Shown here piece by piece: positions 1 to 64,000 of a DNA stretch of 64,000 nt (position 1 is the stretch's first letter; each line of letters opens with the position of its first letter). Both the position numbers and the translations under genes were made by a program. The stretch comes from Umbilicaria muhlenbergii. Lineage: Eukaryota > Ascomycota > Lecanoromycetes > Umbilicariales > Umbilicariaceae. The notes beneath the pieces were generated by a model, which saw nothing but the letters and a program-made list of their open reading frames with translations, did no database searches and was not told where the DNA came from. The stretch lies in the NCBI GenBank assembly GCA_000611775.1, contig KK106981.1:9386497-9450496 (forward strand), written 5' to 3'.

Positions 1-689
1 CAAGCATATCAACGTGCAGTATCATTATGTAAGAGAAGCTCTAGAAGACGGCCTTATTATACTCATCTACATTCCTACTGCTGATATGCCTGCTGACTGC
101 TTGACGAAGCCACTTATGAGGGAGAAATTCCAGACTGAACTTTCCCTACTTGGTCTCGTCGACGCTTAGGGTTCTTCGGGACTGCTTTTTCAAGCCTCGC
201 CAGTATGATCATTCAAAAGAGCGTACTGAAATCCCCTTCTGATGAACTCCCTAGGTCTTCAGAGCACGTGGTTGTCAACTCATGTTTTTATTTCAGTTCT
301 AGTTGAGCCATTTTGGCCGCCATTTTACCTACCACTTACAGAGGCCAAATCTAACGCTTGTTAAACATTATTTTATTCATTTTATGTTTCAGAGTTACCC
401 CTGAAAGCCGCTGGCAGCGAAGCCGAAGAGGGAGTGTTGAATTTCGCTGATTCACCGCTGAGCAGACGTCATTGAGGCAGGGGTTTAGGGCAGGGGTTCC
501 TAGCAAGAGAAGCAGTCACGTCATGAGTGTATGTATGTTTTGGCTTAGCGAAAAGCTCCTTAACATGTATATTAACAGCTTGAAAGCCTCAAGTTTCTGC
601 TTTCTTCCTCACGTTCATTTATATTATTTGGGCGATATTTAGGCAGATACAATACATTTATTTGATCTCTATATCGTTTCATTACAACA
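1..689 (+). mobile_element. Ty1/copia LTR retrotransposon, 3' end only
   Basis: The window opens inside the last part of a copia polyprotein. Codons 2-169 read through a typical copia RNase H tail (KHINVQYHYVREAL, then IPTADMPADCLTKPL) and end in a stop. Next come about 265 bp of untranslated sequence, a purine-rich tract (gaagagggag) and an LTR at 435-689 that begins TGTTGA and ends CAACA. The element continues to the left of the window, so its integrity cannot be judged. The visible end keeps CpG sites and an open frame, so it looks younger than the gypsy copies downstream. It lies in the RT region of a Tad1 LINE that resumes at 690. Confidence 0.85.
435..689 (+). repeat. 3' LTR of the copia element
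   Basis: This 255-bp LTR starts with TGTTGA directly after the polypurine tract and ends with the mirror sequence CAACA. The left LTR is outside the window, so LTR divergence cannot be used for dating. Confidence 0.75.
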
Positions 690-1318
690 ATCACGACACC
701 TCTGCAGAATTGGTCTTACAGATCAACAGAGTCTCCTCATCCAGGACATGCTGAGTCCTAGGAGTCATTCTGGACCCACAGCTGAACTTTGAGACTCACA
801 TACAACACATTGAGGCAAAGGCGACGACGAGCCTAGGTGGGCTGGCAGCCATTGCGGGCTCCACATGAGGCTTTGGCCTCAAGGATCTATGAAGGCTATA
901 CATCTCAGTGGTCCTCCCCCAAATTTTGTACTGCTGCTCAGCATGGTACGTCGCAGATAGAGCTCATGGGACAGTCATACGCAGGCAGCGCGCTCTTCAG
1001 AAGCTCACCGCCATCCAACAACACGCCGGATCAATTATAGCTGGGGCTTTCCGAACAACAGCAGGCTCTGCTCTGGATGTGGAGCTTTTCCTGCTCCCTA
1101 TGAAACAGCAGCTGGAAAAGGCCGCAGGGGACGCTACAGCACGTATACTCACTTCTCTCATATATCAGAATCTTACGGAGGGCCGAAGGCTCAGGTGAAG
1201 AAGAGCGCAGAAGCTCTGAGACTCTATAGAATGCACAACAATACAGGGGAGGATGAAGGGCTGAATACTGAACATGATACTGAACACTCTACTGGAGAGT
1301 AGGCTGTAAGGGGGTGGG
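690..1318 (+). mobile_element. Tad1-clade LINE, fragment 1 (end of reverse transcriptase)
   Basis: From about 755 the plus strand encodes the conserved post-catalytic part of a Tad1-like LINE RT. Recognisable motifs are LGVILDPQLNFETH, HIEAKATTSLGG, LAAIAGST and VVLPQILYCCSAWY, followed by KLTAIQQHAGSIIAGAF. The frame is interrupted by a few TGA codons at places where the family has Trp or Arg (for example in AGST*GFG near 867), as expected from TGG-to-TGA or CGA-to-TGA transitions. The 5' part of the LINE lies beyond the copia insertion and outside the window. The last ~100 bp before 1319 are less certain and may include a little internal sequence of the LTR element inserted at 1319. Confidence 0.8.
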
Positions 1319-1627
1319 TGTATGACGGTCGTCGTATAGGAGTTGAACGGGGTGTCGTAGGCAATATAGTCACGATAGGCCAATGCAATGGTTATATGTC
1401 TTTTATTCGGTGGCAAAACTGATTGCTGAGGAAGCAGGCTTCTGAACCTCCTTGTGAAGAGTTTTCACTTGATGCCAAGGCGCTACTCGCTGAGTCATCA
1501 TATAGGTGAGCTATAGTGTCGTACTGTCATACTGTCGTACTGTTGTACTGTCGTACTGTCGTACTGTCGTACTGTCATACTGTCGTACTGTCGTACTGTC
1601 ATACTACTATATATGGTGGCCCTGACA
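1319..1627. repeat. LTR fragment of a Ty3/gypsy family, inserted in the LINE
   Basis: The 309-bp sequence begins TGTATGAC and ends GGTGGCCCTGACA. It aligns over its length with the LTR at 26657-26936, but it keeps C/G where that copy has T/A. It contains a CTGTCGTA-type short tandem repeat (about 1515-1605). No matching target duplication is evident. About 25 bp to its left resemble internal sequence next to the sibling LTR, so this may be a truncated element end rather than a clean solo LTR. Confidence 0.7.
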
Positions 1628-2090
1628 TAGGCACCCGTTCGTGGTTCCCTCATGATGGGAGTCACCAACCATATACATCGCCCCCTCAGCTGATGCTGCC
1701 ATCAGAGAACATGATGTCAACACTCTATGCAGGGATGAGGGGGTGCTAGACGTTTACACAGACGGGAGCGCCATTGGAGGACACATGAGAGCAGCAGCAG
1801 TGATTCTCAGACTAAGAGAAGGAAGAGTGTGCTACATGAGCACAGAGGAAATGACAACAGTATTCAGGGCTGAACTTCAGGGGATAGTCATGGCTACAGA
1901 CATGACAAGAACAATCAAGGAGACCTGAAAACAAGACCTGTGAGCAGTCAATGTATATATCAACAATCAAGCAGCTATATGGGCAGTGTTCAATTCAGGA
2001 AGGCAGTCAAGGCAATACCTGCTTAAGGAGGTAATTCAGGGCATCAACAGACTACAGGAGGCTGAAGTTCAGGTACAAATTCATTGAATC
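1628..2090 (+). mobile_element. Tad1-clade LINE, fragment 2 (RNase H, first part)
   Basis: This continues the LINE after the LTR insertion. The linker (SPTIYIAPSADAAI, then REHD) leads into an RNase H domain starting at about 1743 with the motif YTDGSAIGG, which holds the first catalytic Asp, followed by FRAELQGIVMA with the conserved Glu. The sequence stops exactly at the gypsy insertion at 2091. The codon just before the junction is TGA where the family has the Trp of the W-I-P-x-H-V-G-V-P-G-N motif; that motif resumes beyond the gypsy element at 8946. The four bases 2087-2090 (aatc) are the target duplication. Confidence 0.85.
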
Positions 2091-2318
2091 TGTCACAAGT
2101 TAGTGGCAATTCAGGACTTGCGTAGGGTGTGTGTTTTACAAGCGGCTTGACAGTGTTAATGAGTCACATGAAAACTCTGTGCTGCTTAATCTCACTTTCA
2201 TTCCTTAGTTATTAGTTCTATATAGTTAGGATCATATAACCTTTATACATTTATATCTCATGCTGTCACATACCTCAACTATACTTCCCTTTCTAGTAAG
2301 GGATGTTATAATCTCACA
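2091..2318 (+). repeat. 5' LTR of the gypsy chromovirus
   Basis: A 228-bp LTR (TGTCAC...CTCACA) that matches 8719-8945 apart from about two dozen differences, nearly all C/T or G/A. Confidence 0.9.
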
Positions 2319-5300
2319 GTTTTAATAACTTTACCTTCAAAAGGATGGTGGCCTGAGATAAGATACAAACTTAAAACCAACTATGTTAAACTTCTGAAGC
2401 AGAATGAGACATGATGATGAAGAATCAATAAAATGATCATGAAACATCACTTATTTCTTCTGACATCAGTGAAGTGAACCTCATGAGTGAAGGATCCTCA
2501 GGCAATACAGTGTGCAACATTAATAATGAGATTATGCAAGTGAGATGACAGTGAGATGAACTCTTAAAGCAACAAGAGCTGCAGCAGCTTTGAACAGAAG
2601 TTTTAATATTATAAGTTAATTTACTTAAAGATCCTGTCACCCGTGTTGATACCTCAGCTGAGAGATTTTTCAACTCAATGAATGTTGAGTTCATAATAAG
2701 CAAGCGGAGCGCTGATGAAACACTGTTAATACAAAATGTATAATCAAGAATTCAAGCAAAGGAGTTGCTGTTATATTATGACAAGAACATGAAGAAGCAC
2801 CTGAATTAAATGCAGAATATAAAAAATACCTTTCATTTCAACTTAATTGATTTCCCTCATGAAGAGGATAAGGTGATTTATGTTATGTAATACTTAAAGA
2901 ATGAATCAAAGGAGGCATGACTGTAAGATGATGAGATTAAAGATTATTTCATTGTCATCTGAGATGATTTTGTGAAATTCCTGCTTGACATTATTGAGGA
3001 CCCTGTGAATCATCAGCTTCACATCACTCAATTGTATAATGATGCTGTTCAACTACCTCATTAATTAGTTTAAGCTTTCAATAGTTATTTAAGTACCTTG
3101 AAAGCTCAGTTACCTTCTTATAATGAAGAGCACATGAGGACTCACTTCTTCACAAAGTTGAAATCTGAGGTCTGAGCAGCCTTGATGAATTATCAGGACT
3201 TATTTACAACTTGAAAAAGAATCATCACCTTGACTGCATACTTGAAGAATAATCAACATTTGAGAGGTGCTGTGAAGTTAAAAGCAAATTTTAATATGAT
3301 AATCATCTTCAGTTGTAAACTTGAGTCATCATTGAAGCCTGCTGAGAATAAAGATCACAAGCTCAGTGAGAGCAAGAAGAAGAGCAAGTGAGATAATAAA
3401 TATAAAAGTGAATCAGTGAAGGCTTCTGAAACAAAGAACTTGTCACATGTGACTTGTTAAAATTGTAATCAGAAGAGATATTATTCCCCTGATTGTTTAC
3501 AACTTGTGAAAAACTCAGATTTGAATAAGACCTCAGTTGCAACTGTTTCAGCATCAAAAAATGAAAACACTTCAGTGAAGACTTCATGCTGCTGAAGTGT
3601 TGAACAAAAGTAACCTCAGAGCTCAGTTTAATTATTGATGAACAAGTTCTTCACAATGATGATGTCATACTCATGCAAGCCTTATTAAATACAGGAGCTG
3701 AAGTTAATGTGATTTCTCAACATTTCATTATTGAGCATCAATTGACTCATATGAAGAGCTTATTGCTTCAACTTTAATTCTTAAATGATTAGAAGGCTTA
3801 CTGCTTCAGTGCTTATCATGTGCATTATCAGCTTACTGACAGTTGAGAACAATCTCATGAATGTGCACATGTGTTTTATGCATTAAATAAGTCAGGATCA
3901 CCTCTTATCCTTGAACTTTCTGCATTAAAAACTGAACATGTGTGAATTGACTGCAGAATGAAGGCGTGATGCTTTAATATTAAAAAGCAGTTTATCAAGT
4001 TACAGTCATTTAATGAATTTATAAAGAAGATTCAAGATCACTCTGCTGTTTACATCATGATATGAGTCAGTCTGAGTGATGACACTGCATTAAAGGTGCG
4101 CATATAAAGTGTTGAAATAACATAAGCTTTATCTGAGGAGTATGCTGATTATGTGAATATGTTCTCAACAGAGAATGCTGACCTCCTTTCACTTCACAAG
4201 ATCAGTGATCATGCAATTAACTTGAACAGCACAGATTCACTTTATGATTCTTTATATAACCTCTTCAATATTGAGTTAAAAGTGTTATGAGAATACTTGA
4301 ATAACATTTTAATGAAAGGTTGAATTCATCATTCTGTGAGCTCTGCAGAGGCACTCATTTTTTTTGTTTCAAAAAAAGATGAAGAGCTGCGCTTATGCAT
4401 TAATTATTAAAGTTTAAATAAAATAATCATTAAGAATAAGCACCTGCTACCTCTTATAAGTGAAACATTGAATCAGCTTAATGAAGTTAAGTTATTTATG
4501 AAGTTAAATTTAAAGAACGCTTATCATCATATCTGCATAAAGAAGAATGATGAGTGAAAGATGATGTTTCACACATATTATAATCACTTTAAGTATATGA
4601 TCATGCCTTTCAGATTGATCAACACTTCAGTTATGTTTCAAGTTTACATTAATCAAGCACTAACAGAGCTTGTGAATATCTTTTGTATTATTTATTTAAA
4701 TGACATCTTTATATACTCTGAATCATCAATGCAACACTGAGAGCATATTAAGCAGGTGTTAGATCAACTTCATTGATTTCAACTTTACATGAACTTTAAG
4801 AAGTGTGAATTCTTCATTATCAAGGTGAAATTCTTAAAGTTTATTATCACAACTGATGATATAGTGATGAATTCATGATGAGTGAACATCATATGAGACT
4901 GATTAATATTAAGAATTTTTCAGAAAGTACAAGTCTTCCTGAGCTTTATGAACTTTTATAGATGCTTTATTAAGTGTTATTCACAAGTTGCAGCCCCCTT
5001 GACAAACCTTATGAAAAATAACAAGAATGAAAAGAAGTTTAAGTCTTTTAAATTCCTCAACAATGCAAAGGAGGTGTTTGACTGCCTTTATGAAACTTTT
5101 ATGAAGGCGCTCATCCTGATTCACTTTGATTCAAAGTTATGAATACAGGTGAAAACTGATGTGTCAATCATTAAGCTCACTGACATCCTGTCTCAGCTGT
5201 TGAATAACAGAGAGTGACATTCAATTGCATTTTAATTAAAAAAGCTGTCTCTTTCAGAGATTTAATATAAAACTCATGATCAGGAGCTTCTTATCATTAT

Positions 5301-8300
5301 TATGATGTTTAAACACTGACATCACTACCTTGAAAGCAGTTGTCATATCATAGAAGTATTAACTGATCATAACAATTTATAAGAATTTATGAACATGAAG
5401 GAATTGAATGACAGGTAAGCATGATGAGCAATAAAGTTCACTGCTTTTGATTTTAATATTCTGCATTAATTTGAAAAAACCAACTCTGCTGATGTGCTAT
5501 CAAGGTGATCAAACTATGAGGATGTCAAAAAGATGAGTGAAATCATGAAGAAATTACTCTCAACACTTCAGAGAAAGTTAATCACTCTTGTGAATGTATT
5601 CTCACTCAAATATGCCTCTATTGTGAGGCAGTTGCTCACAGAGGTAAAGAGAATAATCAGAATTAAAGACCTCAAACTTCAGAAAAAATGCTGAAGAAGT
5701 GACAGTAAAATGTTTATTCATGATGACTGTGATGTAACTGTGACACAGCTTAACTCTGTCACTGAAATTATTAATTGCAAACAACTCATTTTACATGTGA
5801 TGATAAGAAATCTTGTCATTCATGAAACAGCTGATGAAAGCCTGAGTTTACCCTTAAGAAATTTAATTCAAACTCTACAAAATGATGATTCATTTGTAGA
5901 AGTGATGCACAATGCTGATTGTACATCAGTGAAGTGCAAGGTTAAAGCTGAAAGTTCTTGAAGATTTAACTCTGAAGGTCTTCTATTTCATGAGGAACAA
6001 ATATACATTTCAGAAGAAAAGTCAGTAAGAGCAGAGATCTTGAAACATCATCATGATGATGTCTTGACAGAGCATTTCAAGGTAGAAAGAACTCTTAAAT
6101 TAATTAATCATAAATATTATTAAATTAGTATGAGTCAAGATATTAAAGATTATGTTGTGTCATGTTACATCTGTCAAAGGGTGAAAGTGCTTAAACATTA
6201 TCCTTATGATGAGCTATAGATGTTGCCTTAGTTAGAAAAATTATGATAATAAGTCATTTAGAAGAATTATGATAATAAGTATCATTGACTTGCTGTCAAG
6301 TAAGCGCAAGAGTTGCATCTATGACATAATCTTAATGATTATGAATCAATATATGAAAATAGCTCAATATATTTAAATCATGAAAATGATTACAGCAACA
6401 GAGTTGATTGACTTATTTTATGAGAAAATAATATGTTGATTCAATGTATTAAAAGGGGCTGTCTCTGATCAGAGATCAGTTTTCACAAGCGCTTTCTGAT
6501 CAGAAATGTGCTATTATTTAAGGATGAAGTATCAACTAAGCACTGCCTTTTACCTGCAGATGAACAGGCAGATAGAATGATAAAATTAAATCTTAAAACA
6601 TTACCTTCACTGTTATTACTCAGATGAACAAGATAACTGAATGAGTCTTTTACCTTTAACAGAATTCACTTACAATAATGAAACACAAGCATCAATAAGG
6701 TGTAGCTCTTTTTATATCATGTATGTTTATCATTCAAAAGTAAGATTTGAAGTTGAGGATGACTTCAGGAAAAAAGAAGTACTCATAATTAAAAATCAGA
6801 TGAAATAATTTCATGACATACAGAAAGTGCTGTCACAACAATGAAAAAGTGTAATTAAATCTCAGATCAAATATTATGATGTTAAACATAAACTCAAGAT
6901 TTATAATGTAGAAGACTTGATAATGTTATTCATGAAAAACTTATGACAGAAGCACTCAAGCAGGAAGTTGTCTCACAAGTTCATTAAATTATTTAAAATA
7001 CAGGATTTAATTGAGAAACAGGCATATCAATTATTCTTATCATCAGATTACTGAATTCACAATGTCTTTCATGTATTCTATTTAAAGCTGTATAAGCACT
7101 GATACAGTGATGAGTTTACACTGACTTTGCAATCATCAGAGTTGATTAATGATGAAGAGGAATACAAAGTCAAAGAGATTTTAAATCATTAAAAATACAG
7201 GAATGAAATCTTGTATAAAGTGAGATGAAAGGATTAATCAGAAGAATATGATCAATGAGTGCTAAAAAAGAACTTAAAAGGTGTGCAGAAAATGTGAACA
7301 GCCTTTAATAATGAATTAAAAAAGCACAGAAGGAAGTGATTAAGAAAGATTTAACTGATGTCATAAAAACACTCTTTCCTGATTTTCCTCAAGAGGTTTT
7401 ACAAGTTTTATTAAGACCTTATAAGTGATCTACAGCAAGGGTTGAGGACAACAAGTTCATTAAAGAAGATGAAATGTCAGCAATACACAAGAAAAACATA
7501 ATATTATTACTGCTGCAGCAGCAGACATGAGCAGGGTAAAAGAATTATTAAATTATCATACAAGATCAGCAAAATGCTGACAAAGAACAATTTACTTATC
7601 ATTATCATTGTCATCTTTCTTCTCATCTTTATCATTCTTCTTCAGCTTCTCTGACCCCTCTGATTCCTCAAAAGGAGAAAAATCCTCATCATTATCATCA
7701 TCATTATTATTAACAAGAGCAGGTAGATGCTTTTAAAATTGAATGCACATTAACTGCTAATAATCATCAGAGCAGAGGTGAATAAAAGGTGATTAAACTG
7801 AGTATCTCATGATATTCAAGATATCCTTGAGAATGATGTTGATGCACTTGAGCTGCTTGAGGAGCAGGAGGTTGACCTCAACAGAAAACTTAAACTTCAA
7901 GAGCTTCTGATGACAGCTGAGAACATGAAGATGCACTGTTATCTTCTTGTTGTATCACTTTTGACGCGCCTTGAGGGCGGTCAGAAGGGCAAGTGAGAGA
8001 GTGTTGATATTAACTTTATTAATCAAGCAAATCAATGTATTTATCTTGCATGTGAATCACACAGGAACCTTAAATTATCAGTGAAGTACAACAAATGAGC
8101 ATGTTAAACTTATTAAAAGACAAGCCTTATGAAGGTTGACACAGTATGTGCACTTAACATTTGCACATGTGTCACAGACCTGTGTAGTATCTTTGATGAA
8201 ACAATGACTGCATTAAAAACAAAATGACTCAATGAGCTGTGCATGAGGGCCTGCAGAGCACTTGACAATTAATGAGCACTATATGATGTTATGCATTAAT

Positions 8301-8718
8301 CATGCATGTGCAGAGCCTGTTTCTCTGACTTACAAGCATAATGACTGATGTTGCAGTGATGAAAATGATGTGATTTAAGTGTGTGATGATGATGTTGTGA
8401 TGATGATTCACTGCTCATACAAAAGTTAACAGCAGAAGATTAAGAAGTTGATAATATTTATATCTTGAAGCTTTTATTGTGATATCACTGCCTGTGACCT
8501 GAGTAGTGTTATCATAATGCTGTCATGACTTCACTGCTGTGACTTCACTGCCGCTGCTTTACTCCTTAAAGTTTTTGCATTTACATGATTAACTCACCTC
8601 ATTATCACCTCACTTAACCTGCGTCAGCGCTGTGTTACTGATTCAACAGTTAATTAAGTCTTTTATCAGTCACTCACCTTTCTGCGCTGAAGGGCTGACG
8701 TATAGGAGGGAGGCAATT

Positions 8719-8945
8719 GTCATGAGTTAATGACAATCTGAGACTTGTGTAGGGTGTGCGCCCTACAAGCAGCTTGACAGTGTTAATGAGTCACATGAAA
8801 ACTCTGCGCTGCTTGATCTCACTTTCATTCCTTAGTTATTAGTTTTATATAGTTAAGATCATATAACCCCTATACATCTATATCTCACGCTGCCACATAC
8901 CTCAACTATACTTCCCTTTCTAGTAAGGGACGCTATAGTCTCACA
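8719..8945 (+). repeat. 3' LTR of the gypsy chromovirus
   Basis: A 227-bp partner of the LTR at 2091-2318, preceded by a polypurine tract and followed by the AATC target duplication. Its differences from the 5' LTR are almost all transitions, so repeat-directed mutation rather than clock-like divergence dominates and age from LTR identity would be overestimated. Confidence 0.9.
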
Positions 8946-9751
8946 AATCCCAACACATGTGGGAGTCCCAGGGAATGAGGAAGCAGACAGAGCAGCAAAG
9001 GCAGTAGCTCAAGACCTGAGAACATATTCATGAAGAGTCTTCTACATGTTGATCACATGCAAGCAGAGACTACAGAAGAGGGTCTTCAGTCAATGAGTGA
9101 AAGAGTGAGAGAATGAAACCACAGGAAGGACAACCTTTAACTTGAAGAAGAAGCTCAATCCAGGAGTGTTGACAAAACACACAGGAGTACAACAGCCCTT
9201 GAGTTCTTTAATCATGCAGCTCTGTACAGGGAAAATTGCCTTGACACACTACCTTCACAAAATACAGAGACGGGACTCATCAAGATGTTCATGCTCACGG
9301 GGCATTCAAACAGTCCAGCACATACTCACAGAATGCCTCAGAACTCAGGACCTCTGAGAGAAGTTATTGAGACAGGCTCAAGACATCTGAAGGATCCTCA
9401 AAGACTCAGCACTAATCAAAGCAGCTGCTATCTTAATGCTATGAGGCAACCTTCTGAGGCAGTCCCAGGAGGTAACAGAGGCTTCAGGTGATCTAGAGGT
9501 GAAGAAGCCTCTGAGAGACCCTGAAATAAACAGTTCTATGACCGCAAATCAATACTGACTGCAGGAAAGGCAATTAATTGTTTTTAGGAACATTCATCCC
9601 TGAAGGTGACAGCCTGAGGGAGGCATTAACTTTGGACCCAACAGAGACTAGAGGCATTGAGAGACGCAGGCTCAGGTCCTGATTAAGGGGCTTGAGCGGC
9701 AGAGGGGAAGGCAGGGAGGAAGCAATGAGGCCGGCTTTCAGGCATGCAACA

Positions 9752-9840
9752 CACATACGACATACGACATACGACATACGACATACGACATACGACATAC
9801 GACATACGACATACGACATACGACATACGACATACGACAT
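9752..9840. repeat. 7-bp tandem repeat (CATACGA)n
   Basis: About 12-13 uninterrupted copies of CATACGA lie inside the 3' UTR of the LINE. They create open frames on both strands that are not genes. Confidence 0.95.
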
Positions 9841-9904
9841 GTCTACAGCCACTTATTTGCCATTTACCTGCCATGTGTATGCTTGAATACTTGCTTGTTT
9901 TCGG

Positions 9905-10010
9905 CCTTTGTAAGGGTAAGGGTAAGGGTAGGTAGCGCATAATGCGCTAGTTTCTGCTTAGTCACACGGTGTATGGCAGCGTTATGAATAAATCAATCAA
10001 TCAATCAATC
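9905..10010 (+). repeat. LINE 3' end: TAAGGG run, hairpin and AATC tail
   Basis: A GGGTAA triplet run is followed by the hairpin TAGCGCAT-A-ATGCGCTA (about 9933-9949) and then by (AATC)n starting after gttatgaat. Short 3' hairpins and simple-repeat tails are common at ends of LINEs that prime on their own tail; the exact end is inferred. Confidence 0.6.
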
Positions 10011-11311
10011 ATCCATTGAAGCCACGCACGTATCACGATTTTTGGTACATCCTGGCTTAGTTGTAACCAGACCATTGGACACTCGTTGCATGGAAGCGTC
10101 AACTACTGCTCTAATCACAACAGTCTGAGTGACTATCTGGCTATTCACAGTATGCTCCGTCAGCAAGCTAGCGTCTGCCTCAATTGCATGAAGATCGATG
10201 ATGCGGCATCACCTGCCAGAATGTGTGCCTATCTCAGATATCTGCACTACCCTGCGCGACGGACGTTGTTCTGGTGTGACATTCTCTAGAGCTTGGCTGT
10301 TTGCGGTATTTGCCACTTAGGAGTTGTCAGCGCTGAGCATCAGTGACATCCCACATTGTATATCTCCCTTCTTGAAGCACTGAATATCTGCTGTATACTC
10401 GTTCAGAAGCTGGTCCTGTACTGCAGCACCGCAGCCACTGTTGATGAACCCGATCTTGCGTGGAAAAGCGCTTGTCAAGCCGTGGGAAGACTTCGGAATA
10501 GCTCAAGTGGTTGCCAAATCAACGAGAAAAGCACGAGCGGCGGAGGACGCCCTGCCCTCGTCGACGAGGAAATGCCCATCTCCGTGATCCCAACCCAAGA
10601 TGACATCTTCGCCAACTCGATGAACGCCTACAAACAAATCATTCGCGCGCGAAGGCCGTCCGACTCCGATCATTTTGTGCGACCCAGGCACTGTTGGACC
10701 GTCGGGAAAGTGCGAGGAAATGGAGATCCTGAGGACGGTCGATTGTTAACAGGGCCTGCTGGATGTTGATCCCTCCAGCTTATGCGTATTGTTTCGCGGT
10801 CGCGGAGGGCCTGGATGTGGATTTTCCATGGAATTGGCGAAGGCGGTTATAGTCGAGAGAGGGGGGGTTACTGCCGCTATGGTGTTTTATGCTGGGTAGT
10901 GGTCCGGAGGGATCGCTGTAATGATACTGACGGAGCTCTGGTGGCAGTTTTCTTGTGCCGGCTTCTGTTCCGTTGGCCGTTGGAGAGTGGATGAGAGTTC
11001 TGGCAGCTTTGTCCAGCATTTCGACAGGGCCGGTGAGGCCCGTAGCCAATAGAGGTCCGCGCGGTTTGCGCGGAGTACCCAAATTGTGTGGTTATTGTTG
11101 GCGTACGCAGGCGACTCGGTGGTACTGCTCGAAGGCCAGCCAGTCGGCACACTTGGAGCGCTCCGTTGTAACAATATGTTTCAGTACTGAGTCAGCCAAG
11201 GTCAGGCATGATATCGTTACATTGATCGCTAATCCAAACGCATGTTCAACCAGTACATACACCTTGCATGCTACTACTCTGATTTCCACATCGTCCCAAC
11301 TGTTTCCGCAT
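10011..11311. other. GC-balanced intergenic stretch, no supported gene
   Basis: Base composition is that of unmutated host DNA. The longest open frames (for example 137 codons at 10356-10769, plus strand) have no domain, signal peptide or intron structure I can recognise, and overlapping frames on the other strand are equally open. I see no RNA gene here. Confidence 0.5.
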
Positions 11312-12303
11312 TCACTCGAGTTCCAACCTCGCATGTCCCCACAGCTCCGCTCTCTCTCGATCGCCAAGCTCCACTCTCTCTCGATCGCCAAGCTCCACTC
11401 TAGCCCTTTCATGATCTCCTCCGAGTTCGTGTGTATTCGCAGACGTCTCAAGCTCTCCCGCATTCGTCCAATTCTTCTCATCGATTCTGCGCGGATCTTT
11501 CGTCGCACGCCCGGCACCAAGACGTCGCCTCCGCCACACGAGAAATCCTATTAGCGCAGCTAGGACCACGATTCCCGCGACTATCGCTATCGCCGATATG
11601 GTGCCCACTGGAAGGCCTGTGGCGGGGCCCGAGATCGAGGCGGGAGCGGGCGAGAGTGTAGAGGTGGCCGTGACGCCTGCTGCGTGAGAGGACCCCGTTG
11701 TTCCGGCTGTGCTCGCGGTTATGGTTGTTGTGTTGTCGAAGTCGCCGGCTTTCCACCGGATTTGGATTGGGTAATTGATGTTGTAGAATTGGGTGACTGT
11801 TGTGGTGCTCTGTATACTCTGGTTGAAGATGTTGTCGACTACCACGGCGGTGCGGATGGGAAAGGACGTGTCTTGAGGCATGACGTTGTAGTACGGCGAG
11901 GCAACGGTAGTGGCAGGGCAAGAAAAAGCACTGGCGGCTTGGTCAGTGGTATTTATGTAAGTTTGAGAGGTACGTCTTACTTCAGGACACACCAAGCTAT
12001 CGTCTCACTGGGTTTCGGATGAATGATGTCCGCCACTGAGCATGTCTGGTATCCAACAGGACACACCGCTGGGCTGTAGTAGCTGGAATACCACGCCCAC
12101 GCGGTGGTGTAGAAGCTGCTGGATGGGCAGCAGGTGGCGATGGCGCACCCCTGGGTCCAATACGTCCATGGTACACCGAAACCAGGCGTGTTCATGTCAT
12201 AGAGATTGGTGGTGCAGTCAGCAGGGAACGACAGCGGAGTAATCATCGGTCCGATGTTCGTTGACGACACGATCGTAGGGCTGGTGCTCGCTGTTAAAGA
12301 CAT
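11312..12303 (-). CDS. Single-pass membrane protein with Cys-rich ectodomain (Mid2/WSC-like organisation)
   Basis: Two exons on the minus strand: 12303-12009 and 11937-11312, joined by a 71-bp intron (donor GTGAGA, acceptor CAAG). The splice restores frame exactly, giving about 306 residues. The N-terminal half is extracellular-type and Cys-rich (W-T-Y-W-T-Q-G-C-A, ATCCPSSSFY, SPAVCPVGYQTC), followed by a Ser/Thr-rich stretch. A single membrane segment (TISAIAIVAGIVVLAALIGF) is followed by the stop-transfer WRRRRLGAG. The cytosolic tail is charged and ends in short tandem repeats of ELGDRER. This layout is common in Pezizomycotina proteins that resemble cell-wall stress sensors, but no exact family is assigned. 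There is no clear N-terminal signal peptide, so topology is inferred. The gene appears intact. Confidence 0.8.
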
Positions 12304-13300
12304 GGTTGACGCTAATGGACTGCTGTAAGTCGCTCATGCGTTGTGGTCGATGTTGAGATGCCTGGCAGCTCGGGTGCGAGTACAAGAACCGAGCCTTGCC
12401 CAAATGAAGTGGGCCAGGTCTCGGACATGTGCAATGGAAAATCGCTCTGATCAGTAGCACTGCGGCACTGGCTGACTTGAAAAACGCAAACACGCAGCCT
12501 GAAAAGAGCCCGGAAGAAGGGTGGCTGTAATGAACGAAGAACACCCTTGAAGTACTCAACAGATACAGATATTGCAGTAAATGAATGGGGCCTTGCAGAT
12601 GTCGTCGCAGTACGGAGTAAAGGACGGTGCCGCTTCAGCCCATAGGCGCATTAGTTAGATGTTGGTGGCGCTCCGTCGCGACGGCGGAACGCGCAGCAGG
12701 TGGCGGGTTGAGTTAATGGCAGTTGTGACAGGGGACTCCCATCAACAAGGCACAGATCTCAACCTTCCCAGGCCTCACGCGTGTAGAGACCATCGAGCCC
12801 TGTAATCGGCGTGAGAGAATGTGCAGATATGGCAGTCCATCATCAAGTTGCTGCTGGATGCCGCCTGGGGTCCCTTTGCTGAGAAGTGCCACTTGTTCTG
12901 ACCTGGCCCGCCAGATTTAGGGCGAAATGCCAAATGACGAAGCATTGGAAGGATTGGACGGATCGTAAACCAAGTAATTCCATTTATGCAGCCCATGGCA
13001 CGGATTGGCAGAATTTTCTCGAACACAGGAAATCGGTATACGAAATATGGCTGCCTGGAGATCGGTCTGCCTCGGGGGATTCAGGCCTCAGGCGGTTCAG
13101 TCAACCTTACGGTCGCCTAGAAGCACTTTATTGTCTAAGGTAGCTTACCTAAGCTCGCGAAGGTAAGATACCTCTTGTTGCCTCAGCTAGCTCAGACCTC
13201 ATTCCGAAAAGGCTTGCTAGCGCGCACCACCCTGGCAAAACCATGGAGCTAACCTGTTCGGATAGCTTTTCTCCATAGGGTCTGAGCGCGTTATTGGCAA
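12304..13300. other. Intergenic region upstream of the membrane protein gene
   Basis: GC-balanced sequence with no convincing coding potential. The first few hundred bases are presumably the promoter of the gene starting at 12303; I see no clear TATA box. The region runs into AT-rich mutated repeat DNA from about 13.3 kb. A small hairpin (CTCAGATAT...ATATCTGAG, 13349-13377) marks the start of the repeat block. Confidence 0.4.
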
Positions 13301-13631
13301 ATACGCTCTGAAATCGCTTCACTTAAAGTAATCTAATTTAGCACAGTGCTCAGATATATCTCCTGTGAATATCTGAGAAATACGCGTAAGTTACTGAAAC
13401 GCTCATAAAATAAAAAACATATGAGTCATCTACAGAGAAACATAGGCTTAGATCATAGTCACAGGTCATGTAGGCGCATTATATGAGCAGCTGCAAAGGT
13501 TTACATTCTTTATTATTAATTTCACCTGACCTCAACTCTCAACACCTGAGAAAGCAAAGTCTTTAAACTCCTGTAAAAAGAAATGCCCCCTTGAGTCTGG
13601 TTAAGCCCCGCTTATGCCACGTCAGGGTTGA

Positions 13632-13669
13632 TGTCAGTATGTTTAAGCAATGCTTTAAACATACTGACA
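13632..13669. repeat. Perfect inverted repeat, 15-bp arms
   Basis: TGTCAGTATGTTTAA and its exact complement are separated by 8 bp. It sits just before the first copy of the three-copy repeat, and a degraded half-site (catactgacag) precedes the third copy at about 15650, so it may mark the repeat's edge. Confidence 0.75.
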
Positions 13670-13690
13670 CTCTTACCCTCCTCCTCCCCG

Positions 13691-14126
13691 TTCAAGCTGA
13701 CAGATGATTCAACACTTATCAGATGCTTCAAGGATCTGTGATCAAAAATCTCATGACAGTGAGCTTGTGATCCTGTGTTATGTTAGCCAACTGTAGCCCC
13801 TCAAATTTAATAACTCAAGTGATACTTGCCTGTCAATTCAACACCTTGTGCTGCAGCTGAGGAAGAAATCCTCACTGACATTCTTTTATCACTGAGGGCC
13901 TGGCCAGTCCTGAGTGCGGCATTAATCACACTCAGAGCATGAAGCTGAGCCTTCATGAGGAGAGATGAAGGAGAAAAGAAGAAGAAAGTTTGCAGTGATG
14001 ATTTTAAAATAATGATGAAGAGCTTTTGAGCAGACGGTCCTGTTATGATCTTGATGTTGTTATCAGAGCCGTCATCAAGATTGATAACATTGTCATTCAA
14101 CTTTAAGGTGATAATCTTGTTCATGA
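13691..14126. repeat. Unknown AT-rich repeat, copy A (short)
   Basis: It begins ttcaagctgacagatgattc and aligns with 14134-14570 and 15672-16110. On the minus strand it contains an open frame of about 105 codons (14124-13807) with the stretches KLNDNVINLDDGSDN, MKAQLHALSVINAAL and VELTGKYHLSY, which recur in the other copies. That recurrence suggests a once-coding segment. I do not recognise the protein. It lacks the right-hand ~430 bp of copies B and C. Confidence 0.75.
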
Positions 14127-14133
14127 GCTCTCA

Positions 14134-15000
14134 GTTCAAGCTGATGGATGACTCAATGCTTATCAGTCACTTCAAGGATCTGTGATTAAAAATCTCACAG
14201 CAGTGAGCTTGTGATCCTGTGTTATGTTAGTCAATTGTAGCCCCTCAAGTTTAATAGCTCAAGTGATACTTGCCTGTTAATTCAACATCTTGTGCTGCAG
14301 TCAGAGGAGAAATCTTCACTGACATCTTCTCATCACTGAGGGCCTGATCAGTCCTGAGTGTGACATTAACTACACTCAAGGCATGAAGCTGAGCCTTCAT
14401 GAAGAGGGATGAAAGAGAGAAGAGGAAAGAGATTTGCAGTGACAATTTTAAAATAATGATGAAAAGCTTTTAAGCAGATGATCCTGCTATGATCTTGATG
14501 TCATTATCAGAGCCGTCATTGAGGTTGATAACATTATCATTCAACTTCAAGATGATAATCTTGTTCATGAATTTTTTGAGAGTAAATTTGCTCTTCACCT
14601 TGAATTTAATGAAAACAGTTAAGCATGACTCTTCTGTTGACTGAGGATTCTGCTTACTTTATTAAATGTTACAATGACAGTCATGTTCTTCACTCATTAA
14701 CATCCTTGTAATCTTGTCTTCAATACTCTCAGTGACTTTAATTTTGCATCAGGATTTTAAGAATTATATGACTTCCTTCTTCTGAACTCTTCACATAGAA
14801 TGCTTCAATTGTTGAGGTCTGTTAATGCAGCAACAGCATTCATCACATGATTTTTTGTGTACAGGAGCTTGATAATGCCTTGCAGCAACAAGTGCCTGAT
14901 ATGAGCTCAGGTGAGACTTGCATAATGTTGAATGAAGTGCATTTGCAGGTGATTGATCCTCACAACATAACAGAATGCATTAATGTCAATGACATTAAAA
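14134..15000. repeat. Unknown AT-rich repeat, copy B
   Basis: An 867-bp copy, directly abutting copy A in the same orientation. It shares the minus-strand frame ending VELTGKYHLSY and extends right to a conserved end (cattaatgtcaatgacattaaaa). Differences between copies are mainly C/T and G/A. The minus-strand frame is broken repeatedly in the extension. Confidence 0.75.
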
Positions 15001-15200
15001 ACATTCTGCAGATCATGAGGTAAGATGTGAGGATTCTTCTTTAAAGCTGACATATTGTGAGGTGATGTCTTGAAATAGGATGTAGAGTTGAATGTTTAAA
15101 TTTTGTAAATAATAAGAATTGCTTTTCAATGATAGATGAGATTTTCATGACATGCTATTGATGATGAGGAATTTGTTGAGGATGCTGACTGCATTTGTTG

Positions 15201-15374
15201 AGAATGCTGACAGTGTTGTGAGGTGAAGTAATTAAGTGAAGTAACAGGAAAAAGCAGGATGTGTGATTTTACACATCAGTGAATATGAGAATGCTGACAG
15301 TGTTGTGAGGTGAAGTAATTAAGTGAAGTAACAGGAAAAAGCAGAATGCATGATTTTATGCATTAATGAATATG
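15201..15374. repeat. 87-bp tandem duplication
   Basis: A unit starting agaatgctgacagtgttgtg is repeated twice head to tail with only a few C/T or G/A differences. It lies between copies B and C of the larger repeat and shows no coding signal. Confidence 0.85.
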
Positions 15375-15671
15375 CACTCTGAAGTGACATAGCATCCTGA
15401 AAAGGTAAGAGATGAAATTGATGAGGCTCATATATATTTATTTGACTTAATTATCAGCTTGTATTATCATCCTCATACTCCTCAATGTTCTGATCAGCAT
15501 TACTTCAGTTCAGCATCCTTCAAAATCCCCTCAATTCAACATCAGTTAATCATGAATGCATCATCTGATTCAGCTAGTCATTCAGCTGCTGTTAAAACTA
15601 GTCAATGTTGCATTTCTCATGACATTGACTGTGCTTCAAGCATACTGACAGCCTCATCCTTCAACCCCCTC

Positions 15672-16536
15672 TTCAAGTCAACAGATGACTCAACGCTTAT
15701 CAGATGCTTCAAGAATTCATGATTAAAAATCTCACAGCAGTGAGCCTGTGATCCTGTGTTATGTTAGTCAACTGTAGCCTCTCAAGTTTAATAGCTTAAA
15801 TGATACTTGCCTGTAAATTCAACACCTTGTGCTGCAGTTGAGGAAGAAATCCTCATTGACATTCTTCTGTCACTGAGAGCCTGATCAGTCCTGAGTGTGA
15901 CATTAATCACACTTAAAGCATGAAGCTGAGCCTCTGTGAGAAGAGATGAAGGAGAGAAGAAGAAGAAGATTTGCAGTGATGATTTTAAAATAATGATGAA
16001 AAGCTTTTAAGCAGATGATCTTGCTATGACTTCAATGTCATTATCAGAGTCATCATCAAGATCAATAACACTGTTGTTCAACTTCAAGGTGATAATCTTG
16101 TTCATGACTTGTTTAAAGGTTGATGTGCTCCTCACCTTGAATTTAATGAAATCAGTTAGGCAGGAGTCTTCTGTTGACTGAGAATATTACTTACTTTATT
16201 AAATGTGACAATGACAGTCATGTTCTTCATTCATTGACATCCTCACAATCTTGTCTTCAACACACTCAGTGATTTTAGCTTTGCATCAGGATTTCAAGAA
16301 TTATATGACTTCCCTCCTCTGAACTTGTCACATAAGGTGCTTCACTTATTCAGGTTCATCAGTGCTGCAACAGCATTCACCACATGATTCTTCATATACA
16401 GGAGCTTGATAATGCCTTGCAGCAACAGGTGCCTGATATGAGCTCAGATGAGACTTGCATAATGTTAAATGTGATGCATTTGCAGGTGAGTGATCCCCAC
16501 AACATAACAAGATGCATTAATGTCAATGACATTAAA
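15672..16536. repeat. Unknown AT-rich repeat, copy C
   Basis: An 865-bp copy collinear with copy B over its whole length, including the conserved right end cattaatgtcaatgacattaaaa. The segment between B and C (15001-15671) has no matching partner apart from the 87-bp duplication. Confidence 0.75.
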
Positions 16537-17699
16537 AGAGTTTCATGAGTCATGAGGGACCTGATCAGGGTTCTTGTTTAACTTTGACTGTTTCAGCATG
16601 ATGAACAAGGCCTGATCTTGGGTTTTCTACAGTGTTGAATATAAGTTTGATTTAGAATGAGATGATATGCGTATGTTGATGACAATCTAATGATTTCATG
16701 AAAGGTCAAAGGTGAATGTGATGATTCAGTTCAATTATTTAAGGGTTCAGTTTATTAGCTTTGACCTTCCTCAGCGCTTATTAAGAGCACATGCTCATGC
16801 AGGAAACAATGTATTCAGATTTAAAACCCTTGATCAATTGATATCTCAAGACTCTTTTCATGATATTGTATATCTGTGTCATTCAGTTTTATGATTCTGA
16901 TCTGAACATCATCTGGTAGGGTGTCATATCCAGGGTAGAATTTCATGTTTGAAGAAAAGTTATCAAGTGAGGTGTTGTCCTTGACTTTCTTCTTTGCAGC
17001 GTCTGTCAGCTTTCTTAATGCAGGGTCCTTAGCTGTGGTTCATTCATGCTGTGAAAAGAGCTCAAGCTTGAAGCTTTGTGTGTTGAGCACTCCTTTGACA
17101 AGCTGTCATCACATATCATGATATGTGATACCCTCAGGCATGATTTCTTGTGTCACTCATGCTGCTCTTGTTGCTCTTATTGCTTGAGTTGCTCATGTTG
17201 TCTGAGTTGCTCATGTTGCTTGTGTTGCTCTTCTCATCTTTTTCACTCTTCTCACTCTTCTTATTCTTTTCACTCTTCTTGTCTTTCTTGTTCTTCTTGT
17301 TGATTTCAACTTTCTTGTTGATTCTGTCATTGTACTGTCATTCTTTTGTCATTGTTAATTGATCTTTTGAGGTGGCAAGAATCATGTTTACTGTCATGAG
17401 GTCAGTTTAACCTTAAATGAAAAAACCTTTTCATTATGATAACTAAATCATCATGACCTCATCACTCACTCTCATCACTCACCCTCATCACTCACCTTCA
17501 TCATTGTGCTCAGTTTCTCATTTAATTGCTAAAAGATGAACCTGAATACATTTACTCATTATGAAACCTTCTTTTGATTTAACAGAGCCGCCATCATCCT
17601 CTTCATCATTTTACTTAATAAATCTTTCATCAACTTTACCTCCTTCACCGCGTCTCAGCTCCTTATATCAGACATAAGATAATACATCATTCTGCTCTT
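16537..17699. other. AT-rich mutated repeat DNA with low-complexity runs
   Basis: There is no supported gene. The sequence includes a run of TTGCTC/TTGCTT triplet-like units (about 17150-17300) and a short CTCATCACTCAC repeat (about 17455-17505). Open frames here are composed almost only of Cys/Ser or Leu/Phe and are artefacts of these runs. Confidence 0.5.
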
Positions 17700-20170
17700 A
17701 AACACCTCAAGATGAGCCTCCTGTGAAATGATGACAAGTTAAGAGTTGAACCTCTCTTATGAATGACTTTGGCAAACTGTTATACATTCTGAACCTTTTT
17801 CATAACTGGCACTGAACATTTCAATCTTTGTTGAAGACCCTGATCACAAATTGAACTGATCACAGATTTCAAAAGCTGTACAACACCTTTAAATCCTTTG
17901 CCTATGATGAGATACTGAAGAGAAAAGATGAGGTTTTAAAACAAGATGATTAAACAAGGCTTCTGAACATACAAGGATTCACAGAGGCAGGGAAAATTCT
18001 TCAGGCTGAAGTAAAGACTTTGTTCAAAACACTCTGCTTTGAGAAATACACTGCAGATGAGTCCACTGAGTCTCTGACTCATATGAATAAATTCATCAGC
18101 ATGTTACATACATTTGTGCCCTGTTGAATGAAGCTTCTTCATGTCATCAGTCATCCTTCAGACAAGCCACAGTCAACCCCTCTGAAAGCAAAGTATGTGA
18201 TAATATTATCAATACTTTGCTATCAAATGCATTGAAACAACTGTGACAATCTTTTAAGTCTGATGAGCCTATACCTGTTTCAAGGTGAAAGTCAACAGAG
18301 GGTGATTAATATCATGAATGAACTCAGCCTGTCAAAGTCATATAAGACAATTTGACACTGAGTGAAGGAGTTGAGCAAGCTGAGTTAAAAGAAGATCCTT
18401 GAGGTTGAAGCATCTTTCTCTGCAGTTGTGACATATGATAATTTTAAATACACAGACAGCACTTGAGGAGAATGTACAGGAGATAAATGAACCTTTCAGT
18501 TCATCATCACTGCTTTAATCTTTTCAAGGCAATGTATATCAGCTGAAAGATTATTACAGAGCATGTGAAGATCACATATTTCTTTGCAAGCAATGAATGT
18601 CTTGAAGAAATTATCACAAGATTATACATATCATCTGATATGATTCACCTCTTATTCAAACATCATGAACAACGCTAACTTAATAAACAGATTAAGAAGT
18701 ATTTCCTTGAAGTGATAATAAAGTAAATATATGCAACAAGCTCTGACACTGTCATTTCATCACAATTCTGAATGACAATCATGCTGCAGGTTGAGCTTAT
18801 CATCATGAGATAAATCACCTCATACCCTCTTCAACTGATCATGATGAATGAGAGCATCATCATCAACAATATAACAATACTGAAGAACATCTTTCTGAAT
18901 CAATTGAGTTATCAGACAGAGGATACTCAATTTTGCATCAATTTATGATTAATGTTTGAAGATCTGAAGACTGTCAAGTGAATGCACTCTGTTATCAGTA
19001 TTCAACACTCAACCGCAGAACTATCATTTGATAAGATGAGTTGATTACTTTCAGGTCTTGATCTATGACATCTTTGACTCAACATGTTACAGCTGATACA
19101 TAAAGCTCACTGAGGTGCCAGCTTTTCACTTGATCAGTCAACTTTACAATATGCAGCAGACAAATGAGATCAGTCTGAGGTCATGAAGCTGAATAAGTTT
19201 CAAGCACTTGAGGATCTTATCCTTCACAGCTACTACACTCATGTGAATGAGGTTCTTATGTTGACAATGTGACGTGATTCAGTTGCTGTTGATTCAGAGT
19301 TCAAAAGACTGACATGGCTGTGAGAGCATACCTGACTGGCATGAAATAATCAGCTGAACAGATTATATGAGGCATTTCACTCAGATCTGATGAGTATGAC
19401 TGAAAAAGACATGCTGAATGATCACTGACAGAATCATGTTCAGTTTTGTAATCATGTGAAGGTCTACATGCTTCTGTCTTACATCATTAAGCATGCAGAC
19501 ATTGAACTTCTTCACTGAGCCTTACAGAAGTGCTGCATCATGTTTTAATTCAAAACTGCCGGGAAGGTCCAGTATGCACGGGAACTTATTTAACAATTAC
19601 ACATCACTGACAGTGATGCATTCAGTGTTGAATTACAGCAGATCATTCTTGTCAACAGTCTTGTCAACCTTCATCTCAATGATCATAATCATGATCACAC
19701 ATTTGAGACAGATTGACTTCTTGAGCTTCACAACAACATTATGAAGTTCTTTTGAAGTGAATGATCATCATTTACCTTGGGAAGTGAGAAGCTCCTTGAG
19801 CAATGTGCACTGAATGAACCTTATTTTCAGAGATTAAAGCATGGCATAAAGACAACCTTCAGTTCATGACAATCAGGTGAACACTCATTCAAAAGTGCCT
19901 CTGAGGATATTCTCTTCATGGCAAGGACGCTGACACAGTCATCTTTGAGCATTAATCATGAGCACTTTACTGATTATGATGTCATAAATTTAAGAGATGA
20001 GGGCCTTCTACATTTAAATGAAAACATTGCAACATACAATGCAGAGGCTCAAAACAGCTTTGACTGAGATGATGAGAATATTAAAAGTACAGTGAAAGAG
20101 CTGTTAAATGAGTATTCAGCAACTACATCAAACTCTCTTGCAGCCTTTAAAGAATTTGAATTGATTTAAA
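17700..20170 (+). pseudogene. Degraded DUF6589-like coding region
   Basis: The plus strand keeps scattered blocks that I match, from memory of the family, to fungal DUF6589 proteins. They are a VINIMNELSLSKSY-type block (about 18.3 kb), the VTYDNFKYTD signature (about 18.42 kb), TFQFITTALIF (about 18.5 kb), SLDQSTLQYAADK (about 19.13 kb), FQALEDLILHSYYTHV (about 19.2 kb) and an ILVNSLVNLHLND block (about 19.65 kb). Order and spacing fit the family. The region is AT-rich and CpG-poor, and every frame is interrupted many times, so it is a fossil. DUF6589 function is unknown; members are often multicopy in fungal genomes, which would explain its capture by repeat-directed mutation. No terminal repeats could be assigned to it. 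Confidence 0.55.
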
Positions 20171-20400
20171 TCATGCATTGTCACTGAAATGAGCAGGAGC
20201 CTTTCTCTTTTGATTAAAAGAAGATGACAGTAAATTTAAATTCTGTTCCCTCAGTGCAGTTGATTGTCAGTTACTGTCAACAACAGCCTTCAGAACTGAT
20301 GTTGCATGTACAGTGTTTAATTGAAATCTACATCATGCAATGCTCAAAGAATCTCTGACTGTATGTTGACCCTTTGTGAATTTCTCACTTTGAGGTCTGA

Positions 20401-20660
20401 ATGATGAAAGTGAAGGCAACAGAGGCAGTGAAGGCATCTGAGATGACAGGAGTTGAGATGATGAAGATTGAGACAGTGAAGATTAAGATGACAGAGGTTG
20501 AGATGATGAAGGTTGAGATGATGAAGATTGAGACAATGAAGGTTGAGATGATGAAGGTTGAGATGATGAAGGTTGAGATGACAGAGCTTGAAATGACAGA
20601 GCTTGAGATGACAGAGCTTGAGATGATTGAGATGATTATGAGAAAGGCAGCAGAGATGTA
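20401..20660. repeat. GAGATGATGAAGGTT-type minisatellite
   Basis: Imperfect 15-30 bp units rich in gagatgatgaaggtt and gagatgacagagctt. They encode Lys/Glu/Met runs on one strand and Leu/His runs on the other; neither is treated as a gene. Confidence 0.85.
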
Positions 20661-21150
20661 TCAAGAGTGAACTCATCAATGATGTTTAAGAAAGATAATG
20701 TTCATGAATTGCTCTGTTCCTGTAATTGACTGATTTAAGTCTGCTTCTTAGCAAGCTTCCTAACAGGATTTGATGCACAGTCATTTCACTGAGATGATTT
20801 TTTAAACTCCTTTAAAATTTTTCAAGCTTTCTTTCAATGTTCTTGATCAGTGAGGTCAGAGCTCAGCTTTCTCTTTTCTCTTTTTCAATCATTGTTATCT
20901 GTTCATGCTTTGAATGCTGATGAATCCTTTGCCTCAAAATTCAGCTGAGTTGAAGCAATAATAATGATCACAACTTTCTCTTAATCATGCAACTTCTTCA
21001 CACCTGCACCTCCTCATCTCTGCAGAGTGCTTAAATCATTGATACAATTCCTGTATTTGACAATGTTGCTTAAGAGTGAATCTGACATAACAACAGTAAG
21101 CTGCAGATGAAAGAAAAAACTGTGAAAAAGACTCTTTGCCTTTTGCTCAC

Positions 21151-21944
21151 TAACCTTAATTCTCACCCTGTACCCAGGTGGGTACAGTAAGGCTGACAGA
21201 GTATATTGTATCACAGTTTCAGTACTTCTCAGCCATTTCAGCCTTACTGTACCCAACCCCCTGTAATTGCTTGTACTCAACCTTAACTTTTGACAGAGAT
21301 GTTGAATAAAGAAGCTTGAAAGAAGAAAGTTATAAAACAGTCTGAGTTCTTAAACATGCAGTTCTGCCTGTCTTTTTATCCTAAGAACTCAGAAAGTTAT
21401 TAATTATGTAAATAAGTCTCAAGTCTTGATGTTCTGTCTTGATTTTCAGGGTCTTCTCACTATTCAGAGTCAGAACTTCGCACTTAAAGACTTACAACAC
21501 ATAGAACTTTAACACCTCAGCAGTTATGACAAAATGTTATATGAGAGAATTGTAGAGATCAATAAACTGAGTAGTTCTTACATTGAAAGTATTATCATAT
21601 CTGAAGAACTCACTGCTGTACAAAAAAGACAAGTTTATGCTCTGAAAATATTGATGTTCTTCCCTTTATACAGTACAGCGGTCGCAAAAAAGTTGAGTAT
21701 ATACACACTTACAACACACATAAGCTTAACACACTGCATATTTAAGAACTCAGACTGCTTTATAACTTTCTTCTTTCAAGCTTCTTTATTCAACATCTCT
21801 GTCAAAAGTTAAGGTTGGGTACAAGCAATTACAGGGGGTTGAGTACAGTAAGGCTGAAATGGCTGAGAAGTACTGAAACTGTGATACAATATACTCTGTC
21901 AGCCTTACTGTACCCACCTGGGTACAGGGTGAGAATTAAGGTTA
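21151..21944. mobile_element. TA-flanked inverted-repeat element (MITE-like, Tc1/mariner-type ends)
   Basis: The two ends are 212-bp inverted repeats (21151-21362 and 21733-21944) that differ at about four positions, all C/T or G/A. Both ends finish in TA followed by ACCTTAATTCTCACCC, which fits a TA target duplication as in Tc1/mariner or pogo elements. The 370-bp centre has no coding domain that I recognise. It contains a sequence like a Tc1-type end (acagcggtcgcaaaaaagtt, about 21674). Each arm also contains a nested 75-bp hairpin bounded by GGGTACAGTAAGGCTGA. The element abuts the truncated integrase of the gypsy element on its right. Confidence 0.75.
21180..21254. repeat. 75-bp inverted repeat nested in the left arm
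   Basis: GGGTACAGTAAGGCTGA and its exact complement (17-bp arms) bound a 75-bp segment. The mirror copy lies in the right arm (about 21841-21915), where one base of one arm differs. It may be a smaller element that was duplicated with the arm. Confidence 0.8.
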
Positions 21945-24900
21945 GGATTGAATCTCATGTCATACTTTCATACATGCTGCTCAGTGGCAGATCTGTAATG
22001 AAGTTCATTGTCATCATATGTCACAGCTCAGTTGAGACTGACAATGAGTTTAATAACTTGTATGATTTGTGATGAGCTGGCTTCACCTTTTGACATTTGA
22101 CACAGTCATGACAGTAACGTCATACATCTCTGACAACATCAGGTCAGTCATAAGATCATCACATTAATTTTGTAATTCTTGATTTCCTGAAATGACCTGC
22201 AAAGACATCATCATGAAATCAACTGATTACTGCATTGTGAAGGGCAGAGTTCTGTGGAATGTAGATCTTATCATCATAATATATGACATCCTCAATTTCC
22301 TCTCAACGTTTCATTATGTCAGGGAGTATTGTCATTATATTTATCATTTCTGACTCAGTCAAGTTGTTTCTACTCTTGAGAGGGGTAGCTAATCCCTGTC
22401 ATACTCATCATACTAAACCGTCTTTCAACTGTTTGGTATGAATCATATATTCAAGTTGTTTAATAAACATTCTTGTATAAGCTGTTATCTCCTCACCTAG
22501 GAGTGAGTGAGTAGACATGAGCTGAAGCGCTTTAACAGTGTCAACAGAAGAAGTGTTATCCTTACTTTAAAAGTTAATAAAAACATGACTTGTGTCATCA
22601 TTCATAATTACAGTGCTTGCTGCATTATTCTTGATTGAGTGCTGCTCAGGTTCTGCATACTCATGCTTTTTCATTCAGTCACAGCTTGCTTCTTGAGCAT
22701 ATAAGTCACAGACTGCTGATGTTTTAGTTATATCATCAGCTTCAGTATTCATCATATTGATATATTTGTCACGGCTTGCTTCTTGAGCATGTAGGTCATG
22801 AACTGCTGATGTTTCAGTCATGTCATCAACTTCAGTATTCATCATACTGATATTATTCATTGTGACAGGTACAACATTCTTTTGTTGTAACTTCTGTCAT
22901 ACTGAGCGTCTTGACTGCAGTGTCATTGCAGCAAGCATGTATAATTTCTTCTGCACTGACTTATAATCCTTGCTTCCTAAATGGAAGGACTGTCACATTA
23001 TTTCAGTGATGATTGAGGTACTGACAGTCTTCAGCAGTTCATAATCAGGTCATCTTGACAGATCATTAATAAAGTTCTTCTTGCTCTCTTGATATGTGAC
23101 CTTAAAGTCATACTCAGTGAGCTTTTCAGCTCACTTGAGCTGCCTTCATGTGAGGTTTGAGGTAGTCATAAATCAAACAAGATTTGCATGATCAGTCAAT
23201 ATGATGATCAGGTGCCTAGCGCCTCAACAGTAATGTCATTAATGATGCATGACTTTCATGATGACAAGGAGCTCTTGCTCACCTGTATCATATCAGGTCT
23301 CAGTATTTAGCAGCTTCTTACTATAGTAAGTAATTAATAATCAGTGCAATTGATCATCAATCTTGAAGTGTTGCATCAAGATTTCATTAATTGCAAATTC
23401 AGAGGCGTCTGTTTCAACCCTCATGAGTTTGTTTTCATCAAAATAGCATAATAATGAAGCACTCATGAAGGTCTCCTTCAGAGCATTAAACACTTTCAAT
23501 GCAGCTTCTGAGAGTGAAAAAGAGGCAGGTACAACATTTTCTTGTTATAATTCTTCTTTGACTTGCAGGTTACATGCTGAATACTCTGTACTGAATCTTC
23601 ACAATGAGGTCAGATTATTCTGCTTTCTTTTAGTAGCAGTCTATTGAGACTGAAGAGGAGAGAATGATGTATCCTCAGTTTTCTTTTTATTCTTTCCTGT
23701 TTTCAAGAGATTTAACAGTGATGCTGCAATTCATGAATAATCTTTTATAAACCTTCAGAAGAAGTTGATGAAGCCTAGAAAAACCTGCAATTCATGAATG
23801 TTCTCTGAGGGTAGTCATTCTTCAACAGCGTGAATTCTTTCTGAACTCATATGTATGCCTTCAATATTAATCTTAAACCTCAGGAAGTTCACTTCTGTTG
23901 CATTAAAGAAGCATTTGCTGATCTTAAGATGAAGATCATGACATCATAATGCAGTTAATACTTGTCATACATGCTCCTCATGTTCAGATTCATATTTGCT
24001 GAAGATCAGGATATCATCTAGATAAATCACACAGATTATATCAAGGAACTTGTTAAAAGCCTTATCAATGAAGGCCTGAAACATAGCAGGAGCATTTGTG
24101 AGACTGAAAAGCATGACAAGATATTTGAACAGGCTGAATCATGTTCAGAACACTGTTTTTCACTCATCTTCACCCTTGATTTGTATTCAATTATATGCAT
24201 TCTTGCAGTTCAGCTTAGTGAACTTCTTAACTCCTTGAAGATGATTCAACATATCTGATATGAGTGATAAGGGATAATGATTTTTAATGATAATGTCATT
24301 CAACCATCTATAGTCAATGACCAGTTGCAGACTTTCATTCAATTTAAGCATAAACATGACAGGTGAAGCTGCAGATGATATTAATTTGCAGATTATGTCT
24401 GCTTTCATAACATCATCTAAATATACCTTCAGTACATTGAGCTCAGCTGAGGACATTGAGTATAACTTTTCAAATAAAGGTTGCTGCCCTGATTTCAAGT
24501 CAATGACATGATCATGTAAACTTCTCTCAGGCAGAGACTGCTTCTCAGTTGCCTGAAATATGTTCATGTACTCATGATATTCAGGTGATAATGTGTCATA
24601 CACATCACTATCTCTGTCATACTGTAATGAGTTCATCTGGAGGGTATATTTTTCCATATCAGCCACTAGGTCCGCCGGCCCTATAAAGCAGTCAGTAATG
24701 ATGAGGTTGTTCATACATAAAACATTCTTCAACGCCTTCTTTTCATCAGCAGTGAATATATGACATGTGATAATATGTTTTGGCTTTCTCCATAGGAATT
24801 TACCTGTATTGTAGTAATGATTTGAGTTTGCATGAACTAGAAATGATAGCCTGAAGACAAAAGGAGCTGATGTGTTGTCTTGTGTGATAAAGAAATGATT

Positions 24901-26936
24901 GCTATAGCAGTAAGGTTGACTGTCAGTGTCATATGTCATAATCATCAGTATGACAGACTCTGATAGCTCAATCACATTACCTCATGCATTGCCTTGAGCC
25001 TCATAGAATTCAGTCAGTAGGGACAGCTTATTGACAACATCTCATGTGATTGTATTGCCCTGACTGCAGTTGTTGATAATATATGAATATTGTGGAGATT
25101 TGCTCATCATATCACTCATTGTCATTATGTGCAGTTCCACCTCTAGTTGCCCTGATATCAGACGTGAGATATCATCAATAATCAGTAATGAGGCAAACTG
25201 AAGGTGATTCATGAGTCATTTATTCACATTAACTGCAGTGGAGACGGCTGTAGATCATTCAGTCATACAATCATTTGTTCAGTGACTGATGACTTCACAT
25301 TTAATGCAGAGACCTGTTGACCTTCATGCATTCACTTCATTCCTTGAGATGAAGTCTCCTTGTCAGTGTGAGGGGGTTGTGAATGTTCATGTCATCATTG
25401 TAGTTGCTCCCTCAGTGATTGATATATGATTGAGATTCTGGCTCTGATTGTGATCACTTTCATGATAGAAACCTCATGAGTTGTTTCCTCTTTCACAGCT
25501 GAATTGAGTGAATTGAGTGCAGGTTGTTTATTGTTCAGTGAGGGATTCTTTTCTGTTGTAGTATGACATCTGTGTCATACTTTTGTTGTTGTTGTCAGTT
25601 TTGCTTTAATGATCCTTTTTGATGTCTGAGCAGCTTTGAAACAGTTCATGATTGATGATGACATCAAGATGTGCTGAAATTTCCTGCACTGACTGTCTTG
25701 CAACCTGCATCAGATCTCAACATCATAGTTCAGTCAGAACATGATGAGAAAGCCTTGATCATCAGTGATCTCAAATGAGCATCTCATCAATTTCCTTGTG
25801 TGAAGCTGAAAGAAAGCAGTAGAGTTCTGATAATCTGTCATATCAGGAGGTGATTATATCATGATTACAGAATTCAACTGCATTAAAGGTGATGATATTT
25901 CATTCATTCATATCTTCACTGAAGGATAAGTTCTTCTTCAGCACTTTCAGGAAATTATTATAAATAATTTAAGTGTGATCATGCTGCTCCTTCTGCTTTC
26001 ATCAGTCACTCATGACTGTTTTCTCTAGGTAGGTGCCTGCTCAGATGATGAAATCTCATTTGATAAGAAATTGCTCTGACATCAGCTTCTGATTCTGATT
26101 GATTTCATTCAAGTATTCTTGAAGTTTTCATCTCATGATTTTGATGCCTCCTGCATAGAGATGAGGCTCTCATGACTTTATAAGATGTTGAAAAGGGGGA
26201 GGTGTGATGTCTGTCATAACTTGACATCATAATTCATGTGATGAACCTGTGTCATTCTCTAAGTTTGTCATAATTGAAGAATTTTCTTACAGATGTTGAT
26301 TAAGCTCCTGAAGCTCTCTTTTATTGTTCTTAAACTCAATTTCTTGTTGTATGTGTTGTAGTTGTAGTCACTGATGCTTGATGACTTTCTGATTGTGAGC
26401 AGTGACTGCTTCAAGATCATTAATGAAGTCATCAGGGTTACCTGCATTGATATGTTCATCATTGTCATTGACAATGTCAGAAGCAGGAGTGTTGACGGCT
26501 GATAATATAAACCTGTTAATTGAAGGCCCTGATTCAACTTAATTGACTGCTTCACTGACCTGATGAGATTGAAGTGTTGATGTCATCATGTCTTATTTGC
26601 TTCTGACATGACCGTTCGCCTGAAGGTACTGAGTGATCAGTATGTAAGAGGCAGAGTGTATAACAGAGTGTTGTAATGATGTTTGAACAGAATGTCATAA
26701 GCAATATAATCATGATGAGGTCAATGCAATGGTTATATGTCTTTTATTTGATGACAAAACTGATCACTGAGGAAGCAGGTTTCTGAACCTCCTTGTGAAG
26801 AGTTTTCACTTGATGTCAAGGCGCTACTCACTGAGTCATCATATAAGTAAGTTATAGTGACATACTGTTATACTGTTGTACTGTCATACTGTTGTACTGT
26901 CATACTGTCATACTACTATATATGGTGGCCCTGACA
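21945..26936 (-). mobile_element. Ty3/gypsy element, minus strand, 3'-truncated and heavily mutated
   Basis: Read on the minus strand, the 5' LTR is 26936-26657. A gag region follows (about 26.6-25.2 kb), then protease to reverse transcriptase (best preserved at 24975-24187, with gypsy-type MIELSESVILM... to VIDYRWLND), then RNase H (about 23.6-23.0 kb) and the HHCC and early core of integrase (about 22.2-21.95 kb). It stops at the edge of the inverted-repeat element at 21944, and no integrase remainder or 3' LTR is found beyond. It is a fossil with many breaks and missing its 3' end. Confidence 0.85.
26657..26936 (-). repeat. 5' LTR of the minus-strand gypsy element
   Basis: This 280-bp LTR is the sibling of the LTR fragment at 1319-1627. 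It shares long identical blocks (for example ggttatatgtcttttatt) and the ending ggtggccctgaca, with C-to-T and G-to-A changes throughout and a shorter internal tandem repeat. Confidence 0.85.
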
Positions 26937-27249
26937 GTATGCAGTGCAAATGTACACATGATACTGCTCACCTTGCTCACCTGTTGAGCACACTGAGTAT
27001 AAAGTGTTACATCATGTTGCTCACCTTGCTCACTGCAGTGAGCATGATGAGCACACTGAGCACATGAGTCTCCTATAATCTATATAATCACAGGTAGATT
27101 CATAGTTAGAAGCTCATGCTCAACTCATGTATTAAATGCAATCTCTTAAAATTATGACTATTAGTTCCCTCACTTGGTCTTAACCCTAAGATCATTATAT
27201 GATCATGTAGTTCATTGAACCTTGTCTAGTTCATTGAATCATACTTATA
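26937..27249. other. AT-rich junction sequence between two gypsy remnants
   Basis: No coding match. It contains interleaved direct and inverted copies of a ttgctcac/gtgagca motif (about 26965-27065) and a run of three tagttcattgaa repeats (about 27210-27260). It may be part of another LTR, but no partner copy is in the window. Confidence 0.4.
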
Positions 27250-28142
27250 GTTCATTGAATGATAATATTACTTCAGTCACTACAACACTACCTGTTACAA
27301 GAACATGACAGCAGCACAACTTCAGCAAGAAGATTTCATGAACAGAACTTAAACATTAACTTCAACATATTAAGTGAGAGACCTGATATGATTGTCAACA
27401 AAAAACATTTGAACAACTCACTTGTTCAAAAAGCTGAATCACAAGAATGAAGGACCTTTTCAAATCAAGAAAAAAGTATCAACTTAAACATATAAGCTTG
27501 AACTGCCTGAATTGATGAAAATACACTCTGTATTTCACACCTCTTTACTACAACTCACTGTGAATGATCCTTTGCCTGAACAAATTGAGCCACCACCGCC
27601 ACCAGTAATAACTGAACAGGCTGAACCAGAATGAGAAGTTGAACAGATTAATGATAACTGTTGATGAAAAAACAGATTACAATATAAAGTGACATGAAAA
27701 AAATACTCACCTGACAAGATCTGATACAACACTGATGAATTCAAACACTCACCTGAACTGAAAGAGGCATTTCATGAAAGGTACTTAAATAAGTCAGCTG
27801 AGTCACCAAATACATCAACAACAAAGCAGAAAAGTAGATGATCAGTTCATGAAGCTCATTAAACAGAGGAAGGAGTAGTGTCAGGTTTACACTTGAACAT
27901 CAAACTGAACTGAATGATCTGAATGATCTGAACGACATACTGAACTAAATGACTGAATGAGTTAGCGCTGAATGACTGAATGAGTTAACAGTGATTTAGA
28001 CTAGTGAGCTTAGCATGCACACAAAGGCTTTGATCTTTATGCTCTTTCTTCCTTTTGCTCCTTAGACTAGAATTCTTCTCTGTAGCTAAATGTCAGCCTG
28101 TCAAAACATATGCATTGATTCATAATCTGCATAGTTTTAACA
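27250..28142 (+). mobile_element. Ty3/gypsy element of a third family, 3' end only
   Basis: It starts within the integrase C-terminus. Recognisable motifs are [29 protein letters not shown] and SLLQL, then a proline run and a chromodomain-like EVEQI...LQYKVT block (about 27.6-27.7 kb). A purine-rich tract (aacagaggaaggagtag) precedes an LTR at 27879-28142. The 5' part is missing. Sequence and LTR differ from the other two gypsy families in the window. It is a fossil with several breaks in what remains. Confidence 0.8.
27879..28142 (+). repeat. 3' LTR of the third gypsy family
   Basis: A 264-bp LTR starting TGTCAGGTTTACAC after the polypurine tract and ending TTTTAACA, with internal repeats of ctgaatgatctgaatgatct. 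The right end is inferred from the TG...CA rule. Confidence 0.7.
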
Positions 28143-29114
28143 ACTGTCTTTATAAAGCTTCCTGACTATGACGCTCCTCAGAGTGAGTCTGTGAAGTCAG
28201 TATGATCAAATGAAATAACAGTGGTGAAGGTTGAATATGCAGTGAATAAATTTTCACTTCCTTGTAGAAGCGTTGAAACAGATGAAAACATCAGAGATTC
28301 ATTTCAATTATTCTTTCAACTCAGGGATTCTGTCTCCGGAGGAGATGAATCATGTATGAGCAAGCAATGACACCTGAGGGCATCACTACCCGCCGGCAGA
28401 GCTGATTCTGCCTTTTTTATCATGTTGCTACCATATGTGGTTGATAATGTGTATTGTGTGTGCTACGAAGCGAAAAATCTAACTAAATGCTCGTAGGAGC
28501 GTAATCGGAGCGAGTTCATAAGCGAGCTCCTATTCTCAGAGCGGCTTTTATTGCTCCGAGACGCTAGTACACATTCGTAAAGCAATAGAAATCACACATT
28601 GCTTACTTGAAACACACATGGCACGCTGAGGCTCTTGCCAGAGAGGCTTATGCGCAAGGCTCTGAAGCCTGAACAACCAACAGCTATTTTAACTTGCCAC
28701 ACTGATTAGCGTAGAAAGCTGGCATTGTAAGAGAACCAACCATAAGTCATGCATAGAGGGGGAACTGCCAGTTGATTTTCGCGCAGTCCCGCGCGGGAAA
28801 CTGCAACTTTTCATGGCATGGCTTAGAGTTTCGCAACAGCTCGCTAAGGAGTTTAGTGGATTAAATTCCCTCTATGCTGGTAGATTCTCTTACCTGAAGG
28901 CGCGTAGAGTTTCTGTGACGGATATTTTTACAATCTGTGCCTGAGCCGTGCGTTTGACTATCTATATTTTCAAGGTAGCTACAAGCTGCAATTTTCAGTT
29001 CTAAAGATAGCTTGTCATCTTTCTCCTCTTATTTATGGGTTTTCTTGGTTTTGCGAGATATGCCGAAGAACTATAGTGTACTTACTCTCTTGACAACTGA
29101 ACTTCCTGGATACC
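28143..29114. other. Boundary from mutated repeat DNA to gene island; no gene
   Basis: Mutated AT-rich sequence ends near 28.35 kb. From about 28.38 kb CpG sites return. No coding region or RNA gene is supported. The last few hundred bases are the likely promoter of the gene at 29115, without a clear TATA box. Confidence 0.5.
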
Positions 29115-30647
29115 ATGTCTAAACAAGTGGCGCTTCCTGCCAAAATGTCAGGACATCATATGTTTAAGTTTTCTACGTCCGATCACTCTAATGTCCCTGA
29201 GGAGAACCTTTCATACACTCTCAGCCACAATCTACATCCTTCTACTCAAAGTGCTCAGCTACAAGCAGAGCAGGCTCCCTCCCCTTTCATCTTTTTCCAT
29301 CGCTCAGTTCGGTCGACATCGCCCGACGAACCTCTTGCTGATCCGAATAAATCGTGTTCAAATGAGCCGCCTTCTAGCCCTTGGTCTCAAGACGACGATG
29401 TTCTATTGAGGCGGTCGCGTGCCCAAGGCATGGACTGGAAATCTATCGCCCTAACGCACTTCCCTAGCAAAACAGCTAATGCCTGCCGCAAGAGACATGA
29501 GCGAGTAACGGAGAAACGAAAACTCGAGACCAGGGACGACTCAGGGACTAGGGACGGCTCGGAGCTTGAGGACCTGGCGAGAGCGTATGGTGAGAGTCGA
29601 AAGATTATGTGGAAGATCCTTGCCGACAAGGTTGGCATGAAGTGGCAACTTGTGGAAACAAAGGTGCGTCCTCACCAGATACCTCCTCTCTCTCAAAATT
29701 TGAACTTTACCGTCTTCCGCATGTCGCACTATCGGTAACCGTACCAGTGCATGGAGAAGGGTCTCAAAACGCTTCAATCCGCCTGTCGCAGTCGCAGCAA
29801 TAAGGAATGTTCTCCAATTCCCTCTTACCTTTCCTATTTGAGGGACGATTCAGCAATAGGCGACGATCAAGCCTACGAAGTGAGCGATTGTGGCGAGGGC
29901 AAATTCTCTACCTCATATCCCTGTTTCGAACCCCGGACCGGCGGGCGTAATAACGATCCTTTGCCCACGCACCATACTATGGGCGCCTCGCAGCTGCACT
30001 CCAAGGATCCAGCTGAAAACTTAATTGACAGCAGTCAAGCACGACCTAAGGAAGCTTTGCAGACCGTTGATCACCGGCTCAAGGTACCTGAAAGGCATAC
30101 CTCAGAGTTACCGAGCCTTGCAAATACCCTGGCTCAGACCAACGAAGAAGTATCAGGATCTTCTACCTCTACACCCGCTAACCAGGGTTCGATGCAGACT
30201 CGCGGTGGAATGGCTTACGATGTGCTATGTGAAGCACAGCAGAAGACACCAAGGTTGACAGGAGGTGTGATTACTGAGACTGCGTCGCAGGGAAGAGTAT
30301 TGAGCGCAGCAAGCTCAGAGGCTAAAATAGACATAACATCTTTGGGTTTAGATACCGATCTTGACATATTACAGCCATCTGAGTGGATTGTAGAGCATCG
30401 GAAGATTCAGCTATACACACTGGAGCAATCATTTTTCTGGTACGAACATGGCGATGGACCTAGACCTGTTTTCAAGGGCCAACATATACTACCCGCTGAG
30501 CCACAACACCAGGAAACCTACTATGTTCAGCCCTCATTGCCCGCTAAATGTTCTGTTCGACAGTTGGAATCTGGTTGGCAAGAATTCATGACCACCGACA
30601 GCCTTCTTCTCCGCAATCGATCAGGCACCTTGAATCCTGGTAAATGA
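29115..30647 (+). CDS. Myb/SANT-type DNA-binding protein (frame continues into the next gene)
   Basis: Exon 1 is 29115-29663 and exon 2 starts at 29748, after an 84-bp intron (donor GTGCGT, acceptor CCAG). The join gives ...VETK-CMEKGLKTLQSA. Residues about 87-135 form a Myb-like repeat (PWSQDDDVLLRRSRAQGMDW, then SKTANACRKRHERV). The following LARAYGESRKIMWKILADKV and WQLVETKCMEKGL are typical of a fungal Myb-like family that ends in an acidic DDSGIG-like stretch, here DDSAIG. The likely role is DNA binding in the nucleus. The frame ends at TGA 30645-30647, but the same frame stays open beyond it into the orphan gene that follows. This stop may therefore be a nonsense mutation, or lie in a small intron (GTAAAT at 30640 to TAG at 30684). 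A separate gene and a fusion are both possible. Confidence 0.7.
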
Positions 30648-33283
30648 TCCCGCAATAGCGAAGGAACTGTTCAAGATTGCATAGATGCTTTTCAAAAATG
30701 GCTATCGAGGCCCGGCACTGTTGCCGACAAAGTCATAACGGCAGTTGCTTTGAGGTCTAGAATGGACTCTGATTCAACGCATGTAATCTCACTAACAACC
30801 AGTCGAAACATTCTCGTTTCCATGTGTCGGACTATTGAGTACCTCCAACAACGTGGAGTATGTACTGAGGAAATTAGTGTATTCGTTGAAGATCGGTCAA
30901 AAGTCATTCGGTTGATCCCGATACCACTGGAGCGTTTCGGAAGCTTGACAAGGCAACTCAATCTCGTCGTCGGCAGCTTAGCTTGAGCCATGCATGGCGG
31001 CTTTGACGTCCTTGCTTCATTAGATTTCGGGAGCTTACCAGGTTCAGTTCCGCTTCCCTTGTTGATATCTATACTTGAAGAGGGCTGTCTTGAGAGTTTG
31101 AGCAACTGCTCTAATTTACAGGTTCTCGCTGCCCGCTGGCGATACTTGGCGAGAGTTCTGGACATGGCGCTCATTGTCTACTGTTCTTCTCACCTTATTT
31201 CCACAATGGAGGAACGTTCATTGTTGTATCAGATAAAGCCAGGTGGTGCTGTTGAGATAAAAGAGAGCACATCATTGTTTGCGCCTGCTTCGCTCGAATG
31301 CTTGGACGAATTTGTTCAGGGAGGGAGGGTCTGGACATTGTGCCACAAGGATCATCTCAAAGAAGTCAGCAGGACCCAGACAGGGCCAAATGCCTCTGCC
31401 GCTTTTGCAACTTCAACCAGTTTTGGCATCAGCCCAGCTTATGTCTCTGCTTTTATCGGTAGCCTGGCGGACATCTGGGGCCCTGTCTAGAGACTGGACA
31501 AACAGAATGCGACAGCAAACCAGAAACAAGGTCATTACTACGCATTGGGCGCTGGTGCTATTGGAGAATGGCCCACAAACAAAGCATCATCCTCAGTGAA
31601 AGTCCTATCAGATGAGATTCTGTGTCACTTCGTACCTTCGCGAGCTCAGATAGAACACGACATAACTCCGATTCATGAAAGCACAAAGTCAAGACTACTC
31701 ATAGGAGTAGCACGAATAAGCGGCTTGGTGCAAAACGATTCTTGCCAGACCTCACTAGATGAATGTCAACAAGGACAAGACTTACGCCCCCACGGGACCT
31801 CCTTGTCTACCAGGTACAATGCAACTACAACATATAATCTTGGCATAGGATATTCTGGAACGCAGATAGGTGTCTCTAAACAGTATCAACGACATCCTTC
31901 AATAACCTGCAAGCAGAGCCTCGTTCAGAAGTGGAGTATGTGGCCTGATAAGCGTAATCCATACACCTTGCTTCCTTGGTGCGGTATTGAAGTCAGCTTA
32001 TGTACGCGGAACGCAAGGAGACGAAGGCTTATTCACATCCTTGGCTCAAAGACGATGACTCCATATGTGGAAACTATCAAATGGGAGAGTCCAGAATGTG
32101 GTAGGGTGTTCAAGGAAGCCCTTGTCGCCGGAGACCTCAATGCGTTCCCAAGGCTATATGCAGAGCATGTTGAATGGAGAACTGAACTTGGCAAGGCAGT
32201 GGCATATCTATTGACAGCCCTGGAAAGCACTGGGATATCTCACAGAGGAGACCTAGATGTCTACACTCATACAGGGTCCACAGATCCGGATCAGGTCCTG
32301 ACGCTTTCTCCCAAGACCCACGCCTGGATAGGACTGTTGAAAGACACAGAGCGCTCAGCCACTTTCGCCGTCACAACTTCAGACTGCTTGTCTTTTCCTT
32401 ACGGACCCCCAATCTGCTCAGGACAGCGATGCCGAGGACAGCTCTCTAAGAAGCCACAGCATACAGTTCTCGAGACTGCCGTGGCACCAGTTTCCTCGCC
32501 AAGCGCTCCACGCAAGGCTGAAAAAGCATCATGGAGCCAAGGTATCCCTCCGGGGGGTTGCCTGCCAATGCAATCGTCGAAAACGGGTATGCTCAAAGTT
32601 GTGGACTATCTTCCAAAGGGTGAGATTCTTGCTACTTGGTCTGCCAAGGAATATCTCAAGGCAGCATCTCTGAAATTACCAAGCCGCGTGATGAACTTTC
32701 GATATCAAGAACGAGCTGATGATAGTACATATGAGTTACTTACCGGAACAAGGGTATATGTGATATCTGAGAGAAGCAGCGGCTTGCGGCCACCTCTCAA
32801 GGAAAGCGCAAATCAGTCATTGAAACCATGCTTACCCCAGAGTCGAGACTGCGGTGCATACACACAACCACCACTGCTATCACAACACCGGTAAGTATTC
32901 TCTCATTGAGTGAATATTCTGGGCGGTGCATCCAGCTTACTCAAGGGTTTAGACTCTCAGATGGCAGCGACCACACTACGAACACAGCTATGACGGAACA
33001 CGGTACACTGACCCCAAGTACGAATCCCACGACTGTTAGCAATACACCCGAAGACACATTCAAGCATTGCAGTCCCTACAATGAATGCTATCAAGAAGAT
33101 GTTCTGCGCACGGACGGCTCAGCTTACGTCAAGGCTTGCAAGGAAGCACCACCCTATATCATGGAGTCATCTCGTTGGGATTCTCCGCAGCCATGTGACA
33201 ACACCGACTCGCGGATACAAAATGTCCGGCGCCGGACCCGTTCTTCCCGCCCAGGACTAAGCGGCATTGAAAAAGGAGCGTGA
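30648..33283 (+). pseudogene. Long conserved fungal orphan gene broken by nonsense codons
   Basis: One reading frame, the same as the upstream Myb exon, runs from 30648 to 32890 and is interrupted only by TGA at 30984 and TAG at 31488. A 62-bp intron (GTAAGT at 32891 to TTTAG at 32952) leads to a last exon, 32953-33283. The product has blocks I associate with an uncharacterised Pezizomycotina family: EISVFVEDRSKVIRLIPIPL, MALIVYCSSHL, FIGSLADIWGPV, then WCGIEVSLCTRNARRRRLI and HAWIGLLKDTERSATFAV. The TAG falls where the family has Trp after IWGPV, so TGG-to-TAG is the simplest cause. There is no frameshift in more than 2 kb, so the damage is recent. No function is known. Readthrough or an assembly error are weaker alternatives. 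Confidence 0.65.
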
Positions 33284-34069
33284 CGATGAGGGGGTGTCTT
33301 GGAAAGAGCGAGTGCCAGCGGATTTGAATCGAAGTGGTGTCTGCCATCTCGCGCCCCAGAACAACCATCTCATGACTTCGCATATGCTGGAATCGGCGGC
33401 TTTCTGGGCTGTCCCGTCAGTAAAGGATCGGATATCTACCAGGTCTTCGCCCATATTGATTGTTGAATGAAGCGTCTACTACTGTACTCAATTAGGCAAT
33501 TAGGGTTAGTGCATTAGGGCCGAGAACCTCACGTACACAGTTAGCGTACGCACAAGGCGCTAGCCTTAGCGAGCTACTATAGCATGAGTAGTCTGAGCAT
33601 ACATCGCATGATGTCTGCTACAACTACTAGAGGGCGTGCTTAGATGCAAGGACGTACATCATTACATCGTCTATTCATTATTGATCAGTTTAGTGACGCG
33701 AACGTGCCAACTAGGAATCTTAGTGATTGTTTGGGATTCAATGCGTTGGCACAGGCAGCAGCGGGGCCGGGAGCATATCAGTATCTGTAAACTTGTGGTG
33801 CTGGAGGTTCTCGATGTGCATTGTGATTATCATGAGTAATATGTACCTGACAACTTCAATTAAAGACTAACATTTTTTGTATCTTTAAACTAACCTAGCC
33901 TCCCTGATGCCTGTATGTGTAGCAGATACTACAGTGACTTCAGAGATAAAGATTTCCTAACAGAGATTTAGTAACAGAATAAAATACTGACAGAACAGAA
34001 AGCAGATCATGATTCTATCTTCAAAGATAAAGAATACACTATGATCTTTATTTTTTTTAGAATTCTGTA
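33284..34069. other. Intergenic, no supported gene
   Basis: GC-balanced until about 33.85 kb, then locally AT-rich. There is no domain-bearing frame and no RNA gene is evident. Confidence 0.45.
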
Positions 34070-34215
34070 AAGATAACATGCTTACAAACACAGTTTTTCT
34101 CATTTCTGTCACTCTCTTTGTTATCTTAAATTGTAGGCGTGGTGGGGTCCTAAGAAGGATTGAGATGATGACTACTTTAGTAAAAAGGATGGCGGAAAGT
34201 TGCCCGAGGCAAGCC
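34070..34215. repeat. Dispersed repeat, copy 1 (partner at 62750-62925)
   Basis: It shares an ordered series of blocks with 62750-62925: aacatg-ttaca, tctcatt-tgtcactct, gggtc, aagg-ttgaga-gat, ctacttt, gtaaaaag, gcc-aggcaa and gcc. In both copies the end can fold into a small hairpin, here TTGCC-cga-GGCAA. There is no coding signal and no clear Pol III B box. It is possibly a SINE, MITE or a remnant of a structured RNA. Confidence 0.5.
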
Positions 34216-34382
34216 GCTAACACGGTCCTCTAAGGGAGGGTTATCATTCAATGTGGACTTCTCATTACCTGCATGACTTATTCTGTACCATAACTTCCAG
34301 TGGAGGACCTTATAATACTTTGAGCGCAGAGGTCAAAGTTCTCACCTTAAGCTGACAGTCAAATGTTTTGAGAGCTGCGGTC

Positions 34383-35160
34383 ATGTCTCTTCCCAAGATC
34401 AATGCATTCTTGAAGCTTGAGGGTTTGCAACAAATCAGTACTTTTTGTATTTTCTTCTGAGCCACGGCATCACAGACTTGAAAGGTCAGAGTCCAGAAAT
34501 ACTATCCCTCATTACCTATTTCGAGCTTCGTCAGATAGTTCCCATGGCATCAACTCTTTAACCAGCTTTATTTCCGATGCAACCTTAGCCGGCGACGATC
34601 ATGAAAGCATCCACGACATGTCCCCTCCGGAAGTCAAAGAAATAGTCGAACATCACTTTCTCTGGAAATATGACTACCCGTCTGAATTCAGCTCCTGGTC
34701 AAGCTCTCTTTTGTTTGTTCTCCAACACGCACTGCGCAAAGCTGGTTACTGATATGAGTTCAATGTCTGCATCTATATCTTGAATACTCGAAAGCTGGCA
34801 GGGGTATCAATATACCCACCTATCATGCTGCTTCGACTCTACGGCATAAAGAGTGAAGGGATACTACGGCACGACTGTTACAGCGCTGACTCTCTTGCCC
34901 ATGACGGGATCGACGACACAACTAACTTTAGCATTGTTCCACTACTGGACTTGATTAAACACTGGTTGTTTGATCTCCTCCCTGAACTAAATTACAAGCA
35001 AGGGAAAGAGGATCTATTTTTGCGTGTTATTGGACTCCGCAATATATTCTTCGCTCAAGCGTCGCCTGTAACAATTGCCGAGATCACGTCTTCGAGAGAA
35101 ATAGCTACGTGTTTTGGCGGTGAGCTAGCTTTGTCATGCGAAATGCCTCGAAGAGCATGA
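34383..35160 (+). pseudogene. DUF7587-like gene, broken
   Basis: A probable first exon at 34383-34437 (MSLPKINAFLKLEGLQQI) joins after a 52-bp intron (GTACTT...GTCAG) to SRNTIPHYLFRASSDSSHGI and then to EFSSWSSSLLFVLQHALRKA. The last of these is the hallmark block of the fungal DUF7587 family, followed by NVCIYILNTRKLAGVSIYP and LRLYGI. A TGA at 34750-34752 interrupts the frame between KAGY and YEFNVCIYIL, where a Trp codon is likely. After ELALS (about 35133) homology to the expected HDRDATVEQFSK continues in another frame, indicating a frameshift. DUF7587 is often seen as an N-terminal domain of unknown function. The copy looks recently inactivated. The intron assignment is tentative. Confidence 0.65.
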
Positions 35161-35711
35161 TAGAGACGCTACAGTTGAGCAGTTCAGCAAGATTTCTTGT
35201 ACGTGATGCTGGCCCTTAGAGACAGCAGCCTCTAACAATGTGATTAGTGCACTCATCAGATGCCTCCAGCGATGCTCAGATTATGCATCCATCAGGTTAG
35301 ATTACTCTGCACGTTTTCCAGAGTGAGATAGTTCGCGCGATTATGAGAACTCGTATTCCCAAGAGGAGCGGGCTGGGGTACAGATGATGAGGTTGAGGAA
35401 GCGAACTGAGATGATGACTTGATCAAGATGTCAGAGGGGGATTGGTGAAGCAGAGATTCAAAATGTTACCCGTCATTAATGGCCGGTCCCTGTTCATCTC
35501 CCTTAGACTCCGAATCCAAATTGTAGTAGGCTATACGCGTACTGGGGCTGTCTCCATACTTAAAGTTGACAAGTGAGCTGAAAGCAGTAGTTGTACCTCC
35601 TGTCAGATCCAGTGGAAGCTCAGTGAAATTGCGGTGCCGCTTGTGAACAGTAGAGAGGGTGTGTGTAGGGTTCTCTTTCATCATGTAATGTCGCATCAGC
35701 TCTCGTCACTA
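35161..35711. other. Intergenic, remnant of the DUF7587-like gene's 3' end
   Basis: The first ~60 bp still match the family in a shifted frame. Beyond that, only a 76-codon minus-strand frame (35696-35466) is open; it has no recognisable domain and I do not call it a gene. Confidence 0.4.
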
Positions 35712-35945
35712 TATGCTTCTATCTCAATATGCTCCCGTCCCTAGAAGCTCCCGTCTCTATATGCTCCTGACCTTATATGCTCCACTCCTTATATGGTCCC
35801 GTCTCTATATTCTCTTGACCTTATATGTTCCTGTCCCTATCAACTCCCATCTCTATATGCTCCCGTTCCTATATGCTCCCGCACCTATATGCTCCCGTCC
35901 TTATATGCTCCCATCCATGTATGCACCAACTTCAATATGCTCGCT
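35712..35945. repeat. Minisatellite, about 17-bp unit (CTATATGCTCCCGTCC-like)
   Basis: About 13 imperfect head-to-tail units of the form ctatatgctcccgtcc with substitutions between units. The open frames that cross it are repetitive artefacts. Confidence 0.9.
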
Positions 35946-36095
35946 AGGAAACGCACAAAGAGCGATCCCCCCACAGGCTTCTCATATTTTCAGTTGCGAA
36001 GAAAAAGAAAGCATCCCAATCATGACGCTCAATTTGCTACTCAAACGCCAGCCAATATGCTCCCGCTCGAACAACGCATTAGTCGCGCATGACAT

Positions 36096-36623
36096 CTATG
36101 TAGCAGAGGTAATAGGAACGGGAATCGTCTTGATGAGCGTGCATGTAAGGCCCGCATAAGGAGCCCCTCCGTAGCAGTTCAAATAGTCATCCGGGGATGT
36201 GTAGTTGTTGTCGACAACGTAAACACTGCCCGCATAGGCTGTCGGTACCGCGGCCGGCGTGTCGATGAACTCGATGTCCAGCGTAAAGTTGCCGCCGAAG
36301 AATGTGTATGGGGGCGTGAAGTAGAACGTAACAGCAGAGTCGACGCAGTGGACTTGGGACAAGGCAGTGGGATAGTCGGCGGGGAGGTAAGTTGCGCCAC
36401 AGGTGGTATTGCGGAGGCTGTTCGGGTCATAGAATGTGAAGGAGAGGGTGACGTTGTCGGGGCTAGTCCCAGTTGCGCCAGGGATATTGATGGGGCCAGG
36501 GCCGTTGATGTTCATGTTGCTGAGCTGCCATGGTTGCAGAGTTGGTGTGGGAGCTGCGGAAGCGAAACCGGCAAAAGCAAGCGCGAATGGGAGAGCGGAG
36601 CTCAAGCGGGACATGAAAAGCAT
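36096..36623 (-). CDS. Small secreted protein, unknown function
   Basis: A single-exon minus-strand gene of 175 residues. The ATG at 36623 is preferred over upstream in-frame codons because it places a classical signal peptide at the N-terminus: MLFMSRLSSALPFALAFAG, then FASAAP with a good cleavage site. The mature protein is about 155 residues with four Cys (TTCGATY, VHCVDS, LNCYGG, GLTCTL), which could form two disulfides, and several N-glycosylation sequons (NVT, NTT, NFT, NYT). The composition suggests a compact beta-rich extracellular protein. Proteins of this size and layout are common in fungal secretomes and include effector candidates, but I do not recognise the family. A TATATAAA box lies 140 bp upstream. 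The gene looks intact. Confidence 0.8.
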   Translation of the reverse strand: MLFMSRLSSALPFALAFAGFASAAPTPTLQPWQLSNMNINGPGPINIPGATGTSPDNVTLSFTFYDPNSLRNTTCGATYLPADYPTALSQVHCVDSAVTFYFTPPYTFFGGNFTLDIEFIDTPAAVPTAYAGSVYVVDNNYTSPDDYLNCYGGAPYAGLTCTLIKTIPVPITSAT

Positions 36624-36762
36624 GATGGCTGCGGACTGAGATATTTGATAAAGAAGAATACGATGATGGACGGGATGGCGTGCAGGAGGATGCGGTGAGA
36701 AATTAGCTGATATCAAGATAAGATGAGGGGAGGCGAACCCATGGTGGCTGTTGGGGTGTGTG

Positions 36763-36770
36763 TTTATATA
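36763..36770 (-). promoter_or_regulatory. TATA box of the secreted-protein gene
   Basis: TATATAAA on the minus strand, 140 bp upstream of the chosen ATG at 36623. The distance fits a fungal core promoter with a roughly 100-bp 5' UTR. Confidence 0.6.
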
Positions 36771-36799
36771 GCCATCCTTTTTCCCTTGGCACAACACAG

Positions 36800-38239
36800 T
36801 CTATTACGCAGCAACGGACCTGACGCATCAGCAGGGTTCTGTCAGCTTCTATTACGTGAGATAAACACGAGTATCACTCTCCAAAAAAAAGAGGTCCATC
36901 TGAGCATACGATGCAACGGAAGCGGGATATTGACAGCCAGCGAAGAAAACAACCATCGCTGGGGTGATCGAGATAAATCGCCATGAGCGTTCCATAGGCG
37001 AGGCGCCACGTGCGGTACTGCCCCCAGTCACTTATCAACGATCAACAAACACCCCACGTTGCGAAAAAAGAAAAGCCGGTTGAAAACGAGAAAAGCATTT
37101 TAACACCGTGGTAAATAGCAACAAATAGTCCAATAAGCCATCCTAGAATACGTCAGCTTAGGCCCATGTTTTGATTCGTATGCACATCTCTTCGACCTCC
37201 TTCCACAACATTGCTGTACTGTCGGTCTGGAACTTTTCTCGATGTCACAGTCAGCTGTGACCGTGGTTCTGCGTAGTCAGCGTTGTAGGCCACGTGTTCC
37301 CTACAGTGTGCAGTCGCGGCGAATAAGCACGGCATATATTTGTGGCGGTCACGAGAATGGATACGGAGGATCCATGACGGAATGCGCAGCTCAACCATCT
37401 CAGCTGGATTGCCACTATCTCGCTTATCGCTGCCAAGCGCCAAGGATATGCGCATCAAGCCTCAGCCCTTTTCCTCAGCCCTTTTCCTCAGCCCTGCCGT
37501 GGCTTGAGCCTCGCATGCATGCATCATCGAATGGCGCTATTAGCTCGCCGCAAGTCCTATTCTTGGCCAAGCTGACAGTGCGAATGTCGTGCACTATCGT
37601 GTACGAGTGACATTTACTGCAAGGTAGAAAACGCGCTGCACATAGCACTTTCCAGGAAGGCCACTCTGTTGGGCTAGTCGGTTATCTTTGCGGTAAGATC
37701 AAGACACAAGCTGCCTTACAGCCTTGCAGCCGTTACAATGACGTTTGACGACTTTCTTCTTTCAACTTCGTCCATCGTTCAACGCAGCGGCAACTCAGTC
37801 CCTTTTGTATGCTTGCCTGGCATGCCTAATGGCCTGCTAAATGAAATGCATCAGCCAGTCCCACAAGATGAATATGTCCATGCTTTATGTATTCCTTCTG
37901 TTCATCTTACTATGGACCGACGTTGGTGCTACCTCGGATATGCGAAGAACGCCAGAGGCGGTGAGTGTAAGCAGCCATCAGCAATTCACTGCCAATTGAA
38001 AGGATGATGGCAAGACCTCTGGCATCTTATCCGCCCACTCCGAGGCTCGAGCCGGAAGGCGTTCCGTATGTAGTTCTCACAGGATTCGAGACGAAAAGTC
38101 ACTTGTCATGTGAATATGCATAGGATTACAGTCATGTCTGCCAAATACTTAGGCTCTTGTGGCTCTTGTTTCTTTCGTGTTTTCATAGCTCAAAACCCCT
38201 CATAGCAGCTCAAACCAGCTCAATTGAAGTTGTTCAAGC
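36800..38239. other. Intergenic between divergent secreted-protein and oxidase genes
   Basis: It lies between the promoters of the minus-strand gene at 36623 and the plus-strand gene at 38240. It contains a short ttttcctcagccc triplication (about 37465-37500). Open frames at 37242-37610 and 37738-38007 lack domains, introns or signal peptides and are not called. Confidence 0.45.
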
Positions 38240-41200
38240 ATGGGGTTCTTCAATACATGCTGGGATGTTCTTGCTTACCTTGGACTCTTCGGTCAATTAG
38301 ATTACACACACAATGCACTACAGATCCCACTGCAGGATCATCCCTCACTTACCAAAGTCACCAACCCACCCAATGATTACGCGATCGTTGGAAAGACTTA
38401 CCCCGATGCACCTTTCGCTTGCTCATATCCCTCTTTACAAGCCCAGGGATGGCTTTTCTGTAACGACGAGAATCAACGATCCTGCTGGCTCACCAATCCC
38501 CAGCAGATACAGCCATTGTGGTCCAAGTATGACATCAACACCGACTATGAGAAGCTCGTACCTGAGGGTATAGAGCGGGAAGTTCGTGGAAAATCCATGC
38601 TACCCTGAGCCGCGCTAACGTCGTTATAGTACTGGCTGGATGTGGAAGGCGAGATCCTATACTGCACCACGGCTCTCTAGGTCGGTGCTGACTAGGTTAG
38701 ACGTGGAGATTGCTCCTGATGGCTTTAAGAAACCACGGGGAAAGGTGTTCAACGGAATTTATCCAGGACCACTGATTGGTATGATCCCGATGGGGCCAGT
38801 TATATTAACTGACTGACGTTGTCGTGGCAGAGGCGTGCTGGGGTGATAACATCAGTGCGACCTCCTAATTCCGTTACCACGTTGTTGGCTGATTGGTATT
38901 AGCAATACACGTTACCAATCGCTTGAGCGATAACGGAACCACTGTGCACTGGCATGGCGTTCGGCAGCTTAACTCGAATGAAATGGATGGCGTCAATGGT
39001 ATCCTAATTCTTCTCCCACATGTTCTTTCGATTATATGGCTAATATATATCAGGCGTCACCCAGTGTCCTATTGCGGTCGGTTCTTATCAGACTCGGCGC
39101 TAAACGCGAGAGTCGGGTTAGCTAATTTCTAGTTATAGGAGAACTCAACGTTCACCTACAAATTTCGCGCAACTCAATACGGTCATTCTTGGTACCATAG
39201 GTAAGTCCATAAACATATCCAGTCATAATTAAAGTTGTCTAATGTGCCTGCAACCACAGTCACTACTCCTTGCAGTACCCCGACGGTGCAGCTGGTATGT
39301 TACTCTCACCCGCAAAGTTCTTCCTCGTGGCGCAAAATTAAGTCCATGTCATATAGGACCTCTACTCATTCATGGCCCTACAAGCGCGAATTACGACATT
39401 GAGTGGGATCCAATTTTTATCGGTGACTGGAGTCATAATAGTGCATTTGCCGATTTCCATAAGGAGCTAGTTCCTCCGGTCCCCACGGTGCAAAGTATCC
39501 TTTTGAACGGCACTGGTATGTACTTGATGTTTTATGTAAATAACATAAGCCAGCCCCAGTAGCTAATGAAGTTCAGGGAAGTACATTTGCGACGAGATCG
39601 AAGCCGCAAATAACTGCACAGGTGGTGGCTACACATTCAACAGAACTGTCACTCAAAAGAAACGCTATCGTACGTATTTGAGCCAAAGCTCGTCGAGCTT
39701 GGATTTTCTAAACTGTTTGTCGCCCTAGTTCTGCACTTAATCAATACATCCACGGAAACCACGTTCATTTTCTCCATCGACAACCACGAACTACAAGTCA
39801 TATCAACCGATTTCGTTCCCATCTATCCATATAATACCACATCACTACGGATTGGTATCGGTGAGTTTCAACCAACGCAGGAACATCATAAACCAGCACT
39901 AACCGCAGAGAAGGCCAGCGATACGACGTCATAGTCACAATGAATGCCCTCCAGCAATTTCCACAAACGCCCAACCAAAGCTACTGGATTCGCACAGGTA
40001 GACTCTCTCCAGAGACTACAACAAAGCTCTCTATACTAACACCAAGTAACTTAGTCCCCGCTACAGGTTGCGGAACCATCCAGGCAAATCAAAGCGACCC
40101 ACGCACAGGAATAATCCACTACAGCGGCTACCCGAAGACCACCCCGGTATCAAACGCCTCTAGCTTTTCAACTAATTGTACCGACGAACCGTACGAGAGC
40201 CTCGTACCGATTGTAAAATGGGCCGTTGGACAGCACCCTGCCAACGACCCATCGGTGGATACTTACGAAGCAGGCGTATCGCCAGCCCCAAATTCGACCT
40301 TTACAGAGCCTCATGGGAATGTCAGTCGCTGGGATCTGACTGATACACCACTCTGGTAAGCCTATCTGACCTGTCTATCTTGTCATTATAAGTAGAACTC
40401 CTGCGACTCGGACGTAACAGAGCAGCCAGAGCCTCAACTGACCGGCACCAGGCTCGACTTCTCCAACCCAACCTTCCTACACTTGGATGACACAGTCTCC
40501 TGTGTTGAATTTAGGCGCTGTCGGCTTACGGCAGTCGCTTATCGGGGTTGATATCGGTGTTGGATGGTAGGCAGGGTTTAGGGTTTTCAGGGTTCAGGCA
40601 GGCACGGCGGGGCCTTATAGTTAGCTGGTTCCCACATTGTTCTTGGCTAGTTAGTCAGTCCTTATCGATATTTACAACATCCTGGCCAGACGAATATTGC
40701 GTGATCCCTGAGGACTACGTCGACGATGTACGTACACGTATCCGCCCAGCCCATTCTCACACTTCACACTAACATCTAATCCGTAACACAGTGGGTCTAC
40801 ATAATCGTCACCGGTACGACCTCCACCTCCCAGAAACCCCCGTCCCCCATTTCCATCTCCACTGACCCCATTGAACCAGGCACGCAAATCAGCTCCCTCC
40901 CACGCGGCAAACGTGCCGTCGCCGCCGCGCATCCCATTCACTGTCAGTGGCTCCTCCCCCCCCGCCCCCAATATCCCCTCTCCTTGCATCCCCATCCCTC
41001 CACCAGACCCCCACCCCCCACTAACCCCCCCGTTCCCGCCCCTAGTACACGGCCACGACTTCGCCATCATCGGGCAAAGCCACAACCCCTACAACGAAAC
41101 CACCTCCCCGCTAACATTCAAATACGACAACCCCCCCCGACGCGACGTCGCGCTCCTCCCCGCGGGCGGGTACCTAGCCCTCGCCTTCCGCAGCGACAAC

Positions 41201-41555
41201 CCAGGGGTATGGTTGCTACACTGTCACGTTGGTGAGTCCTTCCCCCATTGCGTCTCCCTACCGTTTTAGAACCGCGCCTCCCGAACTACCTAGCTACTAG
41301 CTAGCGGACGTTAGGTTAGGTTGGGTTGGGCTGGGTTGGCAGGGTGGTTAGTGGACAGTGGAACGAAACAAGCTGATGATATGACCAACCTACGCAGCTT
41401 GGCACGCGTCCTCGGGTTTGGGGATGCAGATCCTCGAGCGGCAGAGCGACATTTACGACTCGTTGGACGCGGGGGCGTGGAGTAAGATCCGGCGGCATTG
41501 CGACGAGTGGGATGTATGGGATTTGGCGTATTCGCAGGATGACTCCGGTATATAG
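38240..41555 (+). CDS. Laccase-type multicopper oxidase, intron-rich
   Basis: All four copper-ligand motifs are present once introns are removed: [38 protein letters not shown] and [17 protein letters not shown]; the axial position after the Cys is Leu. The product is a secreted-type phenol or metal oxidase of about 655 residues. Exons: 38240-38581, 38630-38648, 38701-38778, 38831-38854, 38903-38998, 39054-39076, 39139-39200, 39260-39294, 39357-39515, 39577-39669, 39729-39860, 39911-39997, 40055-40355, 40452-40501, 40690-40727, 40792-40813, 40880-40942, 41046-41231, 41398-41555. Phases agree throughout. Exon 2 is only 19 nt and intron 2 appears to be GC-AG. The junction between 40501 and 40690 is the least certain. 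The N-terminus is hydrophobic, though not a textbook signal peptide. The gene is convergent with the MFS transporter at 41967, and it is apparently intact. Confidence 0.85.
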
Positions 41556-41966
41556 GGGTAGCGGAGACGAGCGGGGGAGAGGGGAAATGGGAAAGGGAAA
41601 AGGGTTAGGGGGAGAGGTGCTGAGAAAGAGATTTCAAGAGATGGGGCAGGGTGCGACATCGCGTGTAGCGGGAGGCTTCTCATCTTAATTTCATTATTGT
41701 CTGAATGTGCGATTACTGGGGGGAAAGGAATACGAGTAGAAGCCGGCTTGGGCTACTATGTTGAAGAGAACTCTATCGAAAAGTACTTAGTCTAGAAGGA
41801 AAGAATCAAGCTGTCAAAGCGATAGTATAAATGCAAAAGTCCCCGCTTCAAGGTCATCTCCTGCGATACCGAGCGTCCACGCCCGTCCCACCCTTGACTT
41901 ATCATAGACTCGCATACAAGACTATCAATTCACTTCCGCACTGCGCAAGCCCCATCCCTCGTACGA

Positions 41967-43622
41967 CTACTTCCCCCCGGGCAACTCCTTCCCCCCAGCA
42001 GTCCCCTCACCCCCAACCGGATTCATCTCCACCTCCCCCCCCTTCTCCACCTCGACCTCCTTTTTCATATCCCCATCACTCTCCTCATCCCCGTCCCCCT
42101 CCAATCCCGTATCCAACCTTTCCCCATAAAGATCTTTCGGATTAAAAGCCCACGTCCCCGTCGGAAGAAAAGTCGCCAACAAAATAACAACCGTAACAAC
42201 GGTAAACTGCACACCCGCCACATTCCTCACAGCTCCATGAATATCCCCACCACCGCCCGACCCGCCCGTCGCCGCGTACACGCTATCGATATACCTCCCC
42301 AGCAACGGCGAGGAGATGGCGTAGATGACGATGTAGGTCGAGTACAAAAACGCCATGACCGCTCCCAGCGCCGAGACGTTGCTAGTTTCCGAATCATGCC
42401 TCGCGAGCAGCGCTTGGATATACGCAGCGAGAGAAACATCGCCGGCAGCCCAGCCGAAGGAGATGGGGATGAAGGTCCCCGCGACGGCCCAAGCCTGGGA
42501 GACCTGGCCCATAGGTGGGTACCAATAGGGCAGGTACCAGACGATCAGAAGCATGAGACAGTCAAGACGGAGCCAGGGGATAGGGGTGGTGACGACGTTA
42601 GTGAAGAGGAAGACGAAGAGGGCGCCTAGCAGTTCGCCGAAGTTGGAGCCTCCGACCATGATCTGTGACCAGGCGCTATTACCGAGATAGCGGCGCGCAA
42701 TAGTGGGAGCGACGGCGTTCTCGAGATAGCGGTGAGCGTAAAGACCGATAGTGTAGCCGGGAAGGAGCCAGACGAATTTGCGGGAAGAGAAGATAATCCT
42801 ACCGCCAGTCCAGGCAGATTGGAAGAAGAGGATGAACCCAGTGAATGTGGCTCTGATATACGACGGTTGCTTTTCCAAGCGGGTGAGTTCGACGGGTTTG
42901 AAATTGAGGTTCGAGACGAAGAACCATGTGATGGCGGTGAGGGAGAAGCAGATCGGGGTGATGAAGAAGGACATGTTATTTCCCAAGCCTGGGATGAGGC
43001 CGAGGGCGGTGCAGAAGGCGCCGGCGGTGCCGGAGACTTCGTAGAAGATGTGGACGATGGCGTCCATGCGGCGGAGCTTTTGGACGTTGCCGCCGACGAT
43101 GTCTTTGGGGATGACGTGGCGGATGAGTTCGACCATGCCGTAAGCTATGCCGGTGACACAGTAGATGGGAATGATGCCGTCGGTGTTGTAGCCGCCGTAG
43201 TAGGAGAAGTCATTTTTCTTGTGCATTTTGGACCAATCCTTGGGCTTGATGCGGCCACCCGTCGAGGCATCTACGACCAGGAGGATGGCGGTAAGGAGAC
43301 CGAAGACGAAGATCGCTACAGAAAGGACGAGCCGAGTGGGGAACCTTTTGATTAGTGGTGCGATGAGGATGGCGCCGACACATTGAAAGGCCTGGTTAAG
43401 ACCGGTGAGGAGACCGACTCGTTCAAAGGTCTTTGCTGTGGTTCCACTCCGTATAGTGTCGTAATCGTATCGGTTGGTCGCTAGAGCGACGATAGATCCG
43501 TTGAAGGCTTCGAGACCAAATTTATATAACATTATACCAGCAATGTAAATGCAGATGTTGCGTTTCTCCTCGCGGGAAAAGAGTCGCCAGCTGTCCAAGA
43601 CAGAAGCCTTGATGTTCGGCAT
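41967..43622 (-). CDS. MFS transporter
   Basis: A single exon of 551 residues. The start at 43622 (MPNIKASVLDSWRLFSREEK) is preferred because upstream in-frame sequence lacks an ATG in good context and a TATAAA lies about 110 bp upstream (43729-43734). The protein has about 12 hydrophobic segments, for example NICIYIAGIMLYKFGLEAF, VLSVAIFVFGLLTAILLVV and AWAVAGTFIPISFGWAAGDV, with a long central loop. It ends in an acidic, Glu/Gly-rich cytosolic tail (about the last 60 residues). The overall pattern fits an uncharacterised fungal branch of the major facilitator superfamily; the substrate is unknown. It is convergent with the multicopper oxidase, 411 bp apart, so joint function is possible but not shown. 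Confidence 0.85.
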   Translation of the reverse strand: MPNIKASVLDSWRLFSREEKRNICIYIAGIMLYKFGLEAFNGSIVALATNRYDYDTIRSGTTAKTFERVGLLTGLNQAFQCVGAILIAPLIKRFPTRLVLSVAIFVFGLLTAILLVVDASTGGRIKPKDWSKMHKKNDFSYYGGYNTDGIIPIYCVTGIAYGMVELIRHVIPKDIVGGNVQKLRRMDAIVHIFYEVSGTAGAFCTALGLIPGLGNNMSFFITPICFSLTAITWFFVSNLNFKPVELTRLEKQPSYIRATFTGFILFFQSAWTGGRIIFSSRKFVWLLPGYTIGLYAHRYLENAVAPTIARRYLGNSAWSQIMVGGSNFGELLGALFVFLFTNVVTTPIPWLRLDCLMLLIVWYLPYWYPPMGQVSQAWAVAGTFIPISFGWAAGDVSLAAYIQALLARHDSETSNVSALGAVMAFLYSTYIVIYAISSPLLGRYIDSVYAATGGSGGGGDIHGAVRNVAGVQFTVVTVVILLATFLPTGTWAFNPKDLYGERLDTGLEGDGDEESDGDMKKEVEVEKGGEVEMNPVGGEGTAGGKELPGGK

Positions 43623-43742
43623 GATGAAAAGAACCAAGTGACCGTATGCACTTGCGGAAAGAGAAGCAGCGAGCTTGGAGAAGAGAGTAACGAATTGAGA
43701 TGATTCAAACAGATTCCAGCTTCCTGGGTTTATACAAAACAC

Positions 43743-44670
43743 CTACTCGACGAAAAACTATCGAGTAGCCAGCCATGAAGCAACCATGATGACCACATGG
43801 GCTTCACGCACATCAATGACAATAGCTTCAGAGGCAAAACCATTATTCCCGGGCTGGGCATCAGTCACGGGTCCTTGACTCTGTCGAAGTCATCCCAAGG
43901 GATGGGGGGACGGTGTCGTGTGCTCCAGTGAGGGAGCTCCGACGCCTACACGTGGGCGAGTGTCCAAGAGCCTCCAAGAGCCTCCAAGAGCCTCCAAGAG
44001 ATACCAAGTGCACCGCCTTGAACGACATGTTCCGTGTGCATATCGAAAGTCTTAGTAGTGCCCTTAGTATTCTTCGTTCTGTCGAGTTGGTCGTGGCGAG
44101 AGATGAAAAGACGAAAAATTTCGGATCCGGCTTGCGCGGCCTGGAGCGCGCCAAGGGCTTGGGGTCGAAGCGCCGGCGAATCAGAGGCCGGCCCGCCGAA
44201 CACAGCCTCGATTCCAGCCCACCGAGCAAGAAGCAAAAGAACTATTGGGCAGAGCGTAGAAGGCATCACGTACGGAGTAAACAATGTACATTGATTTCTG
44301 TTCCCTCCTCCCTTTTACTTAGTACTCTTGCATCTCTCTTCCATTTTGCAGGGCAAATAGTCAACTCACAAACATTTGCTCGCAGTGGACGTCGAAATCA
44401 TATTCTTGCCTGCCTGACCACTCGAAATGCCCATTCCGAGCCCGTGGAGGCGGTAGAATCTTATTAGATGCATACTTGGTCGGTTGGTAGCCCCGCATAC
44501 AGCACACGCCAGCACGACGGTGATGAAGGCTCCCAACCACCCAGCAGCCAGTACCTACATCCACCAAATAGCCCTTACGCCGTGGCCGTGCCTTCCTCCG
44601 AGCCCGTGCCTTCCTCGGCGCCACCCTGGATATCGCGCCGTACGCCGCCGCCCCCGACCCATGTATGCCC
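43743..44670. other. Intergenic, no supported gene
   Basis: A 10-bp tandem repeat (CCTCCAAGAG, about four copies near 43963-44001) lies here. Several overlapping frames are open on both strands because the DNA is GC-rich, but none shows a domain or a consistent start. The right part is the 3' flank of the gene ending at 44671. Confidence 0.45.
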
Positions 44671-46474
44671 TCAGAAGCTAATCACTTGCCCATCCTCCCC
44701 CGCAAACGGGGGCACATTGATATCAAACTCCTCGTCGTCCGCACAAAGCCTGTCGACCACACATCCGGCCCGATGCAGCACCTGCGCCGGGATGCCCTGC
44801 CCCTTGTGAGTCAAAAGATGCTGCAGCAACATGTCAATTCCGCCAAAGACCGGCGTCGGCTCATTGCCCGTGCAGCAGAAGATGCACCCGTAATTGTACT
44901 GACTCTTCACCACCTTGGATTGCGTGATATGCGACTTGGCCAGGAACGACCAGCGGAAGCGGATGCCCGATTTGGAAACGCGCACCTTGGGGTCGAAAGA
45001 TGGGCACTTCTTCGTGCCGAACATTTGGCCCTCGAAGGCGCATTGTTTGCTGACGCATTTCCAGAAGTAGTACGTCGACGCCCCGGGGCCCACATCTTGC
45101 CGGCGTTTCATGCCACCTTTGGGATCGCCAATCTGCATCCTCCACGCTCCTTCACAGAAGCCACCGTAATTGTTGTCGGCCGAGGGCAGGATCATCTTCG
45201 GTGCTTGCTGCGGGAAGAATTGGTTGGTATAATGGGGTTCCACCTCTTCCACGTCGCTTGTTCGAGGGTGAGAGGTTGCTCGAGCGGGGACGCTCGACGT
45301 CATGGATGAATCGTCATGACCGCTATCTCCTTCTCCCCATACATTTTCTGTGAGCTCGTCGAAGTCGGTTTCGCTTTCGTCAGCGGCTCGGGTTCCCGGT
45401 CGAGATTGGTCATGGTGTCCGTTTGACTGAGACCATGAGGCGCTGCCGGGGCTCTTATCCGTTGCCGCTCGGGTACCATATGGACTATCCGACCTTGAAG
45501 GGCGTATTGGTGGTCTGCCGTTGCTCCCAGTGGAACTCGTGCGCATGAACTTGCTGAGAAAGGACGTCTTCCGCGGCTTGCAGTCCTGCAAAGGGGTTGG
45601 AGTCATTGTAGCATCCTCAGGTCCTTTCGGTATTTGCAGCTCGCCATACGGTGTATTCGTGACAATGGTCGCGCCACTCATACTCTTCAAGGTACTCTGG
45701 GATGTCAAGGATGGGAAAGTTCGAGAGGTCGAGTTGCCGGGTAACGGAGGTTCGCCGTAGCTGTTAGGGCTCCATGGTGCCTGGCTGATAGCAGTCTGTG
45801 AGATCCTGTCGAGCAGCGATTGCTCTTTTATTGCCGATGACAGCGTATCCATATTCCATTGGGGAATGTGTGATGTCGTCTGAGAGGGCGCGCTGTGGTG
45901 ATATTGCTGGGCTTTTATTTCGACCGGTGACGGTATGTCCCCATGCTCAGCAGCTGCGTCCAGGCGTTCGTAAAGTTCGCACAGTGCCTTGACCGCCTGT
46001 TTCGGAACTGACATCAGCATCGACCTCACTCGCTCGGAAGGCCGGCAGCACGTACTTGGACCCTTCCCCGATTGGATGCACGCTCCAGTTCCCTGAAATC
46101 AATCATTGTGTCATCCTCCACCGCGCGCCGCAGGTGTGCCAGGAGCGTCCTCAGAAGTTCAAGCTCAATATCCCTGAGCCTGTTGATGGCGATCTCTATC
46201 AAGACGTAAGCGCTTGCGTGACTAGGACAGAGCATGTCGACATACGATCTCCATTCGCAAATTCGCATCCGAAATCCCTCAGGCCACTGTCCCGCTGCGC
46301 CTCGATGGTCAGCGGAGCGCGTTCCAACGATTCTTCCAGGTATGGGGGCGGCAGAGGAGCTTTTCTCGCTTTCCGCTTATCCTTGATCTGACGGACGAGC
46401 CTGTTGCCGTCGTTGAAGGCCGACACGACAGCGGCGACGGCGCTGATGACGGCCAGTGCTTCGAGTCCCGACAT
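44671..46474 (-). CDS. Conserved fungal protein with helical N-terminus and C2H2-like metal site
   Basis: Three exons: 46474-46246, 46195-46056 and 45996-44671, with introns of 50 bp (GTATGT...GATAG) and 59 bp (GTACGT...AACAG). Both joins keep frame, giving about 564 residues. The N-terminus (MSGLEALAVISAVAAVVSAF, then NRLVRQIKDKRKARK) is the helical leader found in many Pezizomycotina proteins of unknown role. A coiled alpha-helical part (INRLRDIELELLRTLLAHL) follows, then a long Ser/Pro-rich disordered region (about residues 150-370). The conserved C-terminus has WKCVSKQCAFEG, then YGCIFCCTG...GIDMLLQHLLTHKG, a C-x2-C...H-x3-H arrangement that could bind zinc. It is intact. The function is unknown; nucleic-acid or protein binding is a guess. 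Confidence 0.8.
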
Positions 46475-47848
46475 GGCGGATGTCGCTCTGTACGACGAAG
46501 AGACGCGGGGTCATGGATCGGATGGGTGTGACAGGCCGAGCGCTGCGTTGTCGTGGCAGACGCAGGCTTGATGCTGACATCTGAATGCGAAGCAAGAAGC
46601 AGAGCGTCGCAGGCCTCACCGCTCCAGAATTCGAAGTCGCATGTATGAATACCTTCGCACATGCTGACGTGGGGGCAGCGATCAAGGCTCGAGTCAAGGC
46701 TGCTCAGGCTTAGCCGGGCTGCGCCCGACGAGTCACTTGAAGCTTGCATAAAGTGGCGTGCATAAGGCCAGGAATAAGGTATTTATCCCTGTTCTATCCC
46801 TGTTTTATCCCTGTTCGACGGGACCGTCCTCGTACTCCGGAGTCCCCCTCGTCCCCCTCGTCCTCCTCACCGATCATTCCATGCTTCATGCGCTGCTTCA
46901 TGCACCGCTTCGGCCTGAACGCCAAGTGGATTGTACCGAGTAGATGAGTCCGTCCGCACTGCCGTCCACATCCATCATATCAACAAAGCCAAGCACGCAT
47001 GCGGGGAAAGGCGAGAGTAAAGCAAGGGAGAATCATGCTAACGGCAACTAGTGGAAGCTTAGACAACAGTAACGTCACTCCGCACTTTCGGACTCCTCAG
47101 ACCTTAAATCACTCAGCCTCTAAATCACTCAGCCTCATAGACTACCTCATCGATTCAAGCAAAGTGACTATCAGTTGATGAACGTGCAGTTCCTGGAGAT
47201 CCTCAACTCTGCTTTCATCCACTGCTTGAGCTTCAAAGAAGGGAACAGTACAGCAACAATTCGTACTTCAATCCCCGACGAGGAACATGACAATATCGCC
47301 CTACAATGTTCCCGACTCCGAAGGCCCGTATACCCTCGTCCATCCAATGCAAATCTCTTTCTGCCCATTGCTGTTTGTTCCAAAACTACCGCCCTGCAAT
47401 GGGAGTAAGGTCCGAATGCGAAGGATGGCCTGCTGGCCCACTCGGCGGGGCGGGCTTCTGACAGCAGGCCTCGCAGGGATGTGAGGTAGGCGCAATTATA
47501 CCTGCTGAGAGGTCAGAGTATCGCCCTTGCTGCGCCCCTAGAGCCGGACCGGTTGCGTAACCAGAGGCGTCTTGTATCTGAGGTCCTGCCCCATCCCGTA
47601 GGCCTTGTGCTATTGTCCGAACAACGTTGAGAATGGCGTCCAGTCGAGCGGACTGAACGGAATAACGGGGCTCGGAGGAGTTCTGACATGATATCTAGCC
47701 CTGACCAAACCATCTTGAATCCATCCAGAACCTTTCAGGGGCTATGTTCCGCCATGTATCCCAGCTCCAGTCGCTCGTACTGCTCGGACAAGCTTTCGAA
47801 CAGGCCGTGAACCAAAGGTAGTCGTAGGTAGCAATACCATCATCGAAT
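46475..47848. other. Intergenic, no supported gene
   Basis: The left part is the promoter side of the gene starting at 46474. A short tatccctgtt triplication lies at about 46780-46815. The 60-80 codon frames here overlap each other on both strands and have no supporting features. Confidence 0.4.
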
Positions 47849-48869
47849 TCATCCATGCTTCTCCTTCCCCACAACCCTCCCAACCCGTCCCACCGTCTTC
47901 CTCAAAGCCGTAATCCACCAAAGTGTATTCATCAAAGCCAACGACCCCGTCCCCAACTGACAAGGCAGTAGCAACCTCTTCCTGAACGTCTCCACCGCAC
48001 TCTCCCCATAGTACGAGCCATAAACCCCCAGAACATACCAAATCAAATAGATCCTACAAACCGGAAACACCGCCAAGAACGCCGCATTAACAGCCTCGAG
48101 CAGCCGCCGCCGTTCCGGATGGAAATTAATCAAGTACCAGCGAAGATTAAGCAACGGCGTCCTACCTCTCCCCATCAAAGTCAGCCATCTCAACCCATCA
48201 GGCCCCCCACCCCCCCGATGCCAACCCCCCCTCTCAGACAACTCACGAAGCATTCATGCCCAAAAACGCCACCACGACCCATCCCCCCCTCTCCCTCCCC
48301 CTCGCAATGTACCACTGCAAGACCGCCAACGCGCCCCCCACCCCCACATGATGCAGCGCCTGCACCCTAGCGTCCACCCCCATCTTCACCGCGCGAGTGC
48401 CATTTTTCAACCCAGCCGTACCACCCTTCGTCCCAGCACGACCCAGCCGGGATTCAATGAAGAGAGCGACAGTGTCCTGTAGCAAATACCCCGTTTCCCA
48501 CGCGGTCAAGCAGTTCGCAAAGGTCGAGCGCGCTGCGATGAAGGGGTGCCGCCTCTCCCGGTCCCCAGCCCCAATTCCGCTCGTGCCGACTCCACTTCTC
48601 TCGAGGTACGCCCCGCCGGGCGATGAGTCGACGCGATCGGGACTCCGCCACCAGAGCTGTGTCTTCGAAAAGCGGTACAGCGCGATGAGGGTGAGAGATG
48701 TGAGCAGCGAGGAGTGGAGGGTGGAGAGGGCTTGGCGGGTGAGGAGGAAGTGGGCCGGGGTGAGGGGGCGGGGGGAGGAGAAGAGGTAGAAGAGGAGGGG
48801 GTAGAGGGTTGTGGATGCGAGGAGGGTGAGTTGGGGAGCGAGTGGAGAGGGGGTTGGGGGTGGGTTCAT
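47849..48869 (-). CDS. TLC-domain multi-pass membrane protein (TRAM/LAG1/CLN8 superfamily)
   Basis: Two exons, 48869-48247 and 48161-47849, with an 85-bp intron (GTGAGT...GGTAG) whose removal gives FLGMNAS-TPLLNLRW, 311 residues. The ATG at 48869 has a good context (ACCATGA); the codon at 48938 is GTG. Hydrophobic segments include LTLLASTTLYPLLFYLFSS, LHSSLLTSLTLIALY, GGALAVLQWYIARGRERGG and FPVCRIYLIWYVLGVYGSYY. The hallmark TLC pattern is seen in TGYLLQDTVALF, the paired His of LHHVGVGG, and MNASTPLLNLRWYLI. TLC proteins act in ER or other endomembranes in lipid sensing, transport or synthesis. The Lag1-specific ceramide synthase motif is not evident, so the TMEM136/CLN8-like branch is more likely. 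It is intact. Confidence 0.8.
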
Positions 48870-49583
48870 GGTTTGGGCTGGGAAGTTTGGGGGCGGTGGT
48901 GCGTGAGGGCCAGTGTCGCGGCGAGCTTCGTGGAGCACTGGCTACGTCATTGACGCTGATTTAGACCCCGTTCCTCATGCTGGAATCTGCGAAAATAAAA
49001 CCACCCAAGATAAAATAAGTTGAATACTAAGGTGAATAGAAGAGTATTTAGAGGCCAAATAACGTATTTTTACTCGCTAGATATCGCTCCCAATTGACTA
49101 AAATGAATGTAGATGAATAATTCTCTGCATGCAACAGAAGATCCTCTCACACAGCGCTGTCCTCAAGAAATCCCTTCTTTCTATCTCTTCCTCTTCTTCA
49201 TCTCCTGGTCTGCTGGCCTGGCTTACGAACCCCCCTTCTAAAATCAATCGTCTCGATTGATTTGAGTGTGCTTGTTATAGAGGGAGGGAGGGAGGACTTT
49301 TTGCAGAGCTGCTAGGTCAGTTTTACGGGCTGCCGAGCTCAGTGAGTGGCGAAGATGATCTGGCAGTTTACAAGCTGATAGTAACAGTTATTTTTGAAAA
49401 GCTTAATGCTTCTTTCAGCGCTTCTATTAGCGATCTTATTGACTACTAGTATAAAAATGCTTTAGTGAAAAGAACACTATGAGCTGTTGACTGTGTCTTG
49501 ATCGGCTTGAAGTTAATCTTTACTTTCTCCTGCAGATTGAGCATACACAGTATAGAAGATCATGTAGAAGTCTCTGGCGCACC
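48870..49583. other. Intergenic, no supported gene
   Basis: Promoter side of the TLC gene on the left and 3' flank of the minus-strand gene on the right. It contains a short ggga-gga run near 49275-49295. No coding frame or RNA gene is supported. Confidence 0.45.
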
Positions 49584-51731
49584 CTACTCTTGAAGCCATC
49601 CCGGGCGACGAGACTCTGGAGGCAGTTTCCTTCTCCTGGGAGGATGAGCCAGCTCCACCGCACCAGTCTGTGGATCCACAACAATCGTACCAGGTATAGA
49701 TCTCATGTGATCGCTTGCTGCCCCTAGAGAAACCAGTCTCAGGTTCTGCATGTTACCACGCCAGTCGGCTTCGAGCTTGAAGATTGAAAACGCATCGAGG
49801 GAGGCCGTCCAGCGCCGTTGGGTGTTCGTGATGACTGAGAGAGCGACGGTCCAGAGCACGGATACAGTGAGGACTAGTGCTGCGAGAAGTGCCGGCACCT
49901 TGCCGTATGAGAGTCTGATCTCGGTCTCGAAGGCTACACCTGCTACTGTCCCGTTCTTAAAGAATGACTGGTCGTTGATCAGGGACGACAGGGGTCCTAG
50001 GAACACCCGTTCGTCGAAACTTGACACCTCTGTGAAAATCACAGAATAGATACCCGTGAGGATATCTGAGGGCTTTGATTCATTGGTGATAGGAGGGTTG
50101 TACTGATCGAAGCGGCACACAGGTTGCCAATCAGCAATCCATTTGAATCCATTTGGAATCGGGGGAATCGAGCAATTGTTGCCGGGCGGGGACGTTAAGC
50201 TTGGAGGACCGTTATGGAGGAGACTGACGAATGATGCCATAGTAAGGTTCAAGAGCTCTACCGGACTAGCATCCAGGACAGACTCCGCAGACAGTGCGGA
50301 GTCTGTAGACTCAATGTATGATCCGATGAGTGTATTCACCGCGGGCCGCAAGTAGGCGACAGACAGGTTACAGTTTGCAACTTGGGTCAAGGCTTGAGGA
50401 CTTTGGGTTGCAAGCTGAATCCTCGCGGTAGACTGATAATCTTTGAATTCCTGTTCAATGCAGCTCAGAGCTTGATCCTGGAAAGTTGAGCTCACGTTCT
50501 TGAAAGTGTATCGGTTTATCCATTTTTGATCTACACCATCATAGTAGCTGCCTTCTTCATAGTCAAATGGAGTTATGTTGACCACGGAGGACTGTGCGCT
50601 ACAGGCCATTGCAGATAAACCTCCAAGGCCAGAGCATTCATTCTTACAACGCAGCTTGTATGAGGAGCCGCCGTTACTGTCAGGGTTGACATCTTCAACT
50701 TCAAAATTCAGTACTGGTATCGGACCTTTACTTTGATCTGGAACATGTTTTGTGAAATTGTAGATGTTGAATCCACACGAAGCGAAAGCCTGAATCCCAG
50801 CAAGAGGCAGTTGCGTTTTCTGCGTAGTTTTCGGTGCAAGTGTGACCAGAGTCTGATTGTCTGCCCAAGGGAACCAGTAGGATTGGTTTGCGAGACCATC
50901 ATAGTTGGCCTTGTTCGTACTTGACGAGTTGAAGGCAGTAAAATTGGTGTTGAGAGTCGTGTTAAGGAAGTCTTCAGATCTCATCCATTTCTGGGTGTCA
51001 CGTATCGCTTCTAGGGCACCGCTATAGGATGAGCTTATACCGCCGAGGCTGACAGTAGCCGGCATACTGCGCGACTCCCAGTACTGAGTTGAAGTTGTAA
51101 CGTAAGCTAAGGATAGCAGCGGGAAGCCAGCGTAACTTAGCGCTGCTACTGTCGCGAGCTATGCCCATGTGTAGGAGAGAGCGCCTTCCTTCCAGCCATA
51201 TATGGATGTCGTGATCCATCCAATGAGGCCAGCCCAGCTTCTATCAGCCAAGTAGAAGAGCTGGGTCACTGTTGTGGACCTATCCAGGTTATTAGATACA
51301 TTAGGAGGCTGTGGAGTAGCCGTCTCTGGGACTGAGCGATCAGACTTTGCCATTGTCCAGTATGGTATTGTAGAGGCCAGTGCTGTGGTCATAAGTGGCA
51401 GATGAATAACCGCGAACCCAGTTCGGATGAATGAAAGGACCTCAAAATTGATATTGCGCGACTTTGAGCCTCTGGCGCCCATGAAGTCGTTGTCGTTCAC
51501 AGCGCGGTCAAGAATGATGATGTAGGCAGCAATGGCGACAGCCCAACAGAGGATGAGAACTGTGTACTGTCTGTAGCGACGATAGCTGTCGGAATTTTCC
51601 ACCACTTTCTTCGGTGTTCTGGGCGCATTTGAAGTCCGGCGTCGTCTGTATGCCACGGCCATAGACCACGGCCCTATCAAGCAAAAGAACAGCATAGCTA
51701 AGCCAACACTGACCATGCTCCCAGTATTCAT
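49584..51731 (-). pseudogene. Large fungal membrane glycoprotein gene with one in-frame TAG
   Basis: A single frame from ATG 51731 to stop 49584 (715 codons) is broken only by TAG at 51161-51159, codon 191. The sequence on both sides is continuous and family-like: GWKEGALSYTWA, then LATVAALSYAGFPLLSLAY. No splice donor is placed to remove the stop. CAG-to-TAG (Gln) is the simplest cause. Parts: N-terminal membrane segments (VSVGLAMLFFCLIGPWSMAV, YTVLILCWAVAIAAYIIIL, TGFAVIHLPLMTTALAS), a fourth across the break, a ~400-residue Cys-containing ectodomain rich in N-glycosylation sequons, a last membrane segment (ALLAALVLTVSVLWTVALSV), and the conserved cytosolic LDAFSIFKLEADWRGNMQNL. This matches a widespread uncharacterised Pezizomycotina plasma-membrane family. 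The function is unknown; the damage is probably very recent. Confidence 0.75.
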
Positions 51732-52271
51732 GGTGAAAAGCTGATAGGTTCAAAGTGAATCTAAACTGAACCAGGCGTCCTGAACAGTGAGATTATAGCG
51801 AAAGGACACAAAAAGCATTATGACTGCCATTGCTACCAAATGTAGGCACGTCGTAGGCACGGCACGGTCTTGTTGGGATGGCAAGGTCTAAGGTAGGCAG
51901 CAGCCTCGGGTAGCTAGCGTATTGGGATTGGTGAGTAGTGATGCCAGTCAGATTGTGTTGTATAACTATCGCTTAACTGATCAGAGGCATAGTTGTTCTA
52001 TAGTGTTTTAGGAGTGGCCCTCGCACTACAAGTAGCCGCGATAGCCTTTTGCCTGGGTTAGTTTGCTCCTGTGTCATTATTCAATTTGTATAGGCAGCCC
52101 AAGCATGATTGCTGTTTAGTAAGCAAATCCGACCAGGACAAGCGGGAAGTGATGGTGTGTACGGGTAATTTGCCGACTATGGCTAGTTTAACCACACCGT
52201 TGGAAATTGAGTCTTCGTGGCATTATTAGACAGGGAGTTTCACTTTGGTTTGATTTGCAGTAGCGTCCACA
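51732..52271. other. Intergenic, no supported gene
   Basis: It lies between two minus-strand genes and so serves as the promoter of the gene starting at 51731. No TATA box, RNA gene or repeat was identified. Confidence 0.45.
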
Positions 52272-53883
52272 TTATACTCGATATACCAGACTCGCCACAA
52301 ACAATCCAATAACAAGACCTCCCAACACAAAAGCAAAGGCGCCGAAAGCCAGCTTCCTCGCCGAGCTCATTGGCCCTAAACCCGTATCACCCAGCGCGAG
52401 ATCCTTTCGAACTTTACCAATACAGACCAAGAACCCAATGCCTGCTACCCAGTAACCTAGCGGAATCATAATAGCCAAGATAAGCTTGATACGATCAAGG
52501 TACGGGGCGCCTAGTGGGTCGAGATCACGGAGCGCGAGACCAATAACCTCAGGACCGCTCGAATAGATGAGCGTGATGACACTGATGTATATGGCATATG
52601 CGAAAGTCTTCATGCGTGGTGGGAACAAAAGCACCAGTAACGATGCGAAAGCTCCAAGCCAGAGCTCCGCGGTGATGTAGGCGGCACTCATGGTGCCATA
52701 CAAAACATGAGTTCCTTTACTTTGGTTTTCGCCGGCCACCTCATTCGAAAGGACCATTAGAATGACGAAGACACTGGAGATCATACCACCGATGGCTGTT
52801 AGAAGCAGAGGCACGCTCGCTGTGTTTCTAGCCCAGTAAGAAGAGATGAGTCCACCTGAGAGAACCGCTACAGAGCCGACCACTCCGACGATAATGCCGT
52901 AATTAGATAGGACGTTGGCGTCCGAAGGGTATATAGATGAAAGATAGGTGGGCATATAGTAACCAAACACATTTCCGGAGAGTTGACGGGCGCTGGATGA
53001 GAGCGTCAAAAGCCAGAAGGAGTGCATCCGGAGCACATGTCCGAATGCTACACTTAGGTGTGACCAAGCAAGTGCCAACCTTGATTTCTGCACTCTCGGG
53101 AACATTTCTCCAGGGGTGGGATCGTGGTAAGCAATGAGGGCAGCTCGCCGAGGCGGCTCCCGTAAGAAGATGCGAATCAGAACACCAATGACCAATCCCA
53201 CAATGCCAATTGCCTTCATGGCAGTATTCCATGGGGTGTTTGTTCTTGTAAAGGCCGTGGCAAGCTGTGCACTGACAGCCTCGCCGACGTAAACGCCAAC
53301 GTAGAGGATACTGGCGGCCAAGTCAGCATCAGACTCTGCCCAAGAACAGCAAGCACTGTGGCGCTTACCTCTCAGCAAAGAACACCCACTTAGGCTCAAT
53401 CAAATCGCTGATCAAGCTCACACTCAGCGCCTCCACCGGGGCCTGGCCAATGCCCATCCCAATGCGCGCTAACAGAATCTGCCAGAAATCCTGACTCAAG
53501 CCTTGGAAAACGACACACAGGCTCCACCACAGAGTAGCCAAGGTCAACGTCCATACTCGAGCGCTGGTGTAGTCCGCAACGAATGCAACGGGGATAGCCA
53601 GCAGGGCATAGACGATGCCGGTGGCATAGCCACTGAGAATGCCATAATTGGCAGAGGATAGATCGAGGCTACTTATGACATCGGCCTGAAAGTACGAGAG
53701 AACGAACTTGTCATACTGTGCGAGGAAGAAGTTGAGGAAAAGGAGCGAGATAGGAATGATGGCCACGAATAGGTATCCGATTGGCGTGCGGTGGCCTCGG
53801 AAACCATTGCTGCTCCGAGCATGCTCGTCCGACGGTGATGCTGGCTCGATAGTGGTTCCCTCCTTACCTTTCCCATCGTCCAT
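52272..53883 (-). CDS. MFS transporter, spinster/anion-symporter-like
   Basis: Two exons, 53883-53369 and 53310-52272. A 58-bp intron (GTAAGC...GCCAG) joins WVFFAE to SILYVGVYVGEA; 517 residues. The ATG at 53883 starts MDDGKGKEGTTIEPASPSDE, a hydrophilic cytosolic leader; the codon at 53997 is GTG and is not used. Membrane segments include IGYLFVAIIPISLLFLNFFL, GILSGYATGIVYALLAIPVA, IGIVGLVIGVLIRIFL and AFGAFAFVLGGLVIGLFVA. The MFS loop signature appears as DYTSARVWTL, and LARIGMGIGQAPVEALS is the segment typical of the spinster/organic-anion branch. The likely role is a proton-linked or sphingolipid/organic-anion transporter; the substrate is unknown. It is intact. Confidence 0.85.
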
Positions 53884-54176
53884 GGTCTCGTCCCTCGAAG
53901 CTGTCCAAAGAAAGGCCCGGCGCAGGCAGCAAAGGGAGCCTGCAGGAAAAGAAGGCCAGCTGCCCCGCCAACCCGCGTCATGACGAATCTGGTGCACGGA
54001 CTAGCAAAGGTGGGGTAGGGACATTAGCCTTCCAGCAACATGAAACATAAAACAAGCGCGAGAAAGCAGGCTTAACACACTTAGAGTTGAGCCTAGAAAA
54101 CTCTATATGGTGTGGAGGGGTATAAAGTAGTCTGATATCGAGTTAGGGGTATTAAGGAAATCATCAGTCTATTGAA

Positions 54177-54213
54177 TACCTTAGCGGAAGTATATGGTGT
54201 CCTATTACTGTAA
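54177..54213 (+). repeat. Left terminal inverted repeat
   Basis: A 37-bp terminus beginning TACCTTAGCGGAAGTATA, complementary to 62119-62155 at 34 of 37 positions. Confidence 0.8.
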
Positions 54214-54486
54214 TAGTACTGTAATAAGACTATAAGTCACCTATTACTGCTTAGTTGAACTGTCTGAACCATTGCGGTAATTTCAAGTGAACAGTAAACA
54301 CTGGCGGTACGTGACTTCATCAGTTGACGTCATGACTGCCACCCGTGATATCATCATGACGTTAGATCATAAAACTACGTAATCACAAGAGCTAATGTTC
54401 ACCGCAAATAATGATAATGAAATGGTAATTCCAGGAATAAACATCCAGACTCTGAATTACAGTCCTATTATGGTAGATATGATTAT

Positions 54487-57400
54487 ACAGTAAAGCCCTA
54501 TAACAGTAAAGCCCTATAACAGTAAAGCCCTATAACAGTAAAGCCCTATAACAGTAAAGCCCTATAACAGTAAAGCCCTATAACAGTAAAGCCCTATAAC
54601 AGTAAAGCCCTATAACAGTAAAGCCCTATAACAGTAAAGCCCTATAACAGTAAAGCCCTATAACAGTAAAGCCCTATAACAGTAAAGCCCTATAACAGTA
54701 AAGCCCTATAACAGTAAAGCCCTATAACAGTAAAGCCCTATAACAGTAAAGCCCTATAACAGTAAAGCCCTATAACAGTAAAGCCCTATAACAGTAAAGC
54801 CCTATAACAGTAAAGCCCTATAACAGTAAAGCCCTATAACAGTAAAGCCCTATAACAGTAAAGCCCTATAACAGTAAAGCCCTATAACAGTAAAGCCCTA
54901 TAACAGTAAAGCCCTATAACAGTAAAGCCCTATAACAGTAAAGCCCTATAACAGTAAAGCCCTATAACAGTAAAGCCCTATAACAGTAAAGCCCTATAAC
55001 AGTAAAGCCCTATAACAGTAAAGCCCTATAACAGTAAAGCCCTATAACAGTAAAGCCCTATAACAGTAAAGCCCTATAACAGTAAAGCCCTATAACAGTA
55101 AAGCCCTATAACAGTAAAGCCCTATAACAGTAAAGCCCTATAACAGTAAAGCCCTATAACAGTAAAGCCCTATAACAGTAAAGCCCTATAACAGTAAAGC
55201 CCTATAACAGTAAAGCCCTATAACAGTAAAGCCCTATAACAGTAAAGCCCTATAACAGTAAAGCCCTATAACAGTAAAGCCCTATAACAGTAAAGCCCTA
55301 TAACAGTAAAGCCCTATAACAGTAAAGCCCTATAACAGTAAAGCCCTATAACAGTAAAGCCCTATAACAGTAAAGCCCTATAACAGTAAAGCCCTATAAC
55401 AGTAAAGCCCTATAACAGTAAAGCCCTATAACAGTAAAGCCCTATAACAGTAAAGCCCTATAACAGTAAAGCCCTATAACAGTAAAGCCCTATAACAGTA
55501 AAGCCCTATAACAGTAAAGCCCTATAACAGTAAAGCCCTATAACAGTAAAGCCCTATAACAGTAAAGCCCTATAACAGTAAAGCCCTATAACAGTAAAGC
55601 CCTATAACAGTAAAGCCCTATAACAGTAAAGCCCTATAACAGTAAAGCCCTATAACAGTAAAGCCCTATAACAGTAAAGCCCTATAACAGTAAAGCCCTA
55701 TAACAGTAAAGCCCTATAACAGTAAAGCCCTATAACAGTAAAGCCCTATAACAGTAAAGCCCTATAACAGTAAAGCCCTATAACAGTAAAGCCCTATAAC
55801 AGTAAAGCCCTATAACAGTAAAGCCCTATAACAGTAAAGCCCTATAACAGTAAAGCCCTATAACAGTAAAGCCCTATAACAGTAAAGCCCTATAACAGTA
55901 AAGCCCTATAACAGTAAAGCCCTATAACAGTAAAGCCCTATAACAGTAAAGCCCTATAACAGTAAAGCCCTATAACAGTAAAGCCCTATAACAGTAAAGC
56001 CCTATAACAGTAAAGCCCTATAACAGTAAAGCCCTATAACAGTAAAGCCCTATAACAGTAAAGCCCTATAACAGTAAAGCCCTATAACAGTAAAGCCCTA
56101 TAACAGTAAAGCCCTATAACAGTAAAGCCCTATAACAGTAAAGCCCTATAACAGTAAAGCCCTATAACAGTAAAGCCCTATAACAGTAAAGCCCTATAAC
56201 AGTAAAGCCCTATAACAGTAAAGCCCTATAACAGTAAAGCCCTATAACAGTAAAGCCCTATAACAGTAAAGCCCTATAACAGTAAAGCCCTATAACAGTA
56301 AAGCCCTATAACAGTAAAGCCCTATAACAGTAAAGCCCTATAACAGTAAAGCCCTATAACAGTAAAGCCCTATAACAGTAAAGCCCTATAACAGTAAAGC
56401 CCTATAACAGTAAAGCCCTATAACAGTAAAGCCCTATAACAGTAAAGCCCTATAACAGTAAAGCCCTATAACAGTAAAGCCCTATAACAGTAAAGCCCTA
56501 TAACAGTAAAGCCCTATAACAGTAAAGCCCTATAACAGTAAAGCCCTATAACAGTAAAGCCCTATAACAGTAAAGCCCTATAACAGTAAAGCCCTATAAC
56601 AGTAAAGCCCTATAACAGTAAAGCCCTATAACAGTAAAGCCCTATAACAGTAAAGCCCTATAACAGTAAAGCCCTATAACAGTAAAGCCCTATAACAGTA
56701 AAGCCCTATAACAGTAAAGCCCTATAACAGTAAAGCCCTATAACAGTAAAGCCCTATAACAGTAAAGCCCTATAACAGTAAAGCCCTATAACAGTAAAGC
56801 CCTATAACAGTAAAGCCCTATAACAGTAAAGCCCTATAACAGTAAAGCCCTATAACAGTAAAGCCCTATAACAGTAAAGCCCTATAACAGTAAAGCCCTA
56901 TAACAGTAAAGCCCTATAACAGTAAAGCCCTATAACAGTAAAGCCCTATAACAGTAAAGCCCTATAACAGTAAAGCCCTATAACAGTAAAGCCCTATAAC
57001 AGTAAAGCCCTATAACAGTAAAGCCCTATAACAGTAAAGCCCTATAACAGTAAAGCCCTATAACAGTAAAGCCCTATAACAGTAAAGCCCTATAACAGTA
57101 AAGCCCTATAACAGTAAAGCCCTATAACAGTAAAGCCCTATAACAGTAAAGCCCTATAACAGTAAAGCCCTATAACAGTAAAGCCCTATAACAGTAAAGC
57201 CCTATAACAGTAAAGCCCTATAACAGTAAAGCCCTATAACAGTAAAGCCCTATAACAGTAAAGCCCTATAACAGTAAAGCCCTATAACAGTAAAGCCCTA
57301 TAACAGTAAAGCCCTATAACAGTAAAGCCCTATAACAGTAAAGCCCTATAACAGTAAAGCCCTATAACAGTAAAGCCCTATAACAGTAAAGCCCTATAAC

Positions 57401-57688
57401 AGTAAAGCCCTATAACAGTAAAGCCCTATAACAGTAAAGCCCTATAACAGTAAAGCCCTATAACAGTAAAGCCCTATAACAGTAAAGCCCTATAACAGTA
57501 AAGCCCTATAACAGTAAAGCCCTATAACAGTAAAGCCCTATAACAGTAAAGCCCTATAACAGTAAAGCCCTATAACAGTAAAGCCCTATAACAGTAAAGC
57601 CCTATAACAGTAAAGCCCTATAACAGTAAAGCCCTATAACAGTAAAGCCCTATAACAGTAAAGCCCTATAACAGTAAAGCCCTATAAC
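54487..57688. repeat. 16-bp satellite array, about 200 copies
   Basis: The unit CCCTATAACAGTAAAG is repeated without visible variation over 3202 bp. It matches CCCTATTACGGTAAAG, found in the right terminus of the surrounding element (complement of about 62115-62130), at 14 of 16 positions. The array has no open frame worth calling. Confidence 0.98.
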
Positions 57689-57775
57689 GAAGCCGTTTTG
57701 GAAGCCGTTTTTCGAGGCCGTTTTTCAAGGCCGTTTTGGAAGCCGTTTTGGAAGCTGCTTTGAAAGCTGTTTGGA
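57689..57775. repeat. GAAGCCGTTTTG tandem repeat
   Basis: About six imperfect 12-15 bp units directly follow the satellite. Later units show G-to-A and C-to-T drift (for example gctgttt for gccgttt). Confidence 0.85.
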
Positions 57776-57798
57776 TGAGTCATATACGTGAACTTGAA

Positions 57799-57928
57799 CT
57801 GGGTTACCCAGTGAAAAACCCAACCCAAACCCAAAAAAACCCAACCCAGTGTGACCCAACCCAAAAAAAACCCAACCCAGTCTGGGTTGGGTCACAATAG
57901 TCAAAACCCAACCCAAACCCAACCCATG
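57799..57928. repeat. CCCAA/CCCAAA low-complexity tract with short palindrome
   Basis: Runs of aacccaacccaaa, including the palindrome ACCCAACCCAG-t-CTGGGTTGGGT (about 57871-57893). It is telomere-like in composition but is interspersed and internal, so it is not a telomere. Confidence 0.85.
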
Positions 57929-60900
57929 GTGCAGCGTAGAAATTGACATGTTGAGACATGAAATCAGAGTTTTCCTGCTGTTGCAGCATATCTCTCAGGT
58001 ATGCTAGAGTAAATGCACAGATGTATGTGTTAATGCTGTTGATCTGAAGTAGTTAACCTGCATCAAGATGATAAAGTGCCTGTAAAGTGTTGATGACGTC
58101 ACTGAAATTGCTGCCATGAGGACTGAGAGTAAGGGGCAGGACATTTGATCAACAGGTATGCTCATGAAAACTGAATGTCACAATGATGAGGTAAATTCTC
58201 ATAAGAGTGCAGTACATGTTCTGATAAAGACTGAATTCATCAATAAATGTAAGAAGAGGGAGAGACATCACCTGATGTTGTGTTCAAATCTGATTGAAGT
58301 TCTCAATGAAGTGCTGCTTGATGAACTCAGTCAACTCAAGCTCTCTCTGAGGTGAATGACATTGATTCAATGACTGTACACTTTGCTTTGAGGTGTTGTA
58401 TATCTGATGAACAAACAGCTGTTCAGCTCATGAGATCTGCAGCTGTGATTGAACCTGACTTTGAAATGAATAATCAAGCAGAACATTCAGCTGAAATGAC
58501 ATAATAAATGATTCTGAGAGAAAGGAGAAGATATCTTCAACAAGGAGAAGCTCAGTCAGTAACATCAAAGAGAAGAGAGTAACAGGTAACAAGAATGTAG
58601 ATTGAAGCTTCACACAAGTAACAATCTTTTGAATCTTCAGGTTGATTTCTCTGAACTGACTTTCTTGAGGGCGTGACATGTCTGAATGATGTTTTAGATC
58701 AACAGTGATAACTTGATCAAGGTGAGTGCTGCAGTTAATAAAAGCATGACATTGACAGAGCTGTTGAGAACAGGTGTAGTACAAGAAGTCTGAAAGAAAG
58801 ATGAGGAACTCATCTGCATAATGTGTGTACTGATCAGACATGATACAAAGAGAAGAAGCTCAACTGTTGAAATGTTATATTTAAGAGGGAGAATCAATGA
58901 ACTTCATCATGTCAACATGCATCTTGCAGACAATCTCAGATGAAGACAGGAATACCATGAAGAGATGCTTTGAATCAAAGAAATAAAGATACTCAGAAGG
59001 GACAGACATCACTGTAAAAGCCTTTAAACCTGCTCTTAAAGATGATAGCTTGTCAATAAGAAGTGAAATTGACTTCTTGTGTAGCTGCAGCAGCAGCATT
59101 TATGCTTAAGCTCATTTTTTCAAGGTTCTGACTGACTCTGATAACTTTAATATCTTTGAATATGACTTCAACATCCTCAGGATATCCTGCAAGGCATTAT
59201 AATGAGGTTTGAACAAACTGATGTCCTCACTTCATAGACTCATTGCCAGTATGAATTTGCTTGTAGCAGTGAATCATTTGTGTGAGATCAGCTCTGAAGT
59301 ATCTTCAAGGAAGGTGAAGAAAGATCAATGAGAAGAGGATATCATTGTAGGTACATGCTTCAGCTCTGTTGATGTGACAGGTTCTTCATCTTGATTATCT
59401 TCATCAAACTTCACAATTGACTCTGAACTCTCTGTATTTTGATACTGCATCAATTCCTGAAGATTCTGTAGTTCATTCAAGGTAGATTCAAGTGAGTCAT
59501 CATCATCAGCTGCAGTGTACTCTTGAAGTCTTCAAGAGAGCTCAGATGTGTTTTAACATCAAGTTGTCAGCTTCCTGCTAACACAATAAATTTTCAAAGT
59601 AGAAGAATGCATCAGATTGCTGACAAAGGAATGATTCTCTCACTCATCATTGAAGTTAAAATCATTAAACTCAGGATCATTGTCATCTGAAGCATCTGAT
59701 ATTCTTCTTTTCTTGATTGACAGTTCTGTTGAAGCCTGCAAATTTAACATAACTTGCTGTGCAGTGAGGGCAGTCAACCTCAAGTGTGCATTATGATCAA
59801 TGTGACGTGGCCTGAGCATTGTGACAGAAAAGGGAGACAGATAGCAAACAAGATTCAAAGAGATACACTGAATACAGTAATGTTATCACTGAGGAGACAG
59901 AGGGGACTGATGAGACTTGATGAAAGCTTTTACAAATGACAGAGTCAAGAGTTTAAAGATTTGAAAGAAAAAAGTGTGAAGTATAAGACTACAAACCCTG
60001 CAACTGCAGGCAAGATAGAGAATTCACAATAAATGATTACAGACAACCTTGAACTTCACTTGTACATCAAGAAGAATTTAAAATGTGAAGATAAAGCTTG
60101 TGATTTAATGTATCTTTGTTATCAAAGTGAGCAGCAGTTACCCTGACTCTCCTCTCTCTTCTCAGATCACAGTACCACAAATCTTGATGTACTCAAAGAT
60201 ATAAAAGCATTTTCAACATTGTGCATTGCTGACATAGTCCTGTAATGATAATCTTGACCTAATCAATGACCTTGATGCACTCAGTGCATATTGATGTGAG
60301 GTGATGAAGGCTGTATCACAACTGTGAGAAGTGCTGTTCTGAAAGGCTAGGTTGAGTTGATCTGACACATTGAGCAGGTGAGTATATAGTACATCAATGT
60401 AAACAAGTGTCACACAAGCTGAATAAAAAGTTCATTGTGATATTATATCTTCATTGAGGTAAGGTATCTGGCATATAATGAAAATAAGAAGTCAGAGAAG
60501 CCTCAGGGTATCAGTCAATCAACATCATCAGTTAAATAAAGATGATATAAGCAAAAAAAGAAGTTAAGTACCTTCAGCTGAAGCACTCTTTGCAGGTGAT
60601 GACTCAAGAGATTTAAATCAATCTCAGCCTGACTGATCAGGAAGCTTTGATGACTTTCTCTGCTTACAGGTACACTTCATAATCTCTTGAAAGTTGAATT
60701 TATTAACATCCTTGAAGTCAGGCATAATAAGTAGGAGGTCATAAAAGCTGAGAAGCTTGTTTTAAGCATCAGTGGCCTGCCCCTCAGCAGCATTCACAGC
60801 GTTTATTCATAACTTGATCTCAACCACAAGATTGACATATATAACTTATCAAGTTCAGTCAGCACAGTCATTGATGTGAGTATATATTAATATCTTACCT

Positions 60901-61740
60901 TTCATATAGTACAACCTCAGCGCAGAAGACTTGTCAACATTTAAATAATCATTCATATAAAATCATATGTAGAGAAAATTCATGACATTGAACATTAACT
61001 TAAAAAAAGTTTGAAGGAGGCTGTCACTGATATAATCTTTCATGATAAGGTTCTGCTTCAGTAGCTTCATGATATGCTCTTATACATTAATCAGTATATT
61101 GCACTCCCCTGCTCCTCAGTGACCTGAAGAGTCAAAGGCCAAAGTGAAATTTTTAACCTTCATCAATGTGATCTTCTCTCAGTGATCAAAGAAAAAAAGA
61201 GCGTTTAAATAGTAGAAAAGGAATCAGGCTAACCTTCATATGACTCAGAACTTTATTCTTGTAGGCCTTCATGTTGTTGAAGATTCTGATACAGTCAATG
61301 ATATACTTGAAGGAATCAGCACTGAGATCAGCATCATAAACATCATGTAGAAGTTTGAGTCATCAGAAGTTAAAGAAGAACAGAAACACCTGTCATCAAA
61401 TTAACTTATTCAGCAGGCGTAGATCCTGATCATCATCATCAGTGATGATCTCAGCGTTCATAGCATTGCCCCTTTTCCGCTTGCCTCAAGTACGCGGCGC
61501 ATTGCGGACTTCAGCCAGTTTTGCGCGGTCAGAGATGATATGAGGGAAGGTGAGGAAGAGCGTGCTGAACTGTTATCATTAAATCTAGCTTATTCCACAT
61601 GTATCTTGGGGAAGAGGATGTTTATACAGAAGGGCTGATGAGATCAATGTTCTCATTATCAAGGGGGAGGGGCCAGGTTAAATCATTCATAGCAGAGCAG
61701 GTATACAAGTAGGAAGTATATAATAATAGATAAAAATGAT
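57929..61740 (-). pseudogene. Degraded coding interior of the TIR element, unknown protein(s)
   Basis: The minus strand retains protein-like blocks among many breaks. Examples are AEIITDDDDQDLRLLNKLI (about 61.45 kb), AFTVMSVPSEYLYFFDSKHL (about 58.97 kb), CKMHVDMMKFIDSPS (about 58.9 kb), and IQKIVTCVKLQSTFLLPVTL with LLLVEDIFSFL (about 58.55 kb). The last blocks resemble, from memory, a multicopy ascomycete protein family, but I cannot name it and see no catalytic motif of a known transposase, polymerase or integrase. The region is CpG-poor and clearly ancient. At least two separate reading units are possible. Confidence 0.4.
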
Positions 61741-61795
61741 GTTGCTGTCACTGTTGTTGTTGTTGCCGCTGCTGCTGTTGCTGCTGGCGGATGTT
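61741..61795. repeat. TTG/CTG microsatellite
   Basis: A run of tgttgttgttgccgctgctgctgttgctgctgg that still contains a CpG. It lies at the edge where the mutated interior gives way to the better-preserved right terminus. Confidence 0.85.
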
Positions 61796-61822
61796 GAAGT
61801 TCAGTGAGGTTGAACTTGTAGA

Positions 61823-61860
61823 ACCTTCCCGCCTCAATTACTTAATTGAGGCGGGAAGGT
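61823..61860. repeat. Perfect palindrome, 18-bp arms, 2-bp spacer
   Basis: ACCTTCCCGCCTCAATTA is followed by CT and then by its exact complement. It lies at the junction between the AT-rich interior and the CpG-containing right subterminal region of the TIR element. Confidence 0.97.
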
Positions 61861-62118
61861 CATTTCTGATGTTATCCCGCTTTCAACGTAACTGCCAAAT
61901 TGCCATCTTTCTACCGTAACATCTTCATTGACGTCAGTATTACCGCAACATTTCCATGACGTCGATATATTGATAAACAGCCTGTTGAAATTACGGTCAT
62001 GTGACGGTGACGACAAATGGACGGGCTGTTCCAATCTATCATTACTACCAGATACGGTAAGCAGTCACGCAACTGCGTTTACCGTCACACTACTGTAATT
62101 CAAGTTCTAACCAACCCT

Positions 62119-62155
62119 TTACCGTAATAGGGCACCTTATACTTCCGCTAAGGTA
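62119..62155 (-). repeat. Right terminal inverted repeat
   Basis: Complement of the left terminus. On the minus strand it reads TACCTTAGCGGAAGTATA, then AGGTGCCCTATTACGGTAA. The latter part contains the motif from which the satellite unit may derive. Confidence 0.8.
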
Positions 62156-62749
62156 GTTTCCCGTACATCTTGCGAGACGCATCAGAGCTAAGAGAGGTGG
62201 CATTGAATAGCGCTTGGCTATCATGTTAGATTGGCTGATCAACGAGTTCTTAGATCAGTTACGTCCTCGATACCTGGGCCAAACCCACGGAGCGACTATG
62301 ATTCGTAATGAAAAAGAAGACTGAGACAAGCGAATTCAATTACACCGCTGCCTCCATCCAAACCCCGGGCTTGCCCCTGGCGACTTTTCACCACTACTTC
62401 TTGCTACCGCTTTATAGTTAGTCGCCGCCACCATATCAGGGTGAGCCAGTTAGCGAACATCACAACTATAGCAGTATTCCCACGGAACTGTTGAATAACT
62501 CTATAACTAAATCATATGCATAGAAGTATTCAATTACAAAGACACAGAGTTCACCAAATTCTGCAGTTCAATAATCAAAAGTCTCTTGACATATGTTGTG
62601 ATTGTGAAGTTATTCAGTTATTTGGTTTCATTTAATGTCGCGTTGAGCAAAGCTGGCCTGAGTAGGCTGTCACACAGCAACAAAGCGACAGATTTTCAGC
62701 TAAAGTTTTCAATCTGTTAAGAGGTGCTGATTTGACTGTTCTCAGGTCA
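62156..62749. other. Gene-island sequence right of the TIR element; no gene
   Basis: CpG-containing, non-repetitive in this window, with no supported coding region. Confidence 0.45.
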
Positions 62750-62925
62750 TGAACATGTTTACAGAGTCATCTGCTCTCATTGTCACTCTTACTGCTGCTG
62801 CCATCAACTTCTCTCTTACAAGTTTAGGATATGCAGGGTCGTCACAAGGCTTGAGACGATACCTACTTTGATTGGTAAAAAGTAGGGGTGAAAACTCGCC
62901 TTAGGCAAAGCCATCCGAAGCCCGC
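62750..62925. repeat. Dispersed repeat, copy 2 (partner at 34070-34215)
   Basis: It shares ordered blocks with copy 1. It can form a CCTACTTT...AAAGTAGG hairpin (about 62857-62882) and a short GCC-tta-GGC hairpin (about 62897-62905) in the place where copy 1 has TTGCC-cga-GGCAA. There is no coding signal. Confidence 0.5.
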
Positions 62926-63189
62926 CATGATCTTGAACTGAGCCTCAATCAGGAGCCTTGCGTACCATACTGCTCCTAAGATGCATCAATCATCTGGCCC
63001 GCAAGGCTGGTACATCTGGCTTACGACATTTGTACCGAGCTCTTCCGCCATATCGACCAATATCAACTAAGGGGAAAGGATCTGAAATAGAGCCCTCAAT
63101 GCCAGAATGCGGAGTATATCTAATACAGGGGAAGGTTAGGCTCGCTATAAAGTCATATCCTTTGTGTGCTTTAGACTGAATTATTTTAG

Positions 63190-64000
63190 GCCTGAGCACA
63201 CCAAAGACACTGTCGTCACGGTCGGAGAACCGGTACGAGGACTACACAGTGGGATGGATCTGCGCAATCTCGACCGAGTACGTTGCCGCCTGCGAGCTGC
63301 TCGACGAAGAACATCCTCTACTGCCGAGTCAATCGCAGTACGATAACAACGCCTATACGCTCGGTCGAGTGGGAGACCACAATGTAGTTATTGCGACGCT
63401 GCCTAAAGGGGAACACGGAACCGTGTCTGCCGCAGCGGTCGCAAAAGACATGATACGCAGCTTTACGGGGGTCCGAATAGGCCTGATGGTCGGCATTGGA
63501 GGCGGGGCACCAACCGCAAAGCATGATATCCGTTTGGGTGACATTGTTGTAGGTTCACCTTCAGGTAGCACAGGTGGAGTGCTTCACTACGGCTTTGGCA
63601 AGGCGATCCAAGACGAAGAGTTTCAGGTGAAAGGATCACTGAATTCTCCGCCACCTGTACTTCTGACAGCGCTCTCAAAGCTCGAAGCTTCCCACGAACG
63701 CAAAGGGCACCAAATCGCAGAGTCGGTCTCGGCAATGATTGAAAGGAATCCCAGACTGAAGAAAAAATACGAGTGCCCTGGTATAGAAGAGGATCGACTG
63801 TTCGAAGCATCATACGTTCATGCTAATGGCGGTCAAGCGTGCAATACTGGCTGTGATTCAACGGCACCGCCACTAATCGATCGGAGGATGCGAGAAGCAG
63901 AGGAAGATAACCCAGCGGTCCATTACGGTCTAATTGCATCGGCGGATAGGCTAATGAAAGACGCAAAGATGCGTGATAAGCTTGCTAACGCACATGACGT
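63190..64000 (+). CDS. NLR-type protein, N-terminal PNP/MTAN-like domain (partial)
   Basis: An open frame from an acceptor-like site (ATTTTAG at 63183-63189) to the window end encodes about 270 residues of a fungal nucleoside-phosphorylase-like domain. Motifs are YTVGWICAISTEYVAACELL, YTLGRVGDHNVVIATLPKG, AAVAKDMIRSF, VRIGLMVGIGGGAPT (phosphate/nucleoside-binding loop), HDIRLGDIVVGSPSG, and EDNPAVHYGLIASADRLMKD. In Pezizomycotina this domain typically heads NLR/STAND proteins that carry NACHT or NB-ARC and ankyrin or TPR repeats, involved in non-self recognition. The rest lies beyond the window. The first exon is upstream and not resolved: an ATG at 63101-63103 opens MPECGVYLIQGK before a possible donor at 63137, but its phase does not fit. 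No break is seen in the visible part. Confidence 0.85.

Follow-up and report, generated by a model that had tools for sequence, protein, structure and literature searches.

Structure and copies of the element

The 7,979-bp element at positions 54177-62155 of the window (the whole 64,000-nt stretch of Umbilicaria muhlenbergii contig KK106981.1 analysed here) is probably the inactive relic of a class II (cut-and-paste) DNA transposon, which would have employed a CMCT-type DDE transposase, duplicated a TA target on insertion and been inactivated by RIP-type mutation. Paired terminal inverted repeats (TIRs), by which class II elements are recognized, occur in more than one copy. In the window the two 37-nt repeats (Table 1) begin with TACCTTA, lie 7,905 nt apart and match at 34 of 37 positions; the estimated chance of a match at least this good is ~4e-17 per placement and ~2e-9 over all placements in 9.5 kb. 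Our analysis therefore agrees with the preliminary description of this DNA, which had reported matching termini almost 8 kb apart with TA at both ends. The 34.8-Mb assembly contains just four exact matches to the terminal 18-mer TACCTTAGCGGAAGTATA. They form two pairs facing inward: one pair bounds the window copy, the other a copy of 39,210 bp on contig C4. A search for an unoccupied site of either copy found none.

Table 1. Features of the element in the window.
Feature	Positions	Strand	Remarks
Left TIR	54177-54213	+	37 bp; first two bases are TA (target duplication); same end at C4:785856
Left terminal region	54177-54486	+	ACNGTAA words; 97% identity with C4 copy; CpG kept
16-bp tandem array	54487-57688	+	200.1 perfect copies; unit includes ACAGTAA
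250-bp dispersed repeat	57689-57938	+	separate family, 233 genome matches; not in C4 copy
Broken transposase-like frame	57948-59543	-	C-terminal part missing here, kept in C4 copy
GCAGG, unoccupied site of first LTR-type insertion of C4 copy	58136-58140		single 5-mer in window copy
TAACA, unoccupied site of second LTR-type insertion of C4 copy	58619-58623		single 5-mer in window copy
Second gene (ORF1), broken	60531-61509	-	three or more pieces; relatives also at three loci elsewhere
Palindrome	61823-61860		perfect, 18-bp arms, 2-bp loop
Right terminal region	61880-62155	+	98% identity with C4 copy; CpG kept
Right TIR	62119-62155	-	37 bp; last two bases are TA

In the C4 copy the same element carries two LTR-retrotransposon-like insertions, which have direct terminal repeats and TG..CA ends and are each accompanied by a 5-bp duplication, and it is these insertions that account for the size difference between the copies. 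Since the C4 copy spans 39.2 kb within identical ends, the window copy might instead be read as a deletion derivative of a giant 39-kb cargo-bearing element, which we consider very improbable; the direct repeats, TG..CA ends and 5-bp duplications of the extra pieces, and the single 5-mers retained in the window, speak against it. We rejected this reading for the 32.7 kb, and it applies now only to a 2-kb loss, the window copy being without ~2 kb of C4-copy positions 396-2348. By arithmetic the core of the C4 copy is ~6.6 kb. Of the 'large DNA transposon' proposed in the preliminary description, the DNA transposon is supported and its size only in part, the core being this long and the bulk of both copies being insertions or arrays.

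Differences between the two copies over 4,504 aligned positions comprise 475 transitions and 4 transversions; this nearly transition-only divergence is, judged from the alignment, a RIP-type pattern. Both copies would have been inactivated by such C-to-T mutation some time after insertion; the C4 copy would then have taken its two LTR-type insertions, and the window copy may have shed its C-terminal coding part and acquired the long 16-bp array and the 250-bp dispersed repeat.

The preliminary description had also considered that the termini could belong to two separate short MITEs flanking unrelated repeats, so that the 8 kb would be no unit at all. Foreign pieces do lie inside (the satellite and the 250-bp dispersed repeat) and short elements with similar ends do exist (583-911 bp), but the coding interior runs in the same order between the same two ends in the C4 copy and the exact 18-mer is known only as the two pairs. 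Because the C4 copy keeps both ends together this reading is refuted, and we assign it next to no probability.

Related elements and the TA target

A search with the TIR pattern retrieved further paired-end elements of 583-8,266 bp (including L040-L048), which are bounded by paired TACCTTA termini with a TA at either side. The 37-bp TIRs themselves have a layout of fixed spacing (CCTTANSGG, then TAWRR, then ACNGTAA). The recurrence of the termini in other copies, by which the element was to be checked, is thus established both for the C4 copy and for these relatives. TA is present at all 33 element ends inspected. For one relative, L043, three unfilled paralogous sites each carry a single TA, and TA is therefore duplicated on insertion of this relative, as the transposase would do when joining the element to its target. 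A plain TA duplication does not account for four bases (GGTA) at the filled site of L048. Longer target duplications, suggested by GAGCT flanking the C4 copy and by TGCCGC at L038/L039, were rejected because the longest flank words shared at 12 elements vary in length and place and L043 has TA only.

Subterminal zones and internal repeats

The ACGGTAA-like words described earlier in both subterminal zones are there, with five ACNGTAA words in the left 310 bp and four in the right 355 bp. Elsewhere in the window there are 1-3 per listed 500-bp bin, save for bins 57,500 (11) and 62,000 (5); the former is the end of the 16-bp array and the latter the right end of the element itself. The transposase would recognize the 37-bp TIRs and probably also bind these words. 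The satellite and palindrome noted within the element were likewise recovered (Table 1). The satellite begins at +311, as does a five-unit array in the C4 copy, of which it is an expansion, its bulk being missing from the C4 copy. A further array, of 28 copies of an 18-bp unit, is found in L048.

Coding interior and transposase class

The interior had been described as containing protein-like blocks that match no recognized transposase, and both parts of this statement hold. At nine further loci there are sequences related to the main protein, one of them inside an 8,266-bp element of identical TIR layout, and ORF1 has the relatives listed in Table 1. Both genes are broken: within the main frame, the 502 codons of 59453-57948 include 13 stops, and the window copy does not show the full length of the coding part, whose C-terminal portion survives in the C4 copy alone. 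Pfam searches with the six-frame translation of 57940-61860 and with nine frames from three further stretches gave only chance-level matches below the cut-offs. No transposase came up in profile searches of the PDB, where the matches were to a designed binder (E 0.87) and to PHF20 Tudor (E 0.0087 and 0.13). The sequences behind these failed CMCT profile and fold matches are degraded. AlphaFold2, run on a single broken protein, gave an unusable fold (mean pLDDT 36), and no relatives were found in non-fungal viral and genome contig collections.

Read by eye, the main protein is a candidate CACTA/EnSpm-like (CMCT) transposase bearing the D..D..C(2)C..E signposts of that group. The second putative acidic site (DM/DI) is present in all nine sequences covering it, C(2)C between the second D and E in 4/4 examined (C4 copy, L027, L028, L019; read through stops), and the candidate E (HY..EY) in 5/5, where N.H...H......EY..N.NVLI is also invariant. 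The first putative catalytic D is D in four of nine aligned copies and N in the other five; a G-to-A change could yield N, which is no proof that it did. H(3-4)H after C(2)C fits two of four sequences, the C4 copy (HEQFH) and L027 (HQTLH), and not L028 or L019.

Possible excision scars

The transposase would excise the element and probably leave TA-CCT-TA or TA-AGG-TA behind, consisting of three terminal bases and the second TA. TA-CCT-TA words, which cluster at four of 12 elements, are possible scars of this kind. One run mixes both orientations (TA-CCT-TA-AGG-TA-CCT-TA-CCT-TA), L048 shows a CCTTA gain at a TA that is missing from 8/9 paralogous repeats (the ninth has another gain), and TACCTTA is 2.3 times as frequent genome-wide as its single matched control word TACTCTA (5,221 against 2,253). 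With a probability only a little short of even, however, the words are (CCTTA)n microsatellite or ordinary sequence (AAG/GTA, splice-donor-like) with elements merely nearby. Some are tandem in one orientation (right flank of the C4 copy), eight of the 12 elements lack such a word within 250 bp, and the C4 copy by itself contributes 10 of the 15 words near the remaining four. Outside the element the window has no local excess (at most 4 of 154 TA-NNN-TA words), and unrelated reversed words range genome-wide from 3,310 to 10,212.

Comparison with known transposons

Plant En/Spm elements have a two-gene organization, which is found here too. Excision of Tc1/mariner elements leaves a three-base footprint between TAs. 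Both Tc1/mariner-type and PIF/Harbinger-type (PHIS) elements can duplicate TA, and the element shares TA duplication with them and, if the scars are real, the three-base footprint with Tc1/mariner. An origin in either group is nevertheless improbable: none of their transposases was matched in Pfam by the six interior frames or the nine frames elsewhere, the protein is long with C(2)C after the second acidic site, and the element is longer than Tc1/mariner and has a second gene.

ESTA, reported from Pucciniales with TA duplication, a CMCT-type transposase and a TET/JBP gene (PMC12730594), is among the nearest known counterparts. TA duplication is common to both, as is the transposase type, assigned here by eye only; by contrast, no TET/JBP gene was detected by Pfam in the six interior frames and nine frames of three other stretches, and ESTA is compared by its description in that source. 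The D..D..C(2)C..E layout, again by eye, is shared with EnSpm/CACTA, Mirage, Chapaev and Plavaka, most of which, as far as that account goes, have CA..TG termini, whereas here CC..GG lies inside TA; EnSpm families make 3-bp duplications and Plavaka 2-3 bp with TGT or CATCA ends (PMC12730594).

That the family may not have been described, as the preliminary description proposed, was assessed against open-access literature, Pfam and the PDB; matches listed for five terminal words in that literature were unrelated by title. We tentatively suggest, as a possibility with the odds against it, an undescribed CACTA/EnSpm-like lineage with CCTTA termini and TA targets, in which one TIR grammar links autonomous relics to short non-autonomous families, thousands of TA-CCT-TA scars persist (a total resting on the ~3,000 occurrences by which the word exceeds its one matched control in 34.8 Mb) and subterminal units have been amplified to arrays. 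The arrays cited for such amplification are 16 bp x 200 in the window copy and 18 bp x 28 in L048. If true, a CACTA-like lineage that duplicates TA and has a terminal sequence of its own would join those known, full-length relics would be connected with short non-autonomous families, and there would be a datable record in the form of RIP marks, LTR-type insertions with unoccupied sites in the sister copy and possibly countable excision scars, which could be checked between strains.

Termini, copies and related elements

The preliminary description had claimed matching termini almost 8 kb apart with TA at both ends, and these are present (see table), with a TA at the outer edge of each terminal inverted repeat (TIR) and an agreement between the 37-bp repeats that is far beyond chance. 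The element is a genuine DNA transposon of the cut-and-paste type, now dead, whose family duplicates TA. The window spans C1:9386497-9450496 of a genome that appears to be ascomycete. A search of this genome (34.79 Mb, 7 contigs) for the terminal 18-mer with no mismatch returned four places, forming two pairs that point inward: the window copy and, as the further copy with the same termini that was sought, a 39,210-bp copy on contig C4 (C4 copy), the two being 97% identical over the left 310 bp and 98% over the right 276 bp. A looser TIR pattern (35 places, TA left out, up to three mismatches) gave 68 matches, nine without mismatch, vs 45 for the reversed pattern, so that many of these matches are due to chance. 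Inspection of 18 fetched places yielded further paired and single ends (L040-L057), and TA was present at 33 of 33 ends inspected in the window copy, the C4 copy, a related 8,266-bp element (L038/L039) and these places. In the 8,266-bp element the word ACNGTAA lies at the same offset as in the window copy. Of the single ends, L049-L051 have one flank in common with L038; they represent copies of a single place that was duplicated.

Features of the window element and of related elements in the genome
Feature	Location	Strand	Length	Description
Window copy	54177-62155		7,979 bp	one exact 18-mer pair
Inverted repeats	54177-54213 and 62119-62155		37 bp	34/37 positions identical
16-bp array	54487-57688			200 perfect units, each with ACAGTAA
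Dispersed repeat	57689-57938		250 bp	AACCC-rich tandem and palindromic parts
Single GCAGG	58136-58140			site filled in C4 copy
Single TAACA	58619-58623			site filled in C4 copy
Broken transposase-like frame	59453-57948	-	502 codons	13 stops (8 TGA, 5 TAA)
ORF1 pieces	within 61509-60531	-		second gene
C4 copy	C4:746647-785856		39,210 bp	other exact 18-mer pair
L038/L039	C4:4494322-4502587		8,266 bp	paralog; CpG-poor island, ends TACCTTAAGGG.. and TACCTTACGGG..
L040			1,712 bp	paired ends
L041			1,782 bp	paired ends
L042/L043/L044			2,963/1,820/1,353 bp	paired ends; one family, common parts 96-99% identical
L045/L046/L047/L048			700/583/699/911 bp	paired ends; one family
L049-L057				single ends

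Target site and possible excision scars

L043 sits in a palindromic repeat as TTTAA-TA[element]TA-GGTACC, and three unfilled counterparts (L071, L072 and one beside L043) carry a single TA before GGTACC; TA was therefore duplicated at L043. L048 occupies another dispersed repeat, which we take by eye, from its box A, to resemble a tRNA-derived SINE head (L048, L062-L070). Its unfilled copies have one TA (7/9), none (1/9) or TA-TCA-TA (1/9), and the filled site, TA[element]TA-GG-TA, holds four bases beyond a plain TA duplication. Some copies of this repeat show short TA-flanked gains; 31 bp upstream of L048, CCTTA was gained at a TA where eight of nine copies lack it and the ninth has another gain. 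A genome search with the joined flanks of 12 elements (40 of 46 candidates scored) found no unoccupied site of the window or C4 copy.

The 250-bp flanks of 12 elements contain 15 TA-AGG/CCT-TA words (10 at the C4 copy, two each at L041 and L046, a single one at L048 and none at the remaining eight) against three for the next class, and one run mixes both orientations. These words may possibly be excision scars. Genome-wide, TACCTTA occurs 5,221 times vs 2,253 for the composition-matched TACTCTA, a single control that is not proof since the reversed words number 3,310 and 10,212 and word frequencies thus vary widely; the window outside the element showed no excess (at most 4/154). Separately, TA-CAG-TA was over-represented in CpG-normal stretches (38, 3.0-fold) of 225 kb of fetched DNA, a sample biased to element flanks, and perhaps reflects scars of another TA-targeting family.

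Size difference, decay and repeats

The window copy aligns collinearly with C4-copy positions 1-310, 2349-2550, 18457-18944 and 35689-39210. In the second and third gaps the C4 copy carries stretches of 15.9 and 16.7 kb bounded by direct terminal repeats of 210 bp (92%) and 327 bp (88%), with TG..CA ends and flanked by GCAGG/GCAAG and TAACA/TAACA, respectively; they share further repeated pieces with each other and, judged by this structure, are LTR-retrotransposon-like insertions. By arithmetic, the C4 copy has a core of 6,559 bp. Elsewhere in the window, 21944-26936 and 2165-7415 are 80-90% identical to these insertions, in CpG-poor, AT-rich surroundings. At the first gap, C4-copy positions ~396-2348 have been lost from the window copy, which has the array and the 250-bp repeat in that place.

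Over 4,504 aligned positions the two copies differ by 475 transitions and four transversions, with the T (or A) state on the C4 side at 377 sites and on the window side at 98. CpG is almost absent from the interior and retained in the outer ~300 bp at both ends of both copies, a pattern that is RIP-like with the edges spared; L038/L039 retains CpG at its left end only.

The 16-bp array starts at +311 in both copies, with five recognisable units in the C4 copy vs 200 perfect ones in the window copy, and such perfection in a RIP-marked element points either to very recent expansion or to an assembly artefact. In L048 an 18-mer is present in 27.8 copies, with one exact unit in L047 and none in L045 or L046. 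The 250-bp repeat has at least 233 genome matches, the 40 listed each spanning at least 191 of 250 bases, and lies also within L042; at least 40 near-full copies occur elsewhere in the genome, often adjoining arrays of GCCGTTTTTCAAG-like units (39 in L042).

Coding capacity and affiliation

ORF1 has seven genome matches, one each in the window and C4 copies and five more spread over three further loci. It lies on the same strand as the transposase-like frame in the window and C4 copies and is divergent from the transposase match at the other loci (spacing ~1.9, 4.2 and 16.2 kb), its relative orientation being inverted between the window family and these related loci (L033-L037).

The broken frame has 13 genome matches (the window copy, three C4-copy pieces and nine other loci), and its class was inferred by eye because no transposase in Pfam or PDB matched. 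In alignments of nine and of five sequences, the proteins share FI[DN]xF (D in 4/9, N in 5/9); at the second site they have DM or DI and then QQ, and the block N.H...H......EY..N.NVLI is invariant; C(2)C is present in four of four transposase-like sequences examined and histidine spacing compatible with H(3-4)H in two of the four. This motif order is similar to the layout D..D..C(2)C..H(3-4)H..E that PMC12730594 gives for the CMCT clade of CACTA/EnSpm-like transposases. The N-terminal part of the protein weakly matches the PHF20 Tudor domain (E 0.0087), which is no more than a lead. The transposase of this family is most likely CACTA/EnSpm-like, and the family may either constitute a new lineage or branch close to ESTA, the TA-duplicating CMCT-type family reported from Pucciniales.
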